Origin: a bacterium A37T11
GTDB lineage: Bacteria; Bacteroidota; Bacteroidia; Sphingobacteriales; Sphingobacteriaceae
Direction: 5' to 3'
DNA: 64,000 nucleotides
NCBI GenBank assembly: GCA_900109895.1
Contig: FOBR01000004.1
Location: 1-64,000 of the forward strand
Shown here: piece after piece, positions 1-64,000 of the stretch
How positions within the stretch are numbered: the stretch's first letter is position 1
Layout: every line of letters begins with the position of its first letter
Translations under genes and position numbers: made by a program
The notes under the pieces: generated by a model
The model's input: the letters and a program-made list of their open reading frames with translations, nothing else
What the model was told of the DNA's origin: nothing
Databases searched by the model: none

Positions 1-440
1 CCATCCAAAATCCAGACTTCGTGTGGCTCAATCGAGTGTGGGAAAAGGGAATGGAGCAACTTATCATCAGTGATGATGGGAATGCTTAATCCAGCCAATC
101 CCTTTCCAAATTTACCGCCGAACCAGTTTTCCACCGTCTGCTTGGATTCATACGTAACCCAATAAAATTGAGAATGCGCTTTGAATTTATCCTGCAAGGC
201 GACCATTTCAGGAAGCATTTCAATACATCCTGGACAATGGGTAAATCCAAAGTCCAGGATGAGTAGCTTATCGCCAAAGTTTTTGAGTTTGACATTCTCC
301 TTGTCGATGCTTTTATCCCGATATTGAATTACATTTTTAATAACGAGATCTGGAACAGAATCACCAATCTGAAGGCTCTTTTGGGCGAACGCTTCTACGA
401 ATGAGTAGAAAATGAATAGAAATAACAATGCTATTTTCAT
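1..440 (-). CDS. TlpA-like thioredoxin-fold protein (3' end cut by window edge)
   Basis: The N-terminus is a signal peptide ending near EAFAQ, so the product is exported. The thioredoxin-like part has an active-site CxxC in the context FTHCPGCIEML (the usual family form is WCxxC), preceded by the strand LLILDFGF typical of TlpA/AhpC-TSA proteins. Only about 147 residues are visible; the C-terminal part lies outside the window. The start lies 6 bp after the susD stop, so it is the third gene of a susC-susD-tlpA transcript. Such thioredoxins at SusCD loci are thought to act in periplasmic thiol chemistry; the substrate here is unknown. Confidence 0.8.
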   Translation of the reverse strand, partial: MKIALLFLFIFYSFVEAFAQKSLQIGDSVPDLVIKNVIQYRDKSIDKENVKLKNFGDKLLILDFGFTHCPGCIEMLPEMVALQDKFKAHSQFYWVTYESKQTVENWFGGKFGKGLAGLSIPIITDDKLLHSLFPHSIEPHEVWILD

Positions 441-446
441 ATTAAT

Positions 447-1826
447 CTACCTGGCATTTTGATCAATGTTTCCTACAGTTATCGATTGTTCAGGTATTAG
501 AAAAGCGTAACGTAAATCATTGGGCGGAAGTTCTACTATCGTTCCATTTATAATTCTTCTTAGTGTAGTTGCTAAAGCGGGGTCAATATTCAATCTCCTC
601 AAATCCCACCATCGCCTCCCTCCCCGAAATGCCAGTTCTTTTCTTCGCTCATCAAGTATAGTTCTCAGAGCTATCACCTGATCTGTAAACCTATAAGGTT
701 GGAAGCTGCCTGTTTTAAACCTTTTTAATAACAATCCATTTAATTTGTCACTCGCCTCTTTGAGATCATTTAACCGTGCAGAACATTCTGCCTTGATTAA
801 ATAGGCTTCATCTACGGAAGCTCCACTATACAAAGCTTGACTAGTAATATTGCCAATATATCCTCCCTTGAATGAAGCAGTTCCATCACCATTGTCTTGA
901 TAAAAAATTAATTTCCTTAAGTCATTCTGGTTGTAAGATTTATAAAGATTTGAATCAACCCTGCTTAAGAAAGCATTAAGCGGCAGCGATGATATGATAT
1001 TTGACTCATAGAGAACTTCACTATTACCTCTTGATATCGGATTTGGAGAATTTGTGTCTAAACTGTTAAAATCAATTAGTAAATTCTTTAACCTTAAACA
1101 GGAATCTGCATAGGTAGCTGCCAACGAGTATTCTTGCATTTGTAAATATACATTGGCTAATACTAAATAAGAAACGGCCTTACTAGGTCTTGTAATCGGG
1201 GAAATGTCTGCGGGCAAATATTCGCATGCTAATTTCAAATCACTGGTAATTTGGTCGTATGTTTCTTTTAGGAATGATCGCGAAGTAGGAGAATTGATAT
1301 CCGACGAAATTTTTATTGGCATTCCAAGCTCATTTTCATTTACTCCTTTATTGTAGGGCAATGTATAAACCTGCGCACCGGTAAATAAGGAAAAGCCCCT
1401 TATAAAATACGCCGCTCCTTTTATGGAATTATAAGTATTTAGATCTCCATCATTTACAACTTCGTCTAAATAATCCAGAATTAAATTGCTCATGTATATT
1501 TTCTGGTAGGTATTAATCCAACATAAGTCTGATCTAACTCCAGGATTCCAGGTATAAATATCTTGCTCAATTGTCGAAAGTATTGGATAGAACGTAGAAA
1601 CAACATAGTAATCATCGCATGCTATCTCTGCAATATGAGGATCAGTCTCGTTCATTAATCCATCATTATCAACTATTTTTTGTAGGTCACTCAATTTCTG
1701 TGGTATAACAAGAGCCTTATTGGGCTTCGCATCTAAATATTTTTTGCAAGAAATAAACGGAAAGACAAAGGAAATTATAACTAAGAATATATATGTTCGT
1801 TTCATTCTTTTACTTTTTGAAATCAT
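447..1826 (-). CDS. SusD/RagB-family outer-membrane lipoprotein
   Basis: A SusD-type surface lipoprotein that would cap the SusC channel encoded just upstream. The signal peptide ends at a lipobox FISC followed by KKYLDAKPNK, a standard SusD beginning. The C-terminal region has the family signature ERRKELAFRGGRRWWDLRRL and ends in AFLIPEQSITVGN. At about 459 residues it is on the short side of the family, which is common for loci that do not handle large glycans. The first ATG lies 4 bp after the SusC stop; a second ATG seven codons later (1805) gives a more typical signal peptide. Ligand unknown. Confidence 0.9.
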   Translation of the reverse strand: MISKSKRMKRTYIFLVIISFVFPFISCKKYLDAKPNKALVIPQKLSDLQKIVDNDGLMNETDPHIAEIACDDYYVVSTFYPILSTIEQDIYTWNPGVRSDLCWINTYQKIYMSNLILDYLDEVVNDGDLNTYNSIKGAAYFIRGFSLFTGAQVYTLPYNKGVNENELGMPIKISSDINSPTSRSFLKETYDQITSDLKLACEYLPADISPITRPSKAVSYLVLANVYLQMQEYSLAATYADSCLRLKNLLIDFNSLDTNSPNPISRGNSEVLYESNIISSLPLNAFLSRVDSNLYKSYNQNDLRKLIFYQDNGDGTASFKGGYIGNITSQALYSGASVDEAYLIKAECSARLNDLKEASDKLNGLLLKRFKTGSFQPYRFTDQVIALRTILDERRKELAFRGGRRWWDLRRLNIDPALATTLRRIINGTIVELPPNDLRYAFLIPEQSITVGNIDQNAR

Positions 1827-1829
1827 AAT

Positions 1830-4800
1830 TTAAAAACCTCCTCTAATTCCAAATCCTATGGATCGAGGTGCCCTAATTCCATCTGGCGTATCGGGGTCGA
1901 TTCGGTCTTTGTTCACCCTCCATATAATACCAATATTATTAATGTAAGAGTATACCTGTAAACCCGAAAGAGAAATAGATTTAGCAAGTCTATTGTTTAA
2001 ATTATAAGATAAATTACAGTCCTGTATTCTTATATGATCCCCTTTAATGATATTTACTTCGGAGTTAGCATAAAAGGCATCTCTATTATTGTCTACTGGA
2101 TACGCCATTGAAGGGACATTCGTACGTTGCTCGTCTCCTGGTGTCTGCCATCTTTTTTCATAATCAGAATGTCCAATTCCTCCGTTAAATAAAGTTGAGT
2201 AATTGATTGAATTCTTTCTTAGAACATAGTCAAACTTATAAGAGATATTAACGGATAGAGAAAATGATTTGTATCTGATTGAATTTATCCAGGAACCAAA
2301 ATACATTGGCATGGAAGAGCCCTTCCGTACAAGATCCTCCCAACTTCCTTTGTTTATAATCGCTGAATAATCCTTGCTTAACTTCCCCTCAACGTATCCT
2401 TGTGGATCGCCATTGGCGGCATCTAGTCCACCCCATTTATATGCAATAATATCATAAATGTTGGCTCCTTCAATAGGAGAAGTGTAATTTCCCGTAACAT
2501 AGGCAGATGGATAACTTTGCTTGAGAAGATATTTATCGACTACCGTTTTGTTATAAGATAAGTTTAAAGTGGAGATCAAACTAAATGCGTTGCTGCCAAC
2601 ATGTGCATTAATGTTCACATCAAATCCATGCCCTTTTAACGCCGCATTGTTTGTTACCAGTACCTGTGTTCCTGACGAGACAATGTCCGTGGGTGCACTG
2701 GAAATTAAATCCCTTGATTTCTTGTAGTAATATTCAATATATCCCGTTATGATTTGATTCTTAAAACCGAAGTCCAATCCTAAATTGTGCATTGAAACTT
2801 GTTCCCACCTCAACGATGGATTTGAATAACTGTTGATGGTGGCAAATGGAAGATTTGTATATCTGAAAGAGCCTATCGAAGTAAACAACAGTGTCGGTAA
2901 AGCTGATATGCCATTATTAACATTGCCACTACGACCATAAGTATATCTTATTTTTAAAACAGGAAGCAAATCGCTTTTATAAAAATTTTGATTTGATATT
3001 ATCCACGCTCCTCCTGCAGACCACAAAGGAACACCTTTTTGATTCGTTTTTACGCCAAATAAATTGGACTGATCTTTCCGGCTACTACCCGATACTATAA
3101 ATTTGCTATTTAAATAATAAGAGACATTTGCATACATAGACACAAACCGATTCAAATATTGACTGGTAGCTATTGGATTAGGAATAGAATTAGTGAAATT
3201 TAAATTATCGTAACTCCGGTAGTAACCTAAGTAGTCAATATTATTCGCAAAAGTCAACGTGTTATTATCATATCCATATAATCTATCACTATTATAATCC
3301 GTCTCTGATTGTTTTATTTCTAAACCCGCGATGACTGCTAACTTATCTCTTCTAAGTTCCTTCAAGAAATTAAGCTGGGTCCGCCCTAAATGGGAAACAA
3401 TCCTACCAGAAGAACGATCCATTATTCCTCCCATTGGAATGGGATAGTATACAGACGAGGCTCCAATTTGCGTATATTGATTGATTAGATTTCGGGTATA
3501 ATAGCTGTTTAAATTATGATAATTATATCCTATTGATGTGGACGATTCGTACTGGTATCTGCCTTCAATACTTAAAAACTTGGTGATCTTATATGTACTA
3601 CCAAAATTAATCAGCCATTCCTTATTGTTACTTTCTTTGTCGTTGTTAGTTAATTCATTGAGTGGGTTATAATTCCAATCAAGTAATTTTCCAGCACCAG
3701 CGGTATCAGTAAATGCTTTGGAATAATCCTGAGATATATTAGCATTGTTACCGTTTGTATCTTTAAGTCGGGCGTAAGGATAGAGTATTGACCGATTGTA
3801 GTTTCTTAATTGGGTAACAGAACCCCCTATAGATTTATTCTGTGTTCTGGTACCGGCGTATTGAAGTGATATGTTGATATCCAGTTTGTCAGTTGGCTTG
3901 TAGGTAGTTTGGTTACGAAAAGTAAATCGTTCATATTGGTTTCCTACCAGGTTAGCAAGGCTTTTATCATAGCCACCTGACAAGTAGTAATTAATAGTTT
4001 TCTCGCCACCGGAAAAATTGAGAGCATACTGTTGATCAATATTAGTCCTGTACAGATATTTTAAATAATCGTTTCTTACATCTATTTTTCTTAATGAATT
4101 GATGGCTCGAGTAGCCGAATCGGCGGAAATAACACCATTTCGTTGGGTATTTAAAATTTGAACTACAGGCGATAATATCGGATACCTCCTTGTATTTCCC
4201 AGTGCATCATCGAAAAATCCTTTACCAAATAAAAATTGTTCGACGTCAATAAATTCAGATGTAGATATTTGTTTTGCCGCAAATAGATCCGGTTTTTCTG
4301 TTACATTAACCGACGAGCTCAACGTTAACTGCGACTTGCTCTGATATTGCCCTTTCTTGGTGGTGATAACAATCACGCCGTTGCCGGCACGTGCTCCCCA
4401 AATCGAAGTCGCTGCACCATCTTTTAAAATTGTAATTGCCTGAATATCATTTGGATTTATATTTTTTAAATCGCCATCGTATGGAAAATTATCCAGGATA
4501 ATTAGCGGCGTAGCTATTTGGGATGTTAAAGTACTTATGCCTCTTACCGTAAAATTCTCGGAGTATTTCTTATCAAAATATACCCCCGGCGTCAGGTTTT
4601 CTATGCGGCTGATAATGTCGCTACTAATCTTCCGTTCAAGTAATTTTTGACCGACTTTGTCGAAGGCTGCTGTCCCGCGTTCCTTGGACAACACTTGGTA
4701 CCCATTGCTCACCACATCCACCTCATCCAACGATGCCTCTGCGCGTTGCAGTACAATGGTACTGAGATGATCGGATACGGATACTTCACGCGTGGCGAAA

Positions 4801-5369
4801 CCGAGATAGGAAATTTGCAGGGTGGCGTTGTCTTCGACGCCTCTTAGGATGAATTCCCCGTTTTTGTTGGTGAACGTAGCGCGAGAGGTGCCTTTAACGC
4901 GCACTGTGGCGTTTGCTAAGGGGGTTCCCAGGAAGTCGGTGACGCGGCCGGTGAGGGTTTTCCCGTCCTGCGACGGGACTCCTCGTCCCTCGTCGGTTGC
5001 CCTACCACCAGTCCCGAAAAAATCTTTTACTTTGTCGGTAATACCTTTCTCTTTAATTACAATAGCCTTATCAGCCTCCTGGATACTATAAGTAAAAGGC
5101 TGGTCTTTAAAAACCAGCTTCAGGGCCTCTTGGATAGGCATGTCTTGCACGCTGAGCGTAACGGGCTTGGCTTGCTGCATATAGGCGGCATCAAACAGGA
5201 AGGCATAGCCACTTTGCTGGCGGATGGATTGGATAACCTCGGTAAGCGGTGCATTTTCGACCCGCAGGCTTACCTGCTGGGAGAATGCCGTAGCCCAGGC
5301 CTGGGTAAAACAAATGCTAAGTAAGAGGGCTGTTATCTTCATCGCCTTTACGTATAAATTTATTTGCAT
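1830..5369 (-). CDS. SusC/RagA-family TonB-dependent transporter with N-terminal STN domain
   Basis: Outer-membrane TonB-dependent importer, 1179 residues. In order: a signal peptide (about 1-30), a secretin/TonB N-terminal (STN) domain (about 35-110) of the kind that contacts a FecR anti-sigma factor, a variable linker (about 115-137), a carboxypeptidase-D-like domain beginning TLTGRVTD, a plug domain (IISRIENLTPGVYF, then GAATSIWGARAGNGVIVITT) and a large beta-barrel. The STN domain together with the upstream fecR and sigma genes indicates cell-surface signalling control. The linker carries two small DNA hairpins (4972-4999). The substrate cannot be inferred. Confidence 0.92.
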   Translation of the reverse strand: MQINLYVKAMKITALLLSICFTQAWATAFSQQVSLRVENAPLTEVIQSIRQQSGYAFLFDAAYMQQAKPVTLSVQDMPIQEALKLVFKDQPFTYSIQEADKAIVIKEKGITDKVKDFFGTGGRATDEGRGVPSQDGKTLTGRVTDFLGTPLANATVRVKGTSRATFTNKNGEFILRGVEDNATLQISYLGFATREVSVSDHLSTIVLQRAEASLDEVDVVSNGYQVLSKERGTAAFDKVGQKLLERKISSDIISRIENLTPGVYFDKKYSENFTVRGISTLTSQIATPLIILDNFPYDGDLKNINPNDIQAITILKDGAATSIWGARAGNGVIVITTKKGQYQSKSQLTLSSSVNVTEKPDLFAAKQISTSEFIDVEQFLFGKGFFDDALGNTRRYPILSPVVQILNTQRNGVISADSATRAINSLRKIDVRNDYLKYLYRTNIDQQYALNFSGGEKTINYYLSGGYDKSLANLVGNQYERFTFRNQTTYKPTDKLDINISLQYAGTRTQNKSIGGSVTQLRNYNRSILYPYARLKDTNGNNANISQDYSKAFTDTAGAGKLLDWNYNPLNELTNNDKESNNKEWLINFGSTYKITKFLSIEGRYQYESSTSIGYNYHNLNSYYTRNLINQYTQIGASSVYYPIPMGGIMDRSSGRIVSHLGRTQLNFLKELRRDKLAVIAGLEIKQSETDYNSDRLYGYDNNTLTFANNIDYLGYYRSYDNLNFTNSIPNPIATSQYLNRFVSMYANVSYYLNSKFIVSGSSRKDQSNLFGVKTNQKGVPLWSAGGAWIISNQNFYKSDLLPVLKIRYTYGRSGNVNNGISALPTLLFTSIGSFRYTNLPFATINSYSNPSLRWEQVSMHNLGLDFGFKNQIITGYIEYYYKKSRDLISSAPTDIVSSGTQVLVTNNAALKGHGFDVNINAHVGSNAFSLISTLNLSYNKTVVDKYLLKQSYPSAYVTGNYTSPIEGANIYDIIAYKWGGLDAANGDPQGYVEGKLSKDYSAIINKGSWEDLVRKGSSMPMYFGSWINSIRYKSFSLSVNISYKFDYVLRKNSINYSTLFNGGIGHSDYEKRWQTPGDEQRTNVPSMAYPVDNNRDAFYANSEVNIIKGDHIRIQDCNLSYNLNNRLAKSISLSGLQVYSYINNIGIIWRVNKDRIDPDTPDGIRAPRSIGFGIRGGF
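4972..4999. repeat. Two adjacent hairpins inside the susC linker
   Basis: CCCGTC-CTGC-GACGGG (4972-4987) overlaps GGGAC-TCCTC-GTCCC (4985-4999). They encode a low-complexity Gly/Arg/Asp-rich stretch between the STN and carboxypeptidase-D-like domains, the only poorly conserved part of such proteins. The GC-rich, folded nature contrasts with the AT-rich surroundings and suggests a small inserted repeat that kept the frame. Confidence 0.5.
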
Positions 5370-5418
5370 ATCTTTGTCTTGTTAGGTGTACATACTTTAT
5401 AAGTTATTCCTGACGTTT

Positions 5419-5451
5419 ACCGGGACTGCCGACGCCAATCTGTGTCCCGGT
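5419..5451 (-). terminator. Stem-loop between fecR and susC
   Basis: Perfect 8-bp arms ACCGGGAC / GTCCCGGT separated by 17 nt lie 13 bp after the fecR stop and about 50 bp before the susC start. There is no following T-run on the coding strand, so a simple intrinsic terminator is not clear. It could attenuate readthrough or stabilise the 5' end of the susCD message. Confidence 0.4.
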
Positions 5452-5463
5452 ATTTATTTTTTA

Positions 5464-6615
5464 TTACTTTTCTGCCTGATAAATGAGCCTCCTTCCTTCG
5501 ATTATAAATGTGAGATGACTGGTTTCCCGGATCATGGCCAGGACCTGCGATAGCTTAACGTCACGGCTCATCTGGCCGTAGAAGTTTTTATCTGGCAGTT
5601 GATCTATATGAACCACTTCAACATTATACCAGCGCTCCAGCTGGCGCATGATGTCTTTGAGTGGGGTGTTGTTGAAGTTGAATTCGTGGTTTTTCCAGGC
5701 AATGGTGCTCGCTACATCTACCTTGCTTACCGTTAGGCTGTCTCCTTTAACCAGGGCTTGCTGCGCGGGACTTAAAAGTTGTAAGTTATACGTTTTAAGT
5801 TTTAAGTTTTGTGCTTTGACCTGGACCTTTCCTGTTATAAGAGTTGTTTTCGTTTCTTTTTCATCCGTGAATGCGGTAACATTGAAACTGGTACCTAAGA
5901 CCAGGATCTCTTGGTTTTTGCTTTTTACGATGAAGGGCGAATATTTATTCGCCCCTACATCGCCCGTATTAACTTCAAAAAAGGCTTCACCTTCCAAAGT
6001 GACCTCTCTCCTATTGCCGCTGAAGCGGCTGGGGTATTTTAGAGTGGATGCAGCGTTGAGCCAGACTTTTGTTCCGTCGCTGAGGATGATTTGGTATTGG
6101 CCGCCTTTGGGAGTACTCAAAACCAATTGTCGCACTTCTTCTCCTTCAACCTTAGGCCTTAGGCCTTCTACCTTTCTGCCATTGTCATAGGTAATCGCTT
6201 CAGTATTAACAATAATTCCACTTTGCGCACTATCCAACGCTACTTTCCTACCGTCTGCTAATGTTAAGGTGGCTTGGTTATAGCCGGGGGCTATGTCATT
6301 TACGATATTAGATTTATGATTTACGATTAGGCTTGAATAGAAATAGAGGGTTGTGGCTAACGCGACGAGCAGTATGGCGGCGTAAGGTAAGTACCGGTAA
6401 TACTTGGACAGTTGGCGCGGTGCCGGGACTTGTTGGGCTTGTAGGCGCGTCCAGACTTCACTAGCCAGGTTTTCGGGGTCTGGTAGTGTGGGGCCGTCTT
6501 GCATACGCTGGTTATAATAACGGTCAAACCAGCTATCCACCAGCTCTTTTTCTGCTGCTGTGCTGGTGCCCGCCACATAGCGTGCTAAGATTTCCCGTAT
6601 TTCCTGTTCGTTCAT
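5464..6615 (-). CDS. FecR-family anti-sigma factor
   Basis: Inner-membrane anti-sigma/transducer of a SusC-FecR-sigma system, 383 residues. The cytoplasmic N-terminus (MNEQEIREILARYVAGTST, the FecR N-terminal helix bundle) is followed by one membrane helix (about 95-115, YLPYAAILLVALATTLYFY) and a periplasmic FecR domain with TPKGGQYQIILSDGTKVWLNAAS and GEAFFEV, then a C-terminal STN-contacting region ending HLTFIIEGRRLIYQ. Three heptamer arrays (5776-5810, 6143-6177, 6300-6327) and one hairpin (5935-5954) fall in frame in variable segments, encoding runs such as KLKTYNLQLL and GLRPKVEGEE. The frame is intact. Confidence 0.9.
   Translation of the reverse strand: MNEQEIREILARYVAGTSTAAEKELVDSWFDRYYNQRMQDGPTLPDPENLASEVWTRLQAQQVPAPRQLSKYYRYLPYAAILLVALATTLYFYSSLIVNHKSNIVNDIAPGYNQATLTLADGRKVALDSAQSGIIVNTEAITYDNGRKVEGLRPKVEGEEVRQLVLSTPKGGQYQIILSDGTKVWLNAASTLKYPSRFSGNRREVTLEGEAFFEVNTGDVGANKYSPFIVKSKNQEILVLGTSFNVTAFTDEKETKTTLITGKVQVKAQNLKLKTYNLQLLSPAQQALVKGDSLTVSKVDVASTIAWKNHEFNFNNTPLKDIMRQLERWYNVEVVHIDQLPDKNFYGQMSRDVKLSQVLAMIRETSHLTFIIEGRRLIYQAEK
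5776..5810. repeat. Five-unit heptamer array (AAGTTTT type) in fecR
   Basis: Five consecutive 7-bp units of form A[AC]GTT[GAT]T read on the plus strand, no indels. It encodes the LKLKTYNLQLL part of FecR. The same unit family occurs outside genes at 56822-56849. Confidence 0.6.
5935..5954. repeat. Perfect palindrome in fecR
   Basis: Arms GGGCGAATA / TATTCGCCC with a 2-bp spacer TT. It encodes part of VGANKYSPFIV in a surface loop position of FecR. It resembles short REP-like palindromes rather than a protein-driven sequence. Confidence 0.5.
6143..6177. repeat. Five-unit heptamer array (CCTTAGG type) in fecR
   Basis: Five 7-bp units starting CCTT, the second and third identical (CCTTAGG). 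Encodes the repeat-like peptide GLRPKVEGEE in FecR. Confidence 0.55.
6300..6327. repeat. Four-unit heptamer array (TTACGAT type) in fecR
   Basis: Four 7-bp units of form [TA]TA[CGT][GA]AT just after the membrane helix of FecR, encoding VNHKSNIVND. The same TTACGAT unit forms an intergenic array at 49431-49458. Confidence 0.55.
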
Positions 6616-6693
6616 ATATGCCTTTTCTTCGTGTTCCTATATATAAGAGTCACAAAATTGAAAAGTGTGGTATATGAAATGAAAATATTTTTT

Positions 6694-7286
6694 TTAGAGC
6701 CAGAGATACCAGGCTAGCGCAAGGGCAAAGAGCGTTGAAAGCTTGCTCCAAAGATATTTAACGGCTTTTTTGAGTTGGGTACGGGAGGTAAGGACAGAGA
6801 TGCCGAGCCGATCGGCAATTTCCTGATGGCTTAATTGCTCGTCACGGCGCAATAAAAACACGGCACGCATACGCTCAGGCAGGTTGGCTACTTCACGGTC
6901 AATGGCTTCCTGCAGCTGCTGTGCGCTAATGGCTTCATCGGCAGGGCCGCTGTGTGCGCGCATTTCCTGTAGGTATGAGGCAAGGTCTTGCAGCGCCAGG
7001 TTTTCTTTTTTGACCGTCAACAGGTGTTTAACGGCCCGGTTGCGCATCATTTGGTAGAGATAGTATCTCGGATTTTCTACTTCAACCAGACTGCCACGGT
7101 ATTCCCATAGCTGCGCAAAAACATCTTGAAGGATATCAGCAGCACCTCCCGGTCTCCCATTAATTTATAAGCCTGGTTACCCATAGAAATGCAATAGCGG
7201 GCATAAAATTCAGCATACGCCCGATGATTTCCCTCCATAATGAGCGAAAACAAGGCCTTATCATCCAAATTCAGCAAGGAGTTCAT
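6694..7286 (-). pseudogene. ECF sigma factor, frameshifted
   Basis: Two overlapping reading frames together make one sigma-70 family ECF factor of about 197 residues. The first part (7286 down to about 7148) reads MNSLLNLDDKALFSLIMEGN and MGDRE; the second part, in the next frame, continues ADILQDVFAQLWEYRGSL, then YLYQMMRNRAVKHLL (region 2) and LPERMRAVFLLRRDEQLSHQ with EIADRLGISVLTSRTQLKKA (region 4). One base appears to be missing in the G-rich run near 7146-7152. The hydrophobic tail ending WYLWL is common in Bacteroidota ECF factors. It lies directly upstream of fecR and susC, so it should activate them. It is either a real loss-of-function mutation or a sequencing error. Confidence 0.8.
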
Positions 7287-7356
7287 TGATTTTGTAATTA
7301 ATTATTCATATATCGCTTTAATTGTGGGAACAAGGTACGGATAATTGGAAATAGAT

Positions 7357-7387
7357 TGATGCAAATTTTAGGAATTTATTTTCAAGT
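7357..7387. repeat. 31-bp direct repeat, copy 1 (putative attachment site)
   Basis: Identical at all 31 positions to 12992-13022. This copy sits 25 bp after the fabF-like stop and 70 bp upstream of the sigma factor start. On the minus strand it reads as the last codons and stop (LKINS, TAA) of the HTH gene whose intact end is copy 2. Confidence 0.8.
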
Positions 7388-7412
7388 ACCTATTATAAGA
7401 ATAATAGAAATC

Positions 7413-8654
7413 TTAAAAAGCACGAAAGATGACGATGCCATTATGGCCTCCAAAACCAAAGGTGTTACTCATGGCCACCTGCACTGGATGAGCTATTGCT
7501 TCGCCGGTAACAATGTGCATACGGCTGTCAATGGCAGGGTCAAGCACGGTTGTATTGATGGTGGGAGGAATCACGCCGTCCCTGATCGATAACAAGGCAA
7601 CGATTGCTTCAATGGCTCCTGCCGCGCCCAGCAGGTGACCAGTCATCGACTTAGTCGAGCTTATTTTAACTGATGGTCTTTGTGAACCAATCACTGCTTG
7701 CACAGCCTTGATCTCTGATAGATCGCCTATAGGCGTTGAAGTTGCATGCATATTTAGGTAATCAACCTGGTCCATGCCTATCCCCGCCTCTTTCAGTGCT
7801 AGTTGCATGGCCCTGGCGGCACCCAGGCCTTCCGGGTGGGTGGCCGTCATGTGATAAGCATCCGCCGTCATAGCAGCACCAGTTATTTCACCATAGATAT
7901 GTGCTCCCCGGCTTTTTGCATGCATATACTCTTCCAATACCAATGCCGCTGCACCTTCTCCCATGACAAAACCATCCCGGTCCACATCAAAAGGCCGGGA
8001 TGCATGTTCCGGATCGTTATTGCGTACAGACATTGCTTTCATCGAGCTAAAGCCCCCTAAGGAAGCAGGCGTGATGGGAGCTTCCGAACCACCTGATACA
8101 ATGATCTTGGCTTTCCCCCAGCGAATGTAGTTAAAGGCATCCATAATGGCTGTGTTTGAAGTTGCGCACGCCGAAACGGTTGTATAATTTATACCCATCA
8201 GGTGATGACGGATGGAGATCATGCCAGAAGACATGTTGCTGATTAACCTGGACACAAAGAAAGGACTGAAACGCGGCTGTCCATTCCCTTTTGCATAATC
8301 GGTCACTTCGTTTTCAAACGTCTCCATACCTCCCTGGCCTGTGCCCCAAATAACCCCTACATCAAATGGGTCCATTTTTGACATATTGAACCCTGAATCA
8401 CGGATTGCCTCATCCGAAGCCACCAATGCATATTGCGTAAAAGGATCTGTACGTTTCAAATCAGCCTTCTCCAAAAAATCTTCCACCCGGAAGTCCTTTA
8501 ATTCGCAAGCAATTTGCGTGCGGAACAATGAGGGGTCAAAACGTGTAATACGTGCTGCGCCGCTTTTACCTGCTACTATATTACCCCAAAAGGTTTTGGC
8601 ATTATTTCCCAGGGGAGTTAATGCTCCGATACCCGTAATAACGACTCTATTCAT
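7413..8654 (-). CDS. FabF-type beta-ketoacyl-ACP synthase
   Basis: Condensing enzyme of fatty acid or related synthesis, 413 residues, cytoplasmic. The catalytic triad is intact and falls at the E. coli FabF numbers: Cys163 in SACATSNTA, His303 in NMHATSTPIGD, His340 in SMTGHLLGAAGA; the C-terminal loop is FGFGGHN. The ATG at 8654 overlaps the TetR stop (ATGA), so translation is coupled. No acyl carrier protein, FabG or other pathway gene is nearby, so it is not part of a biosynthetic cluster. With an exporter and a TetR regulator it may instead be a spare, drug-insensitive copy of the essential FabF; this is inference. Confidence 0.9.
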   Translation of the reverse strand: MNRVVITGIGALTPLGNNAKTFWGNIVAGKSGAARITRFDPSLFRTQIACELKDFRVEDFLEKADLKRTDPFTQYALVASDEAIRDSGFNMSKMDPFDVGVIWGTGQGGMETFENEVTDYAKGNGQPRFSPFFVSRLISNMSSGMISIRHHLMGINYTTVSACATSNTAIMDAFNYIRWGKAKIIVSGGSEAPITPASLGGFSSMKAMSVRNNDPEHASRPFDVDRDGFVMGEGAAALVLEEYMHAKSRGAHIYGEITGAAMTADAYHMTATHPEGLGAARAMQLALKEAGIGMDQVDYLNMHATSTPIGDLSEIKAVQAVIGSQRPSVKISSTKSMTGHLLGAAGAIEAIVALLSIRDGVIPPTINTTVLDPAIDSRMHIVTGEAIAHPVQVAMSNTFGFGGHNGIVIFRAF

Positions 8655-9244
8655 AAACAAATTTCTGCTTTAGCGATTGTGATGATACGATCAAGGGCTA
8701 TTTCCAGGTATTTCTTTTGCTCAGTGACCTGTGCCAACATAATGCCCCCTTCTAATAAAGCCACAAATGTATAAGCAAGCTCCTGCAAAGGCAAGCCTGG
8801 GTTAAATTCACCGCTATCCTGTCCCTCCACTAAAATGTCATGGAACCGGGCCACCATTCGCTTCAAACTTTTCTGGACGGCTGGCTTTAGAAAAGGTACA
8901 TTGTCATCTGCTTCCACCGCCGCATTTAAGATAGGGCAACCCCCGTTGCGGGAAATACTTACATAATTATGCCGATAAAAATCGGTAACTGCAACTAGTT
9001 TTCCCCAAGCTGTCTTTTTGGTACTTACGGCGATTTCAATTCGCATGGAGAGGCTTATCGCGTTGTATTGAAATGCCGCCATCGCCAGGTCATCCTTATT
9101 TTCAAAGTTCCCATAGATGCTCCCTTTTGTCAAGCCAGTTGCCTCTGTAATATTGGCAATAGAGGTACCTGCCACACCTTTTGTGTTAAATAGGGGTGCG
9201 GTTTTTTCAATGATGTATTGTTTTGTTTTTTCAGCCTTGTTCAT
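8651..9244 (-). CDS. TetR/AcrR-family transcriptional repressor
   Basis: 197 residues. The N-terminal TetR helix-turn-helix is clear: LFNTKGVAGTSIANITEATG then LTKGSIYGNFENKDDL. The C-terminal ligand domain (about 80-190) resembles the TetR_C group seen with drug exporters. It lies 46 bp after the DHA2 exporter gene and overlaps the ketoacyl synthase gene by 4 bp, forming an exporter-tetR-fabF operon. A perfect inverted repeat over the operon promoter (10959-10980) is its likely operator, giving autoregulation relieved by an inducing compound. Confidence 0.88.
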   Translation of the reverse strand: MNKAEKTKQYIIEKTAPLFNTKGVAGTSIANITEATGLTKGSIYGNFENKDDLAMAAFQYNAISLSMRIEIAVSTKKTAWGKLVAVTDFYRHNYVSISRNGGCPILNAAVEADDNVPFLKPAVQKSLKRMVARFHDILVEGQDSGEFNPGLPLQELAYTFVALLEGGIMLAQVTEQKKYLEIALDRIITIAKAEICL

Positions 9245-9290
9245 TATACATTGTCATTAAATAACAGTTGGTATAAAGATAACAAAAAAT

Positions 9291-10832
9291 TTAATGATCT
9301 AAAATGACCTCAGGCGGGCGTTTGTTTTTCATTGATCCAATCACCAATAATAGCAGTGGCAAAGCTGCTGCAAAAAGAAGACCGATCAGTATAAAAGAAT
9401 CCAGGTATGCCATCAGGGTAGCTTGCTTGGTAATGCGCAGATCTATCGATTTTAAAGCCATATTATGAGCGTGCATCCAGCTGTATCCCTTTTGCTGAAA
9501 ATAATGCATGTTTTTGTTTAACTGTGCAGAAAATACCTGATTGGTTGAAGTAACATTTCCAATAAGATCGTTTCGGTGTGCTGCCGTATGCCTGAAAGCA
9601 TAGGTATTTATTATGGATATGCCAAATGAGCCCCCCAGCTGCCGCATCATGTTATTGAGCGCACTTCCCTGCGGTATGTCTGCAGGAGACAGGGATGATA
9701 CCGCCAGTATGGTTAGTGGCACCGTCAACAAGGCCATTCCAAGACCACGGAATATCAGGGACACGCTGATATACCCGGCCGATACCTCAAAATTCATCTG
9801 TGACATTCGCCAATTGAAATAAATGAAGCACAGAAAGCCGATCACAATGATCAAAATAGGTGAAGTCCCTTTCTGCAAAGCAGTTCCCGATATGACCAGA
9901 GCAATCACCGCCAATATGGCCCCTGGCAACAGCAACAAGCCCGATTGTGTGGGACTAAAACCCAATAAGCGCTGCGCAATAACCGGTGTCAAAAAGATGG
10001 AGGTAAACATACCGACACCCGTAATAAATGTTAGGATAGCCGCAATACTCAGCGTTTTACTTTTAAGCACGCGTAGATTGACCACGGGATAGTCAATGGT
10101 TAGTTCCCAAAACACAAAAAGGGTGAGCCCTACCACGGAAATCACGCTAAACCAAACTATGTAAGGGGTGTCAAACCAATCTTCGGTTTCACCTCTTTCC
10201 AACACTGTCTGCAGTGTACTAATACCTACGGCCAGCAAGACAATGCCCGTCCAGTCTACTTTACGGACTAATGATTTTATGGAAGATTCGGTAAGCAGTA
10301 TAAAACAGGAAATAGCGACCAATATTCCAATAGGCACATTGATGTAAAAGATCCATGGCCAGGAGTAATTTTCGGTAATATACCCCCCCAGTGTGGGGCC
10401 GATTGTGGGACCAATGAATACCCCTATACCAAATAAAGCACTGGCAATACCCTGTTTCTCCTTAGGAAAAACCTCAAATACTACCGCCTGCGATACAGAA
10501 AGCAAGGCCCCGCCACCAATGCCCTGAAAAAACCGGAACGCTACCAACATCCAGATGCTATTGGCCTGACCACACATAAGGGAGCAAAAAGTAAATAACA
10601 AAATAGAGCCAATATAGTAGTTCCTCCGGCCCAGTTTAGCTGTCAGGAAACTCGTCATGGGTATAATAATGACATTTGCAATGGCATAGGAAGTCACTAC
10701 CCAGGACGTATCTTCCAAGGTCGACCCGAGATTTCCACTCATATAGGATAAGGCTACATTGACAATTGAGGTATCAATCAGCTCCATAATGGCCGCCAGG
10801 ATCACAGTAACGATGAGTAATTTTTTTTGCAT
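9291..10832 (-). CDS. DHA2-family MFS multidrug exporter (EmrB/QacA type)
   Basis: 513 residues with about 14 hydrophobic segments. The N-terminus is characteristic of the DHA2 (14-TM) drug:H+ antiporters: IMELIDTSIVNVAL with the membrane-embedded Asp, then GRRNYYIGS (motif A region) and GIGVFIGPTIGPTLGG (motif C, antiporter). The usual partner membrane-fusion protein (EmrA) and TolC are absent nearby. First gene of the exporter-tetR-ketoacyl synthase operon. It probably removes a toxic amphiphilic compound from the cytoplasm; the substrate is unknown. Confidence 0.9.
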   Translation of the reverse strand: MQKKLLIVTVILAAIMELIDTSIVNVALSYMSGNLGSTLEDTSWVVTSYAIANVIIIPMTSFLTAKLGRRNYYIGSILLFTFCSLMCGQANSIWMLVAFRFFQGIGGGALLSVSQAVVFEVFPKEKQGIASALFGIGVFIGPTIGPTLGGYITENYSWPWIFYINVPIGILVAISCFILLTESSIKSLVRKVDWTGIVLLAVGISTLQTVLERGETEDWFDTPYIVWFSVISVVGLTLFVFWELTIDYPVVNLRVLKSKTLSIAAILTFITGVGMFTSIFLTPVIAQRLLGFSPTQSGLLLLPGAILAVIALVISGTALQKGTSPILIIVIGFLCFIYFNWRMSQMNFEVSAGYISVSLIFRGLGMALLTVPLTILAVSSLSPADIPQGSALNNMMRQLGGSFGISIINTYAFRHTAAHRNDLIGNVTSTNQVFSAQLNKNMHYFQQKGYSWMHAHNMALKSIDLRITKQATLMAYLDSFILIGLLFAAALPLLLLVIGSMKNKRPPEVILDH

Positions 10833-10957
10833 TTTAATATATATAATTACAAATGGTATTTAAATTAAAATGAATTTTATCTCATTAAAACACCTATTTT
10901 GACAATACAAGTGAACAAACTTTATTTATATAAATGAAAGTTTAAAATAATAATTTA

Positions 10958-10980
10958 CAAATATACCATTTGGTATATTT
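10958..10980 (-). promoter_or_regulatory. Probable TetR operator overlapping a -7 box
   Basis: A perfect inverted repeat with 10-bp arms around a 2-bp centre (AATATACCA-TT-TGGTATATT core, 10960-10979). On the minus strand the sequence TATATTTG (10965-10958), an exact match to the Bacteroidota -7 consensus TAnnTTTG, lies in one arm. A repressor here would block transcription of the exporter operon starting about 120 bp downstream. The rest of 10833-11112 is AT-rich with no gene seen. Confidence 0.6.
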
Positions 10981-11112
10981 TATAGGGGAATAAATATTCT
11001 TTTTTTACACTAATTAGATCAAGAAGCAATCAGCCATTACGTAAATTACGTTGCAGGATTACACGCCACTCCATTGAATAACGTAAGTAATTGGTTATAG
11101 ACGGGGTAGATC

Positions 11113-12003
11113 TTAGTTAAGAAACTGTTTTTTGAATGTATTTGGACTGACGCCCACTTCTTTTTTAAAGAGCCGGGAAAAGTAGGATAGGTTCTCAAAG
11201 CCTAATGCATATGCAATTTCGGAAACGGTCTTATCTTCACCCAAAAGGCGGTTTTTGGCTTCTGATATTAAATAGATATGGATATGCTCTATGGCGGTCT
11301 TCCCACTTTCCTGTTTTAAGACATCTGATAAATATCCGGCCGAGATATTCAGGCGTCCTGCCAAATAATGGACCGATGGCAGACCCTTCATGGCCAGCAT
11401 TCCGCTGGCTATATACTGATTTATCTCATCATTAAACTTGGTGACTGTTTTACTGGAGAGCTCCGTACGATTTAGGAATTGTCTTTTATAAAACCGCTGG
11501 CTGTATTTAAGCATCGTATCCATATTAGCCAGAATTAATTCACGGCTGTATTCGTCTGGATTATTATGGTATTCGGTTTTAATTTTATGGCACAAGTACC
11601 AAATAGTCTTTTCTTCGCTGGGTGAAAGGTGCAGGGCTTCGTTGGTTTCGTAGTCGAAATATCGATATTTTTGAATGCCGCTATGCAGGGGATGTCCATG
11701 TAAATAATCTTCATGGATAAAGATGAGAAATCCATCCTCATCCAGTTCAAGGCTTTTCATTTCAATCACCTGTCGTGGCTTAAAGAACATCAGGGAACCA
11801 CACTCGTGATCGTATTTGGTGCGACCGTACAAAATGTGCCCGGAAACAATCCTTTTAAGGCCAATCATGTAAAAATCGCTGGTGAATGCCCGATTGCCAA
11901 TAGTACAGATCTTATTGCACTGGTAAACGCTGAATAACGGATGCTCTGGCGGCGGAAAGCCGTTGGCCTGGTGCAATTCAATTAAATTTTTATAATGTTT
12001 CAT
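11113..12003 (-). CDS. AraC-family transcriptional regulator
   Basis: 296 residues from the ATG at 12003 (an upstream TTG is less likely). The N-terminal half is a cupin-like sensing region with no recognised ligand. The C-terminal AraC DNA-binding domain has both helix-turn-helix motifs: SVHYLAGRLNISAGYLSDVL and KTVSEIAYALGFENLSYFSR, ending in FKKEVGVSPNTFKKQF. It lies 75 bp after an SDR gene in the same direction; AraC-SDR pairs of this type are frequent in Bacteroidota and the regulator probably controls the SDR. Confidence 0.9.
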   Translation of the reverse strand: MKHYKNLIELHQANGFPPPEHPLFSVYQCNKICTIGNRAFTSDFYMIGLKRIVSGHILYGRTKYDHECGSLMFFKPRQVIEMKSLELDEDGFLIFIHEDYLHGHPLHSGIQKYRYFDYETNEALHLSPSEEKTIWYLCHKIKTEYHNNPDEYSRELILANMDTMLKYSQRFYKRQFLNRTELSSKTVTKFNDEINQYIASGMLAMKGLPSVHYLAGRLNISAGYLSDVLKQESGKTAIEHIHIYLISEAKNRLLGEDKTVSEIAYALGFENLSYFSRLFKKEVGVSPNTFKKQFLN

Positions 12004-12078
12004 GTTCCGGTATGCCCACAAACCACAAGCTTCACAATTATCGTGCGCGGCTTGTGGTATCGGATGTTAAATGATCTG

Positions 12079-12897
12079 TCAATGACCTTGAGCTTCGGCC
12101 GAAACTGTTGACCAGGCATCAAATTCGGCCAGGCGTTTTGCGTAGACTTGCTTAACAGCGGGATAGGCCAATTTGCCCAATAGAAAATGTAGCGGCGGAT
12201 TTGGGCTGTCAATCAGCAATAATACGGCTTTGGCTGTGGCTTCTGGTGTGCCCCAGCTATCTGGTGTGGCGGCTTCAAAAAATGCTTTCTTTACGGGTGA
12301 ATAGGCCTCGATCGGTTCTGTCTGCAAGGCGGAAGCGCCAGCCCAGTCGGTAGAGAAGCCGTTGGGTTCAATTAGGCTCACGTGGATGCCAAAACTTTTA
12401 ACCTCAGTGGCAAGTGTTTCGCTCAGGCCGTTCACGGCATATTTTGAAGCGTTATAAAGTCCCAGCACTGGCATGGTTATGAGGCCAAGAAAACTCGATA
12501 CCTGGATGATGTGCCCGGATCTTTGTGCCCTCATGATGGGGACAACTGCCTGGGTGACCCAAAGTACCCCAAAGAAGTTGGTCTCCATTTGGGCACGGGC
12601 TTGCTGTTCGGTGGTTTCTTCAACAGCGCCAAATAAGCCGAACCCGGCATTGTTAATTAGGGTATCAATACGGCCAAAATGTTGATTTACGGCATTAACG
12701 ACAGCAAAGCTGGCATCCCGGTCGGTTACATCCAGCTGGATGGGAAACACGGAATCGCCATACGATTGCACCAGATCATCTAAATCGGCCAGGTTCCTGG
12801 CGGTAGTAGCCACTTTATCGCCACGTTCTAGCAGGGCCTTTGCCCAAATCTTTCCGAAGCCCCGTGAGGCTCCAGTTATTAAAATGATTTTTGACAT
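12079..12897 (-). CDS. SDR-family oxidoreductase
   Basis: Short-chain dehydrogenase/reductase, 272 residues, cytoplasmic. It has the nucleotide-binding glycine motif TGASRGFG (about 7-14), the NNAG motif (LINNAGFG), the catalytic Ser in VSSFLG and the YNASK active-site Tyr-Lys. The C-terminal region resembles the group of broad SDRs annotated as oxidoreductases of unknown substrate. First gene after the 31-bp repeat and probably transcribed with the AraC gene. Confidence 0.88.
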   Translation of the reverse strand: MSKIILITGASRGFGKIWAKALLERGDKVATTARNLADLDDLVQSYGDSVFPIQLDVTDRDASFAVVNAVNQHFGRIDTLINNAGFGLFGAVEETTEQQARAQMETNFFGVLWVTQAVVPIMRAQRSGHIIQVSSFLGLITMPVLGLYNASKYAVNGLSETLATEVKSFGIHVSLIEPNGFSTDWAGASALQTEPIEAYSPVKKAFFEAATPDSWGTPEATAKAVLLLIDSPNPPLHFLLGKLAYPAVKQVYAKRLAEFDAWSTVSAEAQGH

Positions 12898-12991
12898 CTT
12901 TTTTTGTTATTTGTTGATAACAAAGGTACCGGCTCTTATCGAGGCACATTTATACAAAACACGGTAGGATTAGTACATTTTTGGGTTCGAA

Positions 12992-13022
12992 TGATGCAAA
13001 TTTTAGGAATTTATTTTCAAGT
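12992..13022. repeat. 31-bp direct repeat, copy 2 (at 3' end of the HTH gene)
   Basis: Identical to 7357-7387. On the minus strand it covers the last six codons and the stop of the HTH antitoxin-like gene plus 11 bp beyond. Confidence 0.8.
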
Positions 13023-13314
13023 CCACATTGAAATTCACTTTGGCGCCAAGTGCATCAAATACTTTAAGTATGGTTTCAAAGCGAGCATTGGTTACACTAT
13101 TCTCCAGTTTTGATATCTGGGCCTTCTGTACTCCTACTAATTCACCAAGCTGTTCCTGGGTTAAATGACGAGCTACCCTGGCTTCTTTTATAGCCTGCCC
13201 TAACAGTTCAATTTTCAACTCATTTTCAAAAGCATCTCGCCTGGCTGTCCCAACCTTACCGATATGTTTGTCGATCATAGTGTCCAATGATACTGTTTTT
13301 AATGACTTTTTCAT
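13003..13314 (-). CDS. HigA-like antitoxin / XRE-family HTH protein
   Basis: 103 residues with a central XRE helix-turn-helix: IKEARVARHLTQEQLGELVG then VQKAQISKLENSVTNARFET. The arrangement (about 45 N-terminal residues before the HTH, C-terminal ILKVFDALGAKVNFNV) is that of antitoxins paired with HigB/RelE toxins in Bacteroidota. The toxin gene that should precede it is reduced to a stump (13256-13405), so this is an orphan antitoxin. Its final codons and stop lie inside the 31-bp repeat. Confidence 0.85.
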   Translation of the reverse strand: MKKSLKTVSLDTMIDKHIGKVGTARRDAFENELKIELLGQAIKEARVARHLTQEQLGELVGVQKAQISKLENSVTNARFETILKVFDALGAKVNFNVDLKINS

Positions 13315-13405
13315 ATGTGTTATTTTTTTTCCTTATTTTATCATCAAGGGTTTCTAAAAATTCAACAGCTTCTGGTAGCAACTCAATGGTAAACTTTTCT
13401 TCCAT
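13256..13405 (-). pseudogene. N-terminal remnant of a RelE/HigB-type toxin
   Basis: A 49-codon frame whose first 26 residues (MEEKFTIELLPEAVEFLETL, DDKIRKK) look like the start of Bacteroidota RelE/HigB toxins, which normally run about 110 residues and end just before the antitoxin. After IRKK the similarity stops and the frame runs out of phase into the antitoxin start. A deletion of roughly 80 codons that ended at the antitoxin's leader would explain this. Confidence 0.55.
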
Positions 13406-13725
13406 CCATTTTTCTTTTTACAAAGATAAAAGTTTCCTTATTAAGAAACAAATAAAAATTTATTCTTTCTTAGTAATGATCCATCCCATGTTACGCTAGC
13501 CGGAATTATTATGCTTCAAAGCAAATGTATATATTTGGTGTATTCTTATCCCGGTAGTTTACAAATTTTTCAGGCTAATTCATGCCCAATTCCCCTTAAA
13601 TACAAATTTTTCAGATTAGCCGTATTATATATTAACAATACTAATTTAGCTAAGAAAATAATTTTGTTTCAAAAATAAACAACTATACCCCAAGCATTGT
13701 TAACAAATGGAATAAAACACAAACA
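13406..13725. other. Intergenic, AT-rich, no gene seen
   Basis: Holds a 14-bp direct repeat TACAAATTTTTCAG at 13560-13573 and 13601-13614, and a TAnnTTTG match (13659-13666) about 60 bp before the STAS-like gene that could be its -7 box. No coding sequence recognised. Confidence 0.5.
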
Positions 13726-14196
13726 ATGATCGAAATAATCAAAAAATTGCCGGACCATGTATTCGGTGTGAAAGTTAAAGGCGAAGTAACGGAAGTTGAC
13801 TTGAAAGAAGTATTACTGCCCGGCCTGCAGGAATTGGCTGACACTTATGGAGAAATTTACTACCTGTTGGTACTTGAAACCGATGTCAAAAACTTCACTG
13901 CCGGTGCTTGGGTGCAAGATATGCTTGCTGGAATCAAGCATTTTTCCAAATGGAAAAAAATGGCCGTTGTGAGTAATCAGCGGGGCGTACGAAACTTTAC
14001 CGACATTGTCAGTGCCGTAGTTCCTGGGCAGGCTAAAGGCTTTAGTTCCGATCAACTGGAAGAAGCCAAGTATTGGGTTTCAGATGACCGGGAGGAAGAA
14101 ACAGGAACGCCTACCAGCAAACTAACTGTCAAAAACGTGGCCATTGCCCTGCTTGGCTTATATGTAGTAAGGCGTGTGCTGAAAAAAATATTTTAA
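13726..14196 (+). CDS. STAS/SEC14-like (SpoIIAA-like) protein
   Basis: 156 residues. Residues 1-115 match the SpoIIAA-like fold often annotated as STAS/SEC14 domain protein: MIEIIKKLPDHVFGVKVKGE, a helix with ELADTYGEIYYLLV, KWKKMAVVSN and a region ending in KYWVSDD. A C-terminal hydrophobic segment (about 135-150, NVAIALLGLYVVRRVL) may tether it to the membrane. Function is not established for the family; a role in stress or lipid-associated processes has been suggested. It stands alone, followed by a long tandem repeat. Confidence 0.75.
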   Translation: MIEIIKKLPDHVFGVKVKGEVTEVDLKEVLLPGLQELADTYGEIYYLLVLETDVKNFTAGAWVQDMLAGIKHFSKWKKMAVVSNQRGVRNFTDIVSAVVPGQAKGFSSDQLEEAKYWVSDDREEETGTPTSKLTVKNVAIALLGLYVVRRVLKKIF

Positions 14197-14225
14197 CGAT
14201 CATATAATTATTTTCTTTTGCCAAC

Positions 14226-14706
14226 ACAGTATTGTTACCAGTGGGGACAATACCGTTTCCAGCCAACACAGTATCGTGTGGCGTAGAGACGATACTGTTA
14301 TGACATATCACGGTATCGTCCTCACTGAAGACAATACTGTGGCCACTAGCCACGGTATTGTTTCTAATGGCCACAGTATCGTGGCCAGTTAACACAAAGT
14401 TGTTATGAATAGACACAAGAATGTGTTTAGTCAACACAATATCGTTGTTAGGCATCACGATATTGGGACGTATGGCCACGATATTGTGGCTTGTCAACAT
14501 AGTACTGTGTTTAGTAAGGACAATATCGTGCCAAGTAAAGACAATACTGTGGCAAGTAAAGACAATGCTGTGGCCAGTGCACACAACTTCGTGGCCACTG
14601 GTCATAATTATGTGGCCAGCCGGCACAATATAGTGGCTAGTCATCACAGCTTTGTGCTCAATGGACAGGATACTGTCTTCAATGGACACAGTGTTGTGAT
14701 GGTATA
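14226..14706. repeat. Array of 23 degenerate 21-bp units
   Basis: A core of form ACRRTAYYGT recurs every 21 bp from 14226 to 14688 with no insertion or deletion (22 intervals of exactly 21 bp), separated by 11-bp spacers that often contain GGCCAGT. The units differ by many substitutions, so the array is old or under constraint. Both strands read as heptapeptide repeats: the minus strand stays open throughout (xGHDIVxT-like), the plus strand has a single stop near 14390. No credible start codon or ribosome site precedes either frame. Confidence 0.85.
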
Positions 14707-14749
14707 GAACAATAATGTTATTTTACGCATTCATAAATGTATTTTTATT

Positions 14750-14789
14750 TACTCAATGTATTGAGTGATTTTACTCAGTATATTGAGTA
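14750..14789. promoter_or_regulatory. Two near-identical 18-bp palindromes
   Basis: TACTCAATGTATTGAGTG (14750-14767) and TACTCAGTATATTGAGTA (14772-14789), centres 22 bp apart, just before the ATPase pseudogene start. The spacing of two helical turns suggests paired dimer binding sites, perhaps an operator of the ATPase gene. Confidence 0.5.
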
Positions 14790-14800
14790 AATTTATAATC

Positions 14801-15284
14801 ATGTTTGAAAGACCTTACTTACAGAATATTATAAATCGGATAAAAGAACCCAGAAACTTCATTCAGGTGATAATGGGCCCCCGGCAAGTGGGAAAATCGA
14901 CGTTAATTACCCAGCTGACAGAAAAATTGTACATACCTTTTCAGTTTATCTGGTTAAGCCAACCATGGGATACTGCACGTCTCCTGATGCAACAACAGGG
15001 AGCATCGGAATACCTCCTGGTGATAGATGAAATTCAAAAAATAAGCAACTGGAGCGAGACGGTTAAACTACTTTGGGAAAAGGTCATCAAGCCCCAAATT
15101 CGACTTTGTACTGGAAAGGCGCGGGAATGTTCTGGGCCTTGAGGTAAAGAGCGGCAGCAGCCAACAGGCCAGTGGAATAGCCGCTTTCCAAAAGCAAATA
15201 CAGCCTGACCGGCTGTTGCTGATTGGCAACAGCGGCATTCCCTGGGAAGAATTTTTAAAAATAAACCCGGTGGAGTTGTTTTAA
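14801..15284 (+). pseudogene. AAA/DUF4143-type ATPase with large internal deletion
   Basis: The N-terminal part (MFERPYLQNIINRIKEPRNF) has Walker A GPRQVGKST and Walker B LLVIDEIQKI of the P-loop ATPases with a C-terminal DUF4143 domain, normally near 380-400 residues. At about 15095 the frame jumps: the +1 frame resumes with FDFVLERRGNVLGLEVKSGS, the family's C-terminal nuclease-like motif, and ends PVELF-stop. About 200 central codons are missing. The gene is therefore broken; the family's role is unknown, some members are thought to be toxin-antitoxin-like or defence-related. Confidence 0.8.
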
Positions 15285-15311
15285 TGGAGGGCTAAATAGT
15301 AAAATTTATTT

Positions 15312-15342
15312 TTTGTCAACATGGATTTATGTCGTATACTTG
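15312..15342 (+). promoter_or_regulatory. Promoter of the siderophore receptor operon
   Basis: TTTG at 15312-15315, a 19-bp spacer, then TATACTTG at 15335-15342, close to the Bacteroidota consensus TTTG / 19 / TAnnTTTG. Transcription would start near 15349, about 20 bp before the receptor ATG. Confidence 0.6.
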
Positions 15343-15368
15343 CGCATTATTTAAATTAAATCCAAATA

Positions 15369-17828
15369 ATGATAAGAAGAATTATACCTATTATTTTCGT
15401 GTCAATCATCTATTTAGCAGACACGCAGTATGCAATGGCTCAAAATCAACAATTGGCTGGCAAAGTCGTTTCATCGGCTGACCACAATCCGCTGGCAGGT
15501 GTTACGGTACGGCTGGAAGCCTTGCTCATAAAGCAGATCACGCATGCAAATGGTGGTTTCAAATTCGAAAACCTGGTTTCCGGAACCTATGTGATCCAGT
15601 TTTCATGTTTGGGTTTCGAATCTTCCAAAATTGAAGTGACGGTTCCATTAGAAAAAAACCAGTTGTTGTCGATCGAACTTAAACCGGCGGAAAACGTGTT
15701 GCAAACTGTTGAGGTCCTCGGAAGAAAGGAACAATCGTATAAAAATTCCTCGTCGTTTTCCGGAACGAAAGTTGAAACACCCATTAAATATGATCCGCAG
15801 GCCATCAGCTACGTGACCAAAGAAGTCATTGATGATCAGCAAGCCTTTAAGCCAGGTGATATATTAAAAAACATCAGCGGGGTCAATGCTTACTCCTATT
15901 ATAATAATGATATTTCAATCAGAGGTTTCAGGGCAGGGGGCGCACTGGTTAACGGCCTTCGCAGCCCCACAAACAGTTGGTCGCAGACCTTATTGGCCAA
16001 TGTAGAGCGCGTAGAAGTTGTAAAAGGGCCTGCCTCCATTTTTTACGGTGATAGTGATCCGGGTGGCACTGTTAATACAGTAACAAAAAAGCCTTTAGCA
16101 GATGACCGGAAATCGATTGACTTTTCTACGGGAAGTTTCAATACACTTAGGCTGAAAAGTGATTTTACAGGCCCCATGAATGATCAAAAATCACTGCTGT
16201 ACCGCTTAAATTTAGCCTATCAGAATGCTGGTTCGTTCAGAGTATTACAAGGTGGGGAAGACATGATGATAGCCCCATCCATTTCATTTCTGCCTACTGA
16301 CCGTACCCGTGTAAACTTTGATTTTGTGTACTCAAAGACTAATTCACGGCTGGACCGCGGCCAACCCATTTTCGGGGCTTCTGCCGGTACTAATCTCAAT
16401 TCAACCCCTATCTCTTTTGCCATTGGGAAGGCAAATGATTTTGAGAATGAATTAAACCTGAACGCAACCTTGTCATTGCAACATAAGTTTTCAGAACATA
16501 CCTCTTTCAATGCCTCCTATATGAAAGTAATGTATGACGAAAATATGCTGGAGCACCGCACCTCCAACCGGTATGCTGTAAACGAGGCAGGTGAGCAGAT
16601 ACCTACTTTGATGGAGATGCAAACTACGCGGCGCATACGGAAAAGTTATAATGATCACCTTTCCCTGTACCTGGTTCAAAATTTCCAGACCGGATCATTT
16701 ACGCACCGGATATTGGTAGGGTATGATTATATACAGAATCTTTCGCCTTTAGGAAACTCAACGTATAACGCACAGGGCTATCGGAATGCCGATAATACGG
16801 ATTTTATCAATCGTTACAACGCAAAGAAGCCTGGGGATTATTTAATTGTTGATGGCATGCCGGTACCAAACGTGCCGCATTTTGACCTCACTAACCCTGA
16901 TTATTCCATATCTGAACTATCTGGTTACATTAATGAATCAAATCCACAATCGCCGGCAAAAACCACCCAGCATGGATTTTTTGCTCAGGAACAGCTAACC
17001 TGGGGGCCCCTGAGAGCTGTCATTGCACTGCGTAAGGGTTTCTATACAAATTATCGGAATTACAAGGAATCTGATGAGAATTTGGTAAAGCAACAGAAAT
17101 TTATTCCACGGTTCGGTCTTATCTATACTCCGATAGAGCCTGTCAGCATTTATATGAACTATACACAAGGTTATCAGCCGCAAAGTGCCAGTATCATTGC
17201 CGACCCGGAACGCTATGGGGGGCCCTTTGAACCGATGGTCAGCAGGTCTTTTGAGAGCGGCGTTAAAACTGAGTTTTTCAAAAAACAACTGGCTATAAAC
17301 GTGGCGGTATATACCATTGAAAAAAATAATATTCTGATCGATGCCAATGACGAGGGCAACCCTGACCTATTACGTCAAATAGGTCAACAGCGCTCACGGG
17401 GCATTGAACTGGATGTTTACGGACAGGTACTGCCTAACCTTAGCCTCACGGCAAATGTAGCCATCAATGAGGCTAAGATTACCCAGAGTGATGACGAAAA
17501 AGAGATTAACAGAATTATGCCCAATTCGCCCAAAAATAAAGGAGGTATCTGGGCCAAATACACCTTTTTACTTCCAGCATTACGAGGTATAGGCATCGGA
17601 GCAGGAGTTAACTACATCAGCAAACGGAATACACAAAGTGATATCCTCACGCTTCCTTCGTATGTGGTTGCCGATGCGGCGCTTTATTACGCTTTTGATA
17701 AATTCAAGATCACGGCCAACTTAAATAATGTATTCAACAAAACCTATTGGGTGGGCGGTTACGAGTATTTTCGTTTATTTCCCGGTGCTCCGCGCAATTT
17801 CCTGGTTGGAGTTGGTTACACCTTCTAA
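15369..17828 (+). CDS. TonB-dependent siderophore receptor
   Basis: 819-residue outer-membrane receptor. A signal peptide (about 1-25, ending AMAQ) is followed by a carboxypeptidase-D-like domain (LAGKVVSSADHNPLAGVTVR), a plug (ISIRGFRAGGALVNGLRSPT; VERVEVVKGPASIFYGDSDP, GGTVNTVTKKP) and a beta-barrel ending in the typical aromatic strand FLVGVGYTF. The PGGxVN-type motif and the plug sequence match ferric-siderophore receptors (FoxA/FhuE group) rather than SusC. It heads an operon with a PepSY membrane protein 10 bp downstream, which supports ferric-siderophore uptake. Iron regulation is expected but no Fur box was recognised. Confidence 0.9.
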   Translation: MIRRIIPIIFVSIIYLADTQYAMAQNQQLAGKVVSSADHNPLAGVTVRLEALLIKQITHANGGFKFENLVSGTYVIQFSCLGFESSKIEVTVPLEKNQLLSIELKPAENVLQTVEVLGRKEQSYKNSSSFSGTKVETPIKYDPQAISYVTKEVIDDQQAFKPGDILKNISGVNAYSYYNNDISIRGFRAGGALVNGLRSPTNSWSQTLLANVERVEVVKGPASIFYGDSDPGGTVNTVTKKPLADDRKSIDFSTGSFNTLRLKSDFTGPMNDQKSLLYRLNLAYQNAGSFRVLQGGEDMMIAPSISFLPTDRTRVNFDFVYSKTNSRLDRGQPIFGASAGTNLNSTPISFAIGKANDFENELNLNATLSLQHKFSEHTSFNASYMKVMYDENMLEHRTSNRYAVNEAGEQIPTLMEMQTTRRIRKSYNDHLSLYLVQNFQTGSFTHRILVGYDYIQNLSPLGNSTYNAQGYRNADNTDFINRYNAKKPGDYLIVDGMPVPNVPHFDLTNPDYSISELSGYINESNPQSPAKTTQHGFFAQEQLTWGPLRAVIALRKGFYTNYRNYKESDENLVKQQKFIPRFGLIYTPIEPVSIYMNYTQGYQPQSASIIADPERYGGPFEPMVSRSFESGVKTEFFKKQLAINVAVYTIEKNNILIDANDEGNPDLLRQIGQQRSRGIELDVYGQVLPNLSLTANVAINEAKITQSDDEKEINRIMPNSPKNKGGIWAKYTFLLPALRGIGIGAGVNYISKRNTQSDILTLPSYVVADAALYYAFDKFKITANLNNVFNKTYWVGGYEYFRLFPGAPRNFLVGVGYTF

Positions 17829-17838
17829 TTGCTAAGAC

Positions 17839-19182
17839 ATGAGCCTACAGCCGACTGTTTCTGGAAAAAATAACAAAAAGCAATTCTATTGGCAACTCCA
17901 CCATTGGGTGGGGCTGTATACCGGTATCCTGATCGGGTTGCTAAGCCTTACCGGTGCCATGGCTGTGTTCATCCCGGAGATCGATGCTTTGGTCCAACGA
18001 CATCACTATAAAGCATCATCCACCCTTTTACCAGGAGAGCTTCCACGTATAAATAGAGCTGTTAACTCGTTACTAGTGAAATATCCAAAGCAGCGCGGGC
18101 TATCCATTATATTACCTGATAACCCGGAGAATGCTGTGATCATTGAGCTCAATACACCTCAAAATAAAGGAAAAACACAACGATATGAATTTTTCGTGGA
18201 TGCGGGTAGTGACCGGGTAGTTGCACATCGCCCGTGGCAAAGTTCTTTTGTAAATTACTTGCGGCAAATGCATGTAAGACTATTCGAAGGCAAGTGGGGT
18301 AGACAACTGGTAGGTTTTGGCGGGGTTGGCCTTACGCTGGTAAGCATTACCGGTTTGATCATCTACGGCAATTTTATGAAAAAACAACGCTGGCCCAACA
18401 TCCGGAAAGCGACAGACATCCGTATCAAAATGGCTGATTGGCATAAAATCTTTGGTATCGGCGCGCTTGGGTTTAATCTGGTCATTGCGCTCACCGGGGC
18501 ATGGCTCGGACTGCAACCATGGTTACAAAAGTGGTTAGATATTTATGCTCCCGGGAAAAACAAAACTCACATTATTATGGCACCAAAAAAAGACCGTGCC
18601 ATCAATATTGATTGGACTTCCGCTTTGCAGGCTGCCCGAAAAGCATTTCCTGAACTCAAGCCTCGTCACTTAATCCCGTCATCAAACGGGGCAGGAACTA
18701 TTACTTTTCGCGGCAACTTACCTGGAGTCATCTATGAACGCGATATCAACATGCTTGTATTATCAAAACTTGATTATAAGCCATTATATAAATATGATAT
18801 ACGTGAGCAACCCACAGCCGATAAATTCTATTATATTCAAGAAGCGCTGCATTTTGGGGACTATGGTGGTTTAATGGTAAAGGTGTTATATACAATACTG
18901 GGATTAACAAGTGCTTTTCTGTCCATCAGCGGTTTCGTGATTTTCCTTTTCCGCCGCAAAAAAAAGCAACGCTTGGTGGGAAATCCTTGGAAGGCCATAG
19001 TCTTTTATACCTTTTTATCTCTTCTTTTTTTGGTGACTATCGCCATAATAAGCATGAACACAAGTTATTCCTTAGCTTCAAAAATTTCCGGTGTCGTAAT
19101 TAATGGGGTACTTATTGGAGTGGGCTGCTACCTTTTAATTATGACTTTAAAAAAAGTAAGGGAAAAACGTAAACTTATTTAG
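17839..19182 (+). CDS. PepSY-associated transmembrane protein (iron-uptake reductase-like)
   Basis: 447 residues. Four main membrane helices: near 22-45 (GLYTGILIGLLSLTGAMAVF), near 155-178 (LVGFGGVGLTLVSITGLII), near 205-230 (IGALGFNLVIALTGAW) and near 350-375, plus two C-terminal ones. The HHWVGLYTG start and DWHKIFG repeats are typical of PepSY_TM proteins, whose paired histidines are thought to bind haem. Genes of this family sit beside siderophore receptors and are proposed to reduce ferric siderophores in the periplasm. Encoded 10 bp after the receptor. Confidence 0.85.
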   Translation: MSLQPTVSGKNNKKQFYWQLHHWVGLYTGILIGLLSLTGAMAVFIPEIDALVQRHHYKASSTLLPGELPRINRAVNSLLVKYPKQRGLSIILPDNPENAVIIELNTPQNKGKTQRYEFFVDAGSDRVVAHRPWQSSFVNYLRQMHVRLFEGKWGRQLVGFGGVGLTLVSITGLIIYGNFMKKQRWPNIRKATDIRIKMADWHKIFGIGALGFNLVIALTGAWLGLQPWLQKWLDIYAPGKNKTHIIMAPKKDRAINIDWTSALQAARKAFPELKPRHLIPSSNGAGTITFRGNLPGVIYERDINMLVLSKLDYKPLYKYDIREQPTADKFYYIQEALHFGDYGGLMVKVLYTILGLTSAFLSISGFVIFLFRRKKKQRLVGNPWKAIVFYTFLSLLFLVTIAIISMNTSYSLASKISGVVINGVLIGVGCYLLIMTLKKVREKRKLI

Positions 19183-19186
19183 CCAA

Positions 19187-19435
19187 ATGAAACTTGTTCA
19201 TAAAAAATTTGACAAAGTTACTGAACATTACCTGGTTCCTATTGCACTCCTCATCCTGAATGTTAGCATAGTACACACTATCTTCTTCGCTGCTTTTTAT
19301 GACAAAGCGACTGGTTTTTTCATGTTGATACTTACGGCGCCAATATTTGTAGCCATTGCTCTTATCCTTAAATATCGTATCACGTTATTGCTGGCCATTG
19401 CATACTACCTTGTCTTATTTTTATTGGCATTTTAA
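19187..19435 (+). CDS. Small integral membrane protein of the iron operon
   Basis: 82 residues, about three hydrophobic segments (IALLILNVSIVHTIFFAAFY; LILTAPIFVAIALIL; LLAIAYYLVLFLLAF). It starts 4 bp after the PepSY gene, so it is co-transcribed. No family recognised; the position suggests an accessory part of the siderophore-iron reduction step. Confidence 0.65.
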   Translation: MKLVHKKFDKVTEHYLVPIALLILNVSIVHTIFFAAFYDKATGFFMLILTAPIFVAIALILKYRITLLLAIAYYLVLFLLAF

Positions 19436-19703
19436 GTTTCCGTACATAAAGGTCCGGAAATGGTGCCTGGAAATAACCTTTTGCCATTCTTATACATGTT
19501 TAGGGTGTAATTTGCTTGGACAACATCAATAGTATGTTGATTAAATTGTAAATTAAGTTAAAGTTTTGTCATGTATTTGTAATAAATAGGCTGCTTAACG
19601 GAAATTATACTGCTAAGCCTTCATTTACACCAACATTACTTGATCAAATACAGTTTGATTTTCCGATATTTGAACTAACAAAACAAACACAATCCCTACA
19701 ACC
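19436..19703. other. Intergenic, no gene seen
   Basis: AT-rich stretch between the iron operon and the zinc ribbon gene. It must hold the terminator of the former and promoter of the latter, but no strong hairpin or consensus promoter with the right spacing was found. Confidence 0.4.
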
Positions 19704-19892
19704 ATGAAACAAGATGTTTACTATACCGCTGTATGCAAACGCTGTAAAAAAGTGACCGACTATCGGGTGAAACGCGGGCCATTGGCCAAAGCCATTTCGC
19801 TTTTCGCCCCAGTCAAAAAATTTTGGTGCCCTAACTGTCACCGACATTTCCTCGCTGTGGGAACGTCTGCCCAGGGGCATTACCATATGTAG
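19704..19892 (+). CDS. Small zinc-ribbon protein
   Basis: 62 residues with two CxxC knuckles: CKRC at about 11-14 and CPNC at about 42-45, the layout of a zinc ribbon. Basic residues between them (YRVKRGPLAK) could contact nucleic acid. No signal peptide or membrane segment. Function unknown. It converges with the S51 peptidase gene, stops 6 bp apart. Confidence 0.65.
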   Translation: MKQDVYYTAVCKRCKKVTDYRVKRGPLAKAISLFAPVKKFWCPNCHRHFLAVGTSAQGHYHM

Positions 19893-19898
19893 TAAAAG

Positions 19899-20753
19899 CT
19901 AATGTTGATTATACGTTATCTCATCTCCGTCGGCAAAGAGGCTTATTTTTAGACCTCTAAATGTGATAAGTTCGCCACGTATTTTCAATTCTTTTGGTTG
20001 TGAGATTACCAACACTTGGCTTTTGCCGCTTACGGTCAGTTTATGCGGCTCTACGATGAGCGCTGTTCCTTCATCAATGCCAATACAAGTATAGGTAGGA
20101 TAGGCTGCGAGTGCTGAGATAAGGCGATTATATCGGCTTCTTTTTATAAAATGTTGATCGATGATGATGTGTTTAAGCAAGCCTAAACCTTTTTTGAACT
20201 GGATATTAGCATTCCATATCTTTTCAAATGTTTCCCGATAGCTGGTATCACCTTTAAGTTGTTTGCCAGTAATCATTTGCTCACTCATCACCGCCGCACC
20301 GGCACTGGTGCCCGCAATGGTGGAGCCACTGCTATAAGCAGTATGTATAGCTTTATAGATAGGTCCGGAGCCAACGATCTCCATAAAGCGGTTTTGGTCT
20401 CCGCCTGAAATGTAAATGAGTCCGGCATGTCGCAGAGAATCAATTTTTTGTAAGTTTGCAGTATCCTGCTTTAAAAAATTGAGCAAATATATGGGGTTTT
20501 TACAAATCTGCCTTAACTCACGTTGAATGTAATAGAAGGCACTGTCGGGCTCGGAACTGGCCATTGGTAGAACCACGATATAGCTGTCTTCGGCCAGTTT
20601 GGCCGTGCGCATCAATTGATGCATAAGTGCTGGTGGCCGTTCACCACCTCCAATGATAAAGAGATTTCCTTTTGGCGCGGGTTGCTGTGCGGCCAGACAA
20701 TTACAAAAAAATAGGTACAACAAGGTGCAGCCCCAGGTTGAAAAATTATTCAT
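19899..20753 (-). CDS. Cyanophycinase-family serine peptidase (S51), exported
   Basis: 284 residues. An N-terminal signal sequence ends near CLAAQQ. Then come peptidase S51 features: GNLFIIGGGERP, the ISGGDQNRF segment, the nucleophile elbow GTSAGAAVM (Ser150), IIIDQHFIKRSRYNRL and GIDEGTALIV. Cyanophycinases cleave multi-L-arginyl-poly-L-aspartate to beta-Asp-Arg dipeptides; other S51 members are dipeptidase E. Last gene of the locus, 6 bp after the isoaspartyl peptidase. No lipobox is evident, so it is probably periplasmic or secreted. Confidence 0.82.
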   Translation of the reverse strand: MNNFSTWGCTLLYLFFCNCLAAQQPAPKGNLFIIGGGERPPALMHQLMRTAKLAEDSYIVVLPMASSEPDSAFYYIQRELRQICKNPIYLLNFLKQDTANLQKIDSLRHAGLIYISGGDQNRFMEIVGSGPIYKAIHTAYSSGSTIAGTSAGAAVMSEQMITGKQLKGDTSYRETFEKIWNANIQFKKGLGLLKHIIIDQHFIKRSRYNRLISALAAYPTYTCIGIDEGTALIVEPHKLTVSGKSQVLVISQPKELKIRGELITFRGLKISLFADGDEITYNQH

Positions 20754-20759
20754 TTGATG

Positions 20760-21791
20760 TTATTTATAAATGTCTACTTGAATTTTTCCATCGGATGTCA
20801 CAGAACCTCGGTACATACCTTCGGTGTTGAAAGGCATGGCGATATCACCATCTTTATCAAGGGCAATAAGCCCTCCATCCCCTCCTGATTTGCCTACTTT
20901 ATCAAGGACTTCACGGGTAGCGTGGGTAATATCGAGCCTCTTATATTCAATCAGGGCGGCCACATCATGTGCCACAACGTGTCTGATAAAAAACTCTCCC
21001 CATCCGGTACAGGATATTCCCACCTGCCGATCGGCAAAGGTGCCTGCACCAATAATGGGTGAATCACCGACCCGGCCAAATCGTTTATCAGTCATGCCGC
21101 CGGTGGAAGTACCAGCAGCCAGATGCCCCTGCTTGTCAAGCGCCACGCATCCAACCGTTCCGAACTTGTTATCATGGAACTTAAAGGTTATAGCAGTAGT
21201 TTTTTGATCCTGTCCTTTTAAGAGCGCAAGAGAATCTTCTTTTAAGGCCTCTTGCAACGCGTCCCAACGCTCTTTTGTGTAGAAATAAGAAGGGTCAACC
21301 ATCTCCAAGCCTTTTGCTTTAGCAAATTTTTCTGCTCCGGTTCCGGTAAGCATAACATGGACTGATTTTTCCATCACTGCGCGGGCAGCAGTTATGGGGT
21401 TTTTGATAGTCGTAACTCCGGCTACGGCTCCGGCGGTACCATGATAACCATCCATAATGGACGCGTCGAGTTCGTTTTTACCTTCATGTGTAAAAACTGC
21501 ACCTTTCCCGGCGTTGAACAAAGGTGAGTTTTCAAGGACATGTATGGCTGCTTCTACAGCATTCAAACTACTTTCACCTTTCTGAATTACCTTGTAACCT
21601 GCATCGAGTGCCTCACTTAACGCAGCGCGATAGGCCACTTCTTTTTCAGGGGTCATATTGCCTTTGACAATGGTTCCCGCCCCTCCATGAATAACCAGTA
21701 CATATTTTTCTTTTTTGACCACCGGGCTGCAGGCTGCCATGAGCATTAACAAAAGCCATAGGGTGTAACAGAAATTGTTTTTAAACAGCAT
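20760..21791 (-). CDS. Isoaspartyl peptidase / plant-type L-asparaginase (Ntn hydrolase), lipoprotein
   Basis: 343 residues. A lipoprotein signal peptide ends at LMAAC (Cys21). The body closely follows E. coli IaaA: IHGGAGT, PLFNAGKGAVF, ELDASIMDG, autocleavage site KFGTVGCVALD with nucleophile Thr212, then STGGMT, GRVGDSPIIGAG and PFNTEGMYRGS. The enzyme self-cleaves into two subunits and hydrolyses beta-aspartyl dipeptides, also asparagine. Lying between two cyanophycinase-family genes it would finish the breakdown of beta-Asp-Arg to aspartate and arginine. Located in the envelope rather than the cytoplasm, unlike IaaA. Confidence 0.9.
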   Translation of the reverse strand: MLFKNNFCYTLWLLLMLMAACSPVVKKEKYVLVIHGGAGTIVKGNMTPEKEVAYRAALSEALDAGYKVIQKGESSLNAVEAAIHVLENSPLFNAGKGAVFTHEGKNELDASIMDGYHGTAGAVAGVTTIKNPITAARAVMEKSVHVMLTGTGAEKFAKAKGLEMVDPSYFYTKERWDALQEALKEDSLALLKGQDQKTTAITFKFHDNKFGTVGCVALDKQGHLAAGTSTGGMTDKRFGRVGDSPIIGAGTFADRQVGISCTGWGEFFIRHVVAHDVAALIEYKRLDITHATREVLDKVGKSGGDGGLIALDKDGDIAMPFNTEGMYRGSVTSDGKIQVDIYK

Positions 21792-21804
21792 GATGTTCGT
21801 TATC

Positions 21805-22866
21805 TTATTTAAGTATTTGTTTTAACTCTCCGTTTTTTACCCACCACCAGTACCAGCGTCCTCCCTTCTGTGCAGGATCCATATAGTCGGTCACCTGGAA
21901 ATGCCCTGCGCCGGTAGGACTCCCGTTTATCTCATAAACAGCCACGGCATGATTGTTTTGGTTCCATTCCAACTTTTCGCCGGCTTTTCTTATTTCCGGT
22001 TTTTTGTCAATGCTGCTTTGCAGAAAATACGCCTTGCTTTCACCGAAGACCATGGCAACCCCCTGCTCGTCAATACAAACAGCGGTTCGCTCGTCTGATG
22101 CTATGCCCCGGGCATCTTGCTGTAGGTCTGTTAATACTTTGCTTATAAATACTACGTGTCTGCCCTGTCGGTTCCGCGTGAGGTAATGCTGGTCTGTAAT
22201 AACATGGTTTAAGAATGGGGCTTTCAGGAAATCATCGTGGTCGATGTCAATCAGGGAGCTTGTTGGGTCGTTCAAGGCCTCTTCAGAGGTTACACTGCCT
22301 CTTGCCCCGGTGAAATAGCTGCTTCCAAGAATGGCACAACCCGCACTGGTACCTCCAACAGGAACTTTCTTATCTTTTAGTAGATAATTAATGGCATCTG
22401 CTGTTTTGGTACCCTTCCAATAGTTAACATAGTCTGATTGGTCGCCTCCGGCAATAAAAAGAAGTTCGGCATGGCGGATAATGGTAGCGACCTCCTCGTT
22501 ATTTGCAAGGCTTCGTGAGTCTATTTTAAGGGTTTCAACTGAATTAAGGCTGCCTAGTTTTTTTACATAAGGGTTGTAGGCATCGGTTCCTGAAACACGG
22601 ATAATGACGGCGTCACCACCTCCAGCTCGTTCGATCATCCACTGAAAGGCCTCGTCGACATCAGTACCGCCGCCCATAAGCACCAGGCCGCTTTTGGTGG
22701 ACGACTTGACGTCGGCGGTATCACCCACTACGCCAATGGAACCTGTCCTTGGCTTCGAACCTCCTTTTTCAGGCTCCGGACCGCTGGATACAGGCCCACC
22801 TGAACTTTTGCAACTACTGGTCAATAGGGCCAGCAACACTAAGCAATTCAAATAACCTGTATGCAT
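21805..22866 (-). CDS. Cyanophycinase-family serine peptidase (S51), lipoprotein
   Basis: 353 residues. The lipobox LLTSSC puts lipidated Cys at 19, followed by a Gly/Ser/Pro/Glu-rich linker (to about 57). S51 core: LVLMGGGTDV, DAVIIRVSG, LLFIAGGDQSDY, nucleophile elbow GGTSAGCAIL (Ser174), HVITDQHYLTRNRQGR and AVCIDEQGVAMVFG. It is larger than and divergent from the S51 enzyme at 19899. It starts 6 bp after susD, so it is expressed with susCD. As an outer-membrane lipoprotein it is the best candidate for the surface enzyme that first attacks the polymer. Confidence 0.85.
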   Translation of the reverse strand: MHTGYLNCLVLLALLTSSCKSSGGPVSSGPEPEKGGSKPRTGSIGVVGDTADVKSSTKSGLVLMGGGTDVDEAFQWMIERAGGGDAVIIRVSGTDAYNPYVKKLGSLNSVETLKIDSRSLANNEEVATIIRHAELLFIAGGDQSDYVNYWKGTKTADAINYLLKDKKVPVGGTSAGCAILGSSYFTGARGSVTSEEALNDPTSSLIDIDHDDFLKAPFLNHVITDQHYLTRNRQGRHVVFISKVLTDLQQDARGIASDERTAVCIDEQGVAMVFGESKAYFLQSSIDKKPEIRKAGEKLEWNQNNHAVAVYEINGSPTGAGHFQVTDYMDPAQKGGRWYWWWVKNGELKQILK

Positions 22867-22872
22867 GACTTA

Positions 22873-24273
22873 TTAATAATTGGGGTTTTGTTTCATATTG
22901 TGATTAACAGAGATCTCCTGGGCCGGAATGGGCAGAGCATATTGAGCATCTGCAGGCGTGAGCGTGAGCGCACCTGAAGTATTGGATGCATCTGCCTCAG
23001 AACGCTTCACTGGAAGATTTCTTCTTCTTAGGTCGAAAAACCGTTGTCCCTCAAAGGCAAGTTCTTTGTAACGTTCTGTATAGATTGCCTGTATTAGCGC
23101 GTCCTTGCTGCTGATCGTTTCGTCGGTATATCCATCAATCCGGGCATGTCTTAGCGTATTTAGATCATCCACAGACTGTACTATTGCGGCACTGCTTTCT
23201 GCCAGTGCCTCTGCCCGGATCAAAAACATTTCGCCGGTGCGGAATAGCTTAATATCAGTAAGACCAGGCGCGGATAGATCTCCTCCCCGGTATTTTTTCA
23301 CCAGATATGGCGCTTTTCCATTTCCTCGATCCGTTTCGTGGGAAATATAAGAGGTATAGCGAATATCATGTACAACATCAAAGGTATTGATTAGTTTATA
23401 GGAAGGTGCGTAAAGAACAATACCTCCGGCTTCCCTGAAATAAAAGCCTCCGATTCGCGTGTCACCCGATACGCGCTTTAGCTTCCAGACCACCTCAGAA
23501 TCGGATTCGTCTGTCCAGATATCCTGAAATTCGTCGGCTGAGGCCAATGGTACTGCTTCGATCACTTCCGTGGAATAGTTGATGGCGTCTGCCCAATTCT
23601 TTTCATAAAGTGCCAGCCGGGCTTGTATGGCACTGATCCCATTTTTTGTGATCCGGCTGTTGTCATTAAAGCTGGTAGGAACCAGGTTTTTCGCTTCTGA
23701 CAGGTCTGCTTTGATGTTAGTAATGACCTCTTCAAAGGGCTCGCGGGCAGGATTACTGATAACCGATTCTTTCATATAAGGTATGCCCATCGCTCCATTT
23801 TCATAAGCCGATGCATACGCCCTTAATATTTCAAAATGCGAATAAGCCCGTAAGGCCAGCAGCTCTCCTTTATATTGATTTTTGATTGCTGCGTCGTTGT
23901 CATTAGGCGCCGGCACACCGTCAAGGGCACCTAATACACGGTTGGCCCTGTCTATCGCACTATAGTATTCATCAAAGGCACTGGTTACTGAACCGCTGCT
24001 GGCGGTATATAACCATCGGTAAGCATCTGAGTTGCTTACCGAGTTTTCTTCGGGCATATTTGCCTCATCGGATACAATGCTGTTTACACCAATAAGCGTA
24101 TAGTCAAGTACTGCATAAGCGCCCAGAAGCCCCATATTCAAATCTTTGACATTCCGAAATGCTTTACTGGGATCGATACTGTCACTAGGAGCTATGTCCA
24201 ATGCGTTGCAGGAGAACATAAAGGCAATAAAAACTGCCATTAAAATGCGGGTTATAGTGCGATGGATAGTCAT
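22873..24273 (-). CDS. SusD/RagB-family outer-membrane lipoprotein
   Basis: 466 residues from the ATG at 24273, chosen because it gives a clean lipoprotein signal ending FMFSC; an upstream ATG at 24297 overlaps susC. SusD features: ALDIAPSDS at the N-terminus, a helix-rich TPR-like body (LALRAYSHFEILRAYA), ERYKELAFEGQRFFDLRRRN and the ending ALPIPAQEISVN. It would bind the oligomer at the surface over the SusC channel. Two S51 peptidases and an isoaspartyl peptidase downstream suggest a peptide-like ligand, not a glycan. Confidence 0.9.
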   Translation of the reverse strand: MTIHRTITRILMAVFIAFMFSCNALDIAPSDSIDPSKAFRNVKDLNMGLLGAYAVLDYTLIGVNSIVSDEANMPEENSVSNSDAYRWLYTASSGSVTSAFDEYYSAIDRANRVLGALDGVPAPNDNDAAIKNQYKGELLALRAYSHFEILRAYASAYENGAMGIPYMKESVISNPAREPFEEVITNIKADLSEAKNLVPTSFNDNSRITKNGISAIQARLALYEKNWADAINYSTEVIEAVPLASADEFQDIWTDESDSEVVWKLKRVSGDTRIGGFYFREAGGIVLYAPSYKLINTFDVVHDIRYTSYISHETDRGNGKAPYLVKKYRGGDLSAPGLTDIKLFRTGEMFLIRAEALAESSAAIVQSVDDLNTLRHARIDGYTDETISSKDALIQAIYTERYKELAFEGQRFFDLRRRNLPVKRSEADASNTSGALTLTPADAQYALPIPAQEISVNHNMKQNPNY

Positions 24274-24283
24274 GATCGTAAAT

Positions 24284-27200
24284 TTAAAAATTAACATTTA
24301 GTCCGGCAGTATAGGTTCTGGCAGCAGGGTATTGAAACCGGCCGTATACATCGTTATTCTCCGGATCGAGGCCCCGCCATCCAGTCCATGTGATTAAATT
24401 TTGCGCCTGCATGAATATTTTAACACTTTTCACAATTTTTAAATGTTGTATGATTGACGGTGATAACTGATATGCCAGATTTAAATTACGGAGGCGCAGA
24501 TAAGAAGCATCCTGAATATCTTTTGAGGTGAACTGCCTGGGTATATCGATCCGCTGTAAGATAGCGTGGTCACCCGGTTTTTTCCACCGGTCTTCAAGCA
24601 TCCGGATGGATTGGTTGCTGGTCATATATCGTTGGTTTTCATTGTAGAGGTCTTCGTTGTTCCAGCGCTTCACGTTTGACACAAATGAGAAAAATGCATT
24701 TAAACTGATGCCTTTGTAAGAGAGCCCGGTATTAAATCCGCCGGTGAAAGAGGGATACAGGCTTCCTGACTTCGTAACACTTTGTTCGTTTTCATTATAT
24801 GTATTTGTTATGCTGCCGTCTTTGTTATAATATTGTGATTCGCCGTTATCAGGATTGACGCCAGCCCATTGCGGCGCGTAATAGGTTCCGTAAGGCAGTC
24901 CGATTTTCAGTATACGGGTATCACCGTCCTGCAGGTCGTCAAGACCACTGCCCAGCGCCAGGATTTTGTTTTTATTGTAAGCAAAATTAAATCCAAGAGA
25001 CCAGGTAAAGTCGCTGCTTTTGATCACGTCTCCCTGCACGTCTATCTCTACACCCCTGTTGCGCATCTTGCCGGTACTCAACGGCAAACTACTGAAACCG
25101 GAGGTGGATGACAGTGGCTGGTCAACGAACATGTTGCGCGTAATACGATTATAGTAATCGGCAGAGATACGCACACGTTCACTTTTAAGCAGCCCCAAAT
25201 CAAAGCCAGCATTAAATTCATCCACATATTCCCAGTCGTATTCAGTATTACCGGGTTCAGCCGGACGGATTGCTGCCTCACCACCGTAACTAGTGTTTAC
25301 GCTATAGGTGGCCAGATAGGCAAAATCACTACCGAATGGACTGGCTGTTGTACCATAGCTGCTGCGTAAGTTGAGTGTACTGAGCCATTCTTTGTCTTTC
25401 AGAAACGTTTCAGCTTTTGCATTCCAATTGACACCTACCGAGTAGAAGCCATGCCACCTATTTTTTTGTGCTACTTTGGTAGAACCATCATACCGATAGC
25501 TGGCAGTTAATGTATAACGTTTATCGTATGTATACCGCCCTGCCCCGATGTATGAAACCAGGGCACTTTTGGTGCGGCTGCCTCCAAGCTCTGGTAAAAA
25601 GGTGCTGCTTGGTGGCGAAATACCGGCTGGTGTTTCGGGCAAACGTTCATCAATGCCGTAACCTGTATAATCAAAGGATCGGTAATTTTCATACACATAC
25701 TCATAAAAAGCAGATAATTCCACATCGTTAACTTCATTGAAGGTATTGGCATAGGTAAGACCCGTAGTGGAAATAATACTGTAGTTGCGCCGGCTGCCTT
25801 CGCCAAATTTTCCCTGCCCTCCTACGGTGTTCGAATTGTTGCGCGAACCGTAATAGGAATCAGGGTTAATATATACCTGATCACTGGAGTTACGGTAGTC
25901 AATGCCGGCCCTTGTTGAAACACTAAGACTGGGCAGTAGCTGGTATTTTAATTGTACGCCGATCACAGATTTAAACTGGTCAGTTTTGTCGCTTGAGTTC
26001 AGCAAACGATCCAGACCCTGGGAACCTTCCCGGAGATCCAGGATGTCATCGCCTGCCTTTCCAGGATCGATCAGTATTCCTTCCGGACTGTAAGGGTATT
26101 CGTAAGGCAACGCATAATAAACAGAAGCCATGGAAGCGCCGACCTTGGTACTCGCCTCCCCTTCAGTAAAGCTTGATCGGGAATAACCTAGCGTTAGGTT
26201 GACATTGCCCGAGAATTTATTGGACCGGAAATCAACGTTACTTCTTAATGCATAGCGCTTCATACCGGTCCGTTTAGCGATGCCATCCTGGTCGTAATAG
26301 TTCAATGAATTATAAAATTGTACGTTCTCGCCTCCTCCGCTCACGCTGACCTGTTGCTCCTGGAATTTGCTTTGCTGAAAAAACATGTCCCGCCAGTCCG
26401 TGTTGATGCCACGCAAGCTGTCCAAAATTTGGTTGGCCCGCTGTTGTTCTTGTGGGGTCATTTCGGCATAATCAGGATTTTTAGGAGAATAGGTCCAGCC
26501 TGGACCTATATTTTTGCCAATTTCTTCGCCAACTTCTTCTTCAAAACGCAGGCGCTGTTCGGTATTCATCATCACAAATTTGGTGCGCGTAAGATCAGAA
26601 AAACCATATTGCGATTGATAATCCACTTTGAGCCTGCCGGCAATTCCCTTTTTGGAGGTGATGAGAACCACTCCGTTTGAACCACGAGATCCATAAAGCG
26701 CTTTGGCTGAAGCATCTTTCAAAACGGTGACTTCCTGTACATCACCTGGATTCAATGTTTGGAAGTAGTTCGACTCAATGGGTACTCCATCCAGCACATA
26801 CAAAGGTGCTCTGCTGCCATTGATGCTTCCGATTCCTCTGATTACCACACTGGCACTGTTGCCTGGCTGACCGGAGCTGGACGTGACGTTCATGCCCGGC
26901 ACTCGGCCCTGCAATATCTGATCAATGGAACCCATGGGCACCTGGTTTACCTTATCGGCAGATACCACCGAGGCTGCACTGCTTGACTGATCACGCCGAT
27001 AGCTGGTATACCCAGTTACAGTGACTTCATCCAACAGTTTATTTTCGCGAACGAGGGTGATGTTCAAACTGGTCTGCCCCTGAAGGGTAACCTGCTTCGT
27101 TATAAATCCTACGGCAGAGTACTGTATGATGTTGCCAGGTTCAACGTCATCCAGTACATATGCCCCACTATTATTGCTATGGGTACTTATCCGGGTTCCC

Positions 27201-27631
27201 ACGATACTGACATTGATGCCCGCTAGCGGCTTGCCGTCTTCATCATTGATGCGACCAGAGAGGTTGGTTTGCTGCTTTTCTTTTTCTACGGTTAAAATGG
27301 GATAGATTATAACCAACCCGTCTTCATTGACACGGTAATTAAGCGAAGCACCTTTCAACAACCTGGGCAATACCTGGTCAAGCGTGGCGTCCTTCACCTC
27401 AAGTGATAGACGCTGCTCATCGGACAAAATTTTATTGCTGTACACAAAACGAAAGTCAGTCTGTTTTTCAACATCCTTAAAGATTTCCTTTAAAGATCGC
27501 TCACGGGCATGGAGGGTAATCTTATACTGCGCAAACCCTGTCGCATAAACATTCACGCATAATGGCAGGAGAAAAAATAGGGTCAGTTTCATATACAAAA
27601 GCTGCGTTGGGGAAAATCGATTTTTTGTCAT
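24284..27631 (-). CDS. SusC/RagA-family TonB-dependent transporter with STN domain
   Basis: 1115 residues. Signal peptide (about 1-34), STN domain (about 35-115: YKITLHARERSLKEIFKDV), carboxypeptidase-D-like domain (LSGRINDEDGKPLAGINVSI), plug (VPMGSIDQILQGRVPGMNV; GSINGSRAPLYVLDGVPIE; DASAKALYGSRGSNGVVLIT) and barrel ending TYTAGLNVNF. The STN domain implies signalling to FecR. As the importer of the cyanophycinase-type locus it would carry oligo- or dipeptides such as beta-Asp-Arg. The downstream susD start lies 10 bp after its stop. Confidence 0.92.
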   Translation of the reverse strand: MTKNRFSPTQLLYMKLTLFFLLPLCVNVYATGFAQYKITLHARERSLKEIFKDVEKQTDFRFVYSNKILSDEQRLSLEVKDATLDQVLPRLLKGASLNYRVNEDGLVIIYPILTVEKEKQQTNLSGRINDEDGKPLAGINVSIVGTRISTHSNNSGAYVLDDVEPGNIIQYSAVGFITKQVTLQGQTSLNITLVRENKLLDEVTVTGYTSYRRDQSSSAASVVSADKVNQVPMGSIDQILQGRVPGMNVTSSSGQPGNSASVVIRGIGSINGSRAPLYVLDGVPIESNYFQTLNPGDVQEVTVLKDASAKALYGSRGSNGVVLITSKKGIAGRLKVDYQSQYGFSDLTRTKFVMMNTEQRLRFEEEVGEEIGKNIGPGWTYSPKNPDYAEMTPQEQQRANQILDSLRGINTDWRDMFFQQSKFQEQQVSVSGGGENVQFYNSLNYYDQDGIAKRTGMKRYALRSNVDFRSNKFSGNVNLTLGYSRSSFTEGEASTKVGASMASVYYALPYEYPYSPEGILIDPGKAGDDILDLREGSQGLDRLLNSSDKTDQFKSVIGVQLKYQLLPSLSVSTRAGIDYRNSSDQVYINPDSYYGSRNNSNTVGGQGKFGEGSRRNYSIISTTGLTYANTFNEVNDVELSAFYEYVYENYRSFDYTGYGIDERLPETPAGISPPSSTFLPELGGSRTKSALVSYIGAGRYTYDKRYTLTASYRYDGSTKVAQKNRWHGFYSVGVNWNAKAETFLKDKEWLSTLNLRSSYGTTASPFGSDFAYLATYSVNTSYGGEAAIRPAEPGNTEYDWEYVDEFNAGFDLGLLKSERVRISADYYNRITRNMFVDQPLSSTSGFSSLPLSTGKMRNRGVEIDVQGDVIKSSDFTWSLGFNFAYNKNKILALGSGLDDLQDGDTRILKIGLPYGTYYAPQWAGVNPDNGESQYYNKDGSITNTYNENEQSVTKSGSLYPSFTGGFNTGLSYKGISLNAFFSFVSNVKRWNNEDLYNENQRYMTSNQSIRMLEDRWKKPGDHAILQRIDIPRQFTSKDIQDASYLRLRNLNLAYQLSPSIIQHLKIVKSVKIFMQAQNLITWTGWRGLDPENNDVYGRFQYPAARTYTAGLNVNF

Positions 27632-27691
27632 AGTTTTGATTGTTTTTTAATAATGTCCCGATCATGGATGAATTGTTAATTAACTTATGTG

Positions 27692-27719
27692 ATCAGGGAG
27701 CGTTGCAGCGCTTCCTGAT
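27692..27719 (-). terminator. Stem-loop at the fecR/susC junction
   Basis: Arms of 11 bp with one mismatch (ATCAGGGAGCG / CGCTTCCTGAT) around a 6-nt loop, touching the fecR stop codon. As in the first locus, a hairpin separates fecR from susC. No T-run follows, so attenuation or message stabilisation is as likely as termination. Confidence 0.45.
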
Positions 27720-28795
27720 TATTTACTAATATATATTTTGTTGTCTGCTACCCTGAAATGAAATGGATATGACATTTGAAGGGTTTTTAAAATGCTAAGT
27801 ATATTTTCGTGCTGAAATACGCCCGTATATCGGTAACTTTTTACTTCCTTGTCATCAAAAAGTATGGTTATGCCATACCACTTCTGCAAGATGGCCGCGA
27901 TCTGTTCTAAGTTCTGATTGGATATATCTATTTTTTTTCGGATCCAGCTGATTTCTGAATTGCCTTTTTCCAATTTTTGGATGCCCACTTCATCCGGGGG
28001 CCTGTTGCCAATTGAAGGTTTTGGTAGTCCGTTATCACGAAAACGTTGATAGACAAATTTTTGATGAGGAAGAATGGTTACCGGATCCTCGGGATGTCTA
28101 TTACTATTTACAACAACCTTACCACTGATTAAGATAGTCTCCGAAATCCCTTTTTCTAAGTCTTCACGAACACTAAATGAGGTACTCAATACAGTAATCC
28201 TGGTAAGATTGGTTTGCACGACAAAAGGTAGGTTTTTATTTGGGCTTACATTAAAATATGCTTGTCCTTTAAGGAATACGGTGCGGTTGGTGCTGCTAAA
28301 ATGATCATGAAGGGTTAGGCTGCTATGTTTCTGCAAGGTAACAAGCGATCCGTCATCCAAAACCAGCGTTTGCTTACCCTCGCCGGTATGGTAATAATTT
28401 ATTTCACTGTTTTTAGAGGACGAGGCAGCAGAAAACCAACGCCGTTGATATGCCAGCAGGAATATACTAGCAGCTGCCAGCGGCACTGAAATCTTTAGGA
28501 AGGCTGGCAGCCATCTACGAGGTTTTGGCTGTTTGCGCGATGAAACTTGGACCCTGAAAGCGTCGGAATTGTCCAGCCCTTTTTTTAACTGCCAGAGTTG
28601 TTCTTTTATATTACCCTGGTTAACGCTAAGAAGGGCAAACAATCGGGTGGCTTCCTCGATATCTATTTGTTTTTGGGGATGCGAAGAGATCCAATTTTCC
28701 CAAAAAATGACGGAATGCGAATTTGTACCTAAGCAATATTCTTGAAAACTTTGATCACACACAAAATCTTCTGCCTGGAATTCATTAAACCTCAT
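27719..28795 (-). CDS. FecR-family anti-sigma factor
   Basis: 358 residues. Cytoplasmic N-terminal part with several helices (to about 95), one membrane helix (about 100-115, FLKISVPLAAASIFLLAY), then a periplasmic FecR domain with KQTLVLDDGSLVTLQKHSSL and KGQAYFNVSPNKNLPFVVQ, and a C-terminal FecR/STN-contact region ending KIYISK. It would transmit substrate occupancy of the SusC STN domain to the sigma factor encoded 127 bp upstream. It is free of the repeat insertions seen in the other fecR. Confidence 0.88.
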   Translation of the reverse strand: MRFNEFQAEDFVCDQSFQEYCLGTNSHSVIFWENWISSHPQKQIDIEEATRLFALLSVNQGNIKEQLWQLKKGLDNSDAFRVQVSSRKQPKPRRWLPAFLKISVPLAAASIFLLAYQRRWFSAASSSKNSEINYYHTGEGKQTLVLDDGSLVTLQKHSSLTLHDHFSSTNRTVFLKGQAYFNVSPNKNLPFVVQTNLTRITVLSTSFSVREDLEKGISETILISGKVVVNSNRHPEDPVTILPHQKFVYQRFRDNGLPKPSIGNRPPDEVGIQKLEKGNSEISWIRKKIDISNQNLEQIAAILQKWYGITILFDDKEVKSYRYTGVFQHENILSILKTLQMSYPFHFRVADNKIYISK

Positions 28796-28922
28796 AGTTT
28801 ACCCATTTTAATAATAGACGGGGTAATTATGTTTTTTTCCTAAGAAAAATTAAATTATTTTAATGAAAATTGAATAATTTTTAATAGTTTATAGTAAAAT
28901 TAAAAATAAACGGCTTTTCTAT

Positions 28923-29468
28923 TCATTTTAAAAGTTTTCTAAGGGTTTTTATAGCATCGTATATGGTATTATAGGCCGTTTTAACGCTCAACGTATTTTG
29001 TTGGGCAATTTGTTCATAAGTTAACCCTTCAAAGAATTTGAGTTTGATGTGTTCCTTTTGTTTGGGTGTTAGTTGATCAATTGCTTGGTGCAATTTTTTC
29101 TTAAGTAAATCAGATTGCTGACTGTTGATAAGTAATTCTTCGTATGAAAGTTCGTTTTGCGGACCTGAGTCTGCTAGATATAATAAAGCTACATCCATTT
29201 TTTGCTGGTAAGCAAGTTCGTCCTGAATAAGCCTTCTAAACGCGGTTAAAAGGTATGATTTTACATCGTGGACTTCACTTAGGGTGTTTTGCTTTTCCCA
29301 TAATTTCAAAAATAACTGGTTAATGCAGTCTTTGACGAGTTCTTCTTCAGCTCTCTGGAGCAATCCATAACGAACTAAATGGAAATACATGCTGTTATAA
29401 AGCGAGAATAACGCTTCTTTATTACCTTTTCTTAGTTCATCCCACTGTTCTTTTAATGCAGCATTCAT
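28923..29468 (-). CDS. ECF RNA polymerase sigma factor
   Basis: 181 residues, sigma-70 family ECF type. Region 2 lies around 25-90 (FSLYNSMYFHLVRYGLL, DCINQLFLKLWEKQN, YLLTAFRRLIQDEL), region 4 around 120-178 (AIDQLTPKQKEHIKLKFFEG, LTYEQIAQQNTLSVKTAYNT). It should drive susCD and the peptidase genes when FecR releases it. It begins only 24 bp after the M28 peptidase stop, so it may also be read from that gene's promoter. The 28796-28922 gap before fecR is AT-rich without features. Confidence 0.88.
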   Translation of the reverse strand: MNAALKEQWDELRKGNKEALFSLYNSMYFHLVRYGLLQRAEEELVKDCINQLFLKLWEKQNTLSEVHDVKSYLLTAFRRLIQDELAYQQKMDVALLYLADSGPQNELSYEELLINSQQSDLLKKKLHQAIDQLTPKQKEHIKLKFFEGLTYEQIAQQNTLSVKTAYNTIYDAIKTLRKLLK

Positions 29469-29492
29469 CCGTCAGATCCTCATTCATTTCTG

Positions 29493-30446
29493 TTAAGGAT
29501 TCTTTTTTAACTTAGGAACTCTTGAAGGCGTATCCTTTCCGCTAACGATGCTCTGGGCGCCAATAGCGATGGCTTGTATAGAAGCCACGATGTTGCCAAC
29601 GTTCAGGCTGCTTACCTCGTCTTTAACTGAATGGTAAAGGCTGTCCGTATCAATCTGATCCGTTGAGAACGAATGGGCGGGTACGCCTTGTGCTGCTAGT
29701 GTGGCATTATCACTGCGATAAAATAGTTTTTGCGCCGGATAGGGGTCTGGATGGAAGGTAAAATCAGTTCCTTCCACATTCTTTTGCATGATCGTGGCCA
29801 GATCTGATCGGTCAAAACCCGTTACAAAGACTGAATTGGGTCCAAATTTAGAATCTTTGCCAATCATTTCGATATTGATCATGGCAACCACCTGGTCCGG
29901 GTTGATCTGCGAAGTGAAATAGCTGGATCCTACAAGTCCTAATTCTTCCGCTGTAAAGGTTACAAACAGCAGGCTGCGTGCATTGTCGTGCCGCCGGGCA
30001 TAATAACGGGCCAGGCTGATCACGGCACTTACGCCGGAGGCATCATCGTCGGCTCCATTGGCAATGGAATCCTGCCCTACGGGTTTAATAATGCCGATAT
30101 GATCATAATGGGCCGAAAATATGACATATTCATCGGGTTTGCTGATGCCAGGAAGCACACCTACGACATTAAATAAGGGCTTATCAGGCTTTATTTTGGA
30201 AGTAAAGGTTTGCCGGTATTCTCCTCCTGCAAATGGCTTCAATCCTATTTGTTTAAACTCAGTACTGATAAAATCAGCTGCTTTCTCGATATCGGGCGAG
30301 TAAGCGGCCCGGCCATGCATTTCATCCGCTGTCAGCGTATTTAATATACGGGCAACTTCTTGCTGGCTGACGATGCCGGACGATTTGGTTTGTGCAGAGG
30401 CCAGGGTTGTACTGGTAATTAACAGGAATATTAGCTTATTTTTCAT
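29493..30446 (-). CDS. M28-family zinc peptidase, exported
   Basis: 317 residues with a signal peptide (ending LASAQ). The M28 aminopeptidase metal ligands are visible: SAHYDH (first His), GADDDASG (bridging Asp), TAEELGLVGS (catalytic Glu and ligand Glu) and a final His in PAHSFSTDQ. Such enzymes release N-terminal residues in the periplasm. It is the most upstream gene of the same-strand block that holds the sigma-FecR-SusCD-S51 genes, and it may complete peptide breakdown for that locus. Divergent from the fatty acid hydroxylase gene. Confidence 0.85.
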   Translation of the reverse strand: MKNKLIFLLITSTTLASAQTKSSGIVSQQEVARILNTLTADEMHGRAAYSPDIEKAADFISTEFKQIGLKPFAGGEYRQTFTSKIKPDKPLFNVVGVLPGISKPDEYVIFSAHYDHIGIIKPVGQDSIANGADDDASGVSAVISLARYYARRHDNARSLLFVTFTAEELGLVGSSYFTSQINPDQVVAMINIEMIGKDSKFGPNSVFVTGFDRSDLATIMQKNVEGTDFTFHPDPYPAQKLFYRSDNATLAAQGVPAHSFSTDQIDTDSLYHSVKDEVSSLNVGNIVASIQAIAIGAQSIVSGKDTPSRVPKLKKNP

Positions 30447-30533
30447 AGCGCAAAGTACAGAAAAAATAAATAGGTTTAAATTCTGAAATTAATATTACGT
30501 AATAATCAGGTAACTATTGCTAACTTTGTCCTT

Positions 30534-31214
30534 ATGGCAAAGAATTATGTTTCTAATTCCTCAGAGTCTCCCAGAATGTTTAAGAGCAATCTGCTGGAGC
30601 CGCTATCAAAAGTTCATTATAGTGTCCCCTTGTTCATTTATATTCCGGTAGTGGTTTATTTTTCCTGGAAAGCGCTGGGCCCTGGACAAATGGATGTGTT
30701 ACATTACTTGGGTTTTGTAGCTTTGGGTCTTTTTGTCTGGACACTTTCAGAATATTCATTGCATAGGTGGGTCTTCCATTTTCATCCTAAAGGAAAGATT
30801 TTAGAGCGTATCCATTTTATATTTCATGGTGTGCACCACGATTATCCACGCGACCGGATGCGTTTGGTGATGCCGCCATCTGCCAGTATACCCATGGCGC
30901 TGATCCTTTATTTCTTTTTTTCCCTCTTTTTGGGCAATTATCAGCTGGCTGCTTTTTTTCCGGGTTTCATCATTGGTTACCTGTTTTATGACATGACCCA
31001 TTATGCAATTCACCATGCTAACTTTAAAAGCGGTATTTGGAAAACGATTAAACAGCATCACATGCTGCATCACTACCAAGATCCGGCAAAAGGCTACGGG
31101 GTTAGTTCTGCTTTGTGGGATAAAATTTTCGGGTCGGATTTTGATAATAAAAAATCCGCTGGTGAAAAGGTGGTTAATCGCGAAAGCGAAATGGAAACTG
31201 CAAAACAATCTTAA
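30534..31214 (+). CDS. Sterol desaturase / fatty acid hydroxylase superfamily protein
   Basis: 226-residue membrane protein with three to four hydrophobic spans and the superfamily's di-iron histidine motifs: HRWVFHFH (about 82-89), HFIFHGVHHDYP, HYAIHHANFK and HHMLHHYQD. It resembles fatty acid 2-hydroxylases, which act on sphingolipid or other acyl chains; Sphingobacteria make sphingolipids, so lipid hydroxylation is plausible. A TAnnTTTG box lies at 30521-30528, only 6 bp before this ATG, so the true start may be the internal Met at 30576. Confidence 0.82.
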   Translation: MAKNYVSNSSESPRMFKSNLLEPLSKVHYSVPLFIYIPVVVYFSWKALGPGQMDVLHYLGFVALGLFVWTLSEYSLHRWVFHFHPKGKILERIHFIFHGVHHDYPRDRMRLVMPPSASIPMALILYFFFSLFLGNYQLAAFFPGFIIGYLFYDMTHYAIHHANFKSGIWKTIKQHHMLHHYQDPAKGYGVSSALWDKIFGSDFDNKKSAGEKVVNRESEMETAKQS

Positions 31215-31232
31215 GTACCAGTAACGCCCGTT

Positions 31233-32135
31233 ATGGTCAAAAAACTGGCATTAAAAACTGAGCGTGGGTTTGACTGGATCGACCTGACCAACCCCACGGC
31301 CGATGAAATTCATGCTATTGCTGAGGAGTACCACCTGCACGAGGCTTCGGTAATTGATTGCATGCAGCCAGATCACCTGCCCAAATATGAGACGCTGGAA
31401 ACTTATACGTTTGTAATCATACGCGTACTGACCCCTGACCCCGAGCCCAATGCGGACACCATACAGGAATTAACCACAAAGATCGCCTTTTTCTATACGA
31501 AGGACTACATGATCACGGTACACCGGCGGGAGCAACCGTTAATTGATGAGGTAAAAACGAAGAAAATAGATACTGCCGCGTGTAAAGATACCTTACATTT
31601 ACTGAATGCCCTCATCCGGGCTTCATTGTTAACTTTTGAAAAACCGGGTCTTAAACTCGCGGAACAACTGGACCATTTTGAAGAGCTGGTATTCCTCAAA
31701 AACCACAAGGCTCCATTGTTACGCGATATGTATTTGGTTAAGCGCAAAGTGGACACGTTGAAACGCCTGCTCATCCTCTCCCACGACATTGTTGATCGCA
31801 TCGATGCCCGTGAACACCGTAATGTGTTTACCAGGGACATGCGTGATCTATATGTGCGGATGCAAAGTGTGTATGATAATTTGTCAGAAAATATGGCCCA
31901 GTTGCTCTCAGTGTATTTTTCCATGGCCTCCCACCGTACCAATGAAATCATGAAGGTGCTGACGATATTTTCGGTCTTCTTTATGCCGCTCACTTTCGTT
32001 GTCGGTATTTATGGTATGAACTTTAAATACATGCCGGAACTTGAATGGCATTGGGGTTATCCCGCCTCTTTATTATTCATGCTACTTATTGTGCTCCTTA
32101 TTTATATATGGTTTAAGCGGAAAAAGTGGCTCTGA
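31233..32135 (+). CDS. corA: CorA-family magnesium/cobalt transporter
   Basis: 300 residues. The soluble N-terminal domain (about 1-235) ends in the long stalk helix (SVYFSMASHRTNEIMKVLT), followed by two membrane helices; the first ends with the selectivity signature YGMN (about 267-270), then a loop FKYMPELEWHWG and the second helix with a basic tail (WFKRKKWL). This is the complete CorA layout. It lies 18 bp after the hydroxylase gene and converges with recO. Confidence 0.9.
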   Translation: MVKKLALKTERGFDWIDLTNPTADEIHAIAEEYHLHEASVIDCMQPDHLPKYETLETYTFVIIRVLTPDPEPNADTIQELTTKIAFFYTKDYMITVHRREQPLIDEVKTKKIDTAACKDTLHLLNALIRASLLTFEKPGLKLAEQLDHFEELVFLKNHKAPLLRDMYLVKRKVDTLKRLLILSHDIVDRIDAREHRNVFTRDMRDLYVRMQSVYDNLSENMAQLLSVYFSMASHRTNEIMKVLTIFSVFFMPLTFVVGIYGMNFKYMPELEWHWGYPASLLFMLLIVLLIYIWFKRKKWL

Positions 32136-32137
32136 TC

Positions 32138-32860
32138 TTAACTAAGAACTTCTTCTAAAATTAGGTGCGACTGAATTTCCCCAATACCGTCAATGTGTAA
32201 TCGGTAAAAGTCGATAATCTTACTGAGCAGGTAACGGCGGTCGGCAAGGTTCATGCGTAATTGTGCCAGCGCTTCTATGGAGCATTGAAGGATGGACGAC
32301 CACTGGCCAGTGTGAGGTTCCATCAGTACTAGGGAGTGACCGGGAGCATGGGTACAGAAAACGCCATCCTTCAGGTCAAAATAATATTGCCCGGCTTGTG
32401 CCGCAGCCGGGTAAAAACCTAAAAAACGGGTAAGCCGTAACAGAAAATGCAGATGGAAATGCGGTGGCATCTCGTGGGTTTCATCCAGCCAGGTGATTGC
32501 GCTGAATACATAGGAAAATAGGGGTTCGTCTGCCGTTTGATGACGCAGGCACTTGTACAAAACCTCATTCAGGAACTGTACCACGGCACTTTTGGCCATA
32601 TCATAAGGGATGCTGCGGAAGATTGGAAGCTGCCGGAGTTCAGAAATGCGTTGTAAGCCGCCCTGTTGCTTATGGTAAACGACCATATCCAGCAGGTGAA
32701 GGGGCTGGAGCATTTGCTGACGTATTTTGGCCTTTGGCTTTTTCACGCCATTTACAAGGTATGCCTGCAAGCCGAACTGCTCCGTGAATATCTGCGCTAC
32801 CACGCTACTTTCGGAATAGTCTGTAACTTTTAATACAATGCCGCGGGTTTTAAATAGCAT
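32138..32860 (-). CDS. recO: DNA repair protein RecO
   Basis: 240 residues. N-terminal OB-fold (MLFKTRGIVLKVTDYSESSV, VAQIFTEQFGLQAYLVNGVK) and helical C-terminal domain with FLNEVLYKCLRHQ and LHFLLRLTRFLGFYP. No zinc-binding cysteine cluster is present, as usual in Bacteroidota RecO. It helps RecR load RecA onto SSB-coated DNA in gap repair. It is followed on the opposite strand by corA, stops 2 bp apart. Confidence 0.92.
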   Translation of the reverse strand: MLFKTRGIVLKVTDYSESSVVAQIFTEQFGLQAYLVNGVKKPKAKIRQQMLQPLHLLDMVVYHKQQGGLQRISELRQLPIFRSIPYDMAKSAVVQFLNEVLYKCLRHQTADEPLFSYVFSAITWLDETHEMPPHFHLHFLLRLTRFLGFYPAAAQAGQYYFDLKDGVFCTHAPGHSLVLMEPHTGQWSSILQCSIEALAQLRMNLADRRYLLSKIIDFYRLHIDGIGEIQSHLILEEVLS

Positions 32861-32883
32861 ACTTAAATTTTCTGTAAACTTGC

Positions 32884-33108
32884 TTAGCCCTGCGACCGCT
32901 CCCGTCTGTCACTTTCCAGGCTGCGTCGCTCCACTTTCCGGATAAGACTGTACAGGATGGTCAGAAAACCCACGCCAAACAGTAGCACCCCTACAATCAT
33001 GGCAATTTTGTAGATACCCCATTCTTGTGCTTTCAGATAATAACCTACCATGCAAAGAATGATCCCTGCTATGGTCATTAATAAGCCACTTCGCAGATAT
33101 TTGTTCAT
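32884..33108 (-). CDS. Small two-helix membrane protein
   Basis: 74 residues from the ATG at 33108. Two hydrophobic helices (LLMTIAGIILCMVGYYL and IAMIVGVLLFGVGFLTIL) with a basic, charged C-terminus (RKVERRSLESDRRERSQG). No known function; membrane proteins of this shape often sit beside recO in Sphingobacteriia. It lies 23 bp upstream of recO in the same direction. Confidence 0.65.
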   Translation of the reverse strand: MNKYLRSGLLMTIAGIILCMVGYYLKAQEWGIYKIAMIVGVLLFGVGFLTILYSLIRKVERRSLESDRRERSQG

Positions 33109-33225
33109 AACATCCCTGATATGTTTAACGACAAAATTAGCCAATTTTAAACGTTGATGAACATTTTTTAAAAAAATTGGGGAAATTATAATATTTGTAG
33201 TAACATTACCATCATTTTTAAAAGC

Positions 33226-33696
33226 ATGAAAAAACTGTTTTTTCTAGTTGTTGTCGTTATTGGTGTGGCTTTGGGTTGTGAAAGAAATGGTTTTGACAAC
33301 ACCAATGACCCGATCACGGAGTGCAAAGGTGCTTTGGAGGAAAAGCCGATTACCTTTAATTACGAAGCCAGTACAAAAGGTTCTATCACTTTTTTTTATA
33401 ATAATGGGCAGCCTTATTTGAAGTTGGACGGTAAATTTGATAGTTTGAAGGCTGGTGATCATTTATTTGAATATGTAGATAGCACGGTTGATACCATTGA
33501 TGACGACACGCCCAGATCTTACCTTATTCTCAATGAGAATAAGATAAACGGTGAAAAAACCTTCAATTTATCTAAAGATGATTTAAAAACTCTATCGGAC
33601 AATCATGTGGTCAGGATGGCAGGTATTGAGCTTTACAGTTCTATTTATGGCCAAGTGGCTGACGTGCTCAAATGCTTTTACGAGCGGTTGCAATAA
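33226..33696 (+). CDS. Hypothetical lipoprotein
   Basis: 156 residues. A short signal peptide ends with GVALGC, a lipobox-like site (Cys18), then a mature part without recognised domain. Two further cysteines (ECKG, LKCF) could pair. The segment DSTVDTIDDDTPRSYLILNE is acidic. Function unknown; single gene before ileS. Confidence 0.65.
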   Translation: MKKLFFLVVVVIGVALGCERNGFDNTNDPITECKGALEEKPITFNYEASTKGSITFFYNNGQPYLKLDGKFDSLKAGDHLFEYVDSTVDTIDDDTPRSYLILNENKINGEKTFNLSKDDLKTLSDNHVVRMAGIELYSSIYGQVADVLKCFYERLQ

Positions 33697-33721
33697 GACT
33701 TAACTACCTTTTAATTATTCC

Positions 33722-33752
33722 TTTGAATTGGATTAAAAAATGACGAAATTTG
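33722..33752 (+). promoter_or_regulatory. Promoter of ileS operon
   Basis: TTTG (33722-33725), 19-bp spacer, GAAATTTG (33745-33752), matching the Bacteroidota -33/-7 pattern with one change in the -7 box. The start would be near 33760, about 30 bp before the ileS ATG. Confidence 0.5.
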
Positions 33753-33790
33753 CACCCTCATCGCTATAAGCGATGTACTGGGACAAGAAG

Positions 33791-36700
33791 ATGTACAAGG
33801 AATATAAGCAGCTTAATTTACCGCAAATTGGGCAAGAAGTACTAGCCTTTTGGCAGCAACAGCATATTTTTGAAAAAAGTATCAGCCATAGACCGGCCTC
33901 AAAACCGTATACGTTTTACGAGGGGCCTCCATCTGCAAATGGTATGCCTGGCATACACCATGTAATGGCCCGGGCCATCAAAGACATTTTTTGCCGTTAC
34001 AAAACGCTGAAAGGATTTCAGGTAAAACGCAAAGGTGGATGGGATACCCATGGCCTTCCCATTGAACTGGCTGTTGAAAAAACACTTGGCATCACCAAAG
34101 ATGATATTGGCCGTACCATTTCTGTTGAAGACTACAATGCTGCCTGCCGCAAGGAGGTGATGAAGTACACCGATGTATGGAATGACCTGACCGAGAAAAT
34201 GGGCTATTGGGTAGACCTGGAAAACCCCTATATCACCTACAAAACGGAATACATAGAAACCTTGTGGTGGATATTGAAGGAGTTTTATAAAAAAGGGCTT
34301 TTATACAAGGGTTACACCATACAGCCTTATTCACCGGCAGCAGGTACAGGCCTGAGCTCGCATGAACTGAATATGCCTGGCACTTATAAGCCGCTTAAGG
34401 ATACGACCATCGTAGCCGAGTTTCGGGTGGATAGGGAACAAGTACATCCGCTCATCCCTACGCTTTTTGAAGCGGAAGGGGAAGACACTGCTATATTGGC
34501 CTGGACAACAACCCCTTGGACTCTCCCCGCTAATAGTGCCCTGGTGGTAGGCAGAAATATCCGTTACGTCAAGATACGCACCTTTAACCAATATACGTTT
34601 CAACCCGTGAGCGTGGTGCTGGCAAAGGATTTGGTACAGAACCATTTTAAGGCTGAAGCCGCCCAGGCCTCTTTTCAGGACTATCAGGATGGCGATAAAT
34701 TGATCCCTTGGGAGGTCGTGGCCGAATTTTCAGGGGAAGAATTGCTGAATTTGCGCTACCATCAGTTACTGCCTTATGTAACCAACGAGGAGTTGGAAGA
34801 AAAGGCGTTCCGGGTAATCCCTGGCGATTTTGTAACGACTGAAGATGGTACGGGTATCGTACACTCAGCGGCCACGTTTGGTGCAGATGACTTCCGGGCT
34901 TCACGGGACAATGGCGTTCCGGGTGTTTTTGTGAAAGATGAAAATGGTAAAGAAGTACCTATTGTAGATAAGCACGGCCGCTTTGTGAAAGAGATTGGCG
35001 AGTTTGCTGGCCGCTATGTGAAAGAGGAATATTACAGCGATGCGGAACGTGCGGAGATAGACTTTAAACCGACGGATGTACTCATCGCTATTAAGCTTAA
35101 AGAAGATAATAAGGCATTTGACGTAAAACGGTACGAGCACAGCTATCCGCACTGCTGGCGTACAGATAAGCCCATCTTGTATTACCCCCTTGATAGCTGG
35201 TTTATCCGCACAACGGCTGTAAAAGAGCAATTGGTGGCACTCAACAAGACCATTAACTGGAAACCGGAAGCTACCGGAACCGGCCGTTTTGGCAACTGGT
35301 TGGAAAACCTGGTAGACTGGAATTTGTCCCGTTCACGTTTTTGGGGTACTCCCCTGCCGATCTGGCGCAGTGCGGACGAAAATGAGGAAATCTGCATTGG
35401 TTCACTTTCCGAATTAAAGGAAATCATTGAAAGTAGCCTGCAAGCTGATGTGCTCAATACGGATGAAAAGGCAAAATTAAAAGCTTACCTCGAAAAATTT
35501 GGTACAGATGCCCTTGACCTGCACCGCCCATATGTGGACGACTTGGTGCTGGTATCAGCAGGTGGTCAGAAATTATTCCGCGAGCCGGACCTGATTGATG
35601 TTTGGTTTGATAGTGGCGCCATGCCTTTTGCCCAATGGGGCTTGGACCCTGAAAAACTGGCTGCAGGCAGCAATGCTCCGTTCAAGGAGGGCTTCGAAGG
35701 GGCTTATCCTGCCGATTTTATTGCCGAGGGGGTTGACCAAACACGTGGATGGTTTTTTACGCTGCACGCTATTTCAACCATGTTGCGGGGTTCAGTGGCA
35801 TTTAAGAATGTGGTATCAAATGGTCTTGTACTAGACAAGAATGGCAATAAAATGTCTAAACGCCTAGGCAATGCCATAGATCCCTTTTTCACCATTGATA
35901 AATACAGTGCTGATGCTTCACGTTGGTATATGATAAGCAATGCGGCTCCCTGGGACAACCTAAAATTTAACGAGGAAGGACTGGAAGAGGTAAGGCGCAA
36001 ATTTTTTGGTACGCTATATAATACGTATGCGTTTTTTGCCTTGTATGCTAATATTGACGGTTTTGTTTACAAAGAAAATGATTTTCCTTTGCAGGAACGG
36101 CCTGAAATAGACCGCTGGATCATCTCTTTGCTAAATAGCCTGAGTCAGGATGTAGATGCCTTTTTTGCAGATTATGAGCCCACAAAAGCAGCCAGGGCCA
36201 TTCAGCTTTTTGTGGATGAGCATTTAAGTAATTGGTTTGTGCGGTTGAGCCGGCGTCGTTTTTGGAAGGGCGAATACACCGCTGATAAGATATCGGCTTA
36301 CCAGACCTTATACACCTGCCTCACGACGATAGCCAAGCTTATGTCGCCCATTGCACCTTTCTTTAGCGACCGGTTGTTTAATGACCTGAATGTGGTAACC
36401 GGAAAAGAAACGGCTGAATCCGTGCATTTGGCCGATTTTCCAATATATCATCCTGGCCTGGTGGATAAGGAACTGGAAGAACGCATGGCCCTGGCACAGG
36501 ATATCTCCTCGCTTACGTTGTCATTACGTAAAAAAACAGGTATTAATGTACGGCAGCCGCTCCATAAGATACTATTACCGGCACTGGATAAGGCGTTTGT
36601 CACACAGGTAAACCTTGTGAAAGATTTGATCCTTTCTGAAACCAATATTAAGGAAATTGAATTTATTACGGATACAGCGGGTATCATCCGCAAGAAGATA

Positions 36701-37225
36701 AAGCCTAACTTTAAAGCCCTTGGAAGTAAAGTTGGAAAGGATATGAAGGCTGTCACTGCTGAGATTGCAGCTTTTAGTGCTGAAGACATCGCTGAGCTTG
36801 AAAATAAAGGGGCAATTTCTATTCCTCGCAGTCCTGTTTCTGCACTCACAACGCCATATTTAATTCTTTTGTCAGAAGTAGAGATCATCGCTGAGGATGT
36901 AGATGGATGGCAGGTGGCCAATTTAGGCAAATTGACCGTTGCCTTAGACGTGCATATCAGCCCTGAACTAAAGCAGGAGGGCTTGGCACGGGAATTGGTA
37001 AACCGCGTTCAGAACTTGCGGAAAGAGTTGGGTTTTGAAGTTACTGACAGGATAAAGGTGCGTGTTAGTAATATTCCTGAAATAACTGATGCAATAGCTG
37101 CGAATTTAACCTATATTCGCACGGAAATTTTAGCCGATACGTTAGTATCCGAAGACGGCCTGGCTGTGGGGGAGACTATAGAAATTGATGAACAGGAACT
37201 AAATGTATTAATCGAAAAAGTATAA
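33791..37225 (+). CDS. ileS: Isoleucyl-tRNA synthetase (IleRS2-like, GIHH motif)
   Basis: 1144 residues from the ATG at 33791, which follows a purine-rich AAGAAG; an in-frame ATG at 33773 is less likely. Class I synthetase: EGPPSANG then PGIHHVMAR (33950-33961) where most enzymes have HIGH; editing domain with LAWTTTPWTLP; second signature NKMSKRLGN; anticodon-binding domain near WFVRLSRRRFW; C-terminal extension. The long eukaryote-like form with GxHH instead of HxGH is the type described as highly mupirocin-resistant. First gene of ileS, dksA-like, lspA with spacings of 4 and 0 bp. Confidence 0.93.
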   Translation: MYKEYKQLNLPQIGQEVLAFWQQQHIFEKSISHRPASKPYTFYEGPPSANGMPGIHHVMARAIKDIFCRYKTLKGFQVKRKGGWDTHGLPIELAVEKTLGITKDDIGRTISVEDYNAACRKEVMKYTDVWNDLTEKMGYWVDLENPYITYKTEYIETLWWILKEFYKKGLLYKGYTIQPYSPAAGTGLSSHELNMPGTYKPLKDTTIVAEFRVDREQVHPLIPTLFEAEGEDTAILAWTTTPWTLPANSALVVGRNIRYVKIRTFNQYTFQPVSVVLAKDLVQNHFKAEAAQASFQDYQDGDKLIPWEVVAEFSGEELLNLRYHQLLPYVTNEELEEKAFRVIPGDFVTTEDGTGIVHSAATFGADDFRASRDNGVPGVFVKDENGKEVPIVDKHGRFVKEIGEFAGRYVKEEYYSDAERAEIDFKPTDVLIAIKLKEDNKAFDVKRYEHSYPHCWRTDKPILYYPLDSWFIRTTAVKEQLVALNKTINWKPEATGTGRFGNWLENLVDWNLSRSRFWGTPLPIWRSADENEEICIGSLSELKEIIESSLQADVLNTDEKAKLKAYLEKFGTDALDLHRPYVDDLVLVSAGGQKLFREPDLIDVWFDSGAMPFAQWGLDPEKLAAGSNAPFKEGFEGAYPADFIAEGVDQTRGWFFTLHAISTMLRGSVAFKNVVSNGLVLDKNGNKMSKRLGNAIDPFFTIDKYSADASRWYMISNAAPWDNLKFNEEGLEEVRRKFFGTLYNTYAFFALYANIDGFVYKENDFPLQERPEIDRWIISLLNSLSQDVDAFFADYEPTKAARAIQLFVDEHLSNWFVRLSRRRFWKGEYTADKISAYQTLYTCLTTIAKLMSPIAPFFSDRLFNDLNVVTGKETAESVHLADFPIYHPGLVDKELEERMALAQDISSLTLSLRKKTGINVRQPLHKILLPALDKAFVTQVNLVKDLILSETNIKEIEFITDTAGIIRKKIKPNFKALGSKVGKDMKAVTAEIAAFSAEDIAELENKGAISIPRSPVSALTTPYLILLSEVEIIAEDVDGWQVANLGKLTVALDVHISPELKQEGLARELVNRVQNLRKELGFEVTDRIKVRVSNIPEITDAIAANLTYIRTEILADTLVSEDGLAVGETIEIDEQELNVLIEKV

Positions 37226-37229
37226 CGAC

Positions 37230-37616
37230 ATGGCAGAAAACACAGAAAAAACACGCTACAGCGACAGTGAATTGCAAGAATTTAAGGACATTATTTTAGA
37301 AAAGCTGCGCGTTGCACGAGAAGAATTTAATGAACTCACCAAGTCTTTAAACAGTTCCAATGCCAACGGAACCGACGATACAGCCGGCACTTATAAGACA
37401 TTGGAAGACGGATCAGCCACGCTTGAAAAGGAGCAAACCAATCAATTGGCTGCCCGCCAGAAAAAATTTATGGACAATTTGGAGGCTGCCTTGGTACGCA
37501 TTGAAAACAAAACGTACGGCATATGCCGCGAAACCGGTAAGCTGATACAGAAAGAACGGTTGCGTGCTGTACCTCATACCACGCTGAGCATGGAAGCAAA
37601 GCTGAAACAATATTAA
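37230..37616 (+). CDS. TraR/DksA-family protein lacking the zinc cysteines
   Basis: 128 residues. N-terminal coiled coil (ELQEFKDIILEKLRVAREEF; AARQKKFMDNLEAALVRIEN) and a C-terminal globule YGICRETGKLIQKERLRAVP that corresponds to the DksA zinc finger but retains only one Cys. Such versions are common in Bacteroidota. DksA relatives bind the RNA polymerase secondary channel; whether this one does is not known. It sits between ileS and lspA, its stop codon directly followed by the lspA ATG. Confidence 0.85.
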   Translation: MAENTEKTRYSDSELQEFKDIILEKLRVAREEFNELTKSLNSSNANGTDDTAGTYKTLEDGSATLEKEQTNQLAARQKKFMDNLEAALVRIENKTYGICRETGKLIQKERLRAVPHTTLSMEAKLKQY

Positions 37617-38267
37617 ATGAAAGGTTACACCCGCCCGCTAATTTTAATTGTTTCGGTCTTATTTGTTGACCAGTTGATCAAATTCTGGATTAAACTGAAC
37701 ATGACGCTTGGACAGGAATACCATATTTTGGGCAAATGGTTTATTATCCATTTTACGGAGAATAACGGGATGGCCTTCGGTATGGAATTCGGCGGGGAAA
37801 TGGGAAAACTAGCCTTATCACTTTTCCGGATTGGTGCTATTGCTGCCATTGGATATGGTTTGCATTACATGATTCAGAAGAAATACCATCGCGGATTTAT
37901 TTTGAATGTAGCGTTGATCTTTGCGGGGGCCATGGGCAATATCCTAGATTCGGCCTTTTATGGCCTTTTTTTCAGTGAAAGTACTTGGTTTGACAAGGCT
38001 AAACTTTTTCCTCCGGGAGGCGGATATGCCGGCTTTTTGCATGGTAAAGTGGTAGACATGCTTTATTTTCCCCTGATGCAGGGAAACTTTCCAGATTGGT
38101 TCCCGATATGGGGTGGGGAAGAATACCTGTTCTTCCGGCCGGTGTTTAATGTTGCTGATTCGGCTATTTCAGTTGGCGTAGTCCTTATACTGATATTTCA
38201 GAAAAGTTATTTCAAAGAGGAGATCATTGAACCCACTAGTTACAACAGCGAGGTTGTAGAGGATTGA
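37617..38267 (+). CDS. lspA: Lipoprotein signal peptidase (signal peptidase II)
   Basis: 216 residues, longer than the usual 160-170, as in other Bacteroidota where an insertion follows the first catalytic region. Membrane helices at about 6-22, 60-80, 92-112 and 175-198. Catalytic aspartates in GNILDSAFYG and FNVADSAISVG. It cleaves prolipoproteins after lipidation, needed for the many lipoproteins encoded here. The ATG follows the preceding stop with no gap. Confidence 0.92.
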   Translation: MKGYTRPLILIVSVLFVDQLIKFWIKLNMTLGQEYHILGKWFIIHFTENNGMAFGMEFGGEMGKLALSLFRIGAIAAIGYGLHYMIQKKYHRGFILNVALIFAGAMGNILDSAFYGLFFSESTWFDKAKLFPPGGGYAGFLHGKVVDMLYFPLMQGNFPDWFPIWGGEEYLFFRPVFNVADSAISVGVVLILIFQKSYFKEEIIEPTSYNSEVVED

Positions 38268-38313
38268 TGGAGAATAATTGTTGATATAAGCCATTCAGTC
38301 TGCTGCTTAACTT

Positions 38314-38700
38314 ATGCGTATATTCAACTTTATATGGTGTTTCCTGTTCATTATATTTGCTGCATTGCAATACAATGATCCCGATCCCTATATTTGGATG
38401 CCCATATATCTATATGCGGCAGTTCTTTGTTACCTCGCTGCCAAAAAGCAGTTTTTTCCTAAAGCTTATTTTTGGGGTATTTTTTTATATTTAATTTATG
38501 CTGGGTATCTGCTTTTGCTTCGACACAATATTTTAGACTGGTTTGAGCATCACCATGTAAACGACATTGTTGAACATATGAAGGCCGACAAGCCCTGGAT
38601 CGAAGAAACCCGCGAGTTTGGCGGCCTGCTTATTTTGGTCATTGTATTAGGGCTCGACTGGATCCAGGCAACCCGATTGAAAAATCACAGAAGGAGTTAA
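38314..38700 (+). CDS. TMEM220-family small membrane protein
   Basis: 128 residues, about four membrane segments. The N-terminus FNFIWCFLFIIFAALQYNDP with the following DPYIWMPIYLYAAVLCYLA is the hallmark of the transmembrane 220 family, function unknown. The C-terminus (FGGLLILVIVLGLDWIQ) is the last helix. It overlaps the next gene by 4 bp, convergent. Confidence 0.75.
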   Translation: MRIFNFIWCFLFIIFAALQYNDPDPYIWMPIYLYAAVLCYLAAKKQFFPKAYFWGIFLYLIYAGYLLLLRHNILDWFEHHHVNDIVEHMKADKPWIEETREFGGLLILVIVLGLDWIQATRLKNHRRS

Positions 38701-39347
38701 TAACCGATGGTAAAGCGTTCCTTATGATGCTGCGGTTTTTCAGCTTCATCCAATAACGCAGCAGCGTAATCCCCTACCGATATGTGACTTTTACCAGTTG
38801 CATCCACGATCAAGTCATCTTTTCCTAATCTATAGGTACCCGTTTTCTCTCCTGGATGAAGATCACCCGCCGGCGAAAAGAATACCCAGTCCAAGTCAGT
38901 TTCAGGCTTTAGGTAGTCATAATATACTTTGGCCAGGCTTTTGACGCCTGGCAAAATGGCTTCTGGAATCACACCTGTGTCCAGCACTGTTTTTCCTGGA
39001 GCGACAAACAGGGTACCGGCACCACCCACAATCAACAGCCGTTGTTTACCTGCCTTTTTAACCCCCTCAATGATGGCCTTGTATCCTGTAAGGGTATCGT
39101 TATAGATGTCCGGATTTTGCCAGCCGGGATTGAAGGCGCTGATAACTTCATCAGCTTCCCCCAGTAGAGAAGCGATATTTTCTTCGTTTTGCACATCGCC
39201 TTTGACCACGGTGAGCTTTGAATCTTGTTGACCGAGTTTTTCAGGATGACGCACAATAGCGGTCACTTCATGCCCCCTGCTAAGGGCCTCTTTGAGTACA
39301 GCAGACCCGACAAATCCGCTAGCTCCTATTATTGCAATTTTTGCCAT
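38697..39347 (-). CDS. NAD(P)-binding oxidoreductase (NmrA/YwnB-like)
   Basis: 216 residues. Rossmann fold with the dinucleotide motif IIGASGFVGSAVL at the N-terminus, GDVQNEENIASLL, and the LLIVGGAGTLFV strand. This is the atypical SDR group annotated as NAD(P)H-binding or 3-beta-hydroxysteroid dehydrogenase-like epimerases; substrate unknown. No Tyr-x-x-x-Lys motif in the usual place. Confidence 0.82.
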   Translation of the reverse strand: MAKIAIIGASGFVGSAVLKEALSRGHEVTAIVRHPEKLGQQDSKLTVVKGDVQNEENIASLLGEADEVISAFNPGWQNPDIYNDTLTGYKAIIEGVKKAGKQRLLIVGGAGTLFVAPGKTVLDTGVIPEAILPGVKSLAKVYYDYLKPETDLDWVFFSPAGDLHPGEKTGTYRLGKDDLIVDATGKSHISVGDYAAALLDEAEKPQHHKERFTIGY

Positions 39348-39417
39348 ATTTTTTTTAGTTTTTTAATGGTCTATTAAGGCAAAGATATGACCAAAAAATG
39401 TTTACTTTGTTTAAGGC

Positions 39418-40347
39418 ATGTCAATTGTTTTGAATAGCTTCGCAGCGTATAATTTAAAAATCGTGCACATCTCTGCTAAACAAATCAAGGTAATGCTGGC
39501 AGGCCTTGCGTTTGCCCTCTTGTGGGCCTCTGCTTCTGCAGCTACCAAAATAGGCCTTTCTTCATCCCAGCCGTTTGTCATAGCCCTTACCCGCTTTGCC
39601 GTAGCAGCAGCTATTATGCTATTCGTTACTCACGTCTTATTGCGCAACCGGCTTCCCCTTAAGGAGGAATGGCGGCAGTTAACAGTTTATGGATTGCTGA
39701 ATGTAGGTATTTACTTGGGCCTATATGTGGTGGCCATGCAGGAGGTTTCTGCCGGCTTGGGTTCGCTTTTTGTGGCGACCAACCCTGTATTCATCAGCCT
39801 GATTGCCTCAATTTGGTTTAAGCGCCCTGTGGACAAGGTGACTGCTATCAGCTTGGTATTGTGCCTGGCGGGAATGCTGGTAGCGGCCTATCCGCTATTA
39901 GGCGATAGCCATGCTTCCCTTAAGGGCATTTGCATTTTACTCCTGAGCATGGTCTCCTATTCTGCAGGTGCCTTGTATTTTTCGCAAAAAAAATGGAATG
40001 ATCTCCATATTCTCACCATTAATGGTTGGCAGACACTGATCGGGGGCCTTTTCCTGTTGCCATTTATGTTGTTTTTTTATGACCCAAGCCTTAATCACTA
40101 TGATGGTAACTGGCTTGGATCGGTCCTATGGCTCGCCATCCCGGTATCTATTGGCGCTGCTCAGCTCTGGCTTTATCTGCTGCGCGATAATCCGGTCAAG
40201 GCGTCCTTTTGGCTTTTTTTATGTCCGGTCATTGGCTTTGTCATTGCGGCCTGGCTCATGAAAGAACCCATTAGTAGCTATACCGTAGCCGGCGTATTGC
40301 TCGTGATCGGGGGGTTATACCTGGTACAGCGGCAAAAAACTGCTTAA
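39418..40347 (+). CDS. EamA/DMT-family transporter
   Basis: 309 residues with ten hydrophobic helices in two repeated EamA halves: LAGLAFALLWASASAATKIG opens the first, ICILLLSMVSYSAGALYFS the second, ending VAGVLLVIGGLYLVQR. These drug/metabolite transporters export small metabolites; the substrate is unknown. It overlaps the next gene by 4 bp, convergent. Confidence 0.85.
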   Translation: MSIVLNSFAAYNLKIVHISAKQIKVMLAGLAFALLWASASAATKIGLSSSQPFVIALTRFAVAAAIMLFVTHVLLRNRLPLKEEWRQLTVYGLLNVGIYLGLYVVAMQEVSAGLGSLFVATNPVFISLIASIWFKRPVDKVTAISLVLCLAGMLVAAYPLLGDSHASLKGICILLLSMVSYSAGALYFSQKKWNDLHILTINGWQTLIGGLFLLPFMLFFYDPSLNHYDGNWLGSVLWLAIPVSIGAAQLWLYLLRDNPVKASFWLFLCPVIGFVIAAWLMKEPISSYTVAGVLLVIGGLYLVQRQKTA

Positions 40348-41369
40348 GGGAGCTTTACCTTATATAATCCATAAGGATATATGGTTCGGTCAGCCATATT
40401 GTAGCGCGTAGTGCGGTTGAGCTGGGCAGCAGTGACGTATAAATAACCGTCGGTGCCAATGCCAAAAGAATCTGGCCAACTGAGGCGCTTATCCTTCACT
40501 AAGGTTTTCACTTCCCCTCCTGGCGTGAGGTAGGTAATTGCGTAATCCGGCGAGTCCGTAAAATACACGTTTCCATGCTGATCGGATATCATGCCGTGCG
40601 ACACCCCTACCCTCTCCATATCCTCCACGTGTGTTTCCAGTTCGGCATCGGTCAGAGAGGCATCCGCCAAATATTGGGTGCCTATTCGGTATACGTGTTC
40701 CTGATTAATGGCGCGGAAATAGAAAAACCGGTAATCGCTGGTGAGCGCTATGCCGTTGACGTTTGAACTGATTGGAACTCCGGAAGTATTGATGACGTCC
40801 TGGCCATCCAGATGAAGCACATAACCCGGGGCCACCAGGGTAAACTTTGTTTTCTTAAGCAACGAACGGCTTTTGCCGGTTTTCAGGTCAAGGATTACCA
40901 GTGCCGCTTGCCCTGGGTCTGAAAAATAGGCCAGCTGCCGGAACTCGTCAATACGCACATCGTTGAGGCTGGAACCAATTTTATCCAAGTCTGCAAAGCG
41001 GTATATACGTTCTACGTGAGCATTTGTTAAGTTTATTTTCACCAGCTTCATGGGATGGCCAGCATCCAGCGCCCACAGTGTTTTGCCCGTTGTCCATAAG
41101 GCTTGCAGATTCTTAAAGTGATGATCAGGATCGGTGGTCTTATCATCGTTCCAGACTTTATCCGGGTATGGAATGCGCTGCCCGTTTTTAATCTCAGCCA
41201 ACGAAAGATCGTGGATGCTTCCGCCACTTTGAGCTGGAAAAGTCACAAAAATGCGGTTTTCCCGACTTACAGCCAGGCCTACCGGCTGGTGACGTCCAAA
41301 GGTCGCTACGGTAATGAGGGTATCGGGATGACTGAAGGCCGCAACTAAAATTAACACCAGGTTATGCAT
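40344..41369 (-). CDS. Major royal jelly / yellow-family beta-propeller protein
   Basis: 341 residues. A short hydrophobic N-terminus may be a signal peptide (MHNLVLILVAAFS). The sequence QPVGLAVSRENRIFVTFPAQ, then WALDAGHP, LNDVRIDE and GNVYFTDSPDYAIT follows the MRJP/yellow six-bladed propeller, related to SMP-30/gluconolactonase. Bacterial members are called L-dopachrome tautomerase-related but their activity is not shown. Confidence 0.78.
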   Translation of the reverse strand: MHNLVLILVAAFSHPDTLITVATFGRHQPVGLAVSRENRIFVTFPAQSGGSIHDLSLAEIKNGQRIPYPDKVWNDDKTTDPDHHFKNLQALWTTGKTLWALDAGHPMKLVKINLTNAHVERIYRFADLDKIGSSLNDVRIDEFRQLAYFSDPGQAALVILDLKTGKSRSLLKKTKFTLVAPGYVLHLDGQDVINTSGVPISSNVNGIALTSDYRFFYFRAINQEHVYRIGTQYLADASLTDAELETHVEDMERVGVSHGMISDQHGNVYFTDSPDYAITYLTPGGEVKTLVKDKRLSWPDSFGIGTDGYLYVTAAQLNRTTRYNMADRTIYPYGLYKVKLP

Positions 41370-41483
41370 AAGGATTTCCTTTTAGGGTTCTTAATATAAT
41401 ACATTCATTGCGACTTTGTTTGGAATAAATGATTTTTTCTGGCTCAGATCCCCGCATTTTTTTGCTTAAGTTTGTATCAAACT

Positions 41484-44400
41484 ATGTATTTAATATTCGA
41501 CACCGAGACAACGGGGCTTCCTAAGCGTTGGGATGCGCCTATTAGCGATACCGACAATTGGCCCAGGTGTATACAGATCGCCTGGCAGCTGCACGATGCT
41601 ATGGGCAGGCTCATTGAGCACCAGGATTATTTGGTCAAACCGGAAGGTTTCGATATTCCGTACGACGCCGAACGTATCCATGGTATTTCTACAGATCTGG
41701 CCAATGAGCAAGGGTTCCCATTGGCTGAGGTGTTGGAAAAGTTCAATGCCGCTTTGGCAAAGGCCAAATTTGTGGTAGGCCAGAATATTAAATTTGACAT
41801 CAATATTATGGGAAGTGAGTTCCACCGTTTTGGCATGGACTCACCCATGGCCCGTATGCCCATACTGGATACTTGTACGGAAGTGACTGCCGAACTTTTG
41901 AAGATACCTGGGGGCCGGGGTGGTAAGTTTAAGTTGCCCAACCTTACCGAACTGCACCAATACCTGTTTGGAGAGCCCTTTGCCGAGGCGCACAATGCCA
42001 CAGCGGATGTGGAAGCTACGACGCGCTGTTTCCTGGAGCTGGTGAAGCGTGAAGTCTTCACCAAGGAAGAATTAAAGGCAGAAGTGCCTTATTTTACGGA
42101 GTTCAGGAGTTTTCACCCTGGGCCTGTCGATAAACTGGGATTAACGCATATCAATCTGAAGGCAGCTTCAGAAGCGATCAGGAAACGGGGGCAAGCAGCT
42201 CAACCAGCAGCGGACCTTCGGCAGCCAAACTTGACAGATACGCGGAGCCTGGCTACCGCCCCGTTTGCGCATTTGCACAACCACACGCAGTTTTCGGTGT
42301 TACAATCCACCATATCGGTGAGCGACCTGGTAAAGAATGCCGCAAAACACGGTATGCCAGCTGTAGCCATGACCGACCACGGTAACATGATGGGCGCCTT
42401 CCATTTTGTGAGCCAGGTAATGAACTACAATAAGACCGCGGAGGTGCCCATGAAGCCCATCGTAGGTTGCGAATTTCATATCTGCGATGACCATTTGGAT
42501 AAATCACGCAAGGACAATGGTTACCAGGTCGTTTTTTTAGCCAAAAACAAAAAGGGCTATCATAACCTGGCTAAAATGGCTTCTATTGCTTATACGAAGG
42601 GTTTTTATTATGTGCCTCGTATAGATCGCCGCATCATAGAACAGTATAAAGAAGACATCATCGTGTTATCTGGCAACTTGTACGGGGAAATTCCTAACAA
42701 GATCCTGAACATGGGCGAAAACCAGGCCGATGAGGCACTGCTGTGGTGGAAGGAGCAGTTTGGGGAAGACCTCTATATAGAGATCATGCGTCATGGTCAG
42801 GAAGATGAAGACCGTGTGAACCAAAGCTTGATAAAGCTGGCCCGGAAACACGGAGTTAAGTTGGTTGCGACCAACAATACCTATTACACCAGCAAGGAAG
42901 ATGCACACGCCCATGACATCCTGCTCTGTGTAAAAGATGGCGAAAAGCTGGCTACACCCAAGGGTCGAGGCCGTGGTTTCCGCTATGGCCTTCCCAATGA
43001 AGAATATTATTTCAAATCGGCTGAAGCGATGAAAAAGGCCTTCGCTGATCTTCCGGAAGCCATTCTGACTGTTCAGGAGATCGTAGACAAGATAGAGATT
43101 TATTCGCTTTATCGCGAGGTACTGCTACCGAAGTTTAACATTCCTGAGGAATTTCAGGTGGCCGAAGATGATGCAGACGGGGGCAAACGCGGGGAAAATA
43201 AGTATCTGCGCTACCTGACCTATGAAGGGGCAAAAAAGCGCTATCCGGATATGACCCCCGAAATACAGGAAAGGCTGGATTTTGAATTGCAGACCATCGA
43301 AAAAACGGGGTATCCGGGTTATTTTCTTATTGTGCAGGATTTCATTGCTGCGGCCAGGGCTATGGATGTATCTGTTGGGCCGGGCCGTGGATCAGCGGCG
43401 GGTTCTGCCGTGGCCTATTGCCTCGGCATTACTAACATTGACCCTATTGCTTATGATTTGCTGTTCGAACGGTTCCTGAACCCAGACCGGGTATCCATGC
43501 CCGATATTGACATTGACTTTGACGATGAAGGCCGTGGCCGTGTTATGGAGTACGTCATCAAGAAATATGGCGCGAGCCAGGTAGCCCAGATTATTACCTA
43601 CGGCACCATGGCTGCCAAATCATCCATCCGGGATACGGCGCGGGCGCTCGACCTACCTTTGTTTGAAGCCGATAAAATAGCTAAGCTCATCCCCAATCTG
43701 AAGCTGAACAAGCTTTTTAAGATGGATGCGCAGGCGCTCAAAAGTGCCCTTCGGGCAGATGAACTCGAAAATGTACAGCATCTGGTTACTCTTGCACAGG
43801 GAAACGGGCTGGAAGCGGAAACCATCAAACAAGCGCAGGTGCTGGAAGGATCTGTGCGCAATACGGGCATCCATGCTTGCGGGGTGATCATCACCCCTGA
43901 TGACATTACCAATTTTGTACCGGTGGCCACGGCCAAGGACTCTGACCTGTATGTCACGCAATTTGACAACTCGGTGGTTGAAAGTGCAGGATTGCTCAAG
44001 ATGGACTTTTTGGGTCTTAAGACCCTTACGCTGATCAAAGACACGGTGAAGATCGTTAAACACCGCCTGGGCATTGAGCTCAACCCCGATGAATTCCCGA
44101 TAGACGATGTCAAGACGTATGAGCTTTTCCAACGGGGTGAGACTATTGGCATTTTCCAGTACGAGTCGCCCGGCATGCAAAAGCACATGAAGGACCTCAA
44201 GCCGACTGTGTTTGGCGACTTGATTGCGATGAACGCCTTGTACAGGCCGGGACCTATGGAATATATCCCCAGCTTTATCAAACGTAAACATGGCATTGAA
44301 CCGATTACCTATGACCTGGATGCTTGCGAGGAATATTTAAAGGAAACTTACGGCATCACCGTTTATCAGGAACAGGTGATGCTCCTGTCGCAGAAACTGG

Positions 44401-45869
44401 CTGGTTTTACCAAAGGTGAGGCTGACGTACTGCGGAAGGCCATGGGTAAAAAACAGAAAGAGGTGCTGGACAAAATGAAACCCAAGTTTGTGGAACAGGC
44501 CGCGGCCAAAGGACACAGCCCTAAAATTCTGGAGAAAATCTGGAAAGACTGGGAAGCCTTTGCCAGTTATGCGTTCAATAAATCGCACTCCACGTGTTAT
44601 GCCTGGGTGGCCTACCAAACGGCCTACCTGAAAGCACACTATCCGGCAGAATACCTGGCTGCTGTTTTGTCAAACAACATGAACGACATCAAGCAGGTCA
44701 CTTTCTTTATGGAAGAGTGCAAAAAGATGGGTTTGCAGGTGCTGGGACCAGACGTGAACGAATCCTTCTATAAATTTACGGTAAACGAACAAAATGCCAT
44801 CCGTTTTGGGATGGGTGCTGTGAAGGGTGTCGGCGCGGGCGCTGTAGATACCATTGTGCAAAACAGAAAGGAAAGACCTTATGCCTCTATTTTTGACATG
44901 GCCAAGCGCATCGACCTGCGTGCTGCTAATAAGAAGGCCTTTGAAAGCCTGACCTATGCCGGCGGATTTGACTGTTTTGAAGGAACACACCGGGCGCAGT
45001 ATTTTCATATAGATGCTGAGGGAATGACGGGCATGGAAAAGGCACTCAAATATGCTGCTAAGTTTAAAGAAAGTGAAAACTCTTCACAAGTTAGTCTCTT
45101 TGGCGGCAGTAGTGATGTGCAGATACCGGAGCCTACCCTGGCTATCTGCCCGGAATGGGGCCTTATTGAAAAACTGAAGTATGAGAAGGATGTCATCGGT
45201 ATTTACCTTACCAGCCACCCGCTGGATAACTACCGTTTTGAAATCAACCATTTTTGCCCGCATTCCGTCAGCCAGCTTTCCCTGATTGACAAGGTCAAGG
45301 CAGCCGAAGTGGAGGAAGAAGTTCGGTTAGCTTTTAGCAAGATAAAGAACAAAGAACTGGTGCTAGGAGGTATGGTCACGATGGCGAGCCATCGCACCAC
45401 CAAAAATGGCAAACCTTTTGGGGTTATCTTGTTTGAGGATTATACCGACTCTTATGAGATTGCCCTGTTTGGCGAGGACTATGTAAAGCTAAAGGGCTAC
45501 ATGCAGGAGGGATACTTCTTGCAGATTCGTGGAATGGTACAGGAACGTTTCCGGCAGGAAGGAAACTGGAACTTTGAGCTTAAGAGCGTGCAGCTGCTCT
45601 CCGATTTACGTGATAAGCTGGCCAAAAGCATCACCATTCAGCTTCCGCTCCAATTGCTTACGGATGAGTGCTTGATGAAGCTTAGCAATGTGGTGTTACA
45701 GAACGTGCAGGAAAGCGAAAATAAAAATTGCCAGCTTAAGTTTTTAGTGCTTGACCAAGAGGATGATTACGGCCTTGAAATGTTTTCCAAAGATCTGCGG
45801 ATCCAGCCCAGCAATGAGTTTATTGATACGCTGACGAAGATCAACGGGGTGAGGTATCGGTTGAACTAA
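41484..45869 (+). CDS. dnaE: DNA polymerase III subunit alpha with fused proofreading exonuclease
   Basis: 1461 residues from ATG 41484 (a TTG four codons upstream is less likely). Domains in order: DnaQ-like DEDDh exonuclease (1-190: FDTETTG with D and E, VVGQNIKFDINIMG, HNATADVEATTRCF); PHP domain from about 260 (HLHNHTQFS, MTDHGNM); polymerase core with the catalytic aspartates in PDIDIDFDDEGRGRV (about 673-687); helix-hairpin-helix and OB-fold regions (LVLGGMVTMASHRTTKNGKP). The fused exonuclease is a known Bacteroidota arrangement, making proofreading part of the replicase itself. It converges with uvrB, stops 15 bp apart. Confidence 0.95.
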   Translation: MYLIFDTETTGLPKRWDAPISDTDNWPRCIQIAWQLHDAMGRLIEHQDYLVKPEGFDIPYDAERIHGISTDLANEQGFPLAEVLEKFNAALAKAKFVVGQNIKFDINIMGSEFHRFGMDSPMARMPILDTCTEVTAELLKIPGGRGGKFKLPNLTELHQYLFGEPFAEAHNATADVEATTRCFLELVKREVFTKEELKAEVPYFTEFRSFHPGPVDKLGLTHINLKAASEAIRKRGQAAQPAADLRQPNLTDTRSLATAPFAHLHNHTQFSVLQSTISVSDLVKNAAKHGMPAVAMTDHGNMMGAFHFVSQVMNYNKTAEVPMKPIVGCEFHICDDHLDKSRKDNGYQVVFLAKNKKGYHNLAKMASIAYTKGFYYVPRIDRRIIEQYKEDIIVLSGNLYGEIPNKILNMGENQADEALLWWKEQFGEDLYIEIMRHGQEDEDRVNQSLIKLARKHGVKLVATNNTYYTSKEDAHAHDILLCVKDGEKLATPKGRGRGFRYGLPNEEYYFKSAEAMKKAFADLPEAILTVQEIVDKIEIYSLYREVLLPKFNIPEEFQVAEDDADGGKRGENKYLRYLTYEGAKKRYPDMTPEIQERLDFELQTIEKTGYPGYFLIVQDFIAAARAMDVSVGPGRGSAAGSAVAYCLGITNIDPIAYDLLFERFLNPDRVSMPDIDIDFDDEGRGRVMEYVIKKYGASQVAQIITYGTMAAKSSIRDTARALDLPLFEADKIAKLIPNLKLNKLFKMDAQALKSALRADELENVQHLVTLAQGNGLEAETIKQAQVLEGSVRNTGIHACGVIITPDDITNFVPVATAKDSDLYVTQFDNSVVESAGLLKMDFLGLKTLTLIKDTVKIVKHRLGIELNPDEFPIDDVKTYELFQRGETIGIFQYESPGMQKHMKDLKPTVFGDLIAMNALYRPGPMEYIPSFIKRKHGIEPITYDLDACEEYLKETYGITVYQEQVMLLSQKLAGFTKGEADVLRKAMGKKQKEVLDKMKPKFVEQAAAKGHSPKILEKIWKDWEAFASYAFNKSHSTCYAWVAYQTAYLKAHYPAEYLAAVLSNNMNDIKQVTFFMEECKKMGLQVLGPDVNESFYKFTVNEQNAIRFGMGAVKGVGAGAVDTIVQNRKERPYASIFDMAKRIDLRAANKKAFESLTYAGGFDCFEGTHRAQYFHIDAEGMTGMEKALKYAAKFKESENSSQVSLFGGSSDVQIPEPTLAICPEWGLIEKLKYEKDVIGIYLTSHPLDNYRFEINHFCPHSVSQLSLIDKVKAAEVEEEVRLAFSKIKNKELVLGGMVTMASHRTTKNGKPFGVILFEDYTDSYEIALFGEDYVKLKGYMQEGYFLQIRGMVQERFRQEGNWNFELKSVQLLSDLRDKLAKSITIQLPLQLLTDECLMKLSNVVLQNVQESENKNCQLKFLVLDQEDDYGLEMFSKDLRIQPSNEFIDTLTKINGVRYRLN

Positions 45870-45884
45870 GCAACCTAGGTCGTT

Positions 45885-47918
45885 TTAGCTTCCAAAAAGC
45901 TCCACCCTGTTTTTTTCCAAAGCAAAAAGCTCGTCACGAAGTTTCGCAGCTTGGAGAAAATCCATCTCCTTAGCTGCTTTTTCCATGCTTTTCCGGGTAT
46001 TGTCAATGGCTTTCTGCATTTGTGGCTTGGTCATATATTGCATAATCGGATCGGCAGCGATCATGCTTTCGGCCGTGGGCTCAATATAGGCTTTAGCCAC
46101 TCCGCCCCTGAAGTCAGCGACAGAAGTTTGTTCCATAATGGCTTCGCGCGATTTACCCACGGTCCGTGGTGTGATGCCGTGTTCCAGGTTGTAAGCTATT
46201 TGTTTATCTCTGCGCCGATCAGTCTCATCAATCGTGATGCGCATACTATCGGTGATCTTATCAGCATACATAATTACCCTACCTTTATCGTTACGCGCTG
46301 CCCGGCCGATTGTCTGGATCAGGGAGCGCTCCGAGCGCAAGAAACCTTCTTTATCGGCATCCAGGATGGCTACCAAGGTTACTTCGGGCAGGTCCAGACC
46401 TTCCCGAAGTAGGTTGATGCCAACCAATACGTCAAACTCACCGAGCCGCAGGCCCCGCAAGATCTCCACGCGTTCCAGTGTTTTGACTTCTGAATGGATA
46501 TACCGTACTTTAATACCCAACCTGGCCATGTATTTGGTCAATTCTTCGGCCATGCGTTTGGTGAGCGTGGTACAGAGTATCCGCCCGCCTTCTTTGACGG
46601 TTTTGTCCACTTCATCAAGCAAATCGTCTACCTGATTACCCACCGGGCGCACTTCGATCATCGGATCCAACAATCCAGTGGGCCTAATGACCTGTTCAAC
46701 AACGACCCCTTCGGTTTGTTGTAATTCATAATCTCCGGGTGTAGCGCTTACATATATGGTTTGGGGAGCTAGGGATTCGAACTCCGGAAAATTTAAAGGA
46801 CGATTGTCTAAGGCTGCAGGTAGCCGGAAACCGTATTCTACCAAGGAGATCTTGCGAGAGCGGTCACCTCCATACATGGCCCTGATCTGGGGCACAGTTA
46901 CGTGGCTTTCATCAATCACCATCAGATAGTCATCCGGAAAATAATCCAGCAAACAGAAAGGACGCATGCCTGGTTGCCTGCCATCAAAAAACCGGGAATA
47001 ATTTTCAATACCGCTGCAATAGCCGAGTTCGCGCATCATTTCCAGGTCGTAGTTGACCCGTTCCTCCAGGCGTTTGGCTTCGAGCAATTGCCGATCATTG
47101 ATAAGCTGCTCCTTGCGCAGCTCCAGCTCTTCCTGAATGTTCCAGATAGCCTGTGTAAACTTTTCGCGGGGAGTGACAAACAAATTTGCCGGAAAAAGGG
47201 CTAAATGAGTCATTTTTTCCAGTGTCCTGCCCGTGTTGGGGTCTATCACACTGAGATCGTCTATCTCATCCCCAAAAAAAGAGATGCGGTAAGCGTCATC
47301 CATATAGGCTGGAAATATATCCACCGTATCCCCCTTTACACGAAAGGTGCCCCGTTTAAAATCGGCTGTGGTACGGGCATATAAAATCTCTACCAGCCGG
47401 TGCAAAAAGGCATTGCGGCTGATTACCGTACCCACCGCAAAACGGAAAACGGAACGGGAAAAATCTTCCGGGTTGCCCATGCCATAAATGCAGGATATGG
47501 AGGAAACCACAATGACATCCCTCCTGCCCGACATCAAAGCCGAGGTAGTACGCAAACGCAGCTTCTCAATCTCTTCATTGATGGCCAAGTCTTTCTCTAT
47601 ATAGGTGTTAGAACTGGCAATATAGGCCTCTGGCTGATAATAATCGTAATAGGAGACAAAATAATTTACGGCATTTTCCGGAAAAAATTGTTTAAATTCG
47701 CCGTATAACTGAGCAGCCAGCGTTTTATTATGACTAAGTATGAGCGTTGGTTTTTGGGTTTGCTGAATGACGTTGGCAATGGTAAAAGTCTTGCCAGATC
47801 CAGTTACTCCCAACAAAGTCTGGTAATGTTCACCGGCATTGACGCCTTCCACCAATTGCCTGATTGCCTCTGGCTGATCGCCAGTAGGTTGATATTCGGA
47901 AGATAAATTAAATGTCAT
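45885..47918 (-). CDS. uvrB: UvrABC excision nuclease subunit B
   Basis: 677 residues, full family length. Walker [11 protein letters not shown] (about 39-48), the damage-probing beta-hairpin region [24 protein letters not shown]-like [17 protein letters not shown], helicase motifs V and VI ([25 protein letters not shown]), and the C-terminal UVR domain ([20 protein letters not shown]) that contacts UvrC. Damage verification in nucleotide excision repair. Confidence 0.96.
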
Positions 47919-48013
47919 GATGGGGAAACCTCTTTCTAAAGAAATTGTTCTAATTTATGATAACAAAGTTACTAAAAAAATTATGAATTAGGATTGAGGA
48001 ATTATTTTAAAAA

Positions 48014-48658
48014 ATGGCTTTTATATTAACACAACATCCGAGCATTGCCAATCACTTTTTGGCCGAGCTGCGCCACAAGGAAATTCAAACTGACCGCATG
48101 CGATTTCGGCGTAATATGGAACGTTTGGGAGAGGTTTTCGCTTATGAGATTAGTAAGAAACTTCCATATGCTAACGTGGAGATTGAGACCCCTTTGGGTA
48201 TTACAGAAACGTGCTTGCTGACGGATCAGCCTGTACTGACCACCCTGGTCAGGGCAGGCTTGCCTTTGCACCAAGGGTTGCTTAATTACTTTGACCGTGC
48301 AGATAATGCCTTTATTGCAGCTTTCCGAAAGTTGAAAAAGAGTGGGGCTTTCGAGCTGCACAAAGAATATATGTCATCTCCCAGCCTGGACGACCGTATT
48401 GTGATTGTATCTGACCCGATGCTGGCTACTGGGCGTAGCATGGTGCTGACCTGCCAGGAGCTGCTGGGTACTTTCCGCATTAAAGAACTGCACATTGTGG
48501 TGGCTATTGCTACCGAAGAAGGGCTGGAACATGTAAAAGCCTATCTACCCAAAGCTAAGCTTTGGGTAGGGGCTGTAGATAGTGAAATGACCAGTAAGGC
48601 GTATATCGTACCGGGTCTTGGGGATGCGGGCGATCTGGCTTTCGGCCCAAAAAGTTAA
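48014..48658 (+). CDS. upp: Uracil phosphoribosyltransferase
   Basis: 214 residues, cytoplasmic. It has the PRPP loop VIVSDPMLATGRSMVLT (about 130-146) and the uracil-binding C-terminal region SKAYIVPGLGDAGDLAFG with the conserved GDAGDR-like loop. Converts uracil and PRPP to UMP (pyrimidine salvage). Divergent from uvrB; the stretch 47981-48008 between them has degenerate TTATGAA/TTAGGAT heptamers. It overlaps kduD by 4 bp, convergent. Confidence 0.94.
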   Translation: MAFILTQHPSIANHFLAELRHKEIQTDRMRFRRNMERLGEVFAYEISKKLPYANVEIETPLGITETCLLTDQPVLTTLVRAGLPLHQGLLNYFDRADNAFIAAFRKLKKSGAFELHKEYMSSPSLDDRIVIVSDPMLATGRSMVLTCQELLGTFRIKELHIVVAIATEEGLEHVKAYLPKAKLWVGAVDSEMTSKAYIVPGLGDAGDLAFGPKS

Positions 48659-49425
48659 CGGCCCATCCATCCGCCGTCTACGGTGAGGATGGTTCCGTGC
48701 AAATAGTTGGCGGCGTCTGACGCCAGGAATACAGCCGGGCCTTTAAAGTCGTCGGGGGTTCCCCAACGTCCTGCAGGAATCCGCTCAAGAATAGACCGGC
48801 TGCGATCTTCATCAGACCGAAGGGCAGAAGTATTGTCAGTAGCAATATATCCGGGGGCAATAGCATTTACATTAACTCCTTTGGAAGCCCATTCATTCGC
48901 AAAAGCCTTGGTTAATTGGCCAACAGCACCCTTGGAAGCTGCATAGCCAGGTACATTAATACCTCCTTGAAATGTGAGTAACGATGCGGTAAAGATAATC
49001 TTCCCGGCACCACGGACCAGCATTTCTTTCCCCAGCTCACGGGTAAGAATAAAAGCAGCAGTTTGATTGATGGCAATGATCTCATCCCAATACTCGTCCG
49101 GATGTTCGGCGGCCGGTTTGCGCAGAATGTTACCCGCATTGTTAAACAGAATATCAATAACGGGATGGTTTTTTTTGACTTGTTTTATGAAGGTATAAAC
49201 TGATGAACGGTCAGCAAAGTCAGCCTGGTAGGCATAGAATTTACGGCCCAAGCCAGTTATAGCCGTGGAAACTTCGCTCCCTTCCAACTCCAGATTGGCA
49301 GAAACGGCAATGATATCAGCCCCAGCTTCTGCCAACGCTTCGGCTATAGCTTTGCCGATGCCGCGTTTGGCTCCGGTGACCAAGGCTATTTTTCCGGTTA
49401 GATCAAATTTATTTAGAACAGACAT
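48655..49425 (-). CDS. kduD: 2-dehydro-3-deoxy-D-gluconate 5-dehydrogenase (KduD-like SDR)
   Basis: 256 residues, classical SDR: TGAKRGIGKAIAEAL, NNAGNILRKPAAEHPDEYWD, catalytic Ser in TASLLTFQGG and YAASKGAVGQL, with C-terminal TVDGGWMGR. The NILRKPAAEHPDEYW segment and the RIPAGRWGTPDDFKGPAVFL end are typical of KduD, which reduces 2,5-diketo-3-deoxygluconate to KDG. Last gene of the unsaturated-uronate operon with kduI, which makes its substrate. Confidence 0.88.
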   Translation of the reverse strand: MSVLNKFDLTGKIALVTGAKRGIGKAIAEALAEAGADIIAVSANLELEGSEVSTAITGLGRKFYAYQADFADRSSVYTFIKQVKKNHPVIDILFNNAGNILRKPAAEHPDEYWDEIIAINQTAAFILTRELGKEMLVRGAGKIIFTASLLTFQGGINVPGYAASKGAVGQLTKAFANEWASKGVNVNAIAPGYIATDNTSALRSDEDRSRSILERIPAGRWGTPDDFKGPAVFLASDAANYLHGTILTVDGGWMGR

Positions 49426-49430
49426 TTGAT

Positions 49431-49458
49431 TTATGAATTACGATTTACGATTTACGAT
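49431..49458. repeat. Four-unit heptamer array (TTACGAT type), intergenic
   Basis: One TTATGAA followed by three identical TTACGAT units between kduD and the DUF4861 gene. The same unit occurs within fecR at 6300-6327. Confidence 0.55.
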
Positions 49459-49473
49459 TAGGGAGCTTTCCAC

Positions 49474-50610
49474 TTATTTAATGGTTACTTTTAAAGGCGC
49501 ATCCAATGCAGCCTTATATTGCTTCAGGTAGTTAAACCAGGCTTCTGCACTAGTGATCTTGCCGGCCTTGTTCCAGGCCCCTCCCCGATAATAAACGAAC
49601 GGTTCATTATGCTTGACCTCCACATGGGCCAAATATTGCTTTGGGGTATCGTCAATGGAGGAAAAAGGTTTGATCGAAACCACGCCAATACCAAGAATAC
49701 CATCTTCGCCATGGGCAGGTTCCCAATAGCCAAAAATCCCCTGTTCAGGCTCTTTCAACAGCGCACCTTCATCTTTACGACGCGATACGCCAATAGCGGC
49801 TTGCAAACTGCCGCCGCCGGCTATGTCATAATCCACAGAAACTTTATGCAATTGTGACCCGGCATCGATTTGGATCGTTTTTGTAGCGCTAACCAACTTG
49901 CCATCTACCAGCCATGGTTCAAAGCCCAATACAAAGGTGCTGCGCAGCGGGCCATTGTCTAACACTTCATGCGTGCGATAATGTTTTGAGTAAATAATCG
50001 AGTCCGCAACCACCGGTGCCATATCACCTGCGCCAAGCGTAAGGCCTACGTCGTAGTAATCCATGCCCTGCCCGTGATCGCGGTGGTAATCCCCGCTCTT
50101 ATACCATTTGTTCACCACCAGGCTGTCCGTCCGTTTTGCCCAAATATCAAAACCATTGGCGTCACCATCCTGTCCTTCCAGAGCCTTTCCATAGGTTCTG
50201 AAGGCGATCAAATCATTTTCCCAGGCAAAATCATCCATCCGCTCGGGAACATAGCGCGCGTATGTCTTGGGAGCAAATTGAGCAGGATTACCTTCTTTAA
50301 CCGACAAGACTACACCGCCTTTGGCGGGAACAGCCACCTGTACCAGCAGGTTCTGTATAGATTCCTTTCCAGCCTTTTCTAACTGGTATGGGACTTCATT
50401 GCCGCTTACCATTTCTATAATTTTAAAAGGCGTCGCCAGTTTATATTCCTTCTTAAACTGATCATAAGGAATGCTGATCAACTCCTTCCGGTCAAAATTA
50501 AGCGTATTCTTCACCTCAATACTGACTCCTTTATCCTGCCCGTTGCAGGCTGCTGTTATTAAAGCCAACCACAACACCAGTATAGGGCTGCTTTTCTTTT
50601 TCAAAATCAT
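49474..50610 (-). CDS. DUF4861-family lipoprotein (uronate/pectin locus)
   Basis: 378 residues from the ATG at 50610, chosen because it gives a lipoprotein signal (MILKKKSSPILVLWLALITA, then Cys, lipobox TAAC); an upstream start would overlap kduI. The body follows DUF4861 proteins seen in pectin and glycosaminoglycan loci: IAFRTYGKALE, GFDIWAKRTDSLVVNKWY, YHRDHGQGMDYYDVG. The repeated acidic and aromatic residues suggest a carbohydrate-active fold, but no activity is established. Lies between kduI and kduD on one transcript. Confidence 0.82.
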   Translation of the reverse strand: MILKKKSSPILVLWLALITAACNGQDKGVSIEVKNTLNFDRKELISIPYDQFKKEYKLATPFKIIEMVSGNEVPYQLEKAGKESIQNLLVQVAVPAKGGVVLSVKEGNPAQFAPKTYARYVPERMDDFAWENDLIAFRTYGKALEGQDGDANGFDIWAKRTDSLVVNKWYKSGDYHRDHGQGMDYYDVGLTLGAGDMAPVVADSIIYSKHYRTHEVLDNGPLRSTFVLGFEPWLVDGKLVSATKTIQIDAGSQLHKVSVDYDIAGGGSLQAAIGVSRRKDEGALLKEPEQGIFGYWEPAHGEDGILGIGVVSIKPFSSIDDTPKQYLAHVEVKHNEPFVYYRGGAWNKAGKITSAEAWFNYLKQYKAALDAPLKVTIK

Positions 50611-50636
50611 TATCTTAAATTTAATTTTATTATCGG

Positions 50637-51482
50637 TTACTTTAATCCGGTAATGGGCACGCCGTCCATATCCCCATAATCCATATTTTCGCCTGCCATA
50701 CCCCAAATAAAGGTGTAATTGCTGGTGCCTGCGCCGGCATGAATTGACCAGGGTGGTGAGATGACTGCCTGCTCATTGTGTACAAAAAGGTGTCGGGTTT
50801 CTTCCGGTTGCCCCATGAAATGCGATACGACCTGCCCTTCGGGCACTTCAAAATATAAATATACTTCCATACGCCGGTCATGGGTATGTGCGGGCATGGT
50901 ATTCCAGACACTTCCTGACTTTAGTTCGGTCATACCCATCTGTAACTGGCAGGTATCTACTACACCGGCAACTAACAGTTTATTGATAGTACGGTGATTG
51001 GCTGTTTCCAAACTACCCAAGGTTACGATTTGCGCATCCGCTTTCGTCACCTTTTTGGTGGGATAAGTATGGTGTGCTGGGGTTGAGTTCAAATAAAATT
51101 TGGCAGGATCATTTGCACTGCGGCTGCTAAACAGGACTTCCTGACTACCTTTACCAATATATATGGCCTCTTTAAATCCGATGTCATAGCTAATGCCATC
51201 AACCTGAACTTTTCCAGCACCTCCGATGTTAATAACTCCAAGTTCACGCCGTTCTAAAAAGTAAGGTGCCTTTAAGGCATCAATGGGTTCAAGCTGCAGC
51301 GCGTCTGCAGCAGGTTGGATGCCTCCGGTAATCATGCGGTCATAATGGGAATACACCAGGTGTATTTTTCCTTCTTCAAAAAGTTTTTTTATTAAAAAAT
51401 TTTCCCTCAATGCAGCTGTATCCAATTTTTTGGTTTCTTTAGGGCTTAAAGCATAGCGGCTATGTTCGTGTGTAATGGCCAT
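50637..51482 (-). CDS. kduI: 5-dehydro-4-deoxy-D-glucuronate isomerase
   Basis: 281 residues, the usual KduI length. Two cupin halves; the zinc site HTHDRRMEVYLYF (about 201-213) supplies two His and a Glu, with a further His in PPWSIHAGAGTSNY. FIWGMAGENMDYGDMDGV is the family's C-terminal signature. It isomerises the 4-deoxy-5-keto-uronate released by the unsaturated glucuronyl hydrolase of the same operon to the KduD substrate. Confidence 0.94.
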   Translation of the reverse strand: MAITHEHSRYALSPKETKKLDTAALRENFLIKKLFEEGKIHLVYSHYDRMITGGIQPAADALQLEPIDALKAPYFLERRELGVINIGGAGKVQVDGISYDIGFKEAIYIGKGSQEVLFSSRSANDPAKFYLNSTPAHHTYPTKKVTKADAQIVTLGSLETANHRTINKLLVAGVVDTCQLQMGMTELKSGSVWNTMPAHTHDRRMEVYLYFEVPEGQVVSHFMGQPEETRHLFVHNEQAVISPPWSIHAGAGTSNYTFIWGMAGENMDYGDMDGVPITGLK

Positions 51483-51496
51483 TTCTTTTTTGATTT

Positions 51497-52717
51497 TTAT
51501 AAAATAATATTTTTCCCTTCGAGCATGCGCTGATAGCGGGTCAATGCTTCCACATAATAATAGTCAGCATAGGATAAAGGTACGTCAATTTCTGAATTCC
51601 CAGGCAAATGGCCAACAGAATGTTGAAGGATAAATCCTCCGTTACTGCCAATGGTAGCTTTGTATGGAGCAGCAGACAGGCTTTTTATCATGGTCTCGGC
51701 GGCGCCCAGGTAGGTGGTCGATTTACTAGCATCTACATATTGGCTCAACTCAAGCAGGGCCGATGCTATAATAGCCCCTGAGGAAGCATCGCGGTAGGTG
51801 TTTGGGATACCGGGAGCATCAAAATCCCAGAAGGGTATTTTATCTGCGGGCAGATTCGGGTTATGCAGGATAAATTCGGCAATGTGTCCTGCCTGGTCTA
51901 AATAGACCTTGTCTTTCGTAAGACGATACATCATGGTAAAGCCGTATAAGCCCCATGCCTGCCCCCTGGCCCAAGCCGATGTATCGGCGGCTCCCTGGTG
52001 GGTTTGTTTGTGCAGTACGTTGCCGGTTTCAGGGTCATAATCAATAACGTGATACGAACTATAGTCTGGCCGAAAATGATTTTTGAGGGTTGTATTGGCA
52101 TGTGTACTAGCTATGTCCTTGTATTTTTTATCGCCCGATACTTTACTGGCCCATTCCAGGTATTCCAGGTTCATCATGTTGTCAATAATCACTGGAAATT
52201 TCCATTTGTCGCCGTTATGATCCCAGGATTTGATGCAACCAACGGTTGGATTATACCGGGTAATGAGCGAACCTGCGCCAGTAAGCAGAATATTTTTGTA
52301 ACGCTCATCACCGGTAAGCCTATAGGCATTACCGAAACTGCAATAAAGCATAAAACCCAGATCGTGGGTACCTTTGTTGTTTTTTTCCTTTTCCAGCAGA
52401 TCTAATTTTTTCTGCGCTTCTACTAACAAAGATTTGTCTTGGGAAAATTCGTACAAGTACAATAAGGTACCAGGATAAAAGCCGGAGATCCAGGAATTAC
52501 TGCCCGCACCTTCTATAACATCTGTTGCAGCCGTATAGGTTCTGGGAAATTTTCCATCAGGAACTTGCTTTTGTAACACTTTATATTGGGTTATCGCATC
52601 TTTTACTTGTTGTTCAATAAATTGCTTTTTCAGCGTCAATTGTTGGCCAGCCGCCTGCTGACAGGATATTCCCGCTGCCAAAAATAGCGTAGCCATGGTA
52701 AAAATAAACTTCCTCAT
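51497..52717 (-). CDS. Glycoside hydrolase family 88, unsaturated glucuronyl hydrolase
   Basis: 406 residues, exported (signal peptide, possible lipobox SC at 18-19). Alpha/alpha-barrel enzyme; the two catalytic Asp regions are visible as GTHDLGFMLY and FPVIIDNMMNLEYLEW, with QGAADTSAWARGQAWGLYGF and RDASSGAI as further conserved blocks. GH88 enzymes hydrate the 4,5-double bond of lyase-generated oligosaccharides and release 4-deoxy-5-keto-uronate. First gene of the operon; no polysaccharide lyase is in the window, so the oligosaccharides come from elsewhere. Confidence 0.9.
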   Translation of the reverse strand: MRKFIFTMATLFLAAGISCQQAAGQQLTLKKQFIEQQVKDAITQYKVLQKQVPDGKFPRTYTAATDVIEGAGSNSWISGFYPGTLLYLYEFSQDKSLLVEAQKKLDLLEKEKNNKGTHDLGFMLYCSFGNAYRLTGDERYKNILLTGAGSLITRYNPTVGCIKSWDHNGDKWKFPVIIDNMMNLEYLEWASKVSGDKKYKDIASTHANTTLKNHFRPDYSSYHVIDYDPETGNVLHKQTHQGAADTSAWARGQAWGLYGFTMMYRLTKDKVYLDQAGHIAEFILHNPNLPADKIPFWDFDAPGIPNTYRDASSGAIIASALLELSQYVDASKSTTYLGAAETMIKSLSAAPYKATIGSNGGFILQHSVGHLPGNSEIDVPLSYADYYYVEALTRYQRMLEGKNIIL

Positions 52718-52739
52718 GTTTTAATGTTGGTTTAAGCCA

Positions 52740-52780
52740 CTAAAATACAGAGATAATTACAAAATGCAAACGTTTACGCA
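52740..52780 (-). promoter_or_regulatory. Uronate operon promoter with LacI-type operator
   Basis: On the minus strand TTTG (52770-52767), a 19-bp spacer and TATTTTAG (52747-52740) give a Bacteroidota promoter. The -33 box lies inside the near-palindrome TGCAAACGTTTACGCA (52765-52780), which fits the LacI/GalR operator pattern TGnAAnCGnTTnCA at 13 of 14 positions. A repressor here would block the operon until a uronate signal appears. No LacI gene is in view. Confidence 0.6.
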
Positions 52781-52843
52781 AAATTTTGTAAAAAAATCGG
52801 AAAGTGCATTAAGGTTGGTAATGCAGACAGAAAAATCTGTTTG

Positions 52844-53650
52844 TTAAAAAGATCCCTGCTCGTTCAATTTGGGTTTTTCATTATATGCATCCAAATTAGC
52901 TATAAACTTTCCGTATTCCGGACGATAACCATGCATCGTTGGGTTTTCAATCACTTCCTTTACGGAAATTACCTTATAGATATAGCTACTGGTTTCGGAG
53001 TTAAGCTTTAATTTGAATAGATTATCCTGGCCTTGCCGATCTATGGCTTTTTGCAGATTTCCTCCACCAGCATTGAAAGCAGCTGCTACCAGCATCCAGC
53101 TATTAAATTGCCGATAGAGTACTTTGAGGTATTTGCAGGCAGCAGCGGTTGATTTGCGGATATCCTGACGTTCATCATTCCCTTCATCGACATTCAATCC
53201 AAAGGCAGCTGCAGTTTGAGGCATAAATTGCCAATAACCAGACGCTCCTTTATGGGATGAAGTACCAGTTTCAAAACCACTTTCTACCAACGGCAAATAC
53301 CTAAAATCTTCCGGAATACCATACCTACGAAGGATGGGGGCGATAACCGGAAAATATTTCTGAGCTATACGGTGAAGGCGGTGGCTCCTTAATTTTTTAA
53401 ACGAATACGCCTTCATGTAGCGCATCATCCTGTTTTCTACTTTAGAATCACCCAGTGGAAGATCTTCAGCAGCAAAAGTAAGCGATGAATAATAAGGATT
53501 ATTTCGCTTTACTTCTGTTTCTTCTGTAGTTACTGTTTTTGTCTTATGGAAATATTTATTTCCTGATGCCCGGCTATTGAATATAAAGATTTTCGTTAGC
53601 ACCATGACCAGCAACAGCACGCTACAGGATAGCAGTTGTTTCTTTATCAT
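52844..53650 (-). CDS. Lytic transglycosylase (SLT/MltD-type)
   Basis: 268 residues from the ATG at 53650, preceded by AAAGGA, a good ribosome site; a longer frame to 53749 has no support. One N-terminal membrane anchor (LLSCSVLLLVMVLTKIFIF), then an SLT domain: YGIPEDFRYLPLVESGFETG with the catalytic Glu, SHKGASGYWQFMPQTAAAFG and AAFNAGGGNLQKAID. It cleaves peptidoglycan glycan strands forming anhydro-muramic ends. No LysM repeats. Single gene. Confidence 0.88.
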   Translation of the reverse strand: MIKKQLLSCSVLLLVMVLTKIFIFNSRASGNKYFHKTKTVTTEETEVKRNNPYYSSLTFAAEDLPLGDSKVENRMMRYMKAYSFKKLRSHRLHRIAQKYFPVIAPILRRYGIPEDFRYLPLVESGFETGTSSHKGASGYWQFMPQTAAAFGLNVDEGNDERQDIRKSTAAACKYLKVLYRQFNSWMLVAAAFNAGGGNLQKAIDRQGQDNLFKLKLNSETSSYIYKVISVKEVIENPTMHGYRPEYGKFIANLDAYNEKPKLNEQGSF

Positions 53651-53873
53651 ATTCCTTTCTTTTCTTGTTACGCTCAAGGTCTTTTTGGTGACGATCACCG
53701 CCAGATTGCTTGAGCACATTGTAGATTGGATCGTTGCAAAAGTATGCATTTAGGATGCTATATAACAAACACTTATGTAACATACCCAAAAAATTAACAA
53801 TTTTTAACGTCTTAAATATTGGATAATCTTGCTTGAAAATTGGCCTATAGTGTAATATAAACGTATTTTTAGC

Positions 53874-53881
53874 TACCTTTG
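53874..53881 (+). promoter_or_regulatory. -7 box of the pseudouridine synthase gene
   Basis: TACCTTTG, exact match to TAnnTTTG, 30 bp before the ATG. No good -33 TTTG is present at the expected distance. Confidence 0.35.
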
Positions 53882-53910
53882 CAGTTCAAACTTTCAGGGG
53901 TAAATTTAAT

Positions 53911-55239
53911 ATGCCATTTAGTAACAAAAGGAACAGTCGCGAAGACAAATCCGGCAAAGCAGGTAGGCCTGGCTTCAGAAAACGCGTTCCAGGTGAACGC
54001 ATCAATGATAGGGATAATGCCCGCCCTGCTAGCGGTGACGATACGGAAGACAGAAATCGCCCATTTTCGACTAATAAACCCTTTGATAGGGGTAATAAAC
54101 CCTATGATAAAAATAAAAAGGTGTTTGACAGAATTACTAAACCGTTTGAAAAAAGTAGTAAACCGTTCGACCGAACCAGTAAATCATTTGACCGGAATAG
54201 TAAACCCTTTGAAAGAAGTAATAAACCGTTAGACAAGAATCGTTCACAGGGTGCTGGTGACAAACCTTACCAAAAAGACCGGATTTTTGATAAAGACAAG
54301 CCCTTTAACCGGAATAGTGACAAACCTGTAAATCGCGACCGTTCGTTTAGTAAAGATACGCCTTATAATAAGGATAAACATTTTAACAAAGACAAATCCT
54401 TTAGTAAAGACAGGCCTTATAGACAAGATAAGCCTTATGCCAAAGAGGGCGTAGGCCGAAAACGTACCGTACGCTCTGATGACCGCGAAGAAAAACGTTT
54501 TGCAAAAGAGCGGGAAGATAACGGTATGATCCGCTTAAACCGATATATTGCAAATTCTGGTATTTGTTCACGCAGGAAAGCCGATGAGCTAATTGAAGCA
54601 GGCGTTGTTAGCGTAAATGGCGTAGTGGTATCTGAACTTGGTACTAAGGTAGACCCCATGAAGGACGAAATACGTTACAATGGCGAGCGGCTAAAACGCG
54701 AAAAGATGGTGTACGTATTGTTAAATAAGCCCAAAGATTACATCACCACTACCGAAGATCCGCAGGAAAGGCGTACCGTGATGAACTTAGTGGATAAAGC
54801 CACACGCGAACGAATCTACCCGGTGGGCCGCCTTGACCGGAACACTACGGGACTGTTATTAATGACCAATGATGGGGACCTGGCCGAAAAGCTTTCTCAC
54901 CCACGCAACAGCATTACAAAAATATACCAGGTAGAGCTTAACAAAAATCTCACCCAAGGTGATTTTAACAAAATTGAGTTTGGTTTGACGCTGGAAGATG
55001 GCTTAATTAAACCTGATAGTCTTTCCTATGTGCAGGGTGGTAGCAAAAAGGACATCGGAATCCAAATCCACAGCGGCAAAAACCGCATTGTGCGACGCAT
55101 ATTTGAGCATTTGGGCTATGACGTAGTTAAATTAGACCGCGTTATTTATGCAAACCTCACTAAAAAAGATCTACCCCGTGGCCGCTGGCGCTATTTGGAA
55201 GAAAAGGAAATTATCCAACTAAAACATTTCATTAAATAA
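53911..55239 (+). CDS. RsuA/RluB-family pseudouridine synthase with long disordered N-terminus
   Basis: 442 residues. Residues 1-205 are low-complexity, rich in K, R, D, N, F and P, with about 20 copies of a [NS]KPFDR-like motif. The enzyme follows: S4 RNA-binding domain (MIRLNRYIANSGICSRRKAD, ELIEAGVVSVNG), then the catalytic domain with GRLDRNTTGLLLMTNDGD (catalytic Asp) and GKNRIVRRIFEHLGY. Similar to RluB, which modifies 23S rRNA. The basic, aromatic tail would bind RNA or condense; it is common in Bacteroidota but unusually long here. Confidence 0.9.
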   Translation: MPFSNKRNSREDKSGKAGRPGFRKRVPGERINDRDNARPASGDDTEDRNRPFSTNKPFDRGNKPYDKNKKVFDRITKPFEKSSKPFDRTSKSFDRNSKPFERSNKPLDKNRSQGAGDKPYQKDRIFDKDKPFNRNSDKPVNRDRSFSKDTPYNKDKHFNKDKSFSKDRPYRQDKPYAKEGVGRKRTVRSDDREEKRFAKEREDNGMIRLNRYIANSGICSRRKADELIEAGVVSVNGVVVSELGTKVDPMKDEIRYNGERLKREKMVYVLLNKPKDYITTTEDPQERRTVMNLVDKATRERIYPVGRLDRNTTGLLLMTNDGDLAEKLSHPRNSITKIYQVELNKNLTQGDFNKIEFGLTLEDGLIKPDSLSYVQGGSKKDIGIQIHSGKNRIVRRIFEHLGYDVVKLDRVIYANLTKKDLPRGRWRYLEEKEIIQLKHFIK

Positions 55240-56379
55240 TTACCTTAGGATTTCGCGGGAGATCACCATGCGCTGAATTTCAGAAGTACCTTCGTAGATC
55301 TGCGTGATCTTGGCATCGCGCATCAGGCGTTCTACATGGTATTCTTTTACGTATCCGTATCCTCCGTGTATCTGTACGGCTTCTATGGTTGTTTTCATGG
55401 CTACTTCCGAAGCAAATAACTTGGCCATAGAGGCTGCCTGGGCATAAGGCTGGCCCTGGTCTTTGAGCCATGCCGCATTTAAGCAAAGTAGGCGGGCTGC
55501 TTCAATTTCGGTTGCCATATCGGCTAGTTTAAACTGTATAGCCTGGTGACTAGCAATGGGCTGTCCAAAGGTGATTCGCTCTTTGGCGTATTTGACAGCC
55601 AATTCAAATGCCCCGGAAGCGATGCCTAACGCTTGGGATGCAATACCGATACGGCCTCCTTCAAGCGTTTTCATGGCAAACCTAAACCCAAAACCATCCT
55701 CGCCTATCCGATTTTCTTTGGGTACTTTCACGGCTGAAAAATGCAGGGAATGAGTATCTGAGCCGCGAATACCCATCTTATGTTCCTTGGAGCCCACGGT
55801 AAAGCCTTCCATCCCTTTCTCAACAATGAATGCATTTATGCCATGGTGGCCTTTTTCGGGATGCGTTTGGGCAATGACCAGGTATGTAGAGGCCGTATTT
55901 CCATTGGTAATCCAGTTTTTGGTGCCGTTGAGCTCATAATGATCCCCATTATCTTGAGCGGTGGTGCGCTGCGAGCTCGCATCAGAGCCTGCCTCAGGTT
56001 CTGATAGGCAGAACGCTCCGATTTGAGTGCCTGCAGCCAGTGGTTTCAGGTATTTATCTTTTTGAAATGCATTTCCGTACTTTTCAAGCCCGGAACATAC
56101 CAGCGAATTGTTGACCGATACCACCACCGAAGCGGAGGCGTCAATTTTAGATAATTCTTCCATCACCAGTACATAGGATACCGCATCAAGGCCTGCCCCG
56201 TTGTAATCGGGAGAAACCATCATACCCAAAAAACCAAGTTCGCCTAGTTTTTTTATCTGCTCCGCCGGAAATAGTTCTTTGTCATCGCGTTCGATAACAC
56301 CAGGTTTTAACGCTGTTTGGGCAAATTCACGCGCGGCATCACGGATCATTTGCTGTTCTTCGGTTAATTCAAAAATCAT
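55240..56379 (-). CDS. Acyl-CoA dehydrogenase (short-chain type)
   Basis: 379 residues, standard length. Signatures: FCLSEPEAGSDASSQRT (FAD/substrate signature 1), QFKLADMATEIEAARLLCLN, QIHGGYGYVKEYHVERLMRD, and the catalytic Glu in QIYEGTSEIQRMVIS. FAD-dependent alpha,beta-oxidation of short acyl-CoA (butyryl-CoA-like). Its stop abuts that of the pseudouridine synthase on the other strand. No beta-oxidation partners adjacent. Confidence 0.93.
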   Translation of the reverse strand: MIFELTEEQQMIRDAAREFAQTALKPGVIERDDKELFPAEQIKKLGELGFLGMMVSPDYNGAGLDAVSYVLVMEELSKIDASASVVVSVNNSLVCSGLEKYGNAFQKDKYLKPLAAGTQIGAFCLSEPEAGSDASSQRTTAQDNGDHYELNGTKNWITNGNTASTYLVIAQTHPEKGHHGINAFIVEKGMEGFTVGSKEHKMGIRGSDTHSLHFSAVKVPKENRIGEDGFGFRFAMKTLEGGRIGIASQALGIASGAFELAVKYAKERITFGQPIASHQAIQFKLADMATEIEAARLLCLNAAWLKDQGQPYAQAASMAKLFASEVAMKTTIEAVQIHGGYGYVKEYHVERLMRDAKITQIYEGTSEIQRMVISREILR

Positions 56380-56459
56380 AACTTATCGTTGGTTTAACGC
56401 AAAGATATGCTTTTACTATGCAAGCATACTAAAGAACGGAATAAAATTAAGGAAGTGGA

Positions 56460-56807
56460 TTAGATTAGCCGGTTATTTTCATCCGGAAAGACCAGCACTG
56501 GCTGATAAGTTCGTGCTTCTTCCAGGTTCATAAGTGCATAAGAAATGATAATAACGATATCGCCTACCTGTGCCAGGCGCGCAGCTGCGCCATTTAAGCA
56601 AATAATTCCCGAACCCCGATCGCCTTTTATAACGTAGGTTTCAAAACGGGCACCATTGTTATTGTTGACAATTTGGACCTTTTCATTGGGAATCATGTTT
56701 GCTGCTTCAATCAAATCTTCATCGATCGTGATGCTACCTACATAGTTTAACTCAGCCTGCGTAACCCTGACCCGATGGATCTTTGATTTTAATACCTCGA
56801 TCATCAT
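56460..56807 (-). CDS. panD: Aspartate 1-decarboxylase
   Basis: 115 residues. Pyruvoyl enzyme precursor: self-cleavage occurs in [12 protein letters not shown] between Gly24 and Ser25, exactly the E. coli positions; [20 protein letters not shown] is the conserved pocket. It makes beta-alanine for pantothenate. Encoded 45 bp downstream of panC in the same direction, so the two genes supply and use beta-alanine together. Confidence 0.95.
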
Positions 56808-56821
56808 GGCGCAAAGATAAG

Positions 56822-56849
56822 AAGTTTTACGTTATACGTTGTAAGTTGT
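56822..56849. repeat. Four-unit heptamer array (AAGTTTT/ACGTTAT type), intergenic
   Basis: Four 7-bp units between panC and panD, same family as the array inside fecR at 5776-5810. Confidence 0.55.
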
Positions 56850-56852
56850 CAG

Positions 56853-57698
56853 TTAAAGGATCATGTTGTCTATTAGCCGCACGTCTTCTACCCTGGCTGC
56901 TACAAGGGCTATGACTTCGGTATTTTCGTTTTCTGGCCATTCTTCCAATTCATTGAGTGTTGTGCCCTCACAAATGACCAAATATTCTGGAGTTACGCCG
57001 GGAGCAGCTTCTAGCTGTGACCATGCGTTTGATCGTAATTTGGCGGGGTTTATAGACCTCCCCTGTTCTTTTATACCCTTCAGCACGCGGTAAAGAGCCA
57101 ATGCATTCCAACGACCCGCATCTGATAAACGCACATTCCGGGAGCTCATGGCCAACCCCGCTGGTTCCCGGATGATGGGGCAACGGACGATCTGCACATC
57201 CATTGATAGCTTTTGAACCATATACTGTATGACCAACCATTGCTGATAGTCTTTCTGGCCAAATAACGCATATTGAGGCCTCGTGGCATCTAACAATTTT
57301 TTGACAACTTGGGTTACACCTTGGTAGTGTCCTGGCCGCAATGCACCCTCCAGCACATCTTCCAGGCCAGCCAGGTCAAACTGCCAATGTTCATCAGGCC
57401 CATACATCTCACTGACCGTGGGCATAAAGATGACATCACAACCTGCACTTGTTAATATAGCCTTGTCTTGCTCTTCTGTACGTGGATATTTGGCCAGATC
57501 TGCCGGGTCATTAAATTGAGTGGGATTAACAAAAATGCTGCAGACGACCACATGGGCCAATTCTTTTGCTTTTTTAATCAGGGATATGTGCCCCATATGC
57601 AATGCTCCCATCGTGGGGACTAAAGCGATACTGTGCCCTTCCTGGCGTAAATTATCCAAATAGGCTGTTAAGGCTAGTTTTTTTTCAAATATTTTCAC
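56853..57698 (-). CDS. panC: Pantothenate synthetase (pantoate--beta-alanine ligase)
   Basis: 281 residues. HIGH-like motif in PTMGALHMGHISLIKKA, FVNPTQFNDPADL, PTVSEMYG, GQKDYQQW and the KMSKS-equivalent AMSSRNVRLSD. Joins pantoate and beta-alanine with ATP. It heads the panC-panD pair and is divergent from the GT5-like gene; the shared 57699-57932 region holds the latter's promoter. Confidence 0.95.
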   Translation of the reverse strand: MKIFEKKLALTAYLDNLRQEGHSIALVPTMGALHMGHISLIKKAKELAHVVVCSIFVNPTQFNDPADLAKYPRTEEQDKAILTSAGCDVIFMPTVSEMYGPDEHWQFDLAGLEDVLEGALRPGHYQGVTQVVKKLLDATRPQYALFGQKDYQQWLVIQYMVQKLSMDVQIVRCPIIREPAGLAMSSRNVRLSDAGRWNALALYRVLKGIKEQGRSINPAKLRSNAWSQLEAAPGVTPEYLVICEGTTLNELEEWPENENTEVIALVAARVEDVRLIDNMIL

Positions 57699-57770
57699 TA
57701 GAAACTTTTAATATTTAAGGGGCAAAGTTGCTCAAATATCCTGTCTTCACAAAGCCTATTTGATAAGTAG

Positions 57771-57801
57771 TTGATTTATTTGGTTATTTTGTGTATATTT
57801 G
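57771..57801 (+). promoter_or_regulatory. Promoter of the GT5-like gene and glmS
   Basis: TTGA at 57771, 19-bp spacer, TATATTTG at 57794-57801, an exact -7 match. It leaves a 5' leader of about 125 nt with no other feature seen. Confidence 0.5.
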
Positions 57802-57932
57802 CAGTCTAAATTTTCAATTATTATAATTAATTCTTTAATTTATTAAGCGATGGTAGGCTTTTATATACAATTGCATAAGCTGCTTATCATGATTTCTTTT
57901 CTTAAAAATACATAAAAATAATTTTATTGGAG

Positions 57933-58757
57933 ATGGCAAAAACGAAGATATTGTTTATTACCCACGAGATGTCGCCTTTCCTCGAGCTAAGTAAAATTTC
58001 TGAAGTTACCCGGCAATTGCCGCAGGCCATGCAGGAGAAAGGATTTGAGATCCGCATCCTGATGCCCCGCTTCGGCAACATTAATGAACGCCGCAACAGA
58101 TTGCATGAGGTGATCCGTTTATCAGGAATGAATATCGTAGTTGATAACAACGACAACCCACTTATTATTAAAGTGGCATCTATCCCTGCAGCTCGTATGC
58201 AGGTTTACTTCCTGGATAATGAAGAATATTTTCAGCGAAAGCATGTATTTTGCGACGATGGCGGTAAATTCTTTGCCGATAACAATGAGCGCACGATATT
58301 TTTTTGCAAAGGGGCTTTAGAAACCGTTAAGAAACTTGGCTGGGCTCCTGATGTGGTTCATTGCCACGGGTGGATGAGCGCGCTGGTACCAGCGTATATG
58401 AAGACGGCCTATAAAGATGATCCGACGTTTAAGGATGCAAAAGTGATCTACTCACTCTATGATGAAGCTTTAAAAGAAGATTTAGGTGAAAATTTTGCTT
58501 CCATGGCGCTGACAGGTAATATGACCGCAGCAGACCTGATACCTTACCAGTCGGGAAGTTATTTTAGTTTGTATGAAGGGGCATTAAGTTACTCTGACAT
58601 GGTGGTGCTGACTGGCGATGCACTGTGCGAAGATATGTTAAATATTGTCAAAAAGACTGACATTCCTGTTTTTAACGCCGAAAATGACGGTGAATTTGAA
58701 AACTATTGCAACCTATACGAGCAATTTTCAGGCGAGGAGCTTGAGACTTTAGCTTAA
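57933..58757 (+). CDS. GT5 glycogen/starch synthase-like protein, N-terminal domain only
   Basis: 274 residues from ATG 57933. The fold is that of the N-terminal half of glycogen synthases (glycosyltransferase 5): KTKILFITHEMSPFLELSKI, then DVVHCHGWMSALVPAYMKTA and YSLYDEA. The ADP-glucose loop that should read KTGGL is replaced by LSKIS, and the C-terminal nucleotide-binding half is missing, so it is probably not an active synthase. Such short homologues sit next to panC in many Bacteroidota. It is 12 bp upstream of glmS. Confidence 0.8.
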   Translation: MAKTKILFITHEMSPFLELSKISEVTRQLPQAMQEKGFEIRILMPRFGNINERRNRLHEVIRLSGMNIVVDNNDNPLIIKVASIPAARMQVYFLDNEEYFQRKHVFCDDGGKFFADNNERTIFFCKGALETVKKLGWAPDVVHCHGWMSALVPAYMKTAYKDDPTFKDAKVIYSLYDEALKEDLGENFASMALTGNMTAADLIPYQSGSYFSLYEGALSYSDMVVLTGDALCEDMLNIVKKTDIPVFNAENDGEFENYCNLYEQFSGEELETLA

Positions 58758-58769
58758 AGTAAACCGGTT

Positions 58770-60605
58770 ATGTGTGGAATAATCGGGTATGTTGGTTATC
58801 GGGATGCTTGGCCAATTATTATTAAGGGTCTGAAACGACTGGAATATCGTGGCTACGACAGTGCAGGCGTGGCCTTGGTAGATCAGGGCATGCATATATA
58901 TAAGTCTGCCGGCAAGGTTAGCCATTTAGAACAGGCTGCAGAAGGGAGCGACTTCAACGGACATACTGGCATTGGCCATACACGCTGGGCTACCCATGGC
59001 GTGCCTTCTGACCGTAACGCACACCCTCATTCCTCTGGTGATGGCCAGCTGGCTATTGTGCACAATGGCATTATTGAAAATTATGCCACGCTTAAAGAGG
59101 AGCTCGTCGGCCGCGGCCATACGTTTATAAGCGAAACCGATACTGAAGTGCTTATTCATCTCATCGAAGACATCCAGCAGGAAGAGCGTGTCAATCTTGC
59201 CGAAGCGGTCAGATTGGCGCTCACTCAAGTTGTTGGTGCGTATGCTATAGCTATCACAAATGCCGCGCATCCCAAGCAACTCATTGTCGCCCGAAAGGGT
59301 AGCCCCTTGGTCATCGGCGTCGGTGAAAACGAATATTTCATCGGGTCTGACGCATCCCCCATTATTGAGTACACCCGTAATGTCATTTACCTTAAGGACC
59401 GCGAAATTGCTATCATAAACGGAAATGAACTCGTGGTCAAAACCATTGAAAACGAAATCCAGACCCCTTATATCCAGCAACTGGAAATGCGCCTGGAGCT
59501 GTTGGAAAAGGCCGGATACGATCATTTCATGCTTAAGGAGATCCATGAGCAACCCCGGTCTGTCAAAGATTGTATGCGTGGACGCATCTACCCTCTGGAA
59601 GGCAATATCCAACTGGGGGGCATCAAGGACTATGGAGATAAGCTGCGCCAGGCTGAGCGTATCATCATTGTCGCATGCGGCACCTCGTGGCATGCCGGGC
59701 TGGTGGGTGAATACCTCATTGAAGAATTTGCGCGGGTACCTGTAGAGGTGGAATATGCGTCTGAATTCAGGTACCGTAATCCCATTATATCCGAAAAAGA
59801 CATTGTCATTGCTATTTCTCAGTCGGGTGAGACCGCTGATACGATGGCTGCTATTCGGTTGGCAAAAGAGAAAGGGGCTACTATCTTTGGCATATGCAAC
59901 GTGGTTGGATCATCCATTCCGCGCCTTACTCATGCCGGGGTGTACACCCATGCTGGCCCGGAGATTGGCGTTGCTTCTACAAAAGCATTTACTGGACAAG
60001 TTACCGTGCTTACCTTAATGGCACTCTATATTGCCCAACTGAGGGGAACCATTGCTCAAAATAAGCTCGTACAACTGCTTACAGAATTGGAAGAAATACC
60101 AGCTCTCATTGAGCAGTGCCTCACCACAGATGAAGCTACCCGCTATATTGCCAACGAGATCAAGGATGTACGCAACTGTATCTTCCTTGGACGCGGCACT
60201 GGCTTTCCTGTGGCTCTGGAAGGTGCTCTGAAGCTCAAAGAAATATCCTATATCCACGCGGAGGGTTATCCGGCTGCAGAAATGAAGCATGGCCCCATTG
60301 CCTTGATTGACGAGGAGATGCCCGTGGTAGTCATAGCCACTAAAAATGCTTCGTATGAAAAGGTCATCAGCAACATACAGGAAGTAAAAGCTCGTAAAGG
60401 AAAGGTGATTGCCATTGTTACTGCAGGTGATACTGAAGTGCGCAAAATGGCTGATTTTGTATTGGAAATCCCTGCAGCAGATGACGCTTTCCTGCCCCTG
60501 TTGGCCACAATCCCCTTGCAACTGCTGGCTTACCACACCGCCCTGCTCAGAGGCTGCAACGTAGACCAACCCCGTAATTTAGCCAAGTCGGTTACGGTGG
60601 AGTAG
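58770..60605 (+). CDS. glmS: Glutamine--fructose-6-phosphate aminotransferase (isomerizing)
   Basis: 611 residues. N-terminal glutaminase with catalytic Cys2 (MCGIIGYVGYRDAWPIIIKG; RLEYRGYDSAGVAL), then two SIS sugar-isomerase domains (IVACGTSWHAGLVGEYLIEE; AISQSGETADTMAA; LGRGTGFPVALEGALKLKEI) and the C-terminal NLAKSVTVE. First step of the UDP-GlcNAc pathway for peptidoglycan and LPS. No ribozyme-like leader was recognised in the 12-bp gap. Confidence 0.96.
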   Translation: MCGIIGYVGYRDAWPIIIKGLKRLEYRGYDSAGVALVDQGMHIYKSAGKVSHLEQAAEGSDFNGHTGIGHTRWATHGVPSDRNAHPHSSGDGQLAIVHNGIIENYATLKEELVGRGHTFISETDTEVLIHLIEDIQQEERVNLAEAVRLALTQVVGAYAIAITNAAHPKQLIVARKGSPLVIGVGENEYFIGSDASPIIEYTRNVIYLKDREIAIINGNELVVKTIENEIQTPYIQQLEMRLELLEKAGYDHFMLKEIHEQPRSVKDCMRGRIYPLEGNIQLGGIKDYGDKLRQAERIIIVACGTSWHAGLVGEYLIEEFARVPVEVEYASEFRYRNPIISEKDIVIAISQSGETADTMAAIRLAKEKGATIFGICNVVGSSIPRLTHAGVYTHAGPEIGVASTKAFTGQVTVLTLMALYIAQLRGTIAQNKLVQLLTELEEIPALIEQCLTTDEATRYIANEIKDVRNCIFLGRGTGFPVALEGALKLKEISYIHAEGYPAAEMKHGPIALIDEEMPVVVIATKNASYEKVISNIQEVKARKGKVIAIVTAGDTEVRKMADFVLEIPAADDAFLPLLATIPLQLLAYHTALLRGCNVDQPRNLAKSVTVE

Positions 60606-62078
60606 CTACTTCGCTTTCCCTTTTCTGGTTTTGAATGACCGCATGTCGCTAGCTTTTTGGGCTTTTCCACCAACCAATGTCATGGCACAACGAAATCCTA
60701 CAATTGCCGATGACTGGTCTTGCTGCATGAAGCGGCGGGTACCTGGATTTAGCCAGTAAGCCCTGTCGTTCCAGGAACCGCCTTTATAGACCCGGGATTC
60801 ATTATTTACTAACGTAGTTACACCGTAAAGCTGCTTGTTCACACTATCCAGATAACCTCTAAAGTCCGGATCATAGTTCTTGCCTGCAATGGAGCTGCTA
60901 TCGGTTGCGACCGTCCCTTTTTGCAATTCTTCCCAGGTTTGCTTGCGGGGAGCTTTAGCCGGGTCACGGATCGGACGACCATATTTATCTTTAGCATAAA
61001 TACCTTGTTGTGTATTTTCAAGCCGTTTATTAGTGAACACATTTCCCCGGAACGGGTTAAAATCGTCAAAATCTTCAAATGATAATTGCCGGTAAACATC
61101 ACCCACCCACTCATTCACATTGCCTGCCATATCATATAGTCCAAAGTCATTGGGTGGATAGCTTGCCACGGGTGTCGTAATACTGCCGCCATCATTCGGA
61201 TAACCAGAAATGCCCATATTATCCCCTTCACTGATCTTGAAATTGGCCATCATCAATCCATGTGAACGGCGTTTTTCGGACCGGACACCTAAGCCGTTCC
61301 AAGGATATACTTTGTTATCAGTAATCAAACCATATTCGGCATTACCTCCTAAAGCAAGCGCCGCATACTCCCATTCCGCCTCTGTAGGCAGACGTACTGG
61401 CGGCATGAGTGATAGCCCACGTATAGCCTCTTTTTTACCTTTTCCTGTACTTGAATTTCCATATTGCCCATTAAGGTAGATATCTGTATTAAATGATTGG
61501 TCTGTAAAAGTTGTACCTTCATTTGAAAGGATATTTTCATTGATGCGATCGGTACGCCATTGGCAATAATCATTGGCCTGCTCCCAGGTTACGCCTACGA
61601 CGGGATAATCCTGGTATGCCGGGTGCCGCAGGTAATTATCCACGTAAGGCTCATTGTATGAAAGGGGATTGCGCCATACAAGCGTATCCGGAATTGCATT
61701 ATAATACAGTTCTCGGTCATCGGGATATTTTTTACCAATCCAGTTTAGGTATTCCAGCCAGTCTATATTGGTCACTTCGGTCTCATCCATGTAAAAAGTG
61801 GCCACGGTAACTCTGCGGCGAAGATTATCGTTGGTATATGCCAAGTCTTCGGTTTGGCTGCCTCCCATTACAAATGAGCCGCCCTCTATTTCAACCATGC
61901 CAAACTCACTTGTTGACGGGTTTTTCTTCTTGGCTTTTACCCACCCCTTCATCTGGTCATCGTAATCTGCACCCGTTTTGGGCGAGCGCTGACTCATGAG
62001 TAACAACATAAGGCATACTAAGCTGCTGCCCATTAACACTAAATGCCCGTTGAAATTTTTTATATGCTTGTAACTCAT
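60606..62078 (-). CDS. GldJ-like gliding/type IX secretion protein (formylglycine-enzyme fold)
   Basis: 490 residues. One N-terminal hydrophobic segment (about 14-28, LVLMGSSLVCLMLLL) followed by a large FGE-sulfatase/SUMF1-like domain: MVEIEGGSFVMGGSQTEDLA, TFYMDETEVTNIDWLEYLNW, YPVVGVTWEQANDYCQWRTD, RLPTEAEWEYAA, YDMAGNVNEWVGDVYR, VGFRCAMTLVG. The length and the WLEYLNW/DRELYYNAIPD blocks match GldJ rather than GldK. GldJ is normally a lipoprotein; here the only nearby Cys (about residue 22) lies inside the helix and does not form a lipobox. Confidence 0.78.
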   Translation of the reverse strand: MSYKHIKNFNGHLVLMGSSLVCLMLLLMSQRSPKTGADYDDQMKGWVKAKKKNPSTSEFGMVEIEGGSFVMGGSQTEDLAYTNDNLRRRVTVATFYMDETEVTNIDWLEYLNWIGKKYPDDRELYYNAIPDTLVWRNPLSYNEPYVDNYLRHPAYQDYPVVGVTWEQANDYCQWRTDRINENILSNEGTTFTDQSFNTDIYLNGQYGNSSTGKGKKEAIRGLSLMPPVRLPTEAEWEYAALALGGNAEYGLITDNKVYPWNGLGVRSEKRRSHGLMMANFKISEGDNMGISGYPNDGGSITTPVASYPPNDFGLYDMAGNVNEWVGDVYRQLSFEDFDDFNPFRGNVFTNKRLENTQQGIYAKDKYGRPIRDPAKAPRKQTWEELQKGTVATDSSSIAGKNYDPDFRGYLDSVNKQLYGVTTLVNNESRVYKGGSWNDRAYWLNPGTRRFMQQDQSSAIVGFRCAMTLVGGKAQKASDMRSFKTRKGKAK

Positions 62079-62203
62079 TTTTTTTGTTCTCGTAAGCGCT
62101 TGTGTTTACACCTATTAACTCGTAAAAGTAATATATTTCTGGCAATCCGGCAAAATTCAAAAAAAATATACCTACGTTTGGCATTTTCAACAGGATATAT
62201 AGC

Positions 62204-62698
62204 ATGAAGTTTAAAGTAGGATTCGGTTTTGACGTGCACCAACTTAAAGAAGGTATTCCGTTTGTATTGGGCGGCATGACCCTTGACCACCATGCGGGTG
62301 CTTATGGCCATTCGGATGCTGATGTGTTGGTACATGCCATCTGCGATGCCCTGTTAGGAGCCGCCAACCTGGAAGACATTGGCTATCATTTTCCGAATAC
62401 CGAGGAACGCTGGAAAGGAATTAGCAGCCTCCTTTTGCTCAAAGAATGCATCCGTTTATTAGCTGAAAAAGGATGGAAGCTTGGAAATATTGATGCCATG
62501 TTGTGCTTGGAGGCACCAAAAATAAAACCCTATTTGCCGGGGATGAAGCAACACATCAGTGATGCTACCGGACTTTCTGTAGATGATATTTCAATTAAAG
62601 CAACTACCAATGAAACCATGGGGTTTATTGGAAGGCAGGAAGGCCTTGTGGCATATGCGGTAGTTCTTATTCGAAAGCTAAAAAAGCGGAAAGCTTAA
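62204..62698 (+). CDS. ispF: 2-C-methyl-D-erythritol 2,4-cyclodiphosphate synthase
   Basis: 164 residues. Metal-binding DVH in GFGFDVHQL (Asp10, His12), YGHSDADVLVHAICDALLGA, DIGYHFPNT and KATTNETMGFIGRQEGL. Non-mevalonate isoprenoid pathway, forms the cyclodiphosphate. Divergent from the gldJ-like gene. Confidence 0.95.
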   Translation: MKFKVGFGFDVHQLKEGIPFVLGGMTLDHHAGAYGHSDADVLVHAICDALLGAANLEDIGYHFPNTEERWKGISSLLLLKECIRLLAEKGWKLGNIDAMLCLEAPKIKPYLPGMKQHISDATGLSVDDISIKATTNETMGFIGRQEGLVAYAVVLIRKLKKRKA

Positions 62699-62725
62699 AG
62701 CGAACAGCGGAATGCTTTAGATAGT

Positions 62726-62884
62726 TTATTGTTTTTCTGTAGAAAAGTCCATGCCGCATTTGCAATTGCTGCTTCCGCAAGGGCCGGCATTTTTGCCAGG
62801 TCGTATGCTGCGGTAGATTCTACGGCCCAAGAAAAACGCAGCAGCAGCAAAAACTGCTAAAACGATGATCATTTGTATATCCAT
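62726..62884 (-). CDS. FeoB-associated Cys-rich small membrane protein
   Basis: 52 residues, found by reading the gap after ispF. One N-terminal membrane helix (MIIVLAVFAAAAFFLGRRIY), a basic stretch (RRIYRSIRPGK) and a Cys cluster CGSSNCKCG near the C-terminus, the layout of the small FeoB-associated Cys-rich proteins. No feoB gene lies in the window, so the link to ferrous iron is by family only. Confidence 0.65.
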   Translation of the reverse strand: MDIQMIIVLAVFAAAAFFLGRRIYRSIRPGKNAGPCGSSNCKCGMDFSTEKQ

Positions 62885-62966
62885 ACTGCAAATTTAATAA
62901 ATCATTCTCCTAGAATTGCAGTTATGCTATCATATTTTTATTAAATTCAGTTGACCTGTTTTGTAT

Positions 62967-63749
62967 TTATGATATGGCTCTGTCCAGGTGCACATAACCT
63001 CCATCTACATGAATGAGCTGTCCAGTGGTATGGCTTGAGCGTTGGGATAACAAAAACACAGTCATATTCGCAATTTCAGCAGAAGTGGTCATCCGCTTTT
63101 CCAGCGGAATGCGATTAGTGATCTTTACTAACGTTTCTTCCGGATTAGATAGGGTCTGTATCCAACTATCGTACTGTGGCGTGGCGCATTCGGCCACGAC
63201 GATGGCATTGACGCGGATACTGTATGGCAATAGCTCTACAGCCCACTCCCTTGTCAAAGCATTGCGCCCACCATTAGCAGCTGCATATGCGGAGGTATTG
63301 CCCTGACCGGTTTCGGCTGTTTTGGAACTGATGTTTACTATCGATCCTTGGCTTTCTTTTAGGGCTGGCAGTGCGTAATGAGCCATTAAATAATAATGGA
63401 TTAGGCTATTGTGTAGTCCTTGTATAAAGCGTTCATAGTTTCCCTGTTCCAGCCCTACGCCATCGTTTAGCCCGGCATTATTAACCAACCCGTTTATACG
63501 GCCAAATTTTTTAAAAGCCTCGTCCACGGCTTGTTTGCTGGCTTCTGGTTTAGTCAACTCGGCTTCAATGGTCAGGCCCTGTGCGCCAAGTTGGTGCACT
63601 TCAGCAAGTACGGCAAGATTATCTTCCTCATTGCGACCAACGATGACCGGGATGGCTCCTTCTGCTGCAAGCTGCAATACGATACCTCTGCCTATACCTT
63701 TAGCTCCACCAGTAACAATGACCACCTTATCTTTCAATTCTAAATCCAT
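62967..63749 (-). CDS. SDR oxidoreductase, L-fucose dehydrogenase-like
   Basis: 260 residues, classical SDR: TGGAKGIGRGIVLQLAAEGA, VNNAGLNDGVGLEQ, Ser in NISSKTAETGQG, catalytic Tyr-Lys-equivalent in YAAANGGRNALT (the Lys position is Gly-Gly-Arg-like, see findings), C-terminal HVDGGYVHLDRA. The sequence is closest in style to L-fucose or related sugar dehydrogenases. It begins 13 bp before a fumarylacetoacetate hydrolase-family gene (upstream on the same strand), a common pair in the non-phosphorylating oxidation of L-fucose. Substrate is inferred. Confidence 0.8.
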   Translation of the reverse strand: MDLELKDKVVIVTGGAKGIGRGIVLQLAAEGAIPVIVGRNEEDNLAVLAEVHQLGAQGLTIEAELTKPEASKQAVDEAFKKFGRINGLVNNAGLNDGVGLEQGNYERFIQGLHNSLIHYYLMAHYALPALKESQGSIVNISSKTAETGQGNTSAYAAANGGRNALTREWAVELLPYSIRVNAIVVAECATPQYDSWIQTLSNPEETLVKITNRIPLEKRMTTSAEIANMTVFLLSQRSSHTTGQLIHVDGGYVHLDRAIS

Positions 63750-63762
63750 TATTATCTTTTAT

Positions 63763-64000
63763 TTATTCGCCGTACGCTTTAACCAACTGGCGTTGAGTCC
63801 CCAAATTGTCTGCACCGAGTTCAATGACGTCGCCTGATTTGAGATAAATAGGCGGATTAAAGCCCAATCCTACTCCGGCTGGCGTGCCTGTCGAGATGAC
63901 ATCGCCGGGCAGCAAGGTCATAAACTGACTTACATAGGATATAATGAACGGTACGTTAAATATGAGATTACTGGTATTGCCGTCCTGATATTTCTTGCCG
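63763..64000 (-). CDS. Fumarylacetoacetate hydrolase-family protein (5' part beyond the window)
   Basis: Only the last 78 codons are present. They read QDGNTSNLIFNVPFIISYVS, then LLPGDVISTGTPAGVGLGFN, PPIYLKSGDVIELGADNLGT, the diagnostic C-terminal block of FAH hydrolases. Members next to an SDR cleave 2,4-diketo-3-deoxy-acids such as L-fuconate derivatives. The gene continues beyond position 64000. Confidence 0.85.
   Translation of the reverse strand, partial: GKKYQDGNTSNLIFNVPFIISYVSQFMTLLPGDVISTGTPAGVGLGFNPPIYLKSGDVIELGADNLGTQRQLVKAYGE

Follow-up and report, generated by a model that had tools for sequence, protein, structure and literature searches.

The window analysed here comprises positions 1-64,000 (64,000 nt) of contig FOBR01000004.1 from bacterium A37T11 (Sphingobacteriaceae; GCA_900109895.1). 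Gene families were assigned with Pfam and NCBIfam profiles. These and the ORF calls confirm, as an earlier note on this DNA had read it, that positions 19899-30446 hold eight open reading frames, all on the minus strand:

19899..20753, minus strand: S51a, exported cyanophycinase (S51) (Pfam S51; TIGR02069, 157.6 bits)
20760..21791, minus strand: IaaA, Ntn-type isoaspartyl peptidase/plant-type asparaginase with export signal (Asparaginase_2, E 2.2e-114)
21805..22866, minus strand: S51b, second, divergent cyanophycinase-like S51 with lipoprotein signal (LTSSC) (Pfam S51, 39.9 bits)
22873..24297, minus strand: SusD-like surface lipoprotein (SusD_RagB and SusD-like_3)
24284..27631, minus strand: SusC/RagA TonB-dependent transporter with N-terminal STN (TIGR04056, 706 bits; STN domain)
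27719..28795, minus strand: FecR-type anti-sigma factor (FecR and FecR_C)
28923..29468, minus strand: ECF sigma factor (Sigma70_r4_2; TIGR02937, sigma70-ECF)
29493..30446, minus strand: M28 peptidase (Peptidase_M28, E 4.3e-38)

The tight spacing described from susC on is likewise present, with SusC and SusD overlapping by 14 bp and the following gaps measuring 6, 13, and 6 bp; the gaps upstream are wider (FecR-SusC 87 bp, sigma-FecR 127 bp, M28-sigma 24 bp). A promoter and terminator scan of the locus gave signals no higher than in shuffles. The host genome has only two S51 genes, both in the locus, and two Asparaginase_2 genes, the better-scoring of which also sits here. Since these three genes lie together and the gene order is kept in dozens of genomes, the clustering is not due to chance. 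The locus has a PUL-type importer, with a SusD lipoprotein encoded immediately after the SusC (TIGR04056). The carbohydrate-active enzymes of a classical PUL are missing, with no glycoside hydrolase detected by Pfam among the eight genes, and peptidases are found instead.

S51a passes the NCBIfam cyanophycinase equivalog TIGR02069 (157.6 bits vs a cut-off of 126.6), whereas S51b scores only 68.1 bits and is therefore labelled cyanophycinase-like. The two proteins were compared at nine positions of Synechocystis CphB (Q101, S132, D172, Q173, H174, R178, R180, R183, and E201; Synechocystis numbering), which cover the catalytic Ser-His-Glu as well as the substrate pocket (Q101, D172, Q173, R178, R180, and R183). 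All nine residues are found in S51a and all nine in S51b, with almost no exceptions among the orthologs of either, whereas the PepE-like structure 6nqc, taken as a contrast, has neither the GGDQ glutamine nor the DQH/Arg motif. The AF2 model of S51b (pLDDT 87) has its nearest folds in 7uqw, 7uqv, and 3en0, the first being CphB with a bound cyanophycin dimer. The nearest solved chain to S51a is 7uqv, followed by 3en0; the title of 7uqv names a "pseudo-CphB", from Pseudobacteroides, and this match, like the low TIGR02069 score of S51b, counts against assigning the locus to cyanophycin. Signal sequences suggest that S51b is a lipoprotein (lipobox-like signal in 27 of 30 orthologs) and that S51a and IaaA are mostly periplasmic, S51a being so in most orthologs. 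From the conserved residues and the fold, we infer that both S51 enzymes cut the poly-Asp backbone to beta-Asp-Arg. Known cyanophycinases yield dipeptides; products of this size are small enough to enter without a SusCD channel, which is a further point against a cyanophycin locus.

Conservation was followed in 60 same-family S51a loci obtained by a genome search (a contig scan with one protein gave six only). SusC and SusD lie beside S51a in 46 of them, at 50-66% identity, IaaA is present in 48 and S51b in 28, and a further family of the class has the same operon in two genomes (L110 and L117). SusCD beside S51 and IaaA, an association the earlier note had proposed to look for, thus recurs with its order kept in dozens of genomes, the sigma factor accompanying it in only a subset of loci (orthologs 52-60% identical). 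The conserved core SusC-SusD-S51b-IaaA-S51a is a real and old unit. Two observations within the sample run against the cyanophycin assignment: several S51a orthologs occur without SusCD, and 18 of the 46 SusCD loci lack S51b. As S51b is the lipoprotein cyanophycinase, obligatory cleavage at the surface is not supported, the original proposal having placed a cleavage step there. The M28 peptidase had also been counted within the system; it adjoins on the same strand, yet in the 60 same-family loci a search out to 9 kb from S51a gave no M28 match, and it was rejected as a component.

The nearest solved relative of SusC is the peptide importer RagA, although the similarity is distant; that of the other SusC in the window (1830-5369) is 8ypu. 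RagAB of Porphyromonas gingivalis (6sli) is likewise a SusCD-type polypeptide importer, but it imports ordinary peptides. SusD orthologs are 50-64% identical, and the AF2 model of SusD (pLDDT 85) is closest in fold to small SusD proteins and RagB, a match that does not discriminate among ligands. As in FecI/FecR/STN trans-envelope signalling, SusC carries an STN domain and FecR and the ECF sigma factor are adjacent. Among 45 loci, the STN on SusC and a neighbouring FecR are both present in 34 and both absent in 11, with no mixed case.

IaaA is a full-length Asparaginase_2 match (382 bits) with 2zak as its best solved match (E 2.3e-86). Its T212, in a GTVG motif kept in 48/48 orthologs, aligns with the residue that opens the solved beta subunits, the autoprocessing Thr, and the family assignment predicts that the enzyme releases Asp and Arg from the dipeptides. 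A RagAB-like importer joined to S51 and Ntn enzymes removing Asp or isoAsp could also scavenge isoaspartyl peptides from aged or damaged proteins. The kinship of SusC with RagA, the promiscuity of IaaA enzymes toward beta-aspartyl dipeptides, and the adjoining M28 peptidase would all fit such a role, but general repair needs no two S51 enzymes with a conserved cyanophycinase Arg/Gln/Asp pocket, and with the M28 link not kept, the conserved unit is one without a general protease. We regard this alternative as unlikely, though deserving some weight.

In a second, different lineage of SusCD, S51a is accompanied by IadA, M20, or IaaA, and often by a YfcC-like permease too. The IadA assignment scores over the TIGR01975 cut-off, and IadA was found only in the Bacteroidales loci L016 and L017. 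That IaaA is often swapped for an unrelated dipeptidase (IadA or M20) is the best evidence that a beta-Asp-dipeptide would be the shared product. The polymer could be a relative of cyanophycin, for example one rich in beta-Asp-Lys, or some other beta-aspartyl polymer; some synthetases insert lysine as well (PMC10206079), S51b is divergent, and "pseudo-CphB" is the closest solved structure to S51a. Against such a substrate, which we consider improbable, stand the retention of all nine tested CphB positions and the YfcC permease that adjoins S51a in several loci; the profile it matches is named for a putative antiporter of basic amino acids, and this suits Arg, though Lys too.

No cyanophycin synthetase (cphA1) was found over the cut-off in the host genome, a 97.5%-complete assembly. 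In the 46 SusCD-locus genomes of the family, a full synthetase is present in 27 and none in 19, including all 16 of genus g17. The 27 genomes would agree with recycling of cyanophycin made by the host itself or its kin. Against this stand the 19 others and the host, export signals that point the enzymes outward, and the presence in relatives (e.g., G041, G399, and G022) of a separate, cytoplasmic-type S51 (E about 1e-20) beside cphA1 and apart from the locus, a different gene. Such recycling is very improbable and, for the host, contradicted unless the assembly missed a synthetase; internal storage was rejected for the host, which is without cphA1. A role in resistance to isoaspartyl-nucleotide antibiotics (MccG-like), known for some S51 peptidases, is extremely improbable and was set aside, as the S51 proteins of the locus carry export signals and sit in a cluster with SusCD and IaaA but the toxic isoaspartyl-nucleotide is released intracellularly (PMC9239234).

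The catalytic and pocket residues, the fold, the family-wide synteny, the missing synthetase, and the replacement of IaaA by unrelated dipeptidases together lead us to read the locus, with a probability of about 0.75, as a cyanophycin utilization locus, predicted to import and digest cyanophycin, a storage polymer of cyanobacteria rich in nitrogen, via PUL-type outer-membrane machinery that ordinarily serves sugars. SusD and SusC, a TonB-driven channel, would bind cyanophycin or its fragments at the cell surface and import them. S51b, probably on the outer membrane, and periplasmic S51a would cleave the poly-Asp backbone to beta-Asp-Arg, and IaaA would hydrolyse the dipeptides within the periplasm. 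Asp and Arg would then enter by amino-acid permeases, which are encoded elsewhere in the host genome and, as SDF or YfcC types, adjoin S51a in some relatives. Substrate at SusC may signal through STN and FecR to the ECF sigma factor and switch the operon on, as the observed STN-FecR pairing suggests. With no recognizable synthetase in the host, the system would scavenge external polymer, whose sources might include dead cyanobacteria and other bacteria that store cyanophycin. Of the original proposal, a PUL-type cyanophycin importer with cyanophycinases and an isoaspartyl peptidase, the substrate is well supported in silico; its novelty and the M28 peptidase are not.

The novelty suggested in the earlier note, whose author was not aware of a SusCD system described for cyanophycin, does not hold: Ben Hania et al. 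(2017, doi 10.1111/1462-2920.13639), as cited in PMC10206079 and PMC6243061, described a "cyanophycin utilization locus" in Salinivirga cyanobacteriivorans strain L21-Spi-D4, of the Bacteroidetes, and a TonB receptor-cyanophycinase pair dates from 2012 (PMC3400609). The L21-Spi-D4 locus, as those citing papers outline it, joins a transporter with genes for cyanophycinases and an isoaspartyl dipeptidase in a Bacteroidetes that scavenges cyanobacteria; in the window these three kinds of gene are likewise together, and the host has no cphA1 over the cut-off. The abstract of the 2017 study reportedly describes homology between its transport complex and polysaccharide utilization loci. The dipeptidase there is IadA, an amidohydrolase, whereas Pfam assigns that of the window to IaaA, an Ntn hydrolase. 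Bacteroidales loci L015-L017 resemble the L21-Spi-D4 type so far as it is outlined, but their SusCD is only ~30% identical to that of the window. Sharon and Schmeing (2023, PMC10206079) report the same IaaA-cyanophycinase pairing in genomes without cphA1; the genes cluster in 30 of the 32, in many cases beside transporters for amino acids, and the authors interpret the clusters as scavenging. Their passages on these clusters describe neither SusC/SusD nor two differently exported cyanophycinases. In Citromicrobium, of a different phylum, a TonB-dependent receptor encoded close to a cyanophycinase gene was proposed to take cyanophycin as its substrate; neither SusD nor an isoaspartyl peptidase figures in the description of the pair (Tang et al. 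2012, PMC3400609). Cyanophycin loci of this kind were therefore reported earlier, and the window probably adds another.

A more specific scenario is tentative: intact or long isopeptide-branched cyanophycin may be imported by SusCD and digested by two cyanophycinases on either side of the outer membrane, the importer having arisen twice or more among SusCD lineages, with each recruiting one of three unrelated isoaspartyl-type dipeptidases, including an M20 enzyme of a kind not so far known for the reaction. PMC10206079 describes the beta-Asp-Arg dipeptidase of Bacteroidota as still undiscovered, and the M20 peptidases of the parallel loci, with proteins at L126:7793-8884 and L116:7397-8716, are candidates for it. 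With this locus, a plan that Bacteroidota use to import sugars would extend to a polymer of nitrogen, in an arrangement spread through a large family of the phylum and not the speciality of one microbial-mat scavenger. Cultured strains could serve to check this route of cyanophycin turnover, which has been predicted but seldom put to the test.

The locus at 19899-30446 comprises eight minus-strand genes, as the earlier note had it, with family names borne out by domain and profile matches: M28 peptidase, ECF sigma factor, FecR, SusC, SusD, S51b, the isoaspartyl peptidase IaaA and S51a. The close spacing described from susC on is also found: susC and susD share 14 bp, and the three junctions that follow have gaps of 6, 13 and 6 bp, so that susC-susD-S51b-iaaA-S51a looks like a single operon; upstream of susC lie FecR (gap 87 bp) and the ECF sigma gene (gap 127 bp). 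In the host genome (5.09 Mb, 97.5% complete) there are two S51 genes, both inside this locus, and two Asparaginase_2 genes, the better match being the one in this locus. Convergent with the operon, a TonB-dependent receptor gene followed by one for a PepSY_TM protein (15369-19182, plus strand) probably belongs to metal or siderophore uptake and lies outside the finding.

S51a scores above the NCBIfam cyanophycinase cut-off (157.6 vs 126.6 bits) and S51b below it (68.1 vs 126.6 bits). Aligned to Synechocystis CphB (3en0), both carry Q101, S132, D172, Q173, H174, R178, R180, R183 and E201, which we take, from the published CphB structure, to be catalytic triad and pocket residues; each position is kept in all but one or two of 67 S51a and 31 S51b rows, the window's own proteins included, and the signature extends to S51a orthologs of other families. 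It is discriminating, since neither the GGDQ glutamine nor the DQH-x3-R-x-R-x2-R motif is present in the aligned PepE-like exopeptidase 6nqc. The AlphaFold model of S51b (mean pLDDT 87) matches 7uqw (CphB with a cyanophycin dimer), 7uqv and 3en0, with peptidase E structures far behind, and the closest structural relative of S51a bears the name 'pseudo-CphB'. Distant S51b-like proteins of another locus type do not always keep the signature (position 173 can be S or T, position 178 P); one of these, at 12461-13759 of locus L016, ends in a tail for type IX secretion and has Q173 replaced by S, which makes it a secreted relative whose pocket is altered.

A search with S51a across same-family genomes gave two well separated classes, at E <1e-40 (orthologs) and ~1e-20. 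The latter lies within ~1 kb of the cyanophycin synthetase gene cphA1 in four genomes (G041, G399, G022, G118) and is its cytoplasmic-type partner. Orthologs occur in 78 of the 300 genomes of the order sample. Among 60 same-family ortholog loci, taken as the strongest S51a matches and not at random, so that the SusCD fraction is biased as a rate, 46 hold SusC (50-66% identity to that of the window) and 46 SusD, 48 hold IaaA (59-68%) and 28 S51b (51-60%), with the window's gene order in nearly all. The SusC proteins are orthologous importers, as unrelated SusC in the same stretches reach 24-33% identity only. FecR varies in sequence across these loci, and M28, previously counted as part of the system, is in none of the 60. 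In L050 and L051 S51a is inverted relative to the remaining genes, which shows that it can be rearranged on its own. The identical operon is found in two genomes from another family of the class (L110, L117).

In eight loci, including L082 (9856-11016), a same-strand PKD/DUF5050 lipoprotein follows S51a, and L116 has a similar PKD protein between SusD and S51a; such lipoproteins are possibly extra surface binding proteins. A different context is seen in L111-L115, from one other family, where S51a orthologs lie near M28 peptidases without IaaA; in L113 a penicillin-amidase family protein and a dienelactone-hydrolase-like protein follow.

The best match of the window SusC and of its family profile is RagA (362 and 498 bits; next protein, 311 and 445 bits). 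The window's second SusD-SusC pair (447-6615), which has another ORF (383 aa, putative FecR by position) immediately upstream, contains a SusC that best matches 8ypu, unlike that of the eight-gene locus. Together these matches mildly favour a peptide-like cargo. The nearest folds of SusD, small SusD proteins and RagB, do not discriminate.

Further out, in a possible case of parallel evolution, S51a stands beside a different SusCD lineage, with ~30% identity to that of the window.

Contents of S51a loci fetched from other genomes (L-handles)
L015, L016, L116: SusC-SusD, PKD-domain lipoproteins and S51a
L015, L016: additional YfcC-like permease
L016, L017: IadA (TIGR01975, 459-494 bits vs cut-off 331)
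L116, 7397-8716 (-): M20 peptidase in the SusCD locus
L118, L119: IaaA and YfcC
L125, L126: M20-S51a-YfcC, no adjacent SusCD
L125, 3414-4583 (-): M20 peptidase
L126, 7793-8884 (+): M20 peptidase

The slot next to the cyanophycinase is thus filled by three unrelated families (IaaA, IadA, M20), two of them known isoaspartyl dipeptidases, and this swap is the strongest evidence found that the shared product would be a beta-aspartyl dipeptide. The M20 proteins of L116, L125 and L126 are candidate beta-Asp-Arg dipeptidases, an enzyme of Bacteroidota called undiscovered in PMC10206079; the solved structures closest to the L126 protein carry the annotation peptidase T/tripeptidase. YfcC, in NCBIfam a putative basic amino acid antiporter (both hits under that model's cut-off), fits arginine, and in some same-family loci an SDF dicarboxylate/aspartate symporter replaces it after S51a. 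In L018 (Robertkochia), an aspartate/glutamate racemase (12667-13356) comes a short way after IaaA-S51a-YfcC.

A crude lipobox pattern, which misses some true sites (34/46 for SusD as positive control), was found in 27/30 S51b proteins, 13/48 IaaA and 11/66 S51a, several of the latter two sets being spurious. In most S51a and IaaA the signal peptide is of the ordinary kind and ends in A-Q; the window's own IaaA carries a lipobox (LMAAC). These signals point to an outer-membrane site for S51b and a periplasmic one for S51a and IaaA. Surface cleavage, part of the earlier note's reading, cannot be essential everywhere, as 18 of the 46 SusCD loci lack S51b.

FecR is directly upstream in all 34 loci with a SusC >1080 aa, the length that includes the N-terminal signalling domain (STN), and in none of the 11 with a shorter SusC. 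The sensing module comes and goes as a whole, which is what FecI/FecR trans-envelope signalling would lead one to expect. No cyanophycin synthetase scores over the cut-off in the host genome. Presence of the locus does not depend on synthesis by the same bacterium, because the synthetase is missing in 19 of the 46 SusCD-locus genomes, including all 16 of one genus (g17), and lies elsewhere in the genome in 27.

The abstract of Ben Hania et al. 2017 reportedly treats its transport complex as a homologue of polysaccharide utilization loci. The idea of cyanophycin import is not new, though the earlier note was not aware of a SusCD system for it, given the 'cyanophycin utilization locus' of Bacteroidetes (Ben Hania et al. 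2017, as cited in PMC10206079) and the proposal of cyanophycin as a TonB-dependent receptor substrate by Tang et al. 2012 (PMC3400609). The window's locus has IaaA where theirs, as cited, has IadA. IaaA enzymes are promiscuous. What is added here is the breadth of the locus within one family, a conserved cyanophycinase pair with different predicted export signals, the exchange of dipeptidases between two SusCD lineages, and the co-occurrence of STN and FecR without exception.
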